NCBI RefSeq assembly: GCF_000003605.2
Contig: NW_003143796.1
Span: forward strand, 299,746 to 363,745
Reading direction: 5' to 3'
Origin: Saccoglossus kowalevskii
Lineage: Eukaryota > Hemichordata > Enteropneusta > Harrimaniidae
DNA length: 64,000 bases
Position 1 is the stretch's first letter; the number at the start of each line of letters is the position of its first letter. A model generated the notes under the pieces. The model saw only the letters and a program-made list of their open reading frames with translations, made no database searches and was not told the origin of the DNA. The position numbers and the translations under genes were made by a program. Shown here piece by piece: positions 1 to 64,000 of the stretch.

Positions 1-1
1 T

Positions 2-382
2 TTACAATCGGCCTTGGTTTACCAAGCTAATATCAGACGGCAAGACAACAACAAGTGTGAAACATATGTGGGACTAACAGGAAATGAATTTAAAACCCGG
101 TACAGAAACCACACTGCATCGCTACGCAACCAATCATTGAGAAACGCAACAGAGCTCAGTAAATACGCTTGGTCATTAAAAGACAATAACATTGATTACG
201 ACATCAAATGGAGAGTGTTATCGCGTGCTGCACCATACAATACTTCAAGCAAACGTTGCAACTTATGTATTAAAGAGAAATATATTATAATTTTCCAACC
301 ACATTACTGTAGTTTAAATAAAAGAAATGAGCTTTTTTCTTCCTGTAGACACAGAGCCAAATCGTTGCTATGCAACAACTAG
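2..382 (+). CDS. GIY-YIG endonuclease domain of a Penelope-like element (C-terminal part)
   Basis: The frame is open from the left edge, so no start codon belongs to this piece. The visible protein is about 126 residues. It contains YVGLTGNEFKTRYRNH, the PLE form of the GIY-YIG core with its conserved Arg and His, then a basic stretch with ELSKYAW, and a CNLC cysteine pair before KEKYIIIF. In PLEs this domain nicks target DNA and acts with the reverse transcriptase during target-primed insertion. No stop interrupts the visible part up to the TAG at 380-382. Whether the whole element is intact cannot be judged from this window. Confidence 0.75.
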   Translation, partial: LQSALVYQANIRRQDNNKCETYVGLTGNEFKTRYRNHTASLRNQSLRNATELSKYAWSLKDNNIDYDIKWRVLSRAAPYNTSSKRCNLCIKEKYIIIFQPHYCSLNKRNELFSSCRHRAKSLLCNN

Positions 383-461
383 TTTTAATATCGTAAACGC
401 ACTCCATTGTTATGCAAATCTGTAGCGCTTATAACGTAGTCTGTTTCGGTGGTTTATTTAA

Positions 462-531
462 TAAAGTCTTAACTCCTGATGAGTGAGATACTCCATGTAC
501 CTTACGAAACAGTACTGTAGAGTGAACTTTA
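462..531 (+). ncRNA. Type I hammerhead ribozyme in the PLE terminal region
   Basis: The full catalytic core is present in order: CTGATGA (476-482), then GAA (506-508), A15.1-U16.1 as 509/518, and H17 = A519 at the predicted cleavage site. Stem II pairs GTGAG (483-487) with CTTAC (501-505), including one G-U pair. Stem I pairs ACTC (472-475) with GAGT (520-523), then after an internal loop TAAAG (462-466) with CTTTA (527-531). Stem III is very short, inside the palindrome CAGTACTG (510-517), which would favour pairing between two copies, as reported for PLE hammerheads. Orientation and place after the PLE frame agree with that family. Activity is not shown. Confidence 0.85.
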
Positions 532-867
532 CTCATGTAGTCGTATATATATATATTGGTGTTTGGTGACAATGTAGATATACATGTATGTAAAATTGTC
601 TTAACTGACAGAATTTAATGGAATTTACAAATGCTGTTTAATGTCATATGCCCAATTGCAGGTTCATCAGCGAGCAACTGTCATTTGACTAATTCTGAAA
701 AAAATATTTGTTTATGCATAACTTTTAACTTCAAATGCCCAAGGTTTGCAATGTTCTTCATTACATTATATAACAGTAAAATTTTTTATGCAAATTCCGG
801 TTGCCAATGAAAAACAAAGCATGCTAACAGCAGTAGACGTATAATGATAATGGATATAATAGCTTAC

Positions 868-987
868 TCTTGTCACATTCAATGATACCGCACGCTGTAC
901 ATGCACCGTTGACATTGTTACAACTTGAACCACTGATACAGGTACAGTCTTCTTGGCAATTAACACCCCATACACCATCAGCACATG
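868..987 (-). CDS. Gene A EGF-like exon (Tie/MEGF type)
   Basis: A 120 bp phase 1-1 exon encodes CADGVWGVNCQEDCTC, then [16 protein letters not shown], ending IIECDK. The W-G-x-N-C-x(3)-C-x-C spacing is that of Tie and MEGF EGF modules. Near-identical modules occur in gene B (26937-27056) and gene D (52358-52477), with the same length, phase and CTCISG core. Confidence 0.85.
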
Positions 988-3900
988 CTGGAAAATAATA
1001 TTAATTAATTTCACAAGACAATCTTTCACACTTAATTAGTAAATGAAAAAAACAGAATATTTCTGTTATCAATGCCTTACATACACACTATACCATAGCT
1101 GGTTACTATACATAGTACATGTATGTCTAATGTAAATACCAAGTTTGAACAAAATCCATCTGTAAACAGTCGAGAAATGCTTGATTTTGATGATTTTTAG
1201 CACAAAAATGGCCACCATTCGGCCATCTTGAATCAGATCGTGAAACAAATTGACATACATATGTATAATAGCATGTATGATGTATGTGTGAAGTTTGATT
1301 GTGATTGGTCCAGGCATTTCTAAGATACAGGTTCGGACGCACGCACAGACGGACGCATGCACGCACGGACACACAGAGGGTTGAATAGTGACGACCACCA
1401 GGGCAGGGCTTTCTTCACTTGGTCCGAGATCAAAACCTACATGCCTATCTAGTTCCCATACTAGAGCTCAGCGTTGTAACAACCAAGCGTTGTACCAGGA
1501 GGCTGCGTAGAGGTCATCATTCCAATGATCCGCATTAGTTCTTGGAGGGACACTGAGAGAACGCTGACTAGGCGTTCGGCTAGGCTGCTTAGCGCTAAGC
1601 AACATGCTTGAAATAGCTATACCAAGCATACCTCTGTGTCAAACTCCATGCCCAGGAACACCAACTGTGCATTGGGTAGGGATGGGACTTGCTGTTTTAC
1701 TAAAGAGCCCAACTGGTGAAATAAAGCCTGGCTAACAACCTCTTGTCAGGGTTGTGTAGTAACCAGTCATCTAGGTACGGATTGAGGTGTACCGACATTT
1801 GGTGAAGCAGCAGCACTACCTGTTTCATCACTCTGGTGGTAGGGCGCTGTGCATAATCCGAACGGGGGGCACCCGAAATTTGAATACTTGGCCCAGCTGG
1901 GCGATTAGAAGGAGATGGCAACTCGCTGGGTGCATCGGTATGTGGAGGTAGGCCCCGCTTAAGTCTAGTGGGGCTAGCCAGTCAAAACGGTGGAAGGAGA
2001 AAACGCTGAATGGCGTCTCCATGTGGAACCGATCGAGGAGCACATACAGATTCAGTCTGCCTAGGTCCAGAACTGGATGCCCACCACCTGTAGATTTGGT
2101 ACTACAAAAACATTTGGGTAGAAGCCTGGACTTCATGCCGGCTGATCTACCCTGTGTATGGCGCCCTTTTCCAGCAAACAGCTACTTCCTGCCTGATTGC
2201 TTCCGCCTTGCAGGAGTCCCCTGGCAGTGCCCAATTGGGGAGACAGTGACGGGGGAGATGGAGATTTCAGTGGTATCTCTGGAAAGGTCCAGGGATCAGT
2301 CACCTGTTGACTCCAAACCGGACTACACCGGCGCAATCTGTGTACGACAGGGATATGTTCGGCAGTTGCGAGGTGTGGGTGATCTCTTCTCCCATGAGGT
2401 GAGTTTCCCAAAGGCCTAAAGTAGTCACTAAGTTGTGACCTGGCCACTCGCTGAACACATGCCTGTCCCCCAGGTCGCAGAGGTAAGCGTCAAACACGCT
2501 TCCCCCGATGCCGGGGTGGATGACCGCCCGAAGAGGGTGAGGAGCCAACACATGGCTCTTTCCTCCCTGGGGCCGCACCACTACTCTTCCCTCCCGTGGA
2601 AGGGTATGAGCGCTTGCCTCCTGGCTAGGGCGTTGTGTTTTCTGTGCTTGGGGTGCCCTCCGTTTACCCTTGGCAGGGCCAACTGGCTGGATTTGATCTG
2701 AACCCTCTGGTTCAATGCACTCCGAAGCTCCGTAACTGTACCCGCCATTCCCCGAACAAAGAGGTGGAAGATGTCCAGTCTGTGTCACTTAGGTGGGGAC
2801 GTACCCCCTGACTTAGTTTGCCGGCGGAAACACTAGCGTCTAAGGTTGTGTCTCGTTGCAAAGTAGTGGCCCCGGCCAAGAGAGCCAGGTGACATAAGGG
2901 GATGTCGCACGTAGATGTGTGGTTACCCACCACTGAGTCCTGGGCACGCACAATAACGCGCTCAAGCAACTCTGCCCTCAAGGCGTGATGGTTCGTCTCA
3001 GATTGAGCTGGCGAGAAAGCCCATGAAACGCGGGTGTCCTTGGGATCCGGTTAGGGGTGTTTTGGTCTCATCCCACACTTTGGGGTCTGATCCCAAAACC
3101 ACACCGACCGGGTAGCGTTTGGTCCAGCGGAAAGTGTTGCATAAGTTTCACCCAACCCGGGGGCCTTAAGCGTTACCTCCTCCGTGGCTGACCAACGTCC
3201 GCCCATCAACACCATTTGCATGCCCTGCGCCACACTCCGCACTCAGACGAACAGGAAGAGACAAGCCGATGGGGTTGCTTTGGATCTTGATGCCCGTGAT
3301 CCCATAAGCGTTGAAGCAACTGTAAGTGGTCGCCTTAGGATCAAGGGTGGGGGCATTTACATCGATAATACACTGTATCACCCCAAAGGTGTGGCTCACC
3401 AGTCGTTAGGGATGGAAGACTCTGAGGGACTGCCCGAGGTACAGGCTGTATCTAACGCGAACAAACTGTCTCCTTTCAACTTAAATATGTGAGCGAGAGC
3501 GTGTTCGACTATGCGTCTCATGACAGGGTCGGTTCCCTCTGGGGACGCCCGTGGGTCTGCAAGAAGGAAGTCAAAATCCACAGCGGAGCCCAGACTCAAG
3601 GGTAAATTCCCGAGTCCTGTACGGCGCAACGAACCCTGTCTGGCTGAAATTAGGGGGGGAGGCCAATGTGTGCTTGCTGACTGAGGGGCCACAGTAGAGA
3701 CAGTTCGCTCTGACTGCATCTGATCTACCCAGCCTGCCAGGGACACAATTTGCCCCGACAGTCCTTCGACCAAAGCCCTCAGAGGCAAACCCGGCGCCGT
3801 GCGAGGACGGATGCACAAAGGGACTCGCATAGGGCCCCTTAGGAAGAAAAACCTCCAGAGGCACAGCCTCGTTGTTGCCTGTAAGATCGGGTAAACCACC

Positions 3901-6900
3901 ACCTGAAACAACAGACTGTGAGGATGCCCTCCAATCAGCAGGGGGAAAACCGAAAAATATCGGTACCTCCACCGACGGGCCTCCTACTCAACGTCTCAGT
4001 ACGCAAAGCATCGGTAGCCGAGCGTGAGGACTTTCCACTCATGCCAACACGCAACTCACTTTAAGCGATTTTTACTGGTTGTACGACCTTGCTGTGAAAT
4101 ACGAGCAACGTGGTAAGTTTCAGTGATTTGCATGGCTCTGGAAAACATCCCAGGGCTCAGAACTCCAGTGAAAACACACGCCTTGAAGGCAAAAATAGCA
4201 TTTTGGATGCAGGTTCTATGCTGGTAAATTCTGATTATAACCATTGTACAGTCGCCTCGAAAAAAGAGGAGACAAAGCCGGCAGCTAGCCCCTGGTGCTG
4301 TCATCTATCCATTTCTAAATACATTGGTGAAACATAAAAATGAACACGACATGCATGAGGGAAGCGAAATACAGTTGGAAATGGTGACACAAAGAAACCA
4401 ACAACGTGGTTAAAATGCGTCGCCGGGTTTTATTTTTTTATACACACAAAGGGGAAAACGACACGAAAGTAAAAATAATAAGAAAAACTTATCCTACCAG
4501 CCACAGTATCGGCTACCGCGACCTGGGTAGCAACCCAAGCTAGAAACCCGGACAGAAAACGGCAGGCCTTCCAGGCAGAGCCGCTAGACTTGATCCCAGT
4601 CGGTGTGGAGATAAAGAAAAGAGTGAATATCAGGGTAAGATGGCGTCACCACATTACCTCGATCACGTGTTTTGTGACATAAGGGAAACGAATCTTGGGG
4701 TTATGGGGCTTCCTCTGGTCTAGATTTTATCTCTCCGTCATTGGCAGAATGGCTGATTAATGCCTACAGTTCAAAATAGTCATTTTGACTGACCGGGGTC
4801 TATGGTGGGTAATTGAATGTAGTGAATATTCTTCTTTTTTTCAGGCACATTATTCAGAAAAATATGTTAAATTTTTTAGTAATGTAATTACATAATGTAC
4901 ACACAAATGTGTCTGTAACAGCAGGAAAAGCAGTCCATGTATCCCAAACTGTTTTGTTTCCAATGCCACGCTAAATGAGAATGATATGTCTCAACCAGTA
5001 AATGCATGAAAATATGCTTTTATTTATGAGTGTACAAAATTATGTGCAATTGCATGAATTGGTATCATGTCAGTTTTGAGTAAAAATACTAAAACACTAA
5101 CATGGTTATGGAAGTTTGAATAAAACCACCCTGTTTATCCCTGTTCTGGACATGTTTATAAATTACGATTTCTGGTTTTTAGACTATCAATTCGTCAAAT
5201 TTTATCGAATCACAAAATAACACAACCTATATTGAATAAGAATTGTTGTGCTTTTACAAATAACATGATGGTTGAAAGAGGACAACAGTTTCTTTAAGAA
5301 CATGTTTGGTAGTCAAATATATAATGACAAGACAGAACACAGATCTGGAACAATATTGAGTGAATATCTAGCAGAGATCAAGTTACCTAACAATAGTTAC
5401 TGGGTATATTTAAATCGTAATTAAATAATTACTACACGGTAATCTCAATACTTGGTATGCAATCGAAAATTATAATACATGCATGTATGACTTTATATAG
5501 TACTTAGTAGTATTCAGGTATATTGGACTGGTATATTGTATACATCACTGAGCCACAAAAATTGCCAGCACTAATCACAAGTAAGATCAAACAGTTGTTT
5601 TTTTTTAAAAAGGCAGTGACAGCAATTAACATTTCCAATTATGAGCATACATGTATTTCATCTATACTTGTACCTACTGTTTTTTTACCATTTGAGCCTG
5701 TGCGAGCATCGTATTTCCATCTCCCTAATTCTGTTTTTTATCTAAGTAATTATTAATTGAGGCATAATTATCAATTGGAACTGTTCTCTAAATATATTAA
5801 GAAGTAAATGAGAAAATGAATTGTCATAGACACATTTACCCAATTGGATTCAACCACAAAGAGCAAATGAAACCACAACAGATAAATAATGACATCTCAT
5901 AATACCAGAACCCTTCAGTGTTCTCCACTCTTTAAAATAGCTGGCGTGTAATTCACATGCAACTGTGAAATACAAGAACATGCTATGTTCTCAAAAGATT
6001 CACCATAAATAAACAATATTTAGAAGTACGATATTTTTCCTTTAGGATACATGAATGTACTTGCCTTAGTAGTGAAATGAAATTTTAACAACAGTAATGG
6101 TACTTTTAGGCAGTCACTTATTTTGACGAAAACTAATTTGCATATCACCCATGCAATAATGTTTTTGGTATTTTCATGGTCGATATGCAAATGAACATTG
6201 TATTTCCATTGGCTACTGAACTATTTCTATGAACTATTTTTCGTCTGCTATTTTTATCCAGTTCAAATCGTTCAACAACATTTTTGGCATGTCAGATGTA
6301 CATCACATGGAATACTAAGATTGGGAGAACTTAATGTATGTTGATCACCTGGAAACTGAGTTTTATAAGATTTGAAGGGCTCTCGAAAGATCCACCTGCA
6401 GTAAAAATAGCGATTACTCTGGAGCCACAACCGCCAACATCAAGTTACCAGGAGGTTTCTGCTGGCAACGTTGCGGCGTTACTCGGTTCGAAATATAGTT
6501 TATTAACGCCAAATAAGTAACATTTTAACTGGTAACCAAGACTCATTAAATCCACGACCAGCAAGCAACATCGATATCACACTTGAGATGCGGTGTATTC
6601 TGCCGTACTTTCACTCACTTCGCTTGTGAAAGTACGGCCGCAGGATATACCGCATCACTCGTGAAAATAACTTCCATACGCAACGAAAGCCATGGGGAGG
6701 GTGTGGGGTTCTGTCATAATATGAGATTACTAAAATAAGTAAAAACAGAAAAAAAAAGTAAAAGTTAATATTACTGACAGCAGGCATTAAAATGTAAAAT
6801 AAGATCCTGCTTCCTGACTTTTTACTTATAAACTGTGCTACTGGTATAATAATGTTTTCATTCTGAAAACAACTCAACAATTCCATAAATTTGTTCTCTG

Positions 6901-9900
6901 CAGATTTATAGAACAGATAGGTACGCAACTCATTATACAATGTATTTGTTGCATTCCATCCGAAAGTGCATTTCTGCTCCATTAGACCTTTGTTTATACA
7001 CATCTCACAAACTTATTTGTTTGAGGTGTATTTAAATATTATGTATTCGAAAAACTCGCAGTGAACTTATGCAGCAGCAATATTTACTGTTTTCACTGTT
7101 TTTTCACTGTTATAATATGCAATTTAGATGCTAAATCGCTAATGCATATAGTCTAAAATTAGTGAATGAGGTAATAGACTTGAGTTTGTGAATTATACAA
7201 GGTGAGGAGATTAGTTAAAATATCATTACCGGGTAATGTTAGTAAATGCTCTCTGTGGTCCAATGGTGATCTACATGTATCTGTGCAAGGAGGGAAGAAT
7301 TGTATAGTTCTGAGCAGATTGGTTATTGCAAGACTGGCTTGACAAAATTGGTAAACCAGATGATGTATTGGGCGAATACATATATGTATGAATGAATGGT
7401 TTGTTCAGTGGCATATTAGATTTTTTGAGAATACATGTAGAAATAGTACAGAATAAAAAGTGATGTTATTATGGGGAACAAAACCATATTTAAACTACAC
7501 ATAGAGTAACCTGTATATGTAAGTTTGATAGCGATGATGAATATTTTTGGAGTTATCAAGTCCACAAGAAAAGTTTATGACAATGCTGGACAACAACAAT
7601 GCCGATGATGCCAGACAATTTGCCACTACCTACAATTATAGAAGAAATGATTCAAAGGTTATTAAGGTCTTTGTAATTTAATAGAAGTTAGAATTTATGA
7701 GGTTGTATTTAACTTGAAGCTGAATCAATATAAATTGCAGCAAACCAGGAGCAATTGCTGTATAGCTTAGACACTGGTTCCATACTTTTGGCATTTACTA
7801 CCAGTCTGTTACTAGTAACCTGCTGCACAAATACTGGAAGCTTTAATGTAGATTTAGAAGTAAATAACACAATATTAAAGATACTGTATTTTTGTTTTAA
7901 TTTGCACTATAAATTTGTTTTTGCAGAAGTTTCTATTCAACCATAAATGACAATTATGAATCAAAGTTAAACTGTAAATAGGCTAAATACATTTTGTAGC
8001 TCCCGTGTGATCAGAGCATGTATTATAAAGGTGTAGGCTTTGCCTAATAATTGAATGTAATTGCATGTAGGTCAATCCATCAATAAAATTGATCAAGATG
8101 TCTGAGAATCTATGACATACTGTATATGGAAACGCATGATTTTGATATGGGCATTTGGAAAACATGCAAGGACACTATACTTGTAAACAAAGGGCACTAA
8201 AGGGCACTCTATGAATGAGGTATTTCTAGAGGTCGGGGTTTGTCTCGTCTGCAGTTGAATAATTGTTGCTTTGATTTTCTTATGGTTTTTTTTCCCAATG
8301 CGACTTAATTTCACTTGTTTTTTTTTAATTCTTGGTAATTAGTGTCATTAGCGATGGAGTAGTTAAAACTGCAATTAACCTCAGTGCAGCAAATCGGGAT
8401 AGATCTTCCTGACGCAATGGGCAAATTTCGCTATTTTCGCTGACAAGTAAAATCTGCTAAATTAAACCTATGTGAACATGTAAAGTTACAACAGATCGTT
8501 TCCTTGACAGATTCTTGAAATTAAATCAAAATAGTACAACTAAAAAGTCTGTACAAACATACCTAGAACAGATAAATAAAAACATCGTAGTTTAATGATC
8601 GTCTGGACTTTGAGCCCTTGAAAGTAAGTGATCCAGCCCTTACATACGCCAATGATTGAAATTTGTTTACATGTAATTGCTATCAAATTATCGTTCAAAA
8701 AAAAAAATTTCATTTGTGAGACGTGCTTTTGATACAAACCGAAGATCGTGATCGACCCTACACAAAACTACCGCCATTTTGTCTTCCTTGTCTTCGTTCA
8801 GCAAAAACAAAAAACTCGCATATTTACTATTTGTTTAATGAGTGCATTTTTGTTTAAAAATATCAACAAGCAGCCTGTCAGCTGAGATAGCTTCGCTGTT
8901 AGCAATGCACATGGCAATAAAGAACAGAAGATATCATTAGAAAATGAACAAATCTGAGAGAGGTCCACATGTAGTACCTATATGTATAATATATCAAAGC
9001 AATTGGACTTGCGGTTTTCAACAAGAAGTCGAAAATATCACTTTTTACCAAAAATGACAAAAATATTCATCAAAATTAGAGAATTAAAGATATCATCATG
9101 AAATGAACAAATCTGAGAGAGGTCCACATGTAGTACCTATATATGTAAATATCAAAGCAATTGGACTTGCGGTTTTCAACAAGAAGTCGAAAATATCACT
9201 TTTTACCAAAAATGACAAAAATATTCACCAAAATTAGAGAATTAAAGATATCATTACAAAATGAACAAATCTGATAGAGGTCCACATTTTGTACCTATAT
9301 ATGTAATATCAAAGCAATTGCACTTGCGGTTTTCAACAAGAAGTCGAAAATATCACTTTTTACTAAAAATGACAAAAATATTCACCAAAATTAGAGAATT
9401 GAAGATATCATCATGAAATGAACAAATCTGAGAGAGGTCTACCCAAGGTACATATACACCAAGTATCAAAGCATTCAGGCTTGTAGTTTTCAAGAAGAAG
9501 TCGAAAAAGTAAAACATTGACACGGACGACGGACGACGACGATGGACGACGACGACGACGACGTACAATCACTCATATGATAAGCTCCACTCGACAAAGT
9601 CGACAGCGGAGCTAAAAATAGGAATCAACTGCTTCGTTTTATTTGAGTAAGATAGAAACCATGCGACTGGGAGTCGTGTGCAAAGGGATTGTTTACAAAT
9701 TAGATCACATTGGAAGTGCTTTCAATCATGATGTGTAGCTCCAATGCGTAAAAAATAGAAAATTTATATCTTGAATAAAACTGACAAACTTCATTGCTGT
9801 TGCTGTCGGGTGTCTGCCTTATACATGGATTAAGTGTAGACGCTGGGATTCAGCTTTCCTTTTCTCTGCTCGTGGCGTCACAATAGTACATGGTTGAACC

Positions 9901-12900
9901 GACAGCCATGGCCACTATATTTTGAATGATCATAAATAATTTTTGAACCCAATAGTAGTAATCACTGTGATTATTATATAAATTTCTTGCAAAGTCTGGA
10001 AGGATACTGAAAAAAAATCGTTTACTTCCTTCTATATTCATGCTTGAAAGTAGGCCGAAGTATCCGCATACGAGTATCCAGATAATAAGTTAGGATCGAT
10101 CAGTTCACACGAATTGTTCTGTTCTGATTCATCATTGCAAAACAATGGCCTGGAAACGGCCCAGCTTGAGAGAAACAGTATCATGGAAAGAAAGAACAGT
10201 ATCGGACCCGATACCCTTAAAAGACCTGATGAAAACACTGCAGAATTGCGAGCGAAACGAAAGTTACGCGGCTATTGTCTAAGCGACGCAGGCCCAAGGA
10301 GAACACTGTGCATGTAACCAGCACATTTACGAATCAAGATTGGCAGAAAGTTGTACGACATCTGTCTTCGATTTTGTCTATTGATGAATATGACGCACAA
10401 AGTGAAATTGAACTTGCGTTCATGAAAATCGGGAAGGGTACTGCTTTTTCGTCAAACCGAAAAAATGGCCGCGTCACTCTTGTAACTGCGCATACATACT
10501 CCCCATACTCGCATACATTTGATGTTTTTAGTCGCTGTATCTGCTCAAATAACATCCACCATGATATAATAAATCATTATATACTAAAATTTGCAAATTT
10601 GCAGACCTTCCAATGAAATATTACCAGTTTTTTTTGGCGACAGAATATGTTATTGCAATATGCAAATTAGGCTACTCACCCTCGTCAAATATTTGTTAAG
10701 AAACTTTAAAGACTCTAAGTTATAAATTAATCAATGCAATAATTGACTAATTAATATGCATGGAATTGCACCAAAATCTAATCAGTGCATCTACTCATCA
10801 TATATTAGCTGTGTGCCAAATTTCATTTGAATTGAAATTGTAGATCTTGAGTTATCAGTGGAACAAATTTTAGTCACAGAGTCACAGACACCGGTACCAC
10901 ATAAGCTCTATTTCACGGGAGCTAAAAAATATACTATAATTTATACCATAATAATTATACTCACCACTACAACTAACATGGTTAACTGTCCATAAAGTAC
11001 CATTACAAGTTGAAGTCAATGTAGATCCATCTAAACATATGTATGTACATACACTGGTATCATTTAAACCATCAGAACATTCCACAGACTGTGTAAACTG
11101 TGTAGTTGGGAATGCAGTACATTGACCTGAAAATAAAACATACTTATTACAGTGACTGATTTAACCAATACAAAGAACATATTTGTATACAATATACCTA
11201 TTACAACTATACTGTAAAATACTTTACTTTAGCTGGCATTAATTTTCGTTGAAAAGTGTTTTTGGGTGTTTTGAATGGAATTTATTTTCACTGATTTCTG
11301 ACATACAAGTAGTATATTGTGTTTATTACCGTAAAAACTCTATTAATTCACGGTCTCTATTAATTCGCGCACCCATTTTATTTTCGAACGCTAATTTTTA
11401 AATGTATCCTTTTAATTCGCGGCGTTCAAAAACATGTTTAAAATTGTATCCTATTAATTCGCGGGCCAGAATAAAGTGGATAACTCAGAATATATTGCAT
11501 GAAGACATTAAAAATATACATTTTGTTTGAGCTTTTATGTTATCAGTACTTGGTGTAGCCGCAATCGCAGATGATCTCCGTCATCACAGCCTTTCAGTTA
11601 GCAAGCAGTTTAGGTTCGGTAAAGATTTGACCTGAAAAAAATCATTCCCCCACGACACTACAGATGTTAGGCAATATTATTACTCAGTCGATAAAAATCC
11701 ATCAGTTAGCACATCGATTACGAATTTCCGTGATGGAAATTTTTCGCCGCTGATCCACAGGGTTGCATCGACCGTGTGTCCGCCATTATTCTATATATGT
11801 CATTTAAGTAAACCGCCACGTTTTTGATTGGTTGGGCGATTGACCTCGTGTCACATTTTCATTATACCGGATTCGGTAAAAAACCACAGGGTTAAGCGGT
11901 CATGTACGTTCTATAAATCTAACCTTGCACACATAATCTTGTACTGACGTATTTTTTGTCCAAGAAAGACGTTCCTCTTCATTTACCCCCAGTTAACTCT
12001 TCGCATCCATGGTATTTGGGAGAGTTGAAAGATTTTTTGAACAAATGACAAGTAACTATATTGATTTGCGTCAAGCTGGGTGGCCCGAATTTAAATATCA
12101 GTGCATGAACTCTGGAGGTCATTGCCCAATGCCACACGTAATTCAAACGCGTGGTTAAAAAAAAAACTAATTATCATGAAAGCAACACATTACGAAGTTG
12201 AAATATTCAGAGCCGGTACAATATTGTAAACAAATTTGCGTAATGGGAAAAGCAGTGCACTAAGTAAACGACGTTGATATATTCAAAGCCAGTACAGAGT
12301 TGCATACAAGTTGCGTAATTACAGTACCCGCGGATATAATAACAATTTTACGAGATTGAAAATGAATAAAGAAGAAACTATTTAACAAGCAGCCTCTCGG
12401 CTGAGATAGCTCTGCTGTTAGCAATGCACATTTCAATTAAAGAACTGAAGATATCATTGGAAAATGAACAAATCTGATAGAGGTCTAACTGAGGTACGGT
12501 ACCTACATGTATAATATCGAAGCAATCGGACTTGTGTTTTTTAACAACAAGTCGAAAATATCACTTTTTACTTTTTACTTTTTGTGTTTAACTATGTGAA
12601 TAGCATCACAGAAATACAGACACGGTTTGGTCTTCCGATAACGATACAATACACAATTAGTTTAGAAATTCAGTTTCATACAAATTAGTCAGCAAGGGAG
12701 CATAATTCAATCCCAATTAGATGCCGATATTTTGTTGAACAGTATATCCTCCAAACTCAACATACATGTCATGTTTATCAGAAATTATAGCATGCTGATA
12801 ATTCCACTTTCACTGTAGAAAACTTGCTTCAGTCTTGTTCTTAACTTTCCATAACAATAAGAAACATTTTTATGAAAAAAATGTTGAAAAATATATTGTG

Positions 12901-12994
12901 TGAATCACCCAGACTTACCTTTTACATGATGTAAAGATATGAAAATAACAACAATTGAAGTCCACAGGTAAAGCCAGTTTAGAGACACAGCCAT
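868..12994 (-). CDS. Gene A: sushi/EGF receptor of the cluster, 5' part only
   Basis: Three coding exons are visible: signal peptide 12919-12994, sushi 10965-11126 and EGF 868-987, with GT-AG borders and phases 1, 1 and 1, giving about 119 residues before the window ends. The order matches genes B and D, and the signal peptide shares the LN..YLW.S......LH.VK pattern with both. The EGF exon ends in a good donor (GTAAGC), so the gene continues left of position 868 and its membrane and cytoplasmic parts are unseen. The 10 kb intron between sushi and EGF holds a DIRS fossil and repeat arrays. I see no extra sushi or EGF exon in it. Whether A is a kinase receptor like D or a kinase-less one like B cannot be told. 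Confidence 0.8.
1060..1400. repeat. SINE/MITE-like dispersed repeat with GGACGCACG tail
   Basis: A non-coding block with the phrases 'accaagtttgaacaaaatcc' and 'gccaccattcggccatc', ending in a purine-rich run of GGACG/CACGCACGGAC units. A related, more diverged block lies at 38040-38430. The open frames inside are low-complexity and not believable as genes. It lies in gene A's large intron next to the EGF exon. Confidence 0.5.
1420..4790 (-). mobile_element. Broken DIRS-type (tyrosine-recombinase) retrotransposon fossil
   Basis: A GC-rich island in an AT-rich intron. On the minus strand it encodes reverse-transcriptase pieces typical of DIRS, including PVLDLGRLNLYV, LDLSGAYLHIPMHP and the catalytic NPYLDDWLL. 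A gag-like region follows at higher coordinates, and a GC-rich non-coding end reaches about 4.4-4.8 kb. Reading is interrupted several times, and the recombinase part and one end are not seen, so it is truncated and inactive. Age is probably intermediate: the RT is still easy to recognise. Confidence 0.7.
4790..8860. other. AT-rich intronic DNA of gene A, no coding exon seen
   Basis: I checked both strands for sushi, EGF, FN3 or kinase signatures and found none. The only structured feature is the long hairpin at 6579-6663. Small open frames (such as 6611-7003 minus) lack codon bias or known motifs. Confidence 0.5.
6579..6663. repeat. Long imperfect hairpin (foldback MITE-like)
   Basis: The arms GATGCGGTGTATTC.. 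and ..GGATATACCGCATC pair over about 28-31 bp around an 11-base loop (TCACTTCGCTT), with two mismatches and a 3-base indel. The arm tips GCCGTACTTTCAC/GTGAAAGTACGGC are exact. It is GC-richer than its surroundings. Probably a small foldback element; a structured RNA cannot be excluded. Confidence 0.6.
8860..9620 (-). repeat. A-rep element: four tandem units of about 158 bp with GACGAC tail
   Basis: The phrase 'aaatgaacaaatctga' recurs at 8942, 9101, 9259 and 9416 (spacings 159, 158, 157). Each unit also carries 'ttttcaacaagaagtcgaaaa' or a close form. The array ends in (GACGAC)n and a hairpin AGCTCCACTCGAC/GTCGACAGCGGAGCT. The other side begins 'cagctgagatagcttcgctgttagc'. Fragments of the same family lie near 12.4, 23.5, 31.6 and 39.9 kb. 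Strand is nominal. Probably a non-autonomous DNA element with internal tandem units. Confidence 0.7.
9620..10700. other. Intronic DNA of gene A with an unexplained plus-strand open frame
   Basis: An open frame at 10275-10616 (+) reads MSKRRRPKENTVHV... with a mixed, non-repetitive composition (SIDEYDAQSEIELAFMKIGK) that looks more protein-like than its surroundings. Overlapping frames at 10038-10317 are also open. I recognise no family and see no confident splice partners. It may be a decayed retrocopy or a transposon fragment. Confidence 0.25.
10700..10890. repeat. B-rep fragment
   Basis: Contains 'aattgactaattaatatgca', 'caccaaaatctaatcagtgc' and 'gagttatcagtggaaca', the signature phrases of the B-rep cluster at 19440-20880. 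It abuts the gene A sushi exon on the intron side. Confidence 0.6.
10965..11126 (-). CDS. Gene A sushi-like exon
   Basis: A phase 1-1 exon of 162 bp encodes a short CCP-like module starting GQCTAFPTTQF, with Cys in CTYIC and SCSG and a Trp in TLWTVNHV. It is collinear with the first sushi exons of genes B (37563-37751) and D (49541-49714), which share the G.C...P.TQ start and W.VN....C.G end. It is shorter than a usual 60-residue CCP and more divergent than the later repeats. Confidence 0.8.
11320..12370. repeat. TATTAATTCGCG repeats and flanking unique DNA
   Basis: Between 11330 and 11465 the phrase TATTAATTC(A/G)CG or TTTAATTCGCG occurs four times at about 25-50 bp spacing, starting from ACCGTAAAAACTC, a MITE-like edge. 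From 11480 to 12370 I see no coding signature; two phrases ('aagttgaaatattcagagcc' and a variant) repeat at 12194 and about 12265. All lies in gene A's second intron. Confidence 0.4.
12378..12590. repeat. A-rep fragment
   Basis: Begins 'aacaagcagcctctcggctg' and 'agctctgctgttagcaatgc', then 'aaatgaacaaatctgataga' and 'agtcgaaaatatcacttttt', matching the left part and first unit of the 8860-9620 element. Confidence 0.65.
12919..12994 (-). CDS. Gene A signal-peptide exon
   Basis: Reads MAVSLNWLYLWTSIVVIFIS then LHHVK, a typical signal peptide with a hydrophobic core. The donor GTAAGTC follows at the phase 1 position. An acceptor (TTTGCTCCACAG) lies before 13023, so about 29 bases of 5' leader sit in this exon and a non-coding exon must lie further upstream. 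The leader AGAACTCAAG matches the same place in gene B. Confidence 0.85.
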
Positions 12995-13416
12995 AATGTA
13001 TGTCTTGAGTTCTTGTGAATTTCCTGTGGAGCAAAGAAACTATTTTGGTAAAATGCAACAAATAATAAGTTTACAATATGTTATAATGTATGACAAATAA
13101 GTGAGTTAATAGCATAACAGGTAACAGTTTATATATAATAAATTATGATTGCAGTGATAAATGCATTGTGCTTTATAACAATACATGTACATGGTACATT
13201 CATTTTTCGACTTTTTTTGTACTTAATATTTACATTTTTGACAATCGTCATTTTTTAATGAGCGATAATTTAGTCAGTCACTATTTTTTGTTATAACACA
13301 TCACTCGTTAATACTGTACCATAATAGGTCAAAACAGGATCACCTGTTATCGGCTAAATTACCATAGAAATTACTAGTTCTCTAGGGAGACTAGTACATC
13401 AACTATTGCCCGGGAA

Positions 13417-13479
13417 TGACGTCACTCTGATCGTGTGATTTCCAATATGTCATCTGCTAGTTCGGTCGCTGATATAAAT
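13417..13479 (+). promoter_or_regulatory. CRE palindrome and TATA-like box, possible plus-strand promoter
   Basis: TGACGTCA, a perfect CRE, is at 13417-13424, and TATAAAT at 13473-13479, followed about 30 bp on by CTTCAGTTC, an initiator-like string. No gene follows that I recognise (the frame at 13637-13885 has no known motif), so this may belong to a mobile element or an unseen non-coding transcript within gene A's first intron. Confidence 0.3.
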
Positions 13480-13499
13480 GGTCCGCCTCGATAGACTGG

Positions 13500-14985
13500 A
13501 CGATTTAGCTTCAGTTCAGAAGAAGAACTTGACTAACTAGTAGAAAATAAAGATGCACTGAAGACGAAGGATGCAATCAGGTTTTCTAGAAGCGTCTTGT
13601 TTGTGAAGAAGTCGAGAAGAAGACTGCAGGCGATCTATGCACGTTCCACCAGCAATTCTATGTGTAATGTGTTATAAAACACATATTGCATGGCCTAATT
13701 CGGGCTCTAGTATACGTCTATTTTCCCCTCGGGGTTGTGGGGTACCAGCAATACCTGCTATTGTGCTTAACATCGCCAGTGCTATGTGCTTTTTTTACAA
13801 CTTAGTTGTCTATTCCAGAATTCAAGCTTTTCCACATAATTTTTTTAACCACGACATTTTACCAACAGCGATTTGGAATAATTGAAATTTGATTTACCCT
13901 TCTTCACGGCGCGAAACCAATATTTGTTTTTGATTTTAACATCTTATAATCGAGACATATCATTAAAAATTGGTGGGCTGATTTGTTATTTGTAACACCG
14001 TATTTTATTAATGTTAAATTGGATGATTTCTATGGATGCTCTTTTCGATTGCAAATGCAAATGGCGACGTTTTGAAATGACAATGTTCACTATTCAGTGC
14101 TACAAAAATCTCTTTATATGCAAAAATTGAAGCATTGTTATACACTGGTGTATCGAATAAAGTCATTAGTTGTTGTATAGTTGACTTGAATTGTTATGAA
14201 CCCCAAATAATCAGAAATATCACAGGTTTTTCGATCAACGGCCTCAACATGAACAACGCCGTTTTGACAAGATTTGTTTAGCGATGTCAGCATGTTGGTA
14301 TGTGCTGATTTTTCCCTATTAAAACTAGAAGATGAGCATGATTCCTGATATTAATCTTCACATGGCAGTTGGTAGGCTGGTTTTGATATGTACCGGGGTT
14401 CAATAACGCAAAATTTCATAGTGCTAATTTTGTTTACGTTGTAGTTGCCTGTGATTTGAGGTAAAAGTATTGTCATACATGTACAATGAGATATCGCTTT
14501 GTATGACAGTAAATTTGCCCATTTTAATGAGTATTTTGATGGTATCGTAAACTGTCTGACCTCCTGACAACCTCGGTCCGGGTGTGAACGGTTTGTTTAC
14601 CCGCAACATGGTTCAAGACAAAAGGAAGCTAGGTATTTCCAGATCGGGGATAAAGGACTGTGATGTGGTCTGTTTTAAAATTTTGAATTGGTTCTCAGTT
14701 TACTTTTTTTGTTTGAAATCATTTCTTCAAATAAATTCACATACATGTATTTACAAATTATGAATTTTCTAATAAAGTGTTTTTTTTCTATTCTATTCTA
14801 CACATATTTATTCTATTCTGAATTCTATTAATAGTACCAATTTACAACTGGAAAAAGCTTGGTACCTTGAACACAATAACTGTATATATATATTTATACA
14901 GAAAACGTGAAATACAGATATGTCTGCACAACACAGATCGCTTGATTCGTATAACGTATAGTGTGTTTAAAAAAAAGAATGAGAT
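13500..14985. other. Gene A first-intron DNA, nothing recognised
   Basis: No coding exon, RNA gene or clear repeat was found on either strand. A repeated 'ttctattctattctacac' stretch near 14785-14830 is the only low-complexity feature. Confidence 0.4.
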
Positions 14986-16120
14986 AGTAGTATTTCTTAA
15001 CATAATCAACAATTTATTTCCCCAAACCACGGCCACTCTCAATCGATCCATCGAGTTTACAAAACAAATTACAATGGAGGCCGGGTGTGGTACCTATCTT
15101 TCCTTGTTAAAAGTACGAAAACATTGCAATCCTGGCTAACAACAATATCGGCATATTTAGATTAAAACGTATACAACAGAGAGGACAAGTGCATCTAGAA
15201 TACAGTACATTTACGTATCTAAATATAGCCATATTCTGGGAAACCCGCAGATTTTAAAATAACTTATTACGACCACTGAACCAGGAAACGATACGTGGAA
15301 ACAAAAGTTTGGAAGTCAAAAATCGAAAGGTTGACATTTAAAATAACATTTAAACTTACGTGTGCAACTTTTCAGATACACTTCTTCTACGATATTTTCA
15401 AAGGACAGTCAAGTGATTTAAATCGTCCAGTTATCTCATATCTCGAATGTTATTAAGTATTTACCGCAACCCCGAACGGGACCCTACTTCCTCGACGTCG
15501 CCATCTTGGTTGTGTACTGGAGCATGTCAACACTTTTATTTCCTTGTACAGCGCCCTCACAACAACTCGTGCAAAATTAATCTGTGTTGTTTTTATCTGA
15601 ATATACATAAGAAGCTACAACAAAATTGGAGCATGACATCAACCACACTTTACCACCAATCTTGTAAATTCGGGTAAACTTACTATCTAGGGATCTCGAT
15701 TTATTAGATCCAGATAATTTGTTTTTCGTCTATAATAATTCCCCAATTGGCAATCATATTAATGGCCAATTGACTAACATTCGAACGTTTTCAAAGGACG
15801 TCGTTACGCACTGTGCTCGGTGATTATTTATAAAGACGAAGGTAATGCCTTTGTTGCGCTGGAAGTACATGAGTTTTGAGTTAATAAACAACACAGTAAC
15901 ATCACCATGTTTCATCGGTATAGCTTTCAGTCACTCAAGGGCGTCGCATGTATGCATTTAATATGATTCATAGCTGAAATCAAAGGCAATTAAGATATGA
16001 AAGTATTTTTAGTACAATTTAACATAAATTAAATAATAAAAAATATTGAAAGGTAATATCGCTTCACATGAACTGACAATTTCAGTTGTGACTAGATTTT
16101 TACTAAGGGTCCATCTCATG
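14985..16120 (-). repeat. Upstream copy of the gene A/gene B segmental duplication
   Basis: Three blocks are shared, in the same order, with DNA upstream of gene B. 'ccactctcaatc' to 'ggaggccgggtgtgg' (15027-15090) matches 42218-42275. The stretch from 'ctgaaccaggaaacga' to 'ctgtgttgtttttat' (15276-15596) matches about 43310-43613. 'attcgaacgttttcaaa' to 'aagatatgaaagta' (15779-16005) matches 45129-45383. The middle block contains the shared promoter and non-coding exon. Confidence 0.8.
15360..15560 (-). promoter_or_regulatory. Gene A promoter and non-coding first exon
   Basis: On the minus strand the order is GAGGGCGCTGTA, AAGGAAATAAAAGTGTTGA, AAGATGGCGACG (a YY1-like site, 15500-15507 on plus), then a transcript-like region ending at a good donor, CACAC/GTAAGT, at 15360. 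The same order, site and donor occur at gene B. A six-codon upstream frame, MATSRK then stop (15484-15504), is matched by MAALRK in B. The start site is inferred and lies near the YY1-like motif; there is no TATA box. Confidence 0.6.
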
Positions 16121-16129
16121 TGCGCCTAT

Positions 16130-19100
16130 ATATGGCAGCTTACTAACAGGGTAATAGTGTGCAGCGCCCTCAAGCATGGCGTCGTCAAAGATTAGACTTA
16201 TTTATTATTATCATATTCGATTGACCGTGATCCTAGTCTAATGATGAAATTTTGTTCCGGGGAAAGTGACCATGGGTGATGTAGTACACGTGTGTACGAG
16301 TCGTGGAAGTTTTGGAAATGTTCGTGTATTATTTTACAGCCGTTTTGAGAATTATTCGGACAGTCAATTAGCAATATATCTTGGAACTTTGCAAAACACT
16401 TGGGTCTTTTCCAATCTAGACTTGATGGCGCCGTTGTATTGGCAGGCCCATAGTTGGGATCATTCCATCATCTTGCTAGATGCGGGTAAAACGCTGTTTT
16501 CAAAACGACACGGGTTGATTATCATACATTAACAGGTTGTATGTGCATTCAAAGTGTTATTTTAAATTGTTTTAACCATCTGAGTCCACCTGACAGAGCG
16601 CAATTTACAAAACAACTCCCGAGTGTTCAGTAAGCCCAGGTATTACATGTAATGAACTCGTCGTTGGCGGGAAGGCTCAAAATAGAGTTCCTTAGTATTG
16701 GACGCGCTGCTATTTCGCGACAGTTTTGAGCCAAACTAAATTTTTTTACATTACTGGTACATTATGTATCAAATTCAGATTTTATACCGAGGTGGGAGAG
16801 TACGTCAGGAATACACGGACGGAAAACTTGATTATAACGCTTTGATGGACTTTGTCAAATTAAAAGTGCCTTCCTTGAGCGAATCACTTTTTCAACTGCA
16901 GTTTGAAAATGACGAAGGTATGACGACCGTTATTATGTCTAGTCCATTTTTGTAACAGGGCCAATTGACTAAAATAAACGAGGGGTTGACATTTTTCGAC
17001 AAATTTAAGCAACACTCAACTTGCGATTTTTAAAATTACTAAAAATGGTAATCACGTGATCGTGCAATCGACTGCAGCGATTGGCTGATCGCATGTTTAC
17101 TCAGCCACGCCTTAAAGATTTAGGATAGAGTTTCTAAGATTTCGTAACAGAAGAATGAGGGAAGTGGACAGCGAGGCGTTACTTTAGCTGACATTTCGAT
17201 GAATAAATGTGTATTTCTTTGGGGTTACGACACTGACACCTGGAAGAGTCATTTGCAGTCACGCCTGGGTTAGCAAAGTGGTTGCTGATTTCCCCTGTGC
17301 ACAGACACGGTTTTAAACTGGAGTGCACTGTTTCATCAGTGTGACAGAAAGTTATTAAGACACCCGCCGAACTACATAGCTACTCGTCGGAGAGTGGAAA
17401 TGTTTCTAAAACTATGGAGATTTTGATTTCATTCATTTATTTCAATACGAAGTCTGAGTGACTAGCGCCTTCTTAGTGTTCATTTTTTTCTGGAATAAGA
17501 GGAACCACTTGTAGAGTTCATTGTGTTGCTGTGAGTTGTGATTAGCGCCACCCAGTGTTCATTTTTGGAATGAGAGAAACCACTTGTGTTGCTGTATATT
17601 TGTGATTAGCGCCCCCTAGTGTTCATTTTATGAATCACATATTCTGTGTTTCTGCGATATTGTTTATTTGTTACATAATACATTTCCCTTCTTGTTCACT
17701 GTCAACTGTGGTGATTATTTTAACCAAACGATTCCCGTTTCCCAACAGAAGCAAGGCTAAAAGTAAAGACTTTCACACCACCGACGAGGTTTATTATTAT
17801 ACCTGTTCAAGAAACATGTAAGTAAGCCCTCTCCGAAAAGTAGTTAGACTCGATAAGATGTATGTAATTTTATAATTATAATATTTGAATTTTAGTGGCT
17901 ATTAAGAGTTTGTCACAAGTCATGGTAAAATACGTAGAGGAAAGTAATTAAACGGGGCCCGAAAATCTTTATAAAGTGGTAGAGGGAGTTGAAAACCCGT
18001 CTTCTTATGATTGATTATACGCATTCCACGAGGAACGCCTCGGATACATAGTGTGTATATGAAACAACTAGACTGAAGGATTATAGGTATACTGAGCACA
18101 GCCCCCAGTCAATATGTGGCAATCACGTCTTCCGATGGCAAGATTGTTTTAATTATTGGTATGACTGCAATTATTGCATACGTAATCCACGTTAATTTAT
18201 TACGATAAATAATAGTTGCATGATGTAAGTGCATTAATTGTTATTTTTACTATATTTAAGTTAAATCCGCGTGTAAACATATAACTTATTGTTTCGAGAC
18301 AAATCCGTAATTAAACAAAATATGGTAAATTATCAAAATAGTTTTCCGACTGTTAGGTGAACATCTACGATCGCATAGAATCAACTTTTTAAGTACATTC
18401 GTACTGCAGCTGAAAACTCTATTTGGTATTCTATCATGATTTGATTGTTTGAATAAAAAGAAACTAATTCTGTGACAATAACAACCAGTATGTGTTGTTT
18501 TGTACTAACCATAAAAGTTTGTCTGCATTGAGTTTGTGCTTTTTGATAATGACCATCATGTCACAGAGCAATTTGTAAATATATGCCTGCATTGTTAGAA
18601 GTTTCTACCTTTTAATGAATTATTTTTGAAAGTTAAAGGTATTATCGACACTTGGTATGGTTCGAAAGTTTGTACATACATAGTACATAATGAGTTTTGT
18701 TGTTACTCATATGGACCTAGCAGCCACGCCTATACGCTTGCTATACGAGAACTATGACGTCATATACTTAGTCTGGATGTTGACATTGACAATCAAATAT
18801 TGGCTATTTAAACTACGAATAATTCCAAGAACAGTTTATGTATTTTAAATATCTGGACGGAGAGAGATTTTTTAATTATTGTCCAAACTGTATTAAAAAC
18901 GAATTTCACTTTTTGTACTGAAAGAAGTCTTTGATAATAATGACTTATACATAATTAAACCAGTGGAACCAAACGCATGTAGCTGAGAGGCGATGACAGA
19001 CGCAGAAAATAACTTCATGAAGCTTCATAAATGGTTTGATATCTATCTACAATGTCGCCAAGCATCATGATTGACCGAATTTACCGTTAGATGGCGCGCC

Positions 19101-19440
19101 CGTCAAATTCTGAACAGTTATATCGGTGCTTGGAGAAGGGATACATTTGAAAATGTTTGACTGCCGATCACTCAATGAGGTTATGTCGGACAAGTTTGGA
19201 TTTTAAGAATATGTTTGTTTTTTTCCAGTTTGGTGTAACTCAAACGCATTGTTCTCCATTTCCTTATCAATTATCATTATTTGTCTAGAAAATCAAAGAA
19301 AGCTCCCGTGTGCTGAGAGTATGGGAGACACATTAAAATTAATTCAACATTTAAGATTTGCATTTCAAACGAGAAGCTTAGCAACTAATATTTGTCTGCT
19401 ATTTGCGATGCACAACATGAAAACAATGTGATTTACATTA
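16130..19440. other. Intergenic DNA between gene A and gene B 3' side
   Basis: Mostly unique DNA. Short open frames at 16266-16532 and 16764-16955 (+) are non-repetitive; the second is described separately. At 17461-17635 a unit of about 75 bp with 'agcgcc' and 'agtgttcatttt' is repeated three times. From 17640 to 19440 no gene is recognisable. Confidence 0.4.
16764..16917 (+). CDS. Possible first exon with PB1-like domain
   Basis: Reads MYQIQILYRGGRVRQEYTDG and continues with LDYNALMDFV and LFQLQFENDEG, ending at a possible donor GAAG/GTATGA at 16917. The strand order (basic first strand, helix, then an acidic FENDE loop) resembles a PB1 interaction domain, though the acidic motif is weak. 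No downstream exon was identified, so this is a suggestion only. Without splicing the frame closes at 16955. Confidence 0.25.
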
Positions 19441-20880
19441 TCAAAATTTATAATACATACAGAAAATACATTTGATTTTTCATCCATGGTTTTTAATTAA
19501 TTAGAGTGATGAATTCAATTTAAATCTGACTTTTTAAGATATCAGGAATAAGCTAATAATAGATAAACAATATGCATGCATGCAACATTAAACTAATCAC
19601 GTCTTTGGACTACTTCTAATAACCAAATGAATCATTATACAAATTAAGCAATTATTATGCATAGATTTAGGTTTAGTTAGGTTAGTTTCATTACAATGTG
19701 ATGATCAATCCTAAAAATAAATTATTATGCAAATTAGGTAATTATTATAGATGTATATAAACCTATGTTAGTGTATATATGTAGTTGAAAATTGGCTAAT
19801 TAATATGCACTGATTTTAACCCAAAACTAATCAGGTCTGTGCATTGTCCTAGAACATCTTTGTACTAGGATTCATTGAAATGGGATAATTAGTACTTCCG
19901 ATATCAGTCTAAAAGCTGAAAATTAACTAATTATACAAATTAGTTGATTAATATGCACACATTTTTACCCCAAATTAATCAGGGTTGTGCATTGTTCTAG
20001 AAAATATATGTACCAAGTTTCATTTAAAATAATGAAGTGATAGTACTTGAAATATCAAAATTTAAAAATTGATTAATATGCAAATTAGGTAATTAATATT
20101 TCACAAATCTGTCTGTGCATTGTCCTATGTATCTATGTAAGTTTCATTGAAATGTGATGATTAGTACTTGAGCTATCAGTGGAAAAGCTGAAATTTGATT
20201 AATCATTATGCAAATTAGGTTAATTATATGAATTGATTTTTACCCAAAACTAATTAAATTTGTGCATTAGTCCAGAGCATCTATGTACAAGTTTCATCAA
20301 AATCCAATAAATGGCCCTTTAGATATCAGTGGAACAGTCATAGAACAGCTTATATTTAACTAATTATCGTGCAAATTAGGTTAATTTTATGCATGGATTT
20401 TTACCCCAAACTAATCAAATCTGTACACTTGTCCAGAGCACCTATGTACCAAGTTTCGTCAAAATCCAACATGCGGTTCTTGAGATATCAGTGGAACGGA
20501 CGGACATACACAAATACAGACGAATTAGGTTAGTTATATGAATGGATTTTTACCCAAAACTAATTAAATTTGTGCGTTAGTCCAGGGCATCTATGTACAA
20601 AGTTGCATCAAAATTTATTGAATGGCTCTTTAGATATCAGTGGCACAGTCACGGAACAGCTAAAAAGTAGCTAATTATCATGCCAATTAGGTAATTAATA
20701 TGCATGGATTTCAACCAAAACCTAATCAAATCAGCGCATTAGCCCAAAGCATCTATGCACCAAGTTTCATTAAAAACCAACATGCGGTTCTTGAGATATC
20801 AGTGGAACGGACGGACATACACACATACAGACAGGGTAACTGAAAAGACTTCCATTGTGTGCTTCGCACACCGGAGTCAA
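19440..20880. repeat. B-rep tandem cluster
   Basis: About seven diverged units of 160-180 bp, each with 'attatgcaaattaggt', a 'taatatgcatggatttttacc' phrase, 'caaaactaatcaaatctgtgcatt', 'catctatgtaccaagtttca' and 'gatatcagtggaac'. The last units end 'ggacggacatacacacatacagac' and then a short hairpin TGTGTGCTTCGCACACC near 20857. The same family recurs near 10.8, 29.5, 30.6, 31.3 and 31.85 kb. Probably a non-autonomous element amplified in place. Confidence 0.7.
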
Positions 20881-20989
20881 AAACGTACTACGCAATCTCC
20901 ATCAAAAGAAAGTATACTTATTCAAGAAACTGTAACAATTATTTGTTTACAAATTGCTATATCATATTAGAAAGAACATGACATGCTAG

Positions 20990-21636
20990 AAACAGTGACA
21001 AGATGTTTTTTATTACAATGAATATTGGTTAATTGTATACTATACATTATATTACTATCGCCATTTATAATACATAACAATATATATAAAACAAAGTCCC
21101 TACACATTCATCACAATGTTTATGCCGTTAATATGGAAGATGCTTTACAGTGATAAGAGTACAATATTTCCCTATGATTCCAATACAACAATTGGATATA
21201 TCAAATACACAATGTATGTAATTTAACTATACAATCACGTGATGTGCAATAACATTATTAAGTTATAAATTGTTTCTTTGAAATGCCGACTGATTATACG
21301 TATACATGAGTGAATCATACCATGAAAGTATTTCTGATGAAAATTGACGATATGCATGATTTTAGTTTTTCTAGTATGTAAAACACCACAACATGATGGC
21401 ATGCAAAACAGAATATGTACATGGAAAATCATTTGATGAACAAAAATGTTGGCTATTCAGTCATACTTTCGATGGGAATCGTATTCTGTTATGTTTGTGG
21501 TTTGCTGCACATTTCACGAATACTACATTCAATTATGAATGACTTGTGATTTTCCCGAATATTTCTCCTTCCTAAAAGTTAAATTATTACACAAGGATGA
21601 TAGTCGACGATGTAAATACAATGTTTAGTATTAGTT
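20990..21636 (-). other. Gene B 3' untranslated region and downstream DNA
   Basis: AT-rich DNA after the gene B stop with no second gene. The first clear AATAAA on the minus strand is at 21009-21014, implying a 3' UTR of about 600 bases. Confidence 0.5.
21009..21014 (-). terminator. Candidate poly(A) signal of gene B
   Basis: AATAAA on the minus strand, about 625 bases after the gene B stop codon and the first exact match found downstream. Confidence 0.4.
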
Positions 21637-22517
21637 TTATATCACAACTTGATAATCACTCTGTGCGTTTTCCCTTGACTGTAAAGGCTTCCCATCAGGA
21701 TTTATCCTCAATTGTTCATAAGTATCAGCACGCATATTGATTTCTGTTAACTCAGTGTACACATCGTCATCCTTAGCTTTGGATTGATGGTCAGGGTGTG
21801 GCTTTTCTATAATTGTCAAAAAACAAACATGATACGACACACGTCATAACAAATGGATGGAATAATATTTGTTATTTGTGTAGTTTTTCGTTTCAGCTAT
21901 AACGTATCTATTTGTATATGCTACATTGCACAGTTTCGGCAATCGAATGAAAAACTAAATTGTTGACTACAAGGATGTTAACATATAAATAGGAATTAAC
22001 AATTGTGAACAATTATGCAGACATGTGAAAAAGTTCACATAATGTAGAATGTATCTAATCATTTATGTTTACCTCTCGGTTTTCTCCGTCGTCGCCTGTA
22101 AACAAATACATAAGTCAGTCATTAATCATTGAAACAATATCTTATATCATCTTTCTTCTTCAAAATCCTTTTGACGTTTGTTTATGTACGATATATTTTT
22201 TGAATAGCTGTAAAAATCACAGTGGTAAAATTGCAAGCTGTGGAATATTATGAACAGAGTATAGTACATGTATATCAATACCTTATAATGAAAAAAGCAA
22301 CCACCACACATATAACAGCAAAAATAATCACGACACACACAGCAATGATAGTTGTAAGTCGAACTGAGCTTTTGTCAGTAGTACCTGGAATGTAGGAATA
22401 ATGAAATGGTATTTGGAATGTTGTATGTGCAGTTTTAAATTATTGACATTAAAATTATAACAATTATGAACTACCTGTCTGAATAGGTTCCATGAACGGA
22501 CTTGAAGTGAAGAAAAC
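21637..22517 (-). CDS. Gene B juxtamembrane, membrane span and ITAM-like tail exons
   Basis: Exon 22475-22517 (43 bp) is a stalk. Exon 22282-22384 gives the membrane span ([19 protein letters not shown]). The 23 bp micro-exon 22073-22095 encodes a run of arginines (stop-transfer). Exon 21637-21806 encodes the 56-residue end: DDDVYTEL, nine residues, then YEQL, then SDYQVVI-stop. The YxxL pair with acidic lead fits an ITAM, SDYQVV fits an ITIM, and the terminal VVI fits a class II PDZ ligand. Phases 0-1, 1-2, 2-1 and 1-stop fit exactly. No kinase exon follows before the poly(A) signal. Confidence 0.8.
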
Positions 22518-25500
22518 CTGTAATACGCAGAAACGAGTAAAATAATGATTAATGATAATAACAACGATGATGACGACCATTATATGAAGTTATTACAAGG
22601 ATACCGTAAATTATGCACAAGGACGGTACAGCGGAAAAAATCGGCCGACGCGCAGCGACGCTTACTCTGCGGTATCCTCGTAACACCCTTATTATTATAC
22701 ACCTGTTCCTGCCTAGGATACATCATGGGATTGCCGAAATCCAAAAAGTCAGGAACAAATTGGGGTTGTGTTTGTTTTGAGGATGCTTATGCGCATAATA
22801 GCTCAGTCCATATTTGGAATTCACATTTTCTAATATAGTAGGATGAAAATATTCAGTGCAATACCACAAAATTACGTCACGCTGTAACATATGGCGTTAC
22901 AGTGACAGATAAAAACTAGAAGCACATTTTTACCTGTCCATCCACATTTGGATTATCAACATAAGCTCGAACAAAAACTGTATACCATGTTTCAGGTTCC
23001 AATTCTCCATTATAAACCTCTCCCTCATATGAATACTGAGCAATATCACGTTTTACAGGGAGATTGGAATTCTGGGTACACTCTGTCAATTTACCATCAC
23101 CAATAAGTACTTCTTCTTGGAAACTGTTTCTGGAACAGGAGTTTAAAATAGTCAAAAGAGACAGTGACATTGAATGTTGGGGAAAGGGAAAGTTTTGATT
23201 GGAAAAAAACACACTACATGCTATATGAAGAAATATGTATGTGACAATATGTAGTTTCTCATATACATGATGGCTTCGTTATTACGTTTAAGGTACCTAC
23301 ATACCAAGTATCAAAGAAAAAGTCAAGAATAGCATTTCTTACCAAAAATAAAAAAATATCCACCAAAAAAAAGAGAATTAAAGATATTGTCATGAATTGA
23401 ACACATCTGATAGACCACCCAAGGTACACATATATCAAGTATCAAGCAATTCGACTAGCGATTGTCAAGAAGTCAACAATAACATTTTTTTATCTAAAAT
23501 ATTTGCTAAAAATGGAGAATTGAAAATAGTCGGACAAAGGTCCACCTAAGGTACCTACATATCAAGTATTAAAGCAATTGAACTGGTAGTTTTCAAGAAG
23601 GAGTCGACAATAAAATGTTTTCCCAAAAATATTAGCCAAAAATAGACAATTTTAGATGTTATCAAAAAATGGAAAATCTGATAGAGGTACCATGGTACCT
23701 AAATATGATATATCAAAGTAATTGGGCATGTAGCTCTTAAGAAGAAGTCGAAAATGAAATTGTGGATGAACAACGGATGACAGACGGATGACAGACAAGG
23801 CACACTAATATATAAATATAAATATCGTCTTCTATATTCAACTATTCCACCATTGACTATATTGTCTGAGGTCATCTGAATATTGTGCAACATGCTGATC
23901 TTCGAGAATAATGGCACATGGGCCAACAATTAGCGTTATTATTTTAACCCATTAGACCCGTGTTTGATATGGATAAAATATCGAACAGACCATGGAGCAC
24001 AGGCTTTAATCAAATGTAGATATTGCAGAATTCCAAACAACTTTTGTAAAAGATGAAAGCAAGATCTCTCTCTCTCTCTCTCTGATATTTCTGCTATAAA
24101 AACTTTTACATCATATCAGGATACAATAGCAACTATTTCTGATAAACGAAGATAACATAATCTGTATGCATGAATATTTGATTAACAACATATTTTGGAG
24201 GCCTCATATCTTGATGTCCTTCTTGAATTTGACTCCAAGAGTAACCCTTCCACTAGATTCAATGAAAAGAGAGTTGACACTGATTTACCAATATCAATTT
24301 ACTCTATCTTTGTAGTAATATTTCCTTTTCTCCTGCATATAGTGTATAAATGTCCTAGCTTGTTTGATAAGCCAGAACTTGCAACAGTTATTGTGACTTT
24401 TCGAAATATTGTCTTTTTTCACACAAACTGGTGGTAAAATGTTAAATGACCTAGGCAGGTGAGCCAAGGTCGGGTTTTAAGTAGATCATCAAATAATTTA
24501 CTTCTAAAAATGTGGTAAAACTGATTTGAAGCTTTTGTGAAGCTAAGGGGAAGTAAAGACAATGTCACATAGCAACGAAACAAATCTTATGGCACAGATT
24601 TACCGTAGTGCTAGCGACTCGGAGTGACTATATAATCATAGTATAGCATATACCAACCTTGTCATCCTTACTGCCACATATGCTTGTCCTGGAATACCAT
24701 TAACATCCTCATACTTGTTCAACTCTGTTGATTCATATATACTATCGGGAGAAACTTATGTGTCAAACAGCAATGATCCAGTTTCTTTGCTGATCGGTAT
24801 ACGTATAACAATAATCTCATAACAGCTGCAATTATAGAACATCATCAATGCACCAGTATTAAAGTAAGCCTCGTGACAATTATTATAGCTTTGTGGGATG
24901 CAAGATACAAAACTATGTAGTACATTTAATTTTAATTACTCACAGTAAAGAAACATAATTAATCTTTTGTTGTATTATTGTTGATATATTGTGGCATTTC
25001 TGTATCATGACATTGTTGAAATGAACTACAATAATTGTATATACCTGATTGGTCCATTTCTTTCAGAAAACTGTTGATGAAACATCAACAATTTTGTCTG
25101 TGATTTGTCATCGACAATGACTGGAGCTTGTGATATTGGTGGTTCTGAATAAATAAGCAAACGGAATATTATGAATAATTGTATGCATAATACGTAGCAT
25201 CGAAAATCCTGAACCAAAGTAGAATGTAATCACCCATCATTGTGTTACGTTTCTTATACAGAAATGATACTTTTCAGGAAACATGAACAGGTATATATAA
25301 GGGAACATTACCGCCTCTTTCACTGTTTTGACAGTAGACTGGTGGCTGACTAGGTTCACTTTCTCCAGCATATGTGGCAGCTTGTACACTTATGACATAC
25401 TTTGAGTATGTCTGAAGTTCTTTGTATTCATAGCATGTGTTCCCATATACCAACCATGAACCTTTTGAATCTTCCATAGCTACATGTCCATCAAATCCTT

Positions 25501-28500
25501 CATATGGACTTAATGCATGTACTGAATAATTAACCTGCGAATTTATAATAATAGTAAAAGTCTGGTTTCTCGACAAGAGGATCACTAAAAGTGAATTAAC
25601 AATGCTACATAACAATATAATATTCACTGTGGGAAAATTTCAACTTACTCTATAATAAATCAATACGCCATTTGGTGATGATGGCTCGGTCCAACAAATT
25701 GTACAGATTTTATTGTTTATATCCTCTTGAGTAGTAACCAGTAGAGGAGGTGATGGAACTACGATAATATATGAACACAAACAAATAAGTAAATACGCGA
25801 ACAAACAATTAAACAAACAAACTAAATACACAACATGAATGATCGATGTACATTACATTTAACAGATGATTTAATTGATGAATATCTAAATAAATGAAAA
25901 CCCTCCTACTAATATGAATGTATATTTGTAGCAACATATAGTTTTTTTGATACAGTGTATTTCCTTTTCACACATTGTCTACACATGAAGATGCATTGGA
26001 TTACACAATATTTCAATGAATGAATAATAAATTATAACACACGGCAGAGTGGTGTGCATGGCACAATATGACATAGTATTTGACACGTTTTCTTATTTTA
26101 AGTTTTGAACGTGTGAACTTTGAAGAATCTAAGAATCGAAGTCAGTATTTGATTGCTTCATTTTACATTGAAATTGTTTGCAAAGATTGCATATTTCAAC
26201 ATGTCAGATCATAAATAAGATAAAACACAACTAACGACAATGTGCCGAACGGTATCCTCACGTGTTGCAATTCTTGCACAGCTGTGATGAAAATCTCTGA
26301 TCATCCCAATGTCTGTTTTGTTTGTGGATGTTAATATAGATTGGCTAGTTATTTCTGCGTAGTGTGTGAATTTTGTCATTTAATTCAACGACTATTTTGT
26401 GAATAAACTCATTATTATAGACTTTTAAGGGATGTTGTGAAGAAAAAGTTGGCTAATTGTTTGAGTTTGACACCATGCATTGTCAGTAACTCATTCAAAA
26501 TTTGCATAATCAAAAATGTCACATGCATGTACGCAGCTGACTGAAGAGTGTTTTTTTGTACTTGATCGCACACTGAAAAACGCTGTAACCACTCTGTTAT
26601 CCTTTCACACAAGCTAGAAAAAATGTCTAGCACATTTATTTTTTCAGTAATCGTTAATGAATATCTTCAGAAAGTAGTCTTAGGGAACCAACTTGTCAGC
26701 GGACTTGGTGACAGCTTGCCAGATTAGGGGTGTTTTTGTTATGTTTACGTTGAGGTCAAGTGCTCAAATGAAAACCAAAAACATTCTCTTTATAATTATT
26801 GGGATCCGTGTTCTAATCTGCATATATTTGATACAGATACCGGAAATTGTTGGTTATAATTCTGAAACTCATAAGATGTATGATAAACAGCATAAAATGT
26901 ATAATATATGTAATAGTATATATAACAATAGCTTACTTTTGCCACATTCAGGGTGACTGCATTCTGTACATTCACCATTGACATTGTTACAACTAGCACC
27001 ACTGATACAGGTACATGCATTTTGACAGTTATCACCCCATACACCATCATCACATACTGGAAGATAATATTTCAAATAATATCACAAGTAAAATACCCTA
27101 GAATTTAACCAGATAATACATTTCGCCATACTTAATGAGTAAACAAACAAAAAACAAAGAATAAAAACACATATAAATAAGGTAGTACATGTTTATACCT
27201 GTACAAGAGAAATTTAATGTATTCCACTGTCCATTTGCTTGACAAGTACTAGAGGTTGTCCCAGATGATGTATAGCCAGTATTACAGTAGAATGTACAAA
27301 CAGTATTGTAAGTTGTTCCTGTTGTTGGCATCCCATCGTTTGTACATGTCTTGTATCCATTTGATGGATCACTTAGAGTGTCACAATTGACTACTGTAAA
27401 GACAATTAATAAATATTTTAAATGTGAATTCATGAACAATATTATACCGGTAAAGACGGTAAGATATTGAAAATTCAACGTAAACATTAAATGTTCAATA
27501 TTATTTGTGATGTACATGTTATCTCATCAAGACTTGAGCTGGTCTTATGTAACCAGTGAGACCTGAGACTTACTTTCTTTCATTCAGACTTTAGTTTTTG
27601 ATCTGTTGTCACCTAAATTTGACTATCCGGGAAATTTATCACAATGTTGACTGTTACCTAGATCAGAGGAAATAGTCAGAAATGGTCAGTCTCTATAGAC
27701 GCAATAAAACATCGATCAACAACAACAACAGTCTAAAAGACATTAATTTAACACCAAGTATTTCTAGAAAAATGTCAATGTTTCAACTTAATAAGAAACA
27801 TAGAAATTCGGTGGCCATGAAAGAGGCTACTTCCGTTCAAGTCGTAATGCAATATCAAAATTTTACCAGGGAGGATAGTTCAATCTACTGAGGCAGAGAT
27901 TGTTAGTGTGACAATGTCCATGAATCTATATATTCAAACGGAAAAAAAAACATGACCTGTGTTTCTAGGGAAATTCACTAAATTAAAGATACTCAGATGA
28001 ATTTATTTATTTAAAAGCAAATATACTACCATGAGAATAGCAAAGCCATGACAACAACAAACCATATTGAACTCAGAGTGCAAGGCACTACTTATTCAGA
28101 AAGTATCACAATAAGTGGCTTAATATGATCTGCAAAGAATCGTAACTGTCATACTTTCAGTTCAGAAGAATATTCTTCAGAATAAATACGTTAGTTTTGC
28201 TGCCCTGCTTATCAAACCCCACATAGTTATGGAGGACAGGTCTATTGTCAATTGGTCAATCACCATTGAGAGAAATGTAAAGGAGTAGCTTATTTTATGA
28301 CTACTGTGTACAATTTATAATGTGGGCTAGGACTTTAAGAGCAATAAGATGGACTGGTCAATACGGTAAGGTTGGCTGTAAGGTTAACAGTTGCTCTATT
28401 CGCCCCATGTATTCATCCGATTTCTGCTCTCAAATGCAGGCCAAAGCAAATGTCTCAGGCTACCCCGGTCGCAGTGGCGCCGATTTTAGAAGACGAGCAA

Positions 28501-31500
28501 ATACTTTTCTGTAATGGCAGGGAAATCTGCAAATAACTAAATACACCAAGAGGTCGCACTAGAAAACCATGTCCGTTTCATCAATTGTGTGTCTATCTTG
28601 TAAAGCAGCTTGTCAGGTGGTAGTGGTTTGTAAACCAAGTAGGGGAAAAGCAAATGCAGTTAATATTGCTAGCAATCACCGACAACCAACAGGCATTGTT
28701 TTCAAGGCTAGCACACCCATGAATGTGCATAAATTAGAAAATTACAATGTAACCCAGACAATGTGTTTGTTACTGATGATAAACCTGCCACACAATGTAG
28801 CAAATACTAGCCTTAATAATTTAATTTTAAGGAGAACTTCTCACTTTCATACATTAAAAGTAGATAATGTGGTTAATGAAATTAATCGTATAGGGATTTT
28901 TTTTGAATAATGTTTTTATTTTCGTTATTTCGCTATAGGGCTCATGCAAGATCAACATTACCTAATTTAAATCCATCTAAGACCGAGAAATCCAATAAAT
29001 TTATGTATATTTCATTGACCACAAGAAAGCTTTAACAGCATTTGGCTAAAACTAAAGACGACTTAATTAATTTCACTACACTTTACTAGCAAGGATGCAA
29101 TTTAAGCCCCACTCTTTTAAATTCCCTTAATGACCTGCCAAATATTTTCGACCCTAAAATCTGTCAGCCACCATTCTAAATAACACCAGTCTAATCAACC
29201 TTCCTTATGCTGATGATAGTCATCATATCAAAATCTAAGGCTAGTTAGCAAATTTGTCTGGATAAACGCTCTAAATACAGAATAAAATGACAACTAAAAG
29301 TCAACACAGACAAATACAAATTTATGATATTTAATAAATCAAACAGACTACTAAAAATAGGCTAGTTTAGCTGTCGCTCAACGGTTTTTTGAAAAAAATA
29401 GAATGTCATTTTATTTGGCAGTTTATATCGCTAATATTAGTAATATGCACAGATTTCCACAGGTCTGCACATTTATCACAAAGCCTCATTGATTGGTTCT
29501 TGTGATATTGGTGGAACAGACACACATATACACACATCCATAAATACAGATAAACTGAAGAGTACACTGAATAACTAAATGATATAATTAATAACAGCCT
29601 ATAAAATAATATACTGTATGTGTTTGTATTACAGTTCTTTCTAAGCCTAGAAATGTGACACTACAACCAGCAGTTTATACAATTACTGTTATCTGGTTAA
29701 AACCAGACCCACCCAATGGTATAATAACAGCCTATAACATAATATACAATATGTGTTCGTATTACAGTCCCTTCTAAGGCTAGAAATGTAACAATACAAC
29801 CAGCAGTATATACAATTACTGTTGCTTGGCTAGAACCATATCCATCTAATGGTATAATTTCGATTTTCTTCCATTAAAATATATTTGGAAAAAAGAATCA
29901 TAACAAAAATACAAAAATCATGAAAAATACGAGTCATTATTTTAAAATTTATTTTGAAACAAATTTTGACATTACAGGCATTATTGTAACACAGAATACA
30001 GTGCTTGAGATATTACAGTTATGCATATTAATGAGGTAACATGACCATCTATGGTCATTTGATATGTTAGTCACATCTCTTGTTTAATGGCTATAATATG
30101 ACACTGGTTACATTGTCCTATGCGAAACATTCTTGCGTTATGCATATTAATGAGGTCACATGACCATATACATGTACCACATCACTTGTCCAGTGCCTTG
30201 AATACTGAACTGGTTGAACTGTCCTTTGTTCATTCGTACTTGAGATATGGCCATTATGCACAATAATGAGGTATCTTGTTATGAAACGTTAGTTACATCT
30301 GTTGTCTAATGGCTTAAACATTGCACTGGTTGCACATTTTTATTTGTAATAGTGCTTGAGATTAGACAGTTGAGCATATTAATGAGGTCACATGACATTA
30401 TTATGTATAGATTTAGGTATGTATATTGTTCCAAGGCACACATGTACCAAGTTTTATTATGTGATGATTAATCATAAACAAATTTGGGGAAAGCTGAAAA
30501 GTAAGATAATGTGCAAATTGTATATAAACTAAAGACTAAATAGATCGTCACACTGTCTTAGATTATATATGTAATAATTCATGTAATAAGATGATAAGTA
30601 CTTGATAAGGTCTGCAGAATGCCACATACCATCTCTGTACCAAGTTTCATTGAAATGTAATTAGAACCAACAGGTTATGAATCATTATGCAAATTAGGTG
30701 ATTAATAGGAACAGATTTTAACCCAAAACTAATCAGATCCGTGTAATTTTCTAGAGTATATATTGTCACACGCAACGTAATATTACCGTAATTGGTATAG
30801 TACAGGTGTGATGGTTCAAATACCAAAATGGCAACAGTAACATGAGACTTCCCTAGCGGCGATGATAACATACGAACACGGAGCCAACAGATGAGGTTTC
30901 AACTGGTACTGGTATTATTATACTCTGCAAACATCAAGTACAATAACGCGGTAAAACTCCACTACTCCAATAACTAGATACTTAAACTCCAATACAATTC
31001 AACGAGATCTCCGGTCTGAACTCAGTGCTGAACAACTCCCCTATATATGCCCCCACTGTCTATAAATAGACCATTACATCAGCATACATAATGAGCCTGG
31101 CACTTACTACAAATTTCTAGAATGCTCCATTATCTTCTATTGCCTCCTACAGTGTTCTATTACCTATTCAACCAGTTTCTAAAAAAATCTAGAATATTCC
31201 ACCCAGACACAGCGCGGTTCTAGAACATTCTCAGTGACACGGAAGTGGTAAATAAGTCGTATGCGACATCTATGTACAAAATTTCATTGAAATGTAATGA
31301 TTAGTACTTAAAGTATTGAGTAAATTGAGTACTTATGTAAATAAGGTAATTAATATGCATAGATTTTTACCCAAAACTAAACAAATCTGTGCATTACCCA
31401 GTGCATCTATTCATCAATTTCCATTCACAATTGCTGTTAGCAATGCACATTTCAAATAAAGAACTGAAGATATCATTAGAAAACAAACAAATCGGGGATG

Positions 31501-34500
31501 GGTCTAAGCGAGGTGCCTATATGTATAGTATCAAAGCAATCGGTTTTCAACAAGAATTCGAAAATATAACTTTTTAAATCAAAAATGACAAAAATATTCA
31601 TCAAAATTACAGAATTAAAAATATCATCACGAAATGAACAAATCTTAGAGAGGTCTACCCAAGGCACATATACACCAAGTATCAAAACAATATGAATTGT
31701 AGTTTACAAGAAGATGTTGAAAATGTAAACAAGTTGACACGGACGACGACGGACGCCGACGACGGACGCTGATGGACAATCACTCAGCTCTACAAATGCA
31801 TGGATTTCAACCAAAACCTAATCAAATCTGTGCGTTAGCCAAGTGCATCTATGCACCAGGTTTCATTAAAACCAACATACGGTTCATCAGTGGAACGCTT
31901 CGCACACGGGAATCAATTAGAAAATTGGACATTATATTTTACGAGAAGCTTAATGAAGTAAATTCAGCAATTAATTTTATTGGTCAAAACACAAAACTAA
32001 CGTGTGCAATCAATTGTATAGTGGCTGATAATCCACAGTCGATCGTCTAACATTAATTGCAAGTGATAATAATTCCCGCAGTCAATTGAATCGGCTAAAT
32101 ATCATTTTTGCAATACGAACGTAGATGAAAATGATGGATTAACAGCCTCAAAAAATTGGTTGCCGTCCGTCCGTTTGCTCGAGCGATTCGCCCAAGATCT
32201 TAAAGTTATACTAGTGCTGTACGATTCAGTAGGGTGTTCGGTATTAATGGATGTTTGTATTTTTTTCGAAAGTATGTTGACTGAGACGATTTCACAAAGT
32301 TATCGCTAAAAACAAGCTTTAAGTCAAAAAACGGGCACGCAATAACGCGTTCACTCAATGTATCTATACTTATGATATACTAGTTCAATGACTCATTTAA
32401 TTAACCACGGATATATGCAGCATTGTAGGATCCAGAGGGGGGGGGGGGCAAACGAATTACGATTCATATCATCTGGATTACGCATAGCTTCTCTGCATTT
32501 TACGCTCCGTAATTTTAGGCGAAGCTTGCTGGACCCGCCACTGGTATGCAGGACATTCTACACTGTAAATCTCGGCAGCACTTTTCTGTTTTTCATTACG
32601 GTGACATAATTGTGTAATTAAAGTGTTTATTGGTAGAACATTTAAGGAATAATGCATCCACCTTAAAAACTTTATGGTATATATGTCAACTAGACAATCA
32701 TCGAAAGTGACGTAATTTCCTCCAGAAAATAATTGTATGTCACGCATCAACCTATATGGTTTCACTAACCTAAGTACAACTAGAAATCGAGACACGTGGT
32801 GAATTAAGTACCTCGTGGCCTAACGGATTTTATTAATCCGCATTTGGTGAACGGTAGTTGTAGTTCCAATTCCATCTGAGCATTCTCACATGTGATTTAA
32901 ACATGTAATATTTCTCGAAAAATGCTCAATTTGAACCACTTCAGAGGGGGAAATCACCAACGATTTCTCAACCCGAAACACCAAACTATAAATGTTTTCA
33001 AAGTGTTAATGTATAATACACATTCGTGTTCATGAGAGTAAAAAACTAAAACACTTTTCTTACAAATTGTTAAATTGTTTTATCTTGGAGCACTTTATAA
33101 AACAAACACACATGTAATGTTTCAAGGTAAACACTCGACTATGCATGTTTCATAAGTGTTTACATATACGACATGTACAAACGGTCACATGAGTAACTAA
33201 AGCACTCTCTTTTGAAACTGTTTTATTTTGAGGCACTTCAGAAAACAAACACACATGCAATGTTTCAACCTAAAACACCCGATTTTATACAGGATACTTT
33301 AGTATGCCGTCTACGGTATGTATCTACAATGTACACAGTACTTATTATCGACTGTATGCAGCATATTTATTGGGAAAAAATACTCACACACCGTGACGTC
33401 AAATTTGTCAGCAAGTCATACTGTGATAAATTTATCGATTTTAGTATTTTGCGAGTGTGCATACCATGTACCTGTCACAAGTTTATTAACCGATGGCATT
33501 AAACATGCTGGTGTTGTTATCAATGGTCGAGTTAGTAAGCTGGATGACGCTGCGCTAAACAGGCAATTATTCTCTGTGATCTAATCATTAGATTCAATTT
33601 CTTTACAGCTCTTATTCTATTGGCAGAGCCTCGGTGTTGAATTCCAATATTGCAATTACCACGCACCTGTGCAAATTTGCGCCTAATTTAAACGAGCTCC
33701 TCTAAGCCTCTAATAATACATAACCATTCAATTGTTATTTAGATATTTAATTAATACAATAAATACAATATGAAAACAAATATTGAACAATAACTTAGTT
33801 TGCTACTTCTTTGCAAATATGTTGAGATACCTTTCGTAAACGACGGTTGACATTAATGTATGTTGCGTGTTCAAGTAACTGGTAACTTGTGTCGTGCGCA
33901 CGCTCATTCATGATTGAATTATAGTATCGGGAGTGCGTAGCAGGTGGCAAATTCGTTGAAGAAGCAATAACAACTTGAACCGAATGAACTTTTTTTTAGA
34001 AGAAAGGAACCGGAAGTCATCCTAAACAAACCTGAAGGTATGATTATATTGTTACTGCGTTACGAAGCGTGTGGAAATTGTAATTTATAAAGCCAGCGTC
34101 GGCAGTTGTGTACTACATTGATATTTGTAGCGGCCTCCATTCATTTACTCATGTACGGGATAAAACTGATTAAACTTAAGTTCATGAATTTACAGAACCA
34201 GGGAATTCCACACCACATTACGTTCATGCCGACATCTCCCAGATCAAGATCTGAGTTACCAAAAAAATCATAGAAATGTTGCAGAATTTAACAGGAAATT
34301 GTAGTTCAATTCGTTTGTGGTCATATTTTCGTCTTCTCATTACATGCGCGTTAGTTTACAACAACAATAATATTTTATATTGTATATCTGATTCAAATAT
34401 CGCATTGTTTGAAACAATAATGATAATTATTTGAACATTACTCACTGCATTTTGATAATATTATACTTTTCAGATTTTAAGAGAAACGATTGGAGTGAAC

Positions 34501-37500
34501 AAGATGAAACTGCTAATGTTGGGAATTAATTTTGTTCTGTTAATATGGGTTACTACTGAAATGGTTCAAAGATGTTGTTATTCGTTTCAGTTAATTACTC
34601 ATCTGTTTTTAAGTGTCAATCTTCGCAAATATTGGATTGTAGCTACAGTTTCACGACAGGTTTGAATTTCAGCACAAGTAAACACACTTATTCACGCGAA
34701 TGATATCTTTTACAACAACTATACATGTCTGTTTTTTTTAAATTTACACTCGAACTTAATAATGTTTATATTTAGGGACACATTCTTACTTGATTATGTG
34801 ATTTGTTAATCGTTTGTTATGATTACTGTACAATAGTGCAAAGTGCCCCATCACGAAACGCATCATTTAATATATTTTTTTTCAAAAATGATAATATTAA
34901 TGATTTTGTACCATGTTATCAGTGTAAATACATTTTTAAATGTGTCTCTGGTACAAGCACTTGTCAATATTCTGTTTGTGTTTCTGTACTTTTCGAAGTA
35001 TTGCGATGATAAACATTTTTTCAATACATATTTCCGGTGGAAACTCTTTTCAATGTGTGGAATCACTTTATTAAAACATGTCTTCGGTTGAGACATTTTT
35101 CTACATTTTTTTTTACAAAATGTGTGTCTACTAAAAGCACTTTTAAAAGTGTTGCGATAATAAGCACTTTTTATACATGTTCCTGGCGGGAACATTTTAC
35201 AAATGTGTGACTAGTAAAAGCACTTTTAAAAGTGTTGTGATAATAGGCACGTTTTATACATGTTTCTGGTGAAAACACTTTAGAAATGTGTGTCTAGTAA
35301 AAGCACTTTAAAAAGTGTTGTGATAATAAACACGTTTTATACATGTTCCTGGTTGAAACACTTTAGAAATGTGTGACCAGTAAAAACACTTTTAAAAGTG
35401 TTATGATAATAAGCACTTTATATACATGTTTCTAGTGGAAACACTTTTAAAAACGTGTTTCTAATGTGTTATAGGCAAAAACCTCCCTGCAATGTTTCAC
35501 TAAAAGTGTTTTCATAATATACACTTCCCGCAATTATGCAGATTATAAACACTTTAAGTGTTTTTAAAGTGGGGACAAGCTTATAAACACTTTAAATGTT
35601 TTATCACAAAACAGTTTATTTTAAAACAGTAGCGTATAATAACTTATTTGCGATTTTAAGAAAAAGTCTCAATGTGTTTAATTATAAATCACTTGAAAGT
35701 GATTTTAAAGTGGGGACAAAAATGTGTCATATTTTAAAACACATAGATTTACAGTGTAGTTGCTGTTTTATTTTGTCTTAAATAGTTGTTGTGGTCAAAC
35801 ATTGTGTTCACAGGCCACAGTTGAGAAAAATGAGGTCGGTATAATATAATAGTAATAAAACATCCACTGGCATGGTATACTACATCGATTTTTGCACAGA
35901 TGTTCTCGATATACGAGCTCGTGCAATTAAGTGCTGAGTAAGTTTGAAATAATTCAGTTGAAGAATTTTTGAGATAATGCCACGAACGGAAGGACTGACT
36001 TACAGGGCGGAGAGAAGGGGAGAAACATAGCCGTATCTGTGGCGTAATTGTCAATGATTGATAAAAACACAATAATAATGTAAATAATTTTGGGACTGGT
36101 CTTAAACTGTGTTAGTCCCACTTTAAATTCGACCACTGGCGCAAATACTGAAGATAAGATGGTACTGCTTTTTCAAACTTGTTTCATAAAGTAATAGATG
36201 CAGTTTTACAACCATCCGAGTTGCGTATTTAAATTAAAATATTTCAAGTAACATCTTTCTAAACTCATACTTATAGCAAAAAGTACTGATGATATCATAA
36301 TGTAATCTTATTACATGAATATTATTACAAAACGCTGCTACCCCATTACAAATGCGTCGGTATTTTTTATTACAAAACGCTGCTACCCTTATTACAAAAT
36401 GTGTCAGTGATTTTATTACAACACGCGTCAGTTATTACACAACGCTGCTACCCTCTATTACAAAATGCGTCAGTGATTTTATTACAAAACGCTGCTACTC
36501 TTATTACAATACGCGTAAGTTATTACAAAACGCGTAAGTTATAACAAAACGCGTCATTATTACAAAACGCGTCATTATTACAAAATGCCGCAGTACAAAG
36601 GCTAAAGATTTAAAAGTACATTAAGTTCATGTTTTAATTTACCTGATTGACAAGTAGGTCCAGTGTATCCAGTTCCTGTACAGTCACATGTGTATGACGC
36701 TATTACATTATAACATGTACCTCCATTCCAACAAGGAGAAGATGTACATTCATTAATATCTGTGAAAATAATACACAACTATTAAAATAATAAACTATTT
36801 ATAATTTTTAAACAAAAATAAATTAAAACAAGGCTAAAGATTTAAAACCACATTAAGTCAATTTACCTGTTTGACAAGTAGGTCCAGAATATCCAGTTCC
36901 TACACAGTCACATGTGTATGATCCCCCTATATTAGTACATGTACCTCCATTCTGACAAGGAGTACTCGATGTACATTCATTAATATCTGTGAAAATAAGA
37001 CACAACTATTAAAATAATAAACTATTTATAATTTTTAAACAAAAATAATTTAAATCAAGGCTAAAGATTTACAACTACATTAAGTCAATTTACCTGTTTG
37101 ACAAGTAGGTCCAGAATATCCAGTTCCTACACAGTCACATGTGTATGATCCCCCTATATTAGTACATGTACCTCCATTCTGACAAGGAGTACTCGATGTA
37201 CATTCATTAATATCTGTGAAAATAAGACGCAACTATTAAAATAATAAACTATTTATAATTTTTAAACAAAAATAATTTAAAATTAAAAAAATCTAAACAT
37301 TTAAAAGTACATTAAATTTATGTTTTAATTTACCTGTTTGACAAGTAGGTTCAGAGTATCCAGTTCCTGCACAGTTACATGTGTATGACGCTATTTTATT
37401 ATTACATGTACCTCCATTCCAACAAGGAGCAGATGTACATCCATTAATATCTGTGAAAATAATACAAAATTACCAGTATTATAACAATCAATCTGATAGT

Positions 37501-40500
37501 CAATATAACTCTACTGTCTGAAGAATTAGAGCTAAGAGTAAATGTATTTTATTTATATTTACCATTACATATGATAGAGTTAACATCCCATGTATTGGTA
37601 ATACCAGAACATGTAGACATCAATGATGTAATTGGTGTATAACCAATTGAACATATGAATGTGCATTCACTGCCAGAACCTGTATTGGTAGTGGCACCTG
37701 TACACGAGTCCAAAACAGCATTCTGTGTAACTGGCAATGCAGCACAATCACCTGCAGATACAAATGAGAAACAATCAAAACAGCAATTCTATTGACAAAG
37801 GTAAATAATTAAAATACAAGCATTGACAATGCTCAGTCCCCATTTTGTGTTGAACGTAAAATTACATCATTAGCAGCGATCGAGTAGTGTGGGTATATAT
37901 TGTGCAAAATACTATGTAAAAACATTGTACTGAGTCTGAATAAAATCATGCAAACCATCTTAGAATAACAATTGTCAAAATGGTGTGTACCTGTAATACG
38001 TATGACCCTGATATATAGCTCTCTTTTCATCTGTGAGAAATGATTCTGGACACATTTACAGACTGTGATTTTAACAAATTTCCTGAATCGGCATGGACAT
38101 GATTAAAACAAATTGGTGCACCTATAGCTCAATATACATGATCATGATACACAGTTTGAATGAAATCATCCTATTCTTCTCTGAGTAACGGTTCTGTACG
38201 TTTTTATAAAGTGTGATTTCAGGTTTGTAGACAATATGGCCATCATCATATGATTGTACTTAAAAATATATATGACATGCACTTGTAACCCAATATGCAA
38301 GATATAGATACAAAGTTTGAATAAAATTTCTCTGTTCACCCTGGAGAAGTGGACATATTTAGGAATCAAAATTTCAGAATTTAGCAATTTTGAGGACCAA
38401 AATGGCTGCCAGTCAGCCATACTTGAAGCATAGAACCAACAACAGACACTGATAATGCTGTATAGTTTTGAAATTGTTAGTGGCTTGCAAAGGAAACAGC
38501 ACTTGTTAAATCTGATGACTAGTTTAGTATGGTAAAAAGCGTGTACATTCTTCTAATAATAACAATATACATAATAAATCCTTTCTATCAATAATTGCAT
38601 CTTTAAATAATATTCATTAGATATGTCATAACCTCATTAAAATTATTAGCACAGTGCGCGTGCTTCAAAATTGCCGACCGGTGACCATTTGTTATGCCTG
38701 GATCGATCAAGTTCGGACATACATCATATCGGTCAAACTGTTTTATTACTGTAAATAATTATGAACACTACAAACTTATGAACAATAAACAATGAAACTT
38801 AGAAACTAAATCTAGTATTGTAACATGGTCTGCAGGAGGAGATTTAAAATGATGTCTATTCTATTTACCTGGATTATGCTCAATGACGTATTTTCACTGT
38901 TGGACACTTTCAAAAACAATGTGTTGCATAAACCCGGATGAAAGACCGGAGTCACGGCAAATACTTCTAGCGATTCACCTTTCTAAAAACGTCTTCAACC
39001 AGTCTAGGCCAATCATAAATTTTCAGGCCTGTGATATTGAACTTTGTTCTTTGGTGGAGCAGTGGTTTCCCTCTTCAAATATTCAAAAATACCCTTGATA
39101 CCCTGGAGTACGACCGTCCCAAATGATTTTCGTCTTTTTAATTTCTCAAGATGAACGTCTCAAGGTTGTTTTGTTTACTAGAGGCAATGTCTGCTGGAAG
39201 CATTTCTTGCATTAATTTCCATTGCACAGAAAAAACAGCAATTACTGTTACTGAAGCCCAGAATTGGCATGTATTCGCCGGCCATTCACGCAAACTGCAA
39301 ATCAAAGCTATTACCCCATCCATAGTTGTTGACACTTTGCTTCCAAGATGGATGTATTGTGACGTTTTTTGACCCCCGGATTCTAACCTTGCATTCTGGC
39401 TACATTTAGTGACCTTTCATACCAGTTCAATTTTCTCTCATTATTTCATCCAGATTTCATGATAGTTAAAACAAACCTTCATTTCACAGTCACTTTAGTT
39501 TTCACTTTTCTAAAATTATTTTACTTATCACAAGACTATCACTCCAATCATGCAATCCCCCATAGTACTTCCTCAGACCCAGTGAAGATCACCAACATAA
39601 ATACAAAGAACCCTCGCTATCGGGAGCTGAGGAGTAAACTTCACACATACCGCACACATTAGGTCATATATTTAAACAAGCGACATGATAATCGAAATAG
39701 CTCCACTGTTCTACAAGAACAATGTAGCTAATTTGAGTAACGTACACCCAGAAGTCTTTAAGAAGAGTTCAAAAATAGCAATTTTAACCCAAAATGAGAA
39801 TAATATAGAATTGAAGATATTGTAACCAAATAAACAAATAAGACAGCGGTCCACCAAAGTATACCAAGTATCAAGGCAAGAAGAAATGGCAAATAGCATT
39901 TTGTACCCAAAATTACAAAATATTTGCCAAAAATAGAGAATTGAAGATACCATCACGACATGAACAAATCTGACATAGGTCTACCAAATTATCCATATTC
40001 CAAGTATCAAAGCAATTGAGCTGACAGTTTTCATGTCAAGTCGAAAAACAACATTTTTTACCAAAACAGAGGAGAAGAAGAAGTCGAAAATGCAATTGTT
40101 AACGAACGGCGGACGGTCAATCACCTAAACGTAATTTGTTTACTGATTGAATTCATAATTTCTGACAGGCCGCCATATTGTTTTAAAGAATGCTGTACAA
40201 TAGTCATAGTTCTGACATATTTTTCCTGTGCACATTATATCAATTCATTGTATGGCTATTGCCATATGTAATACTATTACAAGAACATTTTCAGTTGGCC
40301 ATTTTATTTGACTGTTTTTGTTGAAGTAAGTAGCTACAAAGACAAGACATATATAATGGTATATCTATCATGTGATTTTTTTTTTCATTTTGATGCATTT
40401 TTGTCCAACAATTTTGTCCTGCATGTTTTTCTTGCATGTCACAATTTATTGAAAAATCACTAAAAATGAAATTGAATGAGAACTACCGGTATGTCATTGA

Positions 40501-40792
40501 CAATGACTTGTTATTGATAGAATGTACTATTCTTCAATCACAGGTCTTTCAAATGTTAAACCGGTTTTATAATAATCAAACAAATGATTTGTGGTAATGA
40601 TCGTTAACATCACAAAAATGCAGACATTTAAAAGACACAAGAAGTAAGATGCACAAACTTTCAATAACAAGCTAATCAGCAGGGATAGATGTACATAATT
40701 TAATTTGGCAACTTACCTTTTACATTGTGTAAATATATCAAGATAAATACAACTGAATTCCATAAACATGGTCGGTTTAGAAGCACCACCAT
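21637..40792 (-). CDS. Gene B: kinase-less sushi/EGF/FN3 receptor with ITAM-like tail
   Basis: Seventeen coding exons with consistent phases total 2190 bp (729 codons plus stop). They are 40717-40792, 37563-37751, 37334-37450, 37094-37213, 36867-36986, 36643-36759, 27199-27393, 26937-27056, 25649-25758, 25312-25534, 25045-25144, 24658-24825, 22934-23129, 22475-22517, 22282-22384, 22073-22095 and 21637-21806. Domains: signal peptide (1-25), sushi, EGF x4, sushi (247-311), EGF (312-351), two FN3-like domains (352 to about 617), membrane span (about 643-664) and a basic then acidic tail. The plasma-membrane layout is Tie- or phosphatase-like, but the frame ends 64 residues after the membrane. 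The tail holds YTEL and YEQL nine residues apart. Exon 24658-24825 has an in-frame TAA (codon 519), so the gene is either damaged or spliced around it. That all 17 exons form one transcript is inferred from phase and order. Confidence 0.75.
22589..22684. repeat. Small foldback element in gene B intron
   Basis: GTTATTACAAGGATACCG (22589-22606) pairs with CGGTATCCTCGTAAC (22670-22684); the centre is GC-rich (GGCCGACGCGCAGCGACG). About 100 bp, between the 43 bp and 196 bp exons. MITE-like. Confidence 0.5.
22934..25758 (-). CDS. Gene B FN3-like exons (five), one with an in-frame stop
   Basis: Exons 25649-25758 and 25312-25534 form one FN3: [23 protein letters not shown], then VNYSVHAL and [20 protein letters not shown]. 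Exons 25045-25144, 24658-24825 and 22934-23129 form a second, longer one: [32 protein letters not shown] and [15 protein letters not shown], typical of phosphatase/Tie-type FN3s. TAA at 24756-24758 interrupts exon 24658-24825 in its own frame, between FDT and VSPDS. A cryptic acceptor (CCCGATAG, exon from 24741) would remove 84 bases including the stop and keep the frame. Confidence 0.8.
23284..23800. repeat. A-rep element, diverged
   Basis: Repeats 'ggtacctacataccaagtat' and 'agagaattaaagatat' units three to four times and ends 'gaagaagtcgaaaatg' followed by GGATGACAGACGG units. Same family as 8860-9620 but older. Lies in the gene B intron after exon 22934-23129. Confidence 0.65.
24065..24083. 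repeat. (TC)n microsatellite
   Basis: About nine TC units in a gene B intron. Confidence 0.9.
25760..26930. other. Gene B intron, nothing recognised
   Basis: AT-rich DNA between the first FN3 exon and the EGF exon. No repeat of the local families and no coding signature on either strand. Confidence 0.5.
26937..27393 (-). CDS. Gene B second sushi exon and EGF exon
   Basis: Sushi exon 27199-27393 starts [17 protein letters not shown], with [13 protein letters not shown] and CQANGQW; it matches the D sushi repeats closely. EGF exon 26937-27056 reads [16 protein letters not shown] and ends HPECGK, the shared Tie/MEGF module. Both are phase 1-1. Confidence 0.9.
27400..28980. other. Gene B intron, unclassified DNA
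   Basis: Several plus-strand frames stay open (27682-27891, 28320-28514, 28569-28910) but none shows a family motif. They lie just upstream of a plus-strand LINE remnant and could be decayed parts of it. Confidence 0.35.
28981..29350 (+). mobile_element. LINE reverse-transcriptase remnant
   Basis: Broken reading frames on the plus strand encode [13 protein letters not shown] (the motif before the first catalytic Asp region), then [16 protein letters not shown], then LPYADDS (YADD at 29205-29216) and [12 protein letters not shown]. This order is that of a non-LTR reverse transcriptase. There are frameshifts and stops between the motifs, the endonuclease is missing, and the copy is dead. The clade is not determined. 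Confidence 0.7.
29400..29580. repeat. B-rep fragment
   Basis: Carries 'taatatgcacagatttccac', 'ggttcttgtgatattggtgg' and 'cagacacacatatacacaca', the end of a B-rep unit. Confidence 0.5.
29635..29735 (+). pseudogene. Relic FN3 exon, first copy (opposite strand to gene B)
   Basis: After an acceptor TATTACAG, the frame (phase 1) reads [20 protein letters not shown] then [13 protein letters not shown], the A-to-C strands of an FN3 domain with the key Trp and NGI turn. It resembles gene B's first FN3 exon (PSPPLLV...[15 protein letters not shown]). No further exons of the same gene flank it, so it is an orphan piece of a lost paralog. Confidence 0.6.
29768..29862 (+). pseudogene. Relic FN3 exon, second copy
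   Basis: A 133 bp tandem copy of the preceding relic, with its own acceptor (GTATTACAG). Reads [20 protein letters not shown] then [13 protein letters not shown]. The intron phrase 'cagcctataa.ataatata' is duplicated with it. The copies differ at many sites but both keep the FN3 pattern, so part of the change may predate loss of the gene. Confidence 0.6.
30000..30420. repeat. Tandem repeat, unit about 115 bp
   Basis: The phrase 'atgcatattaatgaggtcac' or a variant occurs near 30023, 30138, 30254 and 30372. Each unit also has an 'acatc.cttgt.taatggc' phrase and 'actggttgca'. Diverged array in the gene B intron. Confidence 0.6.
30420..31420. repeat. B-rep copies interrupted by an insertion
   Basis: B-rep phrases ('tgcaaattaggtgattaata', 'cccaaaactaatcagatc') run to about 30763 and resume at about 31263 ('catctatgtacaaaatttca'). 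The break holds the 476 bp insertion described separately. Confidence 0.5.
30764..31239 (-). mobile_element. Possible solo LTR fossil inserted in B-rep
   Basis: A 476 bp block differs from its surroundings and has matching ends TGTCAC...GTGACA, the TG...CA form of LTR ends. A TATA-like CATATATAGGGG lies inside on the minus strand. No target-site duplication is clear, so the call is weak. Confidence 0.3.
31420..31915. repeat. A-rep copy nested in a B-rep copy
   Basis: A-rep runs from 'ttgctgttagcaatgcacat' (31431) through 'aacaagaattcgaaaatata' to the GGACGACGACGG tail near 31775 and AGCTCT. B-rep then resumes ('tgcatggatttcaaccaaaa') and ends 'cgcttcgcacacgggaatca' at about 31915. The order shows that A-rep inserted into an existing B-rep. 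Confidence 0.6.
33040..33290. repeat. Diverged tandem repeat, unit about 145 bp
   Basis: Two units share 'aaattgttttatcttggagcactt' or a variant and 'aaaacaaacacacatg.aatgtttcaa' (near 33090 and 33235), with a weaker third before them. Related in inverse orientation to the 35 kb array. Confidence 0.5.
35128..35480. repeat. 83 bp tandem array with internal palindrome
   Basis: The phrase CTAGTAAAAGCACTTTTAAA or a variant starts at 35128, 35211, 35294 and 35377, an exact 83 bp period. Each unit carries the inverted repeat AGCACTTTTAAAAGTGTT and 'acatgttcctgg'. Confidence 0.8.
36300..36600. repeat. ATTACAAAACGC(GTCA) minisatellite
   Basis: About 14 short units of the form ATTACAAAACGCGTCA or ATTACAAAACGCTGCTACC, spaced 17-31 bp. 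CpG-containing and close (about 45 bp) to the splice donor of the last of gene B's four EGF exons. Confidence 0.8.
36643..37450 (-). CDS. Gene B four EGF-like exons
   Basis: Exons 37334-37450, 37094-37213, 36867-36986 and 36643-36759 are all phase 1-1 and 117-120 bp. Each starts DIN(E/G)CTS and contains PC(W/Q)NGGTC, SYTC(D/N)C and GTGY then PTCQ(T/S), the calcium-binding EGF pattern. The two middle exons are identical at base level and share flanking intron, so they are a recent tandem copy. Genes A and D have no counterpart of this block. Confidence 0.9.
37563..37751 (-). CDS. Gene B first sushi exon
   Basis: A 189 bp phase 1-1 exon. Starts [19 protein letters not shown], with [11 protein letters not shown] in the middle and [11 protein letters not shown] at the end. 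The pattern is that of a CCP domain and is collinear with A and D. Confidence 0.85.
38040..38430. repeat. SINE/MITE-like repeat in gene B first coding intron
   Basis: Two diverged units with 'acacagtttgaatgaaat' or 'acaaagtttgaataaaattt' and 'aaaatggctgccagtcagcc'. Related to the block at 1060-1400. Confidence 0.4.
38430..39690. other. Gene B intron, unclassified open frames
   Basis: Plus-strand frames at 38883-39098, 39151-39372 and 39459-39662 are non-repetitive; the last ends [19 protein letters not shown] recognise no family. They may be parts of a decayed DNA transposon. Confidence 0.3.
39690..40130. repeat. A-rep element, diverged
   Basis: Starts 'aatagctccactgttctac', contains 'agaattgaagat' and 'ccaagtatcaa' units two to three times, and ends 'gaagaagtcgaaaatgcaat' plus GGCGGACGG. 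Lies in the intron after gene B's signal-peptide exon. Confidence 0.6.
40717..40792 (-). CDS. Gene B signal-peptide exon
   Basis: Reads [20 protein letters not shown] then LHNVK, followed by GTAAGTT at phase 1. The acceptor ATCATAG before 40821 and the leader AGAACTCAAG mirror gene A. Length is the same as in A (25 codons plus 1 base). Confidence 0.85.
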
Positions 40793-40829
40793 TGTGTATG
40801 CCTTGAGTTCTTGTTAATGTCCTATGATA

Positions 40830-42190
40830 TATAATATACTACATGTATTAGATGTGTATAATCAATTAAGTTACACATAAGGAAAAATAGTACTACAAAG
40901 CGTATGCTTTTTCTTTTTAAATTGCATTCCAGCATTTCATCATTATTATTTTTCCCAATGTCGCAGTGACAACCTCCATGACTATTTGCTGGTTAACTGT
41001 TCAATTGAGTAGAACACTGCTAGAATTAGCCCACAATCGATGTTAAATGTTTCCAATGTGCCTTGTTAACTGAAAATACGTATTAAATAGTTCCCGAAAT
41101 TAATTATTTGTTTAATTGCTGTAGGTGAATAGGTAGAGTAGGTGAATAAAACATTTTAAGCTAAGACGCTTAGAATATGTGCACACGTACACTGTATGTT
41201 CATTCGTCTGGTAATGCATACATGTGATAAACAGAATGACACAATTTGTGACCTTTAAACAAGTTTCATTGAATATTTTCTATGTATTAATAGTGTAATT
41301 CATTGCACTTTCCTAAATTTCTGGCTACTATGAAACAAGATGAACATATTTCTGTGACATTTACAACATAAGTTTTTTTCTCTAAAACAATATATCGAAC
41401 TGGGTAAATATTCCATAAAAAATTGTATTATTTTAGCAGGTGCGAGCTTTAAGTTATTTTATGTAGAGCAATACAAATTATTACTATTAAAGTACTTCAA
41501 TCTTATCTGCCATACCATAACGATTTTATAAACTTATGTTATATGTTATGGCCTATGGAAAATTATATTGTTCAAAAGTAGACATTTGTTAACAACATTA
41601 ATTAATGTTATTAATATTTTTGTTTTCATTTACAACATACATGTACATGCATTATTAAAATCAGATTTTGTTACACCGGGATTTCCTGAATACGTTACGG
41701 TCATTCTCAGATTGGTTGAGGTTGTGTTTTCAATTATGCATTATTATTATATTATAATAATTTTCCTCATGCCTCATAAGTTTTAATAATTCCCCATCGC
41801 TGCTTACAACTAAATGGCCACAACTATTTCATATGACATTATGTGTAGGGTGTTTTTGTCCATGCAATTGTGTTTAAAACAATATTTCGGGAGGCCATTA
41901 TATGTGGCTACATTAAAACAAAAAATCACAGCTATTGTTGCTTTAAATATACAATTTAACCTTGTTCTAGTGTTTAGAAGTTGGCTTCGTCAGTTATTTC
42001 TGTGTCTCAGAATTACCTATGCATGTTGTAAGAGCAATAACCACCCCACGCAGATTTTGAACAGTTCATTCATAATCACACTTACTATCGCTCATATGTA
42101 CTATCTTTGTATACTCTCCTTTGGGGGATAAATTATTCCTTGAATCAATAAAAGACAATTACAACGATATGACTTCTTTTCACATTATAA
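40830..42190. other. Gene B first-intron DNA, nothing recognised
   Basis: AT-rich; the frames at 41568-41786 and 41814-42131 have no known motif. It corresponds in position to 13.0-14.98 kb at gene A but shows no obvious similarity. Confidence 0.4.
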
Positions 42191-42289
42191 AACCCACACT
42201 ATTTTCTCAAACCATGGTCACTCTCAATCATTCACCGAATTTACAGAGGAAATTGCAATGGAGGTTGGGTGTGGCATTTGAAAAAAACA

Positions 42290-42560
42290 CCTAATACAAA
42301 CGCCTAGGGTTCGAATCCTACTAGATACACACTCATCGGAACCGAAGCAATAAGAAACCAGTAATAAGGTTTTGACTTTCCCGTTCAACTCATCGGAACA
42401 TTGAAGTAGTTAGCAAAATTTACTCCACTTAACGACTAATGTTGTGGCGTGGTTCACAAGGTACCATTGAGATAAAACAAAATTATCATGAAAAGGCCGT
42501 GGGTTTGAGTCCCGCTAAGATGCTACCGTAAAAAACGTAAATAATATAAACTGAATTCCC
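42290..42560 (+). repeat. tRNA-derived SINE-like DNA
   Basis: Two B-box-like strings, GGTTCGAATCC (about 42308-42318) and GGTTTGAGTCCC (about 42491-42502), each lie in a tRNA-like setting. The second has an A-box-like TGGCGTGGTTCACAAGG about 45 bases upstream. The phrase 'actcatcggaac' occurs twice between them. I cannot fold a credible whole tRNA, so a SINE head is likelier than a tRNA gene. Confidence 0.4.
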
Positions 42561-43377
42561 TCAAGCCATAACAAGTAAACAAAGAACGTCGTAAAAAAAT
42601 AATAAACCTCACGAAACTCCACCATGTAAAACTGAATGAGTAAATAATAAGATAACTAACGTCTTAAACTGAACGACGCGCAATTTGTTAAACAGAGATA
42701 AACAGAAGATTAAAGGTAAGTTTTGCTGGATATTTAAGTGTCACGATGACGTTCCCTTTATTACGAAAACAATTTAGACGAATGTCTGCTGTGGTGTTGT
42801 GGTATTTATACGGTGTCTGTGGAATTGTTGATTGAGAGTTCGAATTCAGCAGTTAACATTTTGTTAGAAATTTTCACAATTAAATCAAATATCCAATGAT
42901 ATAAGCATATTTATTTCATTATTTTATCAACTTGCAATGGTAGAAGTTGATCAAACACGAGATTTTTACACCTAAATAAGTATCAAATATTTGTTTTCAC
43001 ATTTATTCTCTCAATTTAACAACTTTGTAGAGGTGGAAATTAATTAAACGACAGGTATTTACTCAAAAAATATATGGCCTATATTTGTCCACACATTTAT
43101 TCTCTCAATTTAACAAGTTTCAATGGCGGAAGTTAATCAAACAAGAGTTGTTTACACCAAAATAAGTATCAAATATTTGTCCATACATTTATGAATAAAT
43201 TAGCATATTTTTTTTTTAATTGCACAAAGTATAGGTACGTCTTCTATGCCATGGCCATATACTGATAATCTCTAAGACTATTTTCAAAAAAAAACTTATC
43301 AGGACGGACGGCTACTGAACCAGGAAACGAAAGTTTGGAAAGTCACAAATCGACAGGTAGTAAACATTTGAACTTAC

Positions 43378-43580
43378 GTGTGCAACTTTTCAGATATGGT
43401 TCTGCTACAATATTTTCAAAGGACAGTCAAGTGATTTAAATCGTCCAGTTATCTAATATCTCGAATGTTATTAAGTATTTACCGCAACTCCAAACGGGAC
43501 TCTACTTCCTCAACGCCGCCATCTTGGTTGTGTTCTGAAGCTTTTCAACACTTTCATTTCCTCGTACAGCGCCCTCACAA
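43378..43580 (-). promoter_or_regulatory. Gene B promoter and non-coding first exon
   Basis: Minus strand order: GAGGGCGCTGTACGAGGAAA, TGAAAGTGTTGA, AAGATGGCGGCG (a full YY1-type site, 43515-43525 on plus), then exon DNA ending at the donor CACAC/GTAAGT at 43378. A six-codon upstream frame MAALRK (43502-43522) parallels gene A. TATA-less. The start site is inferred. Confidence 0.65.
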
Positions 43581-43613
43581 CAACTCATGCAAAATTAATC
43601 TGTGTTGTTTTTA

Positions 43614-44890
<1,277 letters not shown>

Positions 44891-45459
44891 CGTCAACCAA
44901 TCTACTTTGCTGCATATACGATGCTATTTTGTAATTCTATTAATAGTATATAATGCATACTACATTAGAAGTGTAGCTTGACAACTAACACTATTTCACA
45001 TACATATATCATAATACTTTCACATGTACAGATATATTTAGCACAACATCGGCAGTCCTTAATCGTTATAGATATCTATAATTTTCACAATTTAAATTGA
45101 AACGAGAGGTTTGTATTGGTCAATTGAATAACATTCGAATGTTTTCAAATTACATCGATGCGGACAGTACTCGTTGATTGGCAGACTGGGTTCAACTGCC
45201 ATTGAATATTATAGATATTTATTGTTGCGCTGGAAGTACATCATGATGAGTTTTGAGTTAATAAACAGCACACTAACATCACCATGTTGCATCGGTATAG
45301 CTATCAATCACTCAAGGGCGTTGTATACATTTATTTAATATGATTCATCGTTGGAATCAAATGAAATTAAGACATGAAAGTAAAACATATGAAAAAATAA
45401 TATTTAAAGTTAAGAATGCTCCACATAAACGGACAAGTTACAAGTGCGGCTAGATTCCT

Positions 45460-46360
45460 TCTAAATCTCTGTACATATGTAGATCACATAGTTAGTCATA
45501 GCTTGATACTTTAATCCCGCATATAATGCGGACGGCAAACAACGCCAGGTATATGAGACAATACAGCGTGTAGTTAAACCACTAATAACATGGATTGACA
45601 GCGAGTCATTCAAATGTATTTTGAAATAATCTATGATGCAATATCACCTGTGGTGATTATAAATTGTGTATACTTTTTTTTAGAATTGTTAGATAATATT
45701 AAGATGTTAGAATCTGTGAGGGGGGTACTCACATTGAAGAGCTATATGTATATGTGCCGCCAAAAGGGGTCCCAAATTCACCACTTCTGTCTGAAAAGGG
45801 GTTTGTTATTTTACCCTGTCTGAGTGATCCAACAATCAATGTTTTTTCTGTAAAAGTTCATCCCTGGGAGTCAACCTGCCTTACCCTTGGTACAATTTAT
45901 GCTTACTGTCCGGAAAGAGGTGTCAAATATCCACAGTTTGTCTAAATAAGGGAAAACATCTAACATCAAAGTTAGTTCTAGTACCGGTCCTCAACACAAA
46001 GGACGGTGGTTCTAGTCAAAATTAGTTAGATAGTTCAACGTTATCCAATCAGCTAGCGCGCATTTTGAATATGTGGGCCGTCTGAGTTGCTAATGTCTCG
46101 TGAAGGCATGTGCGATAATTATTGTTGTAAACAATGTTTATCTATTGGGCCAATCACTATTAAGCATTTGAAGTTGAACGAAAGCTGCTGATTGGCTTTT
46201 AATTTGTTTAGTGTAGTGAACTTTAGCATGTCAAAACCTGTGATTAATCACACTTTCAGAAGTTTACACGTGGATCGGGCACCAATAATTTTATGATTTT
46301 GGCATTGTAGCGACTCTTCAACCACTGTTGAATAAAAACAACTGAATTAAACGCCGCTGA
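45460..46360. other. Intergenic DNA between divergent genes B and D
   Basis: No gene. The plus-strand frames at 45614-45823 and 45754-45945 have no known motif. CCAAT-type strings (ccaatcagc, ccaatcact) lie near 46045 and 46150. Confidence 0.4.
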
Positions 46361-46525
46361 TCTGAGGGCGCTATAATAGGAAGTAAAAAAAAGTGTCAAG
46401 CACGTGACGAAATCAGGCTAAACGCAGTGTCCCATTCCATGGCGTAACAGTAGTGAGTGTTGATAACCGGTCGTGAGTTATATTGACCTGTACTTGCCTT
46501 GAAACAATACGAATATTTAACAAAG
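46360..46525 (+). promoter_or_regulatory. Gene D promoter and non-coding first exon
   Basis: GAGGGCGCTATAATAGGAAG then TAAAAAAAAGTGTCAAG (46364-46400) matches the AGGGCGCT..AGGAA.TAAAAGTGT module of genes A and B. A donor CAAAG/GTAAGT follows at 46525. The signal-peptide exon has its own acceptor before 49151, so an upstream exon is required. The YY1-like site is not clear here. Start site inferred. Confidence 0.5.
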
Positions 46526-47409
46526 GTAAGTCCAAGTCACTTTCAAACACAAATAGCGTGTCCTAATTCAACTTCTTCATTTCAAAGACCGCCAGTATTT
46601 TTAGACGCTCAACTTTCGACAGATATGATGGCCGTGATGGTCAAATCGCGCAATCAGACCAGATTTAATTTTAGTCTCTGAAATGTTCGTTTTCTCTAAC
46701 ACCGTACAGCCTGTATTATATCTGTATTATTTTCACCAGAGTAAGTTGGTGGGTTCGGAAATGACAAACTGAATTTAAACACTATTATGACATATGACAT
46801 GAAATTAGGATTATCCGAACGCAAATTTACTTCCTGTTAAGGGAATTTCAAGGTGTGTGTTTTAAATAGTGTCCAAGTAGTGTATATGTCATTGACGTCA
46901 TTGGCCTTACATCGTTCTATGTATGTGTGTGTGTGTATGTATTAAGATAGTTTACGCTCTATTTCTGACCAGGTCATTCCTTAGTTCGGAATGAATGACC
47001 TCGCACGTATTCAACACAGCCAATGTACAATAAACGATTGTTACTACTTGGACGGCCGTATGTTACCTTGAAGCTTCCCTCCGCCTCGGTGGATAACAAG
47101 CTTGTGGGGCGAACTGACATGAGCGCTGTAGGGAGTATGAGAATTCTCGGTGGTTGTTATTTGAATCGGCTACCAAACTGACTCAGGTACGAAAGTGAGC
47201 ACAATAGGATAACAACGCGTATTTGCTAGTCTAGCAGGTTTTTGGGGTCGTCTAGAAGTATTCAAATATTGATGTACAATTGTTTTGTTTCTTGATGAAT
47301 AGTCATTAAGTATAATCAAAACGAAATAAACGGCAAAAATACAAAGGCATGTATACGAATAGCAATACATTACATTACATTGTAGGTCTTGACGTGAATA
47401 GAAAAAAAC

Positions 47410-47483
<74 letters not shown>

Positions 47484-49150
47484 TGAAATTGCAATTGCTC
47501 TTTAATATTGAATGCATTAACACAGAAATATGCTACATTTTCAATATCACTTTCATTATCTGATGCCATAATATTATGAAAATCATATAGTGTGGTTAAT
47601 TCGTGTTTTTTGTAAATACCGTAGAAGCGTAGTGAGTTATATGTCATATAAACACAGTTTACAGATTCTGAGATCTCTGTCAACACCATGGTGTATAATG
47701 ACTGACATCATTATAATATGTTTATTGGATGCATGTTGTTGTGTTTGTTTGTTTGTTTGTTTTTGTATACGTTCATGGGGAATTTTATGTATTATTTCAT
47801 AGGTTCATGGAATACATTTGTTACTCTTCTCACAGTCTCATTGATTAACTTACCAAAGCAGGCTTATACTTATATAGAAGTTTTGTGTTAATTGACATTG
47901 AAGTATTTCTCTCTGCCTAAGTTTGACTTAATTTGCCACTAACGATTAGTTTTCTCACCCGTTTAGCTCGGATTTTAAACTCGTGTAGAAGATATTTCCC
48001 ACTCCTTGATTATCTCACCCTGCATGAAATGCTAGATTACCCAACAGTTGCATAATTTCAGTTTCCCAGATTCGTTTGCCGTGGTTATGCGTATTCAAAA
48101 GCATTTTATAGGCCTTGTTTGGTAACCGCTCATTCCCCAGTCTAGTAACCCTCCGCGAATATTTAATACATCGCTTTGAATAGTTGCAAAACAAACGGAG
48201 TCTTCCACAATCTCTCAAAAGCATACATGGCGCAATGGATGTTGCCAATCGCAAATATCATGTATGGCACTTGGTATGAACACTTTCTTATGACATTACT
48301 GGAAATATCACAATATCAAGGAGATATCAGCTGGTAGAACTTCGTTATGGTTAAATGTTGTACGTACAACATTTTTTTTCTGGCTTTTATCGCCAGATGT
48401 TTTGTGACAATTTGCCATCAACTAGGCACAAATATTCCCGACTATTTGTACGAGTTTTCAGTCTGTGTCAGGTGGCTTCCAAATTACCTAATCTGGCTGT
48501 TACTGAAATGACCACCAATTCGGTGTACTGCAATATTCTTATATGACATATGCCATTTCTGGATAAACTCAGAGAGAACATTGAAAATACTTCCCAAATT
48601 TGTAACATAAAAACAATGTTATTCGCGTACAAAAGATAGGAAAGTTCAAACATGTCATTCGATAAAAGTTGTATACTCTTAGCCTTGAAGCTCTTAATCT
48701 GTTCTCTAATTCGTTTGTAAAGAAAATGAAATAAAAGAGGACTGAACAAACATCGTTGACAGATACTTCTCTCGATTGGAAACTAGTCAAATATGGACCC
48801 GCATACCATAACAAAAAACTTGACATTACTATAAATACTGTACAATGTTTCTGGTTCTAATGAATGTTTAGGTCTAAGTTGACGGTTATTCTCCTAGATA
48901 ATTAATTTAACCAAGGCCTTAAAATGTAATACGCGGCATACTCTCATTGAATAGAAGCGTATGATTACGAGAGACAAGTGCTATACACACCAGTTATGAA
49001 AGCGTACCTTTTTTACTGTGCACAGTTTTTGTTGTCATTTCAAAAGCGACATTTTCCCCAATAAACTAGTATCCACACAGTGATACATAGTGATATATTT
49101 TTTTCAAGTAAATCTTCATATTCTTTAACAAAACATGCCTTTGTTAACAG
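46526..49150. other. Gene D first intron
   Basis: No coding signature. It holds an (AAT)n tract (47411-47483), a short TGTGTGTGT run near 46925, and AT-rich unique DNA. A CRE-like TTGACGTCAT lies near 46893. Confidence 0.5.
47411..47483. repeat. (AAT)n microsatellite
   Basis: About 24 uninterrupted AAT units. Confidence 0.95.
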
Positions 49151-49183
49151 GAAATTCTCTAAGACCTCGAGAGGGCGTACACT

Positions 49184-49256
49184 ATGTGTGTGTATTTAAA
49201 CTGTATTTATTTATGGAAGTCAGTTGCCATCATCGTTTGTTTACATTATGTGAAAG
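49184..49256 (+). CDS. Gene D signal-peptide exon
   Basis: Reads [20 protein letters not shown] then HYVK and GTAAGT at phase 1. It shares LN..YLW.S and LH.VK with A and B. The acceptor GTTAACAG and the leader GAAATTC match gene A's exon edge. Confidence 0.85.
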
Positions 49257-52200
49257 GTAAGTTGTGTGGATTCGCAAACTTAATTTGACTGTTTATAAAA
49301 TTAAACCAAGGCTTACAGAATGATCGAGTTTTTATTTTGTGGTTGTGTGAATTTTTATATAAATAGCAGAGAATCATGCGTAAAATGCAATTTGAAACAC
49401 GGTTACAACTACAACGCCGTTCAATTCTGTATTGCTATGTGTATTGTCCGAAATTCGACTTACGTAACTCCATCTAGTCATTGAAAGGGCGCGTTCATGA
49501 TGTTGAACATTTGATATATTATCATTTATTTTATTGTCAGGAGATTGTACAGAGTTCCCGGATACACAGAATGCATTTTCCACGTTATGTACCCTTGGCA
49601 CGAATTATGGCAGTACGTGTACTTTCGAGTGTTTAAATGGATATACAGAATCTTCGTTATTAGTTGCTACATGTTATGGTACAACGTGGACTGTCAACCC
49701 TATCGTGTGTAGGGGTAAGCATGCGTTAATTTATTCATGTCTCGTTTTCTATATAATTTGCTATAGGGATCCGACAATGATAGTTATGTGTTATTTTGAC
49801 TGTATTGTTATTTATTAACCAGACAACGTGGACGCAATAAGAATTACATGGACAACTCAAATTAACCGTACTTGGCTAATGCAAATGAAATGTACATTTA
49901 ATTGTCACAAAACAGGACACACATAATGGTAAAAGTGGTGTTGATTAATTTATAATTTGTTGTTTCGAGCTTAAATTTAAAAACAGACGTCTACTTAATG
50001 AAATAATGACTGTTGTTAATGAGTATACAACGCGTGGTTGCTATAAGCCGTTAAGCAATTTTTGCTTAATGTGATTTTTGACGATTTTCTTAAAAAATAA
50101 TTTTCTGTGAACAAAATGTTTATATTTAATAATAATAATTTTTGTGTCATCCTTCCTTCTACCCTCGGGTCTTTGGGTAAGACCCGGCATTGGGACTGTA
50201 AAACAGCAGATCGAAAGGACATACTAGAAAACATAATGATAATAATAATTAAATGAGTATAATATTGCCACTGAATATGCAGATGTATACATGAGGAAGA
50301 TACATATATTTTATATCGGGGTACGGAATCCAAAACAGGTTTATACAAAGTAATATGCCGTTATATGAAGAATGTAAGCATAATTTGTATCATATACTTA
50401 AAGTTATTATTTGTTTTGTGTATATCAACCTTTCATTTGCATAAAAATTTTCATTCTCCATTGCAGTTGTGACTTGTCCAGCTATTATTACCCCGTCAAA
50501 TGGAGGCATGTCATGTACACCAGAATCAGGTACAGGATACAATACTGTATGTACATTCACTTGTGATGCTGGATATACCTCATCTGGATCATCGTCTAGA
50601 ACTTGTCAGTCAGATGGACAATGGAGTGGATCTGATTTTACATGTACAGGTAATTCGTGTTGATATTAGTAATAACTTGTGTTATTTTCACAATTGGTCA
50701 GTCATTGTGATTTATTCACATTGTTGCTTTATTTTATATATATATCATATTGTTTTGCAGTTGTCACTTGTCCAACTGTCAGTGTCCCATCACACGGAGG
50801 CATGTCATGTTCACCCGCAACAGGAACAGATTACAATACTAAATGTACATTCACCTGTGATACTGGATATACACCATCTGGTTCAGTATCTAGAACTTGT
50901 CAATCAACTGGACAATGGAGTGGATCTGAGTTCGCGTGTACAGGTAAATCATATTGTCATGAGAAGTACATTAGTATAGCCATATGCAACAATACCATAC
51001 AAATGTGCTGCTGACATTGCCTATGTATAACGTGTGAGATAACATTTAATGTATTATATTATATTTAAACCATTAGTAAAGTATAACGATTATTTATTAA
51101 TTCTTCGTTGCAGCTGTGACTTGTCCAATTATCATGGCTCCAACGTATGGCAACATTGCATGTACACAGGACGGTTCTGTGACATCTGCAACAAATTACA
51201 CTACGGAATGTACTTTCACCTGTAATACTGGATATACCTCATCTGGATCATCGGTTAGAATTTGTCAATCAACTGGAGATTGGAGTGGATCTGATTTCAC
51301 GTGTACAGGTAAACCATATTGACACTAGTTTTAATTAATATTAATTTTATTGTTTGTTAAATATAATGTTTTGATTATTTTGTATTATTTGATATTATAT
51401 ATTCATATTTGCAGTAGTAACATGCCCAATTGTAAGAGCTCCCTCAGACGGTGACATTTCGTGTACACCAGTATCAGGAACAGAATACAACACTGTATGT
51501 ACATTCAATTGTGATACTGGATATACCCCATCTGGATCATCGTCTAGAACTTGTCAATCAACTGGACAATGGAGTGGATCTGAATTCACATGTACAGGTA
51601 AATTATGTTAACATTGTAAATAATGAATGTGTGTGTATTTTTACATTCTTGGTAATTTATTAGTCACTGTTCATTATTGGTTAATTCTTACCAAGTATTC
51701 AGGTGCTTATTTAATAATTTGCATTTGCCTTATTCAAAAACGCTCTCTCTAGGTTGACATATCAACCTTTCATTTGTATAATAATATTCATTCTTTGCAG
51801 TTGTGACTTGTCCAGCTATTAATGCCCCATCAAATGGTGGCATGTCATGTACACCATCAGGAACGGATTACGACACTGTATGTACATACTGGATATACCC
51901 CATCTGGATCATCGTCTAGAACTTGTCAATCAAATAGACAATGGAGTGGATCTGATTTCTCATGTACAGGTAAATCATGTTGGCATTATTAAATAACTTA
52001 GTGTTGTTAGTTATAGACAGTTTGGTAGCGATATTGTCACATGCAACAATAACAAACCCATGTGTTGCTCAAATTGCCAATGTAATATATATTTCGGAGA
52101 TGACACTGTAATTGACTCTCACTAATATGCAAATTGGGGAAATAGTCCCTTCCAATGTCTGTAAATACAGTACTGGATAAACAAATCTGAAGTCAGGTAA

Positions 52201-55200
52201 ATCGAGGCCACGAAAGTCAAACAATATATTTACCGTATTGTCAAACTATTCTGAGGCATCATGTGAAAATCACAATGAGTGACATAAACAAAACTCACGT
52301 AAAAGGAAAATATGAACATCACCCACATAAATGTTATTGGAATATGGTTACTTTCAGTATGTGATGCTGATAGATGGGGCGATAATTGCCATGAATACTG
52401 TACATGTATCAGTGGTTCTAGTTGTAACAATGTTGATGGTCTGTGTACAGAATGTGATCACTCAGAATGTGACAAACGTAAGTCATAAATCAAATAGTAT
52501 GTGTATATAGTGTGATTACACCGTGCATCATTTGATTATCTAGGATTGTATACGTAGAATATTAATATTTATGTGTTTAGCCTGGGGCTATTTAGATGTT
52601 TCTTTGGTAAAATAAATGTGGTTCAGTGATCAAAGAATCAAATCAATTATCAATGTCTTTTGGATAGGCACACTTCATTAAAATTAAAGTATGTTCTATA
52701 CAATTACATGACATGGAGCAGCCATTTTCTGATTTATACATCGGCCAAGTGATTGACAGTGCTAGTAGCCAATCAGCGGAGTGATCAGTGTCAATTGATG
52801 TTGGGAATATCGGAATAATTTGTCAATGGGGAAATTATGTTGACATCGCCTGGCACTTCAAATTAAATTAAGACAGCTAGTAGCTAAGGCCGCGGGACTT
52901 CGGGTAGTTGTTTCGGGGTAAGCCCCCCACAACACCCCGCTTTACCGTTGTGTTCCCTACACTTTTACCACGCCGGGCAGATGCAGGTGATAATAGTATT
53001 TCTTAATTTTAGTCCTTATGTACTGTTTATAGCGGAGGGATCGTCACCTGCGGCCGCGCAAGAATAGAGTGCCAAATGACGATAACAACGCACGCTAAAA
53101 ACACGAAGACGCATGAGTAATATTTATAAACAACGATGCGCGATGACTGTCTGCCGCATGCGCAGGTGACGACTCCCCCGCATTAACACAATGCATATCT
53201 ACAATGGTAGTAACACCACCATGACTTGATCACTCTGACTGCTACTTCAGACAAGTTTTGTGTATTGTAAAATGTCTGTATCATATATAAAAGAGAAAAT
53301 AACTGTTTTCTACAACGTATGTTTACTTAATGTTAATTCATGACTGGGCGAGTTTTTAAAATTCACATCATTTTCGATAATCCATTCATTCAGGAAATCT
53401 TCAAGTTTCATTGAATCACCAGGGTATATATACCATCAACTACACTGACGTGTTAGAAATTATCTGTAGTGTAAACCTACCGAGTGTTGATGTATCCGTG
53501 TGGTGGATTGCACCAAACTACACATCCGATCCAGTTGTTCCTGTGAATGGTGTGATCAATTTGAATAAAACAGATTTACCAGAGGTAGACAGCGGAGTGT
53601 ATGGGTGCTATGCAGAAGCACGGAATTCAGTGGGTGTTATTGTTGGAAATTCAACTGCAAGCATCATTGTTGAGGTACAAAGTAAGTGTATTTTTTATTT
53701 AGTACTTGGCATATTTAACATTTTATAATCCAGGAAAAGTTATTGGTTTAATGTACTCTTTTCAGTATTCACACTATAACGTCTTATAAAATTGTGTTAT
53801 CAATACTCGTATACCAACTTATAATTCAGAAAATATATAGGTAGCATCGTTCCTGGCGTGGAAGTGCTAGTAAAGGTTGTATGATTTCGGAAAAGAATTT
53901 TAAAACTGTTGATGAACCGTCCACCTCCAAACACGATACATGAATGTAGGCTTTGTTTCCAATGCTGTTGACGAGAAACAAATTATGCAATGGTGAGAAT
54001 GCAATTCATCGATCACTCAACCAATATACACATGAGAATACAAGATCATATCATGGTGTAAATACACTACTGTATTTAATAAAGAGTGAATACATTACTT
54101 GTAGACATAATTTGAATTGTATCACTTTACACTTTTTACTATGTCCTAATCAAACACGTTAATAAGTACATATTGCAATTTGTTGATATCTCACAGGACA
54201 AACGTATCATCAATTCACTGCTAGTTACTCTGTACATATTAATGAGACACACACCGTGCCACATAGTTCTACTTATTACCCGACCACACTGCAATACTCT
54301 GAAGACATTGATAAAACTAACAGCGTGTCAGCACAGTTGATTAGTTCCAGCACTGCCATCATCATTGGAGTGTCTGCCGCTGTTGGCGCACTATTGATCG
54401 CTATTATTGCAACCATAGTATGTGTTGCTAGGCGATCCAATAAATTAGAAGTGTTGGAGACACAAATTCCTACAACGGACATAATGCAAGGTAGTTATGA
54501 TATGTAAATTATTTCATAAGTTTAATACATCATCGTATACCTAATTACTCTGATTATAATTATGTTTATCATTACCCATTACGCCATTAAGTTATATTAA
54601 ATCACGAATAGCCTTACACGTCTAGCGCATATAACTTCCTAATGTAATATATTATCTACAACTTATGTTTGTATACTCTTGGCTGATGACAAGGTACAGA
54701 AACGACAACGACTATTAATAGTTGAACAGATTTTTTTTAAACACTAACATTGCCATGACAATGAGAAACTTATGTACTTTATGAATTCGAGTGGGAAGGG
54801 TATCTATAACACTGTTATGATTGGTCAATTAAGACGTGCTATGACTAGCTATATTATGCATCATCCACGTGAGATTGAGAGTGACATATGAGTGGGTATC
54901 AAGTCGAAGGCCATTGTATAAGATTGGTCACATAGAAGAAACACGAACGTTCTGTGATTTTATTTCCAACTTTTTATTTTAGATACAAATTATATTGCAA
55001 AAGCCAACAGTCTTGTATCGAAATATGAATTTCCCTTAAATCGTCTGCAATATGTGTCCGAACTTGGAAGTGGTCATTTCGGGGTGGTGTACAAGGCAAT
55101 TGCTTCTGGTATTGCAGGAAAAAAAGACGCTCTTCCTGTTGCGGTCAAAAAATTGAAAGGTAAGTTCAGATTTAAAAAAAATGGCAAAAATAATATATGA

Positions 55201-58200
55201 TGGTTCCGGTAACGAAAGCATAGATGGATGAATGAAAGAAATTGAATGGAATAAATTAGGTGCTGAACAATTTGTTTTAATTAGCGAAAGCAAAATTGTA
55301 CGGTAACAAATCTTTGAACTATGGATATAAGGACTCCGAGATGTGTGGATGTCAGTTATGATAGAGGGAGAATTCCATATATGGCATTTCTTCAAACCAA
55401 ATATTTATTAAAAAAATGTATCATACTATTTTCCATACTAATATATATGTATGTTATGCCCTCATAGAATTGGTTGAACTCCAATCGTATACAATTACAT
55501 TTTCTAACTATGTATACCAAATTGATTGAAAGCGTACGTAGACGTAAATAACCCAATGTATAAGAATCCACGTGGACAATATGCAACACACCCGGTAATA
55601 TGCATGCGTCTCAGATGTCAAACTCTCCATAATTTCTATTAACATTTCTGAGGACAGACACTGCCACGTCGTCTCAAAAAGAAGACATGCTACGTGAAAT
55701 TCAACTTTTACAAGAGATAGGGGAGCATCCAAACATATTGGGTATTCTTGGATGTTGCACTTCTGAGGAACCATACCTTCTCATTACCGAATATATGAAG
55801 TACGGGGATCTCAAAAACTTCCTATGGCAATCCAAAAAGGTAGATTTATTTTGTGTGTGTTTATAATAAAATATTTATTATGTTATGAGGAAGACGAGGA
55901 GACGAATATGTGAGGCTAACGTTGGCGGAAAACATTTGATTTTATAATACGACGGTATATCTGGCATAATGCAATCTAAGTGAAACATTCAGAACTCTTA
56001 CAAGGATAATTTGCATAACATTATACAATACTGAATAAATAGGTGATGCCTCAATTCAAGTTGGTTCATACCAATGTGTTGAGGCGAATATTAAAATACC
56101 GAATACAATATTTTAACAATTTTGGGGAATTTCTGTGAATTTGTTTCTGCGTTTGAAAAAGAACACATTTACATAGTATACGTCATCATTCATCGTAACA
56201 GTTCGCAGGATCAATTGGGGTTAGTTAGGGCGCAATAGAAAAACGTAACGCAATGACTTCACGCGATAATATCTCATAGTAGGTGTATGTTTGAAATGAG
56301 TGGCATTGTATTCCAATTACTGTCTTCCGTCATTTGCTATCTTTCAGAAACAAATCCAAGCGGAGGATACAATTTATAATTTGTGTGAGAAGAATTATTT
56401 TCAAATTGGCAGGCAAATCGCAATGGGCATGGTGAGGAAATCAGCAGTTTTTTGAGGGGGGGCTTAAGATCTTTGATATGTTAGTCCCTATACAGTACGC
56501 ATTAAATTTCTGGTTCGTGGTTGTTATTCCAAATGATTGTCGTCATCGTTGCTATGCATATTTTCAGGAGTTTTTGGCCAACAAGAAGTATGTGCATGGC
56601 GATTTGGCTGCGAGGAATATTCTGGTTGGGGAAGACTTGCTAATTAAAATAACTGATTTCGGACTGACTAATGATGTATACCTGCGGGGTTGGATGGATC
56701 TTCCTGCAGACACAATGAGACCTATCCACTGGGTTAGTCCCGAAACCAACCTAGAAGGGAAATGTACTATGCAAAGTGATGTGTAAGTAACGACGTGTAC
56801 TAGTGTGTTATGTTGTGTTGTGTTGTGCTATGCTGTGTTCTGGTGTGGTATGTTGTGTTCTGTTGGAACATACTGTTCATCATTCATAATGCTTTGTACG
56901 TTATTATTTGTTATATATCTCTTTGACTTAGATGGTCATTCGGCATAGTACTTTATGAGATTGTTACAAGGGGTGGTCGACCATATCCGGGAATGACTCC
57001 AAGAGAAGTGCTGATTAACTTACGGAATGGCTACAGAATGCCAAAACCACACGGCTGTTCTCCCGTGATGTAAGTTGTATAAACATGCAGTATTTCACCT
57101 TAAATATAAATGTATGTGGATGCCGCGCAGCGCGTGTTCGGATTTATTTTAAACAGTATATTTTACACGCGTCGCTATGTCGAAGGGGATGCGGCGTGAC
57201 GACCACCCTTTAACTTATAATGTTAGTTAATATTTGTGCATGTGCTCACTGTGTATAGAATTTATTAAAAAAAATCTGTGTTTTGTCGCTTCCAAAGTAG
57301 TGTCAGTTCAAATAATTACAAATAAATGTGTGTATTGAATTATAAGTACATACAAACACCTTGCGCTGGCGTAGATCTGGATCACAGAACTGAATGGAGT
57401 CATGATCAAAAAATTCAACGTCATTTTCTGTTTCATTTTGAACATGATATTTTGTTAATAAGCCACTGTTATCCCACCACGTCGGGGTCGATGTTGGTCC
57501 TATATTACTGTAGGCCGTCGTAATGTGACGTCATATGTTCACATTTTGCCAACTACTCTGCGAATATCTGATGATAAATGTCGCTCAATGATCAGTACTA
57601 GCTTGCGATGTGATGTGACGACGTTACGCGTGGTTGTTTTATTAACATAGACACGTACCTGCACGTATATTAAATAACTACAACAGCAAACAACGACTTT
57701 TTGTTATCTTCAGTTTGTGTAAGATCGGTTCTTGCCAACCACTCAGTGCACACGCATACACGCCGAAAACGGAAAACAAGTGCCTACGCTTACACAACTT
57801 GGATAAATTACATAGTTTGTTACACAATATTTAAATGTGCTCTGCGTGGTGACTGTAACGCTTACAGTTCACACACGTTACTCAGATGGTAAAACAAATA
57901 AATCATATTTCTGACCCACTATATTTCCAATCTTAACCTATCAGTCTATTTGAACAGGTATGAACTTATGACGCAATGTTGGCAAGAAGACCCGGAAGAG
58001 AGACCGAATTTTACTCAGCTTCGTGATCGATTAAACGAGTTGCTTAGCCAGTTTGCCGACTACCTCAACAACCCACCTGTTAAATATATAAATATAACTG
58101 ACGTACCACTAGTAGATAACATGGCAAATAAAACATCATCCGATGAATTCAATGTTGGTGACAGTAGCGCATCCGGTTATCTGTCACCGAAAAACTCTGA

Positions 58201-58417
58201 TGAAGACAATTCAGTGAGTGAGAGCGGCGGCTTCGCCGATAGACAACCGTATTTTACCTCCCTGGAGCCAGATAAATTTACAAATACAGGATTGGATAGC
58301 ATGGAACTGTCCGGTATAACCACGGACAATCCACACCGAATAAACGAATCGTCCGAAAAATTATGCTCCGGCGAAGACCATCAAGCGAGCAAAAGTGGCC
58401 GTATTTCACCGCCGTGA
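49184..58417 (+). CDS. Gene D: receptor tyrosine kinase with sushi, EGF and Ig ectodomain
   Basis: Fifteen coding exons with consistent phases total 2949 bp (982 residues). They are 49184-49256, 49541-49714, 50467-50649, 50761-50943, 51114-51308, 51415-51597, 52358-52477, 53394-53681, 54197-54490, 54983-55159, 55658-55839, 56348-56431, 56568-56782, 56932-57069 and 57958-58417. A sixth sushi exon (51801-51969) is broken and left out. Domains: signal peptide 1-24, five sushi (25-330), Tie/MEGF EGF (331-370), Ig (371-466), stalk, membrane span (about 520-544), kinase (about 586-865) and a tail with SH2-type motifs. It is a single-pass plasma-membrane receptor that should phosphorylate tyrosines after ligand-driven clustering. 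The ligand is unknown. The kinase looks closest to the Tie/FGFR/VEGFR side of the family, but the sushi-EGF-Ig order is unlike a vertebrate RTK. The start is fixed by the shared signal-peptide exon. Confidence 0.85.
49541..49714 (+). CDS. Gene D first sushi exon
   Basis: A 174 bp phase 1-1 exon, [17 protein letters not shown], with [13 protein letters not shown] and [11 protein letters not shown]. Orthologous in position to the first sushi exons of A and B. Confidence 0.85.
50467..51597 (+). CDS. Gene D four tandem sushi exons
   Basis: Exons 50467-50649, 50761-50943, 51114-51308 and 51415-51597 are all phase 1-1 (183-195 bp). Each reads V(V/A)TCP, then GGMSC or a variant, CTF(T/N)C(D/N), GYT(S/P)SGS, C(Q)S, and WSGS(D/E)F.CTG, the CCP pattern with short loops. 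Introns are only 106-170 bp here, against kilobases elsewhere. The repeats are alike, so the array grew recently by exon duplication. Confidence 0.95.
51801..51969 (+). pseudogene. Gene D sixth sushi exon, broken by an 11 bp deletion
   Basis: Splice sites (TTTGCAG and CAG/GTAAAT) are intact, and the start [17 protein letters not shown] is normal. After TVCT an 11-base loss relative to the other repeats shifts the frame and reaches a stop at TAG. Its upstream intron ('tatcaacctttcatttg') matches the intron before 50467, so this is a duplicate of that exon. Because all sushi exons are phase 1-1, skipping it leaves the protein in frame. Confidence 0.8.
52358..52477 (+). CDS. Gene D EGF-like exon
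   Basis: A 120 bp phase 1-1 exon, [16 protein letters not shown], then [16 protein letters not shown] and DHSECDK. Counterpart of 868-987 (A) and 26937-27056 (B). Confidence 0.9.
52965..53182. repeat. GC-rich foldback element in gene D intron
   Basis: CGGAGGGATCGTCACCTGCG (from 53033) is inverse to CGCAGGTGACGACTCCCCCG (53161-53180). A further 'gcagatgcaggtga' lies at 52977. The GC-rich block stands out in an AT-rich intron between the EGF and Ig exons. MITE-like. Confidence 0.5.
53394..53681 (+). CDS. Gene D immunoglobulin-like exon
   Basis: A 288 bp phase 1-1 exon with the Ig marks in order: LEIICSV (first Cys), VWWIAP (Trp), [15 protein letters not shown] (D-x-G-x-Y-x-C) and ASIIVEV. One Ig domain of about 95 residues, with N-glycosylation sequons (NYT twice, NKT and NST). 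Gene B has FN3 domains in this place. Confidence 0.9.
54197..54490 (+). CDS. Gene D stalk and membrane-span exon
   Basis: A Ser/Thr-rich stalk precedes the hydrophobic span [20 protein letters not shown], followed by IVCVARR, a stop-transfer RR. The juxtamembrane part is short ([16 protein letters not shown]). Phase 1-1. Confidence 0.9.
54983..58417 (+). CDS. Gene D tyrosine kinase and C-terminal tail exons
   Basis: Six exons encode a full kinase: glycine loop [11 protein letters not shown] (593-603), VAVKKLK (Lys620), [10 protein letters not shown] (Glu637), HGDLAARN (722-729, Asp724), DFG (742-744), an activation loop with Tyr750, PIHWVSPE (764-771), [20 protein letters not shown] and [13 protein letters not shown] is HGD and APE is SPE; the catalytic Lys, Asp and DFG are kept, so it may still be active. 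The tail has YINI (a Grb2-type YxN), GYLSP and PYFTSL. It ends at TGA 58415-58417. In another frame the next bases read HNSPEYVNEV then an acidic end and stop, which looks like an older C-terminus. Confidence 0.9.
56803..56865. repeat. TGTGT(T/G) minisatellite in gene D intron
   Basis: Short TGTGTTGTG and TATGTTGTG units repeat over about 60 bp between two kinase exons. Confidence 0.7.
57070..57957. other. Gene D last intron
   Basis: The 888 bp between the last two kinase exons. The frames in it are short and lack motifs; I found no extra exon, and none is needed for a complete kinase. Confidence 0.6.
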
Positions 58418-58776
58418 AGCACAACAGTCCGGAGTATGTGAACGAAGTTGCTAGTGACGATGACGATATATAGATAATTCAGCTTACAATGTTCTGAGAA
58501 ATACACATGCATAATGCAAAATCTCGTTTCGGATTTTCATCTTGATAATGTGCAATTGCAATACATTATTTAAACTTGTTTTATGTGCGATTCGTCGGGT
58601 CCTTAGTGGTGGAAATTATCCCTTTTTCACTGTATTCAGTTTTTATATCTTGAACTTCATTGTACAAATAATATATAACTGTAAATATCAGTTTACAATT
58701 CAACACTTCAACTACATTGTGACTTACTATACAAGCACACATCTTGTTTACCTGCCTGTATTGGGTTAGACAAAAA

Positions 58777-58782
58777 AATAAA
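58777..58782 (+). terminator. Candidate poly(A) signal of gene D
   Basis: AATAAA about 360 bases after the gene D stop codon. Confidence 0.55.
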
Positions 58783-61565
58783 ACATTTTCGCTTAACCAG
58801 AGAAAAGACTGCCTTTAAAAACAATATTCTTGAAAACAAAGAGACCCAATTCAAAATCTTCTGAATAATGGCTGTGGATTTAATTAATATTTAATGTAAA
58901 GTTTATATATGCCATCAGTGTACATTATTATATCACAGACAATACACTTTTTTTTTTTCAATCATGTATTGTGAAACTTTAATTGACTGCCATTGTGCTG
59001 TTTCATTTGTTATGTCTGTGTCCTTACCCCGGAAAATATATCCGATTGAATGAAACAGTGGTGAAAACTGCTTAACAGGGATTGTAGATTTTATGTGGAA
59101 TGCCATATTGTACATGCACATGGCAAGTAATATAAACCTACTAATTTATTTTCATTTTCTTATGACTTTTGATAAATAATGTATATTTATTTTCCTTAGT
59201 CTACACATTAACTTTGAATAAATTTTATAGTTTAATAACAACATCAAGTCAACCATAGTGGTTTTTGCATTGTGATCATAATTATACTTGTCTCTGAAGT
59301 ACATTCTATATGCTGACCAAACTGGAGTCGTCAACTGCGCATGCGCATTGTTTACAAATAAGCGTCTACCCATGAACATTTGCGTTTTAACCGTGCGTTG
59401 GTGGCGACTTCCACGCTTTAATATGTCTGGGTGTTTTGTATTGTAGCGTATATCGTGTATAATATACTAACAGTATCCCCCATGGGGAGTTCAATTGGTG
59501 AATGAATTTCGAATCATCTTGTCTCCATAGCGCTACCACACTGTAACACTGACCAATCGAGTGGACTACTGAATGTAGTTCGGGTATCAGAACACATTTA
59601 TTTAGTTTGACATGTTGACAAATCAGAAACAAACAAAAAAATGGAATTTGTGCACGTTGCCATCGTTTGAACAGCTGTGTATTTAAACATTCGTAAGTTC
59701 TGGGTTCAAAATTAGCATCAGTCACATCCCTTCACCTGACACCAGAAATAGGTGGAAGACTCACAGACTCAACTTGAAGATCAATAACATTGTTAGCACT
59801 ATCAATAGCAACCTATTTTACACCTATTTTATCTCGGTGTACTGGCGTGACTCAATTCAGTATTGTTGTATTGTTGCGACGCAACTCAGATTTTGGGGAC
59901 TCCAAGAACACAACCATACAGAAATGGAGCAACGTCGTAGAATGCGGCATTTGTGAGTTTGTAATAATTTAGTACAACGTGAAACGGACACCAAAAACCA
60001 GACCGACAGAACAGCATTCCTAAAACACTTTGAAGAGGAAGTAACTGTCAACAGTTAGGATTTCCAAGCCGAGCTCAAATTCGCGTTTCATTTTTTTAAT
60101 GATAATAATAATAATAAAATTAATATTTGCTTGTTATTTGTACCATACAAACAAATCTGGCGGAGAACGCATGATACGACAGAATAAAATATTACAAATA
60201 AAAAAATGGCAACATAAATATTGACAGTAATTCACGAACAATGAGTAATATATTTGAATTTTTCCTGAGATGTATAGTATACATTTACTGATACAATTTA
60301 CAATTACTGATAGTACATACAAAACAGTTGAGTGGAGGAACGTTAGATTGATTTGTTTAGTACACAATGTCAATCAATTCACTGATATACGTTATACGTT
60401 AAGGGTTAGTAGTGGTAATCGCACTACGATCTGGCCCTCGAAATTCACTGAATAATGACTTAGATTTTTTTAGTGTCCTTCTGTGCATTCAAATCACCAC
60501 AAAAGAATTACTTAATCACACTAAAGTTAAATTTTTACAGCTTTCCTTTTTATGCTCAATGATCTGGGCAATAAAATTACCGTATGTGTTTACATGAGAT
60601 TCTTATTGTGCGCATGCGTGGTGCGACGATCACAACTTTTCAACTGTCAGCCGATTCAAAAGTATAACACTGAGTCATTTAACTCGTATCACGTATAGAG
60701 ACAGTTACAATTGTCATATAGTTATATCGTCTGCATTTTTAGTTTTCCATATAGCGCCCTCTATGCAGCCATGTTAAATTCAAAATATCTTGTTTCTTAT
60801 TGAAAAAGCTGTCCACAAAATTCTCACTGTATTTCATTGGCCCCCTAAGCTTTTCAGAATTTCGCCACAAACAGTGTTGCTGCACGGTCATAATTTGTTG
60901 ACAAATATATAAATGCAGAAAATAAGTGTTTCTGAATGTCCAAGGTAATTACATTTTTCAGTTTTTACCGTTTTGTTTTTGCTGCAATCGTTTGTATCAG
61001 TGAAATGCTCGTACACATCACTCAACAAACAACACTTATAATGGTGTCGGCTTAGCATAACAACACATTTATTACACGTCAAGTGTAATTAACGAATGGA
61101 AATAAGTAATCGTATAAAACGCAATAAATAATATATTTGTTCCGCCAGACAAGAAAAATGTTGTTCAATGCAGTCAACAATAAATATTACAAAACGTTTT
61201 CAAATTTCAAGACATTCTCACCATTGAGATTGAAATCTAGGTCACTCTTATTAACCCTCGGTCAGTGTGACAGTGGCAGGTCTGTGCACTATTAATAAAC
61301 ATAATAAACAGACAAAGACGCCTAAAATCAATTCCAAAACTATTTAATAAACTGGAAGTTTAACAATAAAGACAAATATGTACTAGCTCTTACCGAAATC
61401 CTTGAAATACTGTTACTATTGTTCATCACTTCAGGCAAGACGTGAAACCATTTTGGCCATACAACAGCAAACAGAAATGTATTCGCATATTCAAACCCAG
61501 AAACAATAACGCTACAATGGCCTGCATACAATGGCACGGATCACTACCCAAAACCACATAGTGGC

Positions 61566-61577
61566 TTTCCCGCCAAA
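61566..61577 (-). promoter_or_regulatory. E2F-type site TTTCCCGCCAAA
   Basis: A perfect E2F-like string, with a CRE-like TTGACGTCAA about 140 bp to the right (near 61709). Together they could mark a promoter, but no gene was identified on either side. Confidence 0.25.
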
Positions 61578-61803
61578 AATATCAAAATGTGAGCTTTTAA
61601 AACCAAATCACATGACTTTCTTAATGCTGCAAGATACTCCAGACAGCTGTCAATCGACTTCATTTGAATACAGGTCAATAGTAATCGTGACGTTTGTAAT
61701 AGCGTCATTGACGTCAAGAAACGAAAGAGGAATAAAGAAACTGATCTCAACTATAGATGGTCTCACTCATAATACAAGACAGTATTTATTAAAGAATGAA
61801 TAA

Positions 61804-61850
61804 TACATTTACACCCCGCCCGTGTTGGGGCATATCCGGGTGTAAATGTA
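61804..61850. repeat. Perfect 13 bp hairpin
   Basis: TACATTTACACCC and GGGTGTAAATGTA flank a 21-base GC-rich loop. Tip of a MITE or a chance cruciform. Confidence 0.4.
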
Positions 61851-64000
61851 CTGGCTCTCATTTGAGATGTATAAAAATACACATTTGAGTGTCATTGTCT
61901 GTACCCGGTAAACAATTTACCCAAATGTATGATATTAGTATCGCTTGACCTGTTTTGCGAATGGCAGTACATTTTATCTTGCCAAAAATAGAGGATTTTA
62001 TTTTATTTTATTTGAAACTATCACACCATACACAATATAACGATAGACAACTACAAAAAATACGCATAATTAAACATAAAATGGAGTAATAATTCATAAA
62101 GGTTTACACCCCAAGTTTGTGAAGGTGAGAGATAATAGTATTAGTGTACATTGTCATTTGGCTTACGAACTAGTAAATCAACATAAATACAAGTGTTAGT
62201 TCTGAGATTATTAAGTAACAATAAAGCAACAAATATAGAATTAAACGATTAACTTATAAGTATTAAAATTTGCATATGACAGCAGCAGCGTAGTCAATAA
62301 GCTGATTTCACATTGATTGACATTAAAAAAAGAACAATGCTGTAACTGTGGCGTAACATATTATAGGTCATAGTAATAAGTCCGTATTGTCACATGACAG
62401 TGATTATATTGTATCAGAGCTGTCAGTCATCTTTGCGTGCTTGGGAATCAGTGTGATTATTGGATGATTGAAGATATGCCCCATTATGTGTTAAGGGATG
62501 TCTTCAGCTTTTATGGTACACCGCATTATAATTTGTATATGATATTAATAGCAACCAGTTTCTAATGTTGTGTAATTACATTTTCATACGGTATGGACTA
62601 TTTGTTTGGCCCAGGTATATGTACATCGACCTGTTTTCTTCTTTTCCTTTGCTTTCTTTATGTACATACATATGTTTATAATTTGATGTGATAGGTCTGA
62701 TTTATATTAAAGGTAGACAAAATGTTGCTCATGAACTTTTCACTCCAGTAATTGCATTTTTAATCAGTTATGATTGTGCATTAGGTCTGTTTTTAAAGGG
62801 CGTGTAATGGTCTCTTGAGATAATTCATTTCGTTGGTTTGGTAACCGATTAAAACGCATTGTGATGGTTCCATTGTATTGTAGTGTAATTGGACCATACA
62901 TTGTAATGTGTTTGGGTATAGTATAATCGTGGTTTGTGTAAGTAATAACAATGTGTTTGGGGATATATTAGTCTGGATATAATGTAATATAGCTTTTTTT
63001 AGTATTTTCTGTGTAATATGACACTTGTGAAATGAATTACTGGAATAATGAAACACCCAACTATATGGCAAATATACTCGCAAATTTATTTTTACATGTG
63101 TAGCAGTATGTTGTGTCAAAATCTGTCTGCAATTTATTCGTTTTAGTATTCAATAGTATGTGAACTTTTTGGTTTACTGTCAATCTGATTGTTGGGAAAA
63201 ACGGGAAAATAATAGAAATAATAGCAGCAGTTTCTATAGACAACACGAACACGCATTTCACCGTTAAAACCAACTAAAATCGTTGTAAAGTTGTAAATAC
63301 TTCTATACATCAAAAGTACCTTGTAAGACACTGTATTTTTGCACTATATGTCACCGAGCAAAATTTTGAGATATTGGAAAAAAAATGGTAAATTTCCCTA
63401 AAACAGACAAACCGTTCTATTTTACTATATTTTATTGATCGATATTCTCTGAACCGAGTACAGTGAAACCATATTTTTATTTGACTGTCTTAATCCTTGT
63501 AGCATGGTATATCGAATATGTAAAAATTAAGAGAATGGCAATGTTTTTACTTACTTATGTGTTCTACCTTAAACTGATATTCGAAAAAACAACATAACTT
63601 CTACGAGTTGATTTATTGACTGACTGTTTTAATGCTTAAACACACATAGTTAATAGTATTAAGGTAGCACAACTATACAGTTAAATGTGTTATTATCAAG
63701 CAAAAATATTATACTCGATAATAAAAACGTCAAGCGATAATAATTAATCATATTTTATCAACAAATCATTCACCCAAAATTGTCAGATGTGTGTAAATCC
63801 TTGCCTGTTGAGATAAGATTCAGCGTGGCTATTGCATGTCAAGTTGCGTTATACGTCAATATATGGTAATTCCAGTGAGTGTAGCTTCCAGCAACAACGT
63901 AGATCACGACATATACATACGCTTGCAGGCAATCTTCGCGGTGTCCTTGCCTGTTTGTGGTGATAATGGCGTGTATTATGCTCATCACACGGGTTGTTTG

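Follow-up and report, generated by a model that had tools for sequence, protein, structure and literature searches.

The window analysed here (the whole stretch of 64,000 nucleotides, with a G+C content of about 35% on average, long introns and tandem repeats) carries similar entrance modules at three sites, which we count as three genes: A and B on the minus strand, and D on the plus strand. Judging by these receptor genes, the DNA looks like that of an animal genome. Gene A, the next member of the cluster after B, was recognized through protein-versus-DNA matches to an entrance module (10963..11127, minus strand) and to an EGF-like module (869..985, minus strand) that presumably belongs with it, in which case the gene would extend beyond the window. 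Gene D encodes a receptor tyrosine kinase, whose first part (49541..55839, plus strand; protein matches and Pfam) comprises five sushi modules, an EGF-like module, an Ig-like module, a transmembrane segment and the start of the kinase, and whose second part (56348..58417, plus strand; junctions and limits read by eye) holds the remaining kinase and a C-terminal tail. Its sushi region consists of the entrance sushi and four further intact exons (five Pfam stretches), and its Ig-like module matches Ig_3 below the cut-off (E 0.03) and is unlisted when a longer protein is used. With a query from which one exon was missing, the kinase matched PK_Tyr_Ser-Thr at 9e-74 and 452 PDB sequences at 1e-40, the best 60 of these 452 being receptor kinases (EGFR, RET, PDGFR, KIT, FGFR and VEGFR). 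At position 56595 (plus strand) it reads HGDLAARN, at a site where most tyrosine kinases have HRDLAARN. An extra sushi-like exon at 51800-51971 (plus strand), of which one half (51800-51889) is read in another frame than the other (51867-51971), was omitted from the gene D model.

The exon model of gene B derives from genomic sequence rather than from transcripts, and was built by linking open stretches through splice sites and reading phase, with the aid of peptide anchors. Its modelled part comprises eleven exons (27393 down to 21637, minus strand) with GT-AG borders throughout, and yields a single open frame of 454 residues that closes with a TAA stop. As the joining script accepted only exons whose phases matched, the phase agreement is partly built in; the informative part of the model is the occurrence of good GT and AG sites at all 10 junctions (the weakest acceptor being the one before 24741). 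The encoded modules follow each other in the order sushi, EGF-like, FN3, second FN3-like, stalk, helix and tail. The sushi module (27199..27393) and the two-exon FN3 module (25649..25758 and 25312..25534) have Pfam matches above the cut-off (sushi 1e-7; fn3 1.2e-8), and the EGF-like module (26937..27056) is labelled by its cysteine pattern, Pfam reporting it in neither B nor D. The second FN3-like module is distributed over three exons (25045..25144; 24658..24741, behind the weakest acceptor; and 22934..23129, FN3-like by eye), and is succeeded by a stalk exon of 43 bases (22475..22517), a transmembrane exon (22282..22384; mean hydropathy 3.58 over 21 residues), a small exon of 23 bases encoding the basic juxtamembrane stretch RRRRKPR (22073..22095) and a terminal exon of 170 bases (21637..21806), all on the minus strand.

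The terminal exon (21806-21637) is in frame with the transmembrane exon (22384-22282) and the basic exon (22095-22073), so that the tail described in the sequence-only reading (64 residues past the membrane, with DDDVYTEL-x9-YEQL, SDYQVV, a C-terminal VVI and a stop) is reproduced by the model. Two AATAAA hexamers, 622 and 1017 bases downstream of the stop, are compatible with a gene end without proving one, the DNA being A+T-rich. Within the window we found no further copies of the tail, juxtamembrane or transmembrane exons: elsewhere the tail reached E 0.88 at best at the protein level, and the whole transmembrane-to-tail region E 0.05 at best at the DNA level. At the level of the gene, B is a sound observation.

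The modelled part begins short of the true 5' end, and no signal-peptide exon was identified for the gene. An entrance sushi-like exon (37563..37751, minus strand; Pfam sushi E 0.015, below the cut-off) and four calcium-binding EGF exons (36643..37450, minus strand; EGF_CA 2.4e-13 with three of the four exons scanned) lie upstream of the modelled exons, on the same strand and in compatible phase, and are likely part of gene B. Together with their introns the four EGF exons form a tandem array of 227-base units (36636-37466, minus strand), which looks recently duplicated, given the 89% matches among its units. On the opposite strand of a presumed B intron (29589-29858, plus strand) lie two tandem 133-base copies resembling half an FN3 exon; the first matches Pfam fn3 below the cut-off (E 0.0013), the second gives no match, and no partner exon was seen for either.

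That B shares its entrance, sushi and EGF modules with the kinase gene D, as had been proposed from the letters, is confirmed by identities of 48% for the entrance (counting the upstream candidate as part of B), 49-56% for the sushi module (against the four intact inner copies of D) and 70% for the EGF-like module. The similar modules stand in one order in both genes, which supports a common descent of their front parts. The two receptors diverge in the region that links the EGF-like module to the membrane, where B has the FN3 and FN3-like modules and D a different, Ig-like one. Furthermore, a query with the helix and juxtamembrane region of D met B in a hydrophobic match only (E 3.8, within the helix), and the reciprocal query with B found no match in D. 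The rear parts look to be of different origin, and since the modules between the shared front and the membrane differ, we regard B as a modular relative of D and not as a D from which the kinase has been removed.

The likeness of the front parts raises the question of whether B serves as a decoy or co-receptor of D, binding the same ligand through the common sushi and EGF-like modules and either heterodimerizing with D or taking up its ligand, the tail being a substrate of D or irrelevant. The location of both genes in one cluster, the similar modules in the same order and the apparent want of a kinase in B would all agree with such a role; against them stand the dissimilar membrane-near modules, the wide shuffling of sushi and EGF modules in general and, for a pure decoy, a tail with three tyrosines that it would not need. 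On balance we consider this role unlikely.

The sequence-only reading had also described B as a kinase-less member of a receptor tyrosine kinase cluster. The kinase-less part of this description stands: Pfam reports no kinase domain in the B model, and searches of the 10.5 kb that separate it from the next gene brought none to light. Five pieces of the D kinase (the piece from the exon at 56348 not among them), searched by tblastn over the window, produced no match with an E value under 0.8 in the minus-strand sequence below 21637, and a scan of the window for kinase motifs returned matches in D only. Three phosphatase signature motifs are absent from every frame of the window, and the minus-strand open frames of at least 28 residues in 11140-21640 (4,506 residues) contain no Pfam family at E 0.5, so that B shows neither the signatures nor, behind it, the Pfam match of a receptor tyrosine phosphatase PTP domain. 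Within the reach of these searches, a kinase exon hidden behind the tail was rejected. What has to be qualified is the implied kinship, B being more than D minus its kinase. In comparison to Tie-type and other Ig/EGF/FN3 receptor tyrosine kinases, B has sushi and EGF-like modules in common with its kinase neighbour, but no kinase domain was found for it and its membrane-near modules and tail are unlike those of D.

The same searches bear on the proposal that some transcripts skip the tail exon and read on into a catalytic exon (kinase or phosphatase) located elsewhere, with the ITAM tail confined to one isoform. Exons under 28 codons or beyond the window would escape the open-frame scan, and Draper itself makes tail isoforms; direct support for the proposal is nil, and with the tblastn, signature and Pfam results all negative within the ranges given above we deem it most improbable. 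A phosphatase-type origin of the membrane-near module was likewise tried and set aside: the module matched PTP_tm below the cut-off when 128 residues were submitted (E 0.052, which leaves the family assignment of its last exon weak), the match vanished when 95 residues or the whole protein were used, and a sequence search of PDB returned one chance match (E 1.2). As a lead only, the module and stalk weakly resemble the membrane-proximal part of LAR/PTPRJ-type receptor phosphatases, from which B differs in that the window holds no phosphatase signature and the PTP_tm match was not reproduced.

The three tyrosines of the tail occupy its positions 25 (DDDVYTELT), 38 (RADTYEQLR) and 60 (AQSDYQVVI). 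The first two form an ITAM-type pair, YxxL-x9-YxxL, which falls within the general pattern YxxL/I-x6-12-YxxL/I and outside the narrower spacing of x6-8; the third, in SDYQVV, agrees by eye with the ITIM pattern S/I/V/LxYxxI/V/L. Among 200,000 residue shuffles of the tail, 0.38% contained the general pair, 0.07% the pair with D/E also at -3 of the first tyrosine, and 0.04% the pair with an acidic residue two or three positions ahead of each tyrosine, for patterns picked post hoc with the tail already in view. In six-frame noise the bare pattern is frequent (46 matches per 120,197 residues, about 0.02 per 64 residues) and hence worth little by itself; what gives it weight is its position in the tail exon. 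The coding frame of this exon has a codon-use score of +0.03 (training set: ten exons of D and those of B other than this one). Open stretches that are presumably non-coding average -0.27, and 6 in 491 overlapping ones score as high. A second frame of the exon, which contains stops, scores nearly as well (-0.035), so that the support from codon use is modest. That a short, weakly constrained tail resembles an ITAM by coincidence would be in keeping with the six-frame frequency and with the late choice of patterns; considering how seldom shuffled tails match, and how much more seldom with acidic flanks, we hold a chance resemblance to be very unlikely.

The tail motifs also fit YxxL endocytic signals. 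It is accordingly conceivable that the tyrosines serve in endocytic sorting, or singly as docking sites for SH2 domains of the Grb2 or Src type, and that B acts as a scavenging receptor or co-receptor without ITAM signalling. YTEL, YEQL and YQVV all conform to the YxxPhi consensus, whereas few shuffled tails (0.04 to 0.07%) reproduce the pair together with its acidic flanks, and endocytic signals are not known to require such pairing; we regard this alternative as possible, though on the unlikely side.

Our preferred reading, which we put forward tentatively, is that B works in the manner of Draper, its tail serving as a docking site for a tandem-SH2 kinase. In this scheme B would be a type I membrane receptor that recognizes a ligand through its outer sushi, EGF-like and FN3 modules. 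Both tyrosines of YTEL-x9-YEQL would be phosphorylated by a kinase of the Src type or, in trans, by the receptor kinase D next door; a Syk- or Shark-type kinase with tandem SH2 domains would dock on the doubly phosphorylated pair; and the third tyrosine (SDYQVV) could recruit an SHP-type phosphatase as a brake. At the sequence level the scheme draws on the exon anatomy, the tail, the motif spacing, the modules common to D and the failure to find a kinase domain. In its favour are the eleven exons that end in a stop, the rarity of the pattern in shuffles and the codon use of the tail exon; against it are the x9 spacing outside the narrow range, the bare matches in six-frame noise and the codon score of the second frame. 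The mechanism is plausible but unproven, and the decoy, co-receptor and Syk/SHP adapter roles suggested for B are all inferential.

CD3 zeta, DAP12, Fc receptor gamma and FcgammaRIIA resemble B in the YxxL pair and in the acidic residues before the tyrosine, but the architecture of these vertebrate ITAM adapters and immunoreceptors is absent in B, and the relation is by motif only. The engulfment receptors Draper, MEGF10 and CED-1 resemble B in crossing the membrane once and in having EGF-type modules outside; two of them, Draper and MEGF10, bear an ITAM in the cytoplasm whose reader is Shark or Syk, and Draper also has an ITIM isoform. As an EGF-repeat receptor of an invertebrate, Draper provides the nearest precedent for the proposed mode of working: Src42A phosphorylates the ITAM of Draper-I, which thereby recruits the Syk-related kinase Shark, and in the splice form Draper-II it is an ITIM that recruits Corkscrew (PMC4503800, PMC8092387). 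B differs in its outer modules, having sushi and FN3 where Draper/MEGF10/CED-1 are described with EMI, EGF or NIM modules and NPxY (PMC8092387). In the modelled part of B, which stops short of the true 5' end, Pfam reports sushi and fn3 and no EMI, and the candidate 5' exons are sushi or EGF; the tail, read whole, contains no NPxY (only INPDG). Moreover, unlike in Draper/MEGF10/CED-1, the short tail of B has an ITIM-like motif beside its ITAM-like pair. There are reports of Syk-family kinases from Hydra, sponge and schistosome (PMC2820527) and of a Syk from oyster (PMC4883820), which makes an invertebrate reader of such a tail plausible. The schistosome Syk is, according to the same source, without an ITAM-binding sequence (PMC2820527), and a tyrosine-kinome survey places Syk among the families that emerged in vertebrates (PMC8662651), at odds with the invertebrate reports.

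No receptor with the architecture of B and an ITAM tail was found in the literature searched, which is part of the whole. Scans with six short exact peptides, to which only close relatives are visible, confirmed no relatives of B in contig collections that are prokaryotic or viral and hold no animals (28 pattern matches in the former, none in the latter). If the tyrosine pair proves conserved, B would represent an ITAM-type receptor with a new outer architecture, outside vertebrates and the Draper family and close to a kinase with the same front modules, and one could then ask directly how a recognition module changes between a built-in kinase and adapter signalling. It would be a bolder step, and one that we rate as improbable, to suppose that the cluster, in an animal without adaptive immunity, pairs the same ligand-reading front with a kinase of its own in one member and with an ITAM plus ITIM tail in another. 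A single recognition module would then exist in a self-contained and in an adapter-type form, and the tail of the second might be phosphorylated in trans by the kinase of the first.

Outside the receptor genes, Rfam and tRNA scans of the window gave zero matches. The region 1700-4000 has raised G+C (48% across the first 4 kb) and long open frames, three of which returned nothing from Pfam at E 0.01; these frames are reminiscent of a DIRS-type retroelement. Tandem repeats and microsatellites, long TG and TAA runs among them, occur at 8928-9507, 20213-20832, 35111-35458, 36322-36588, 43652-43783 and 47410-47483.
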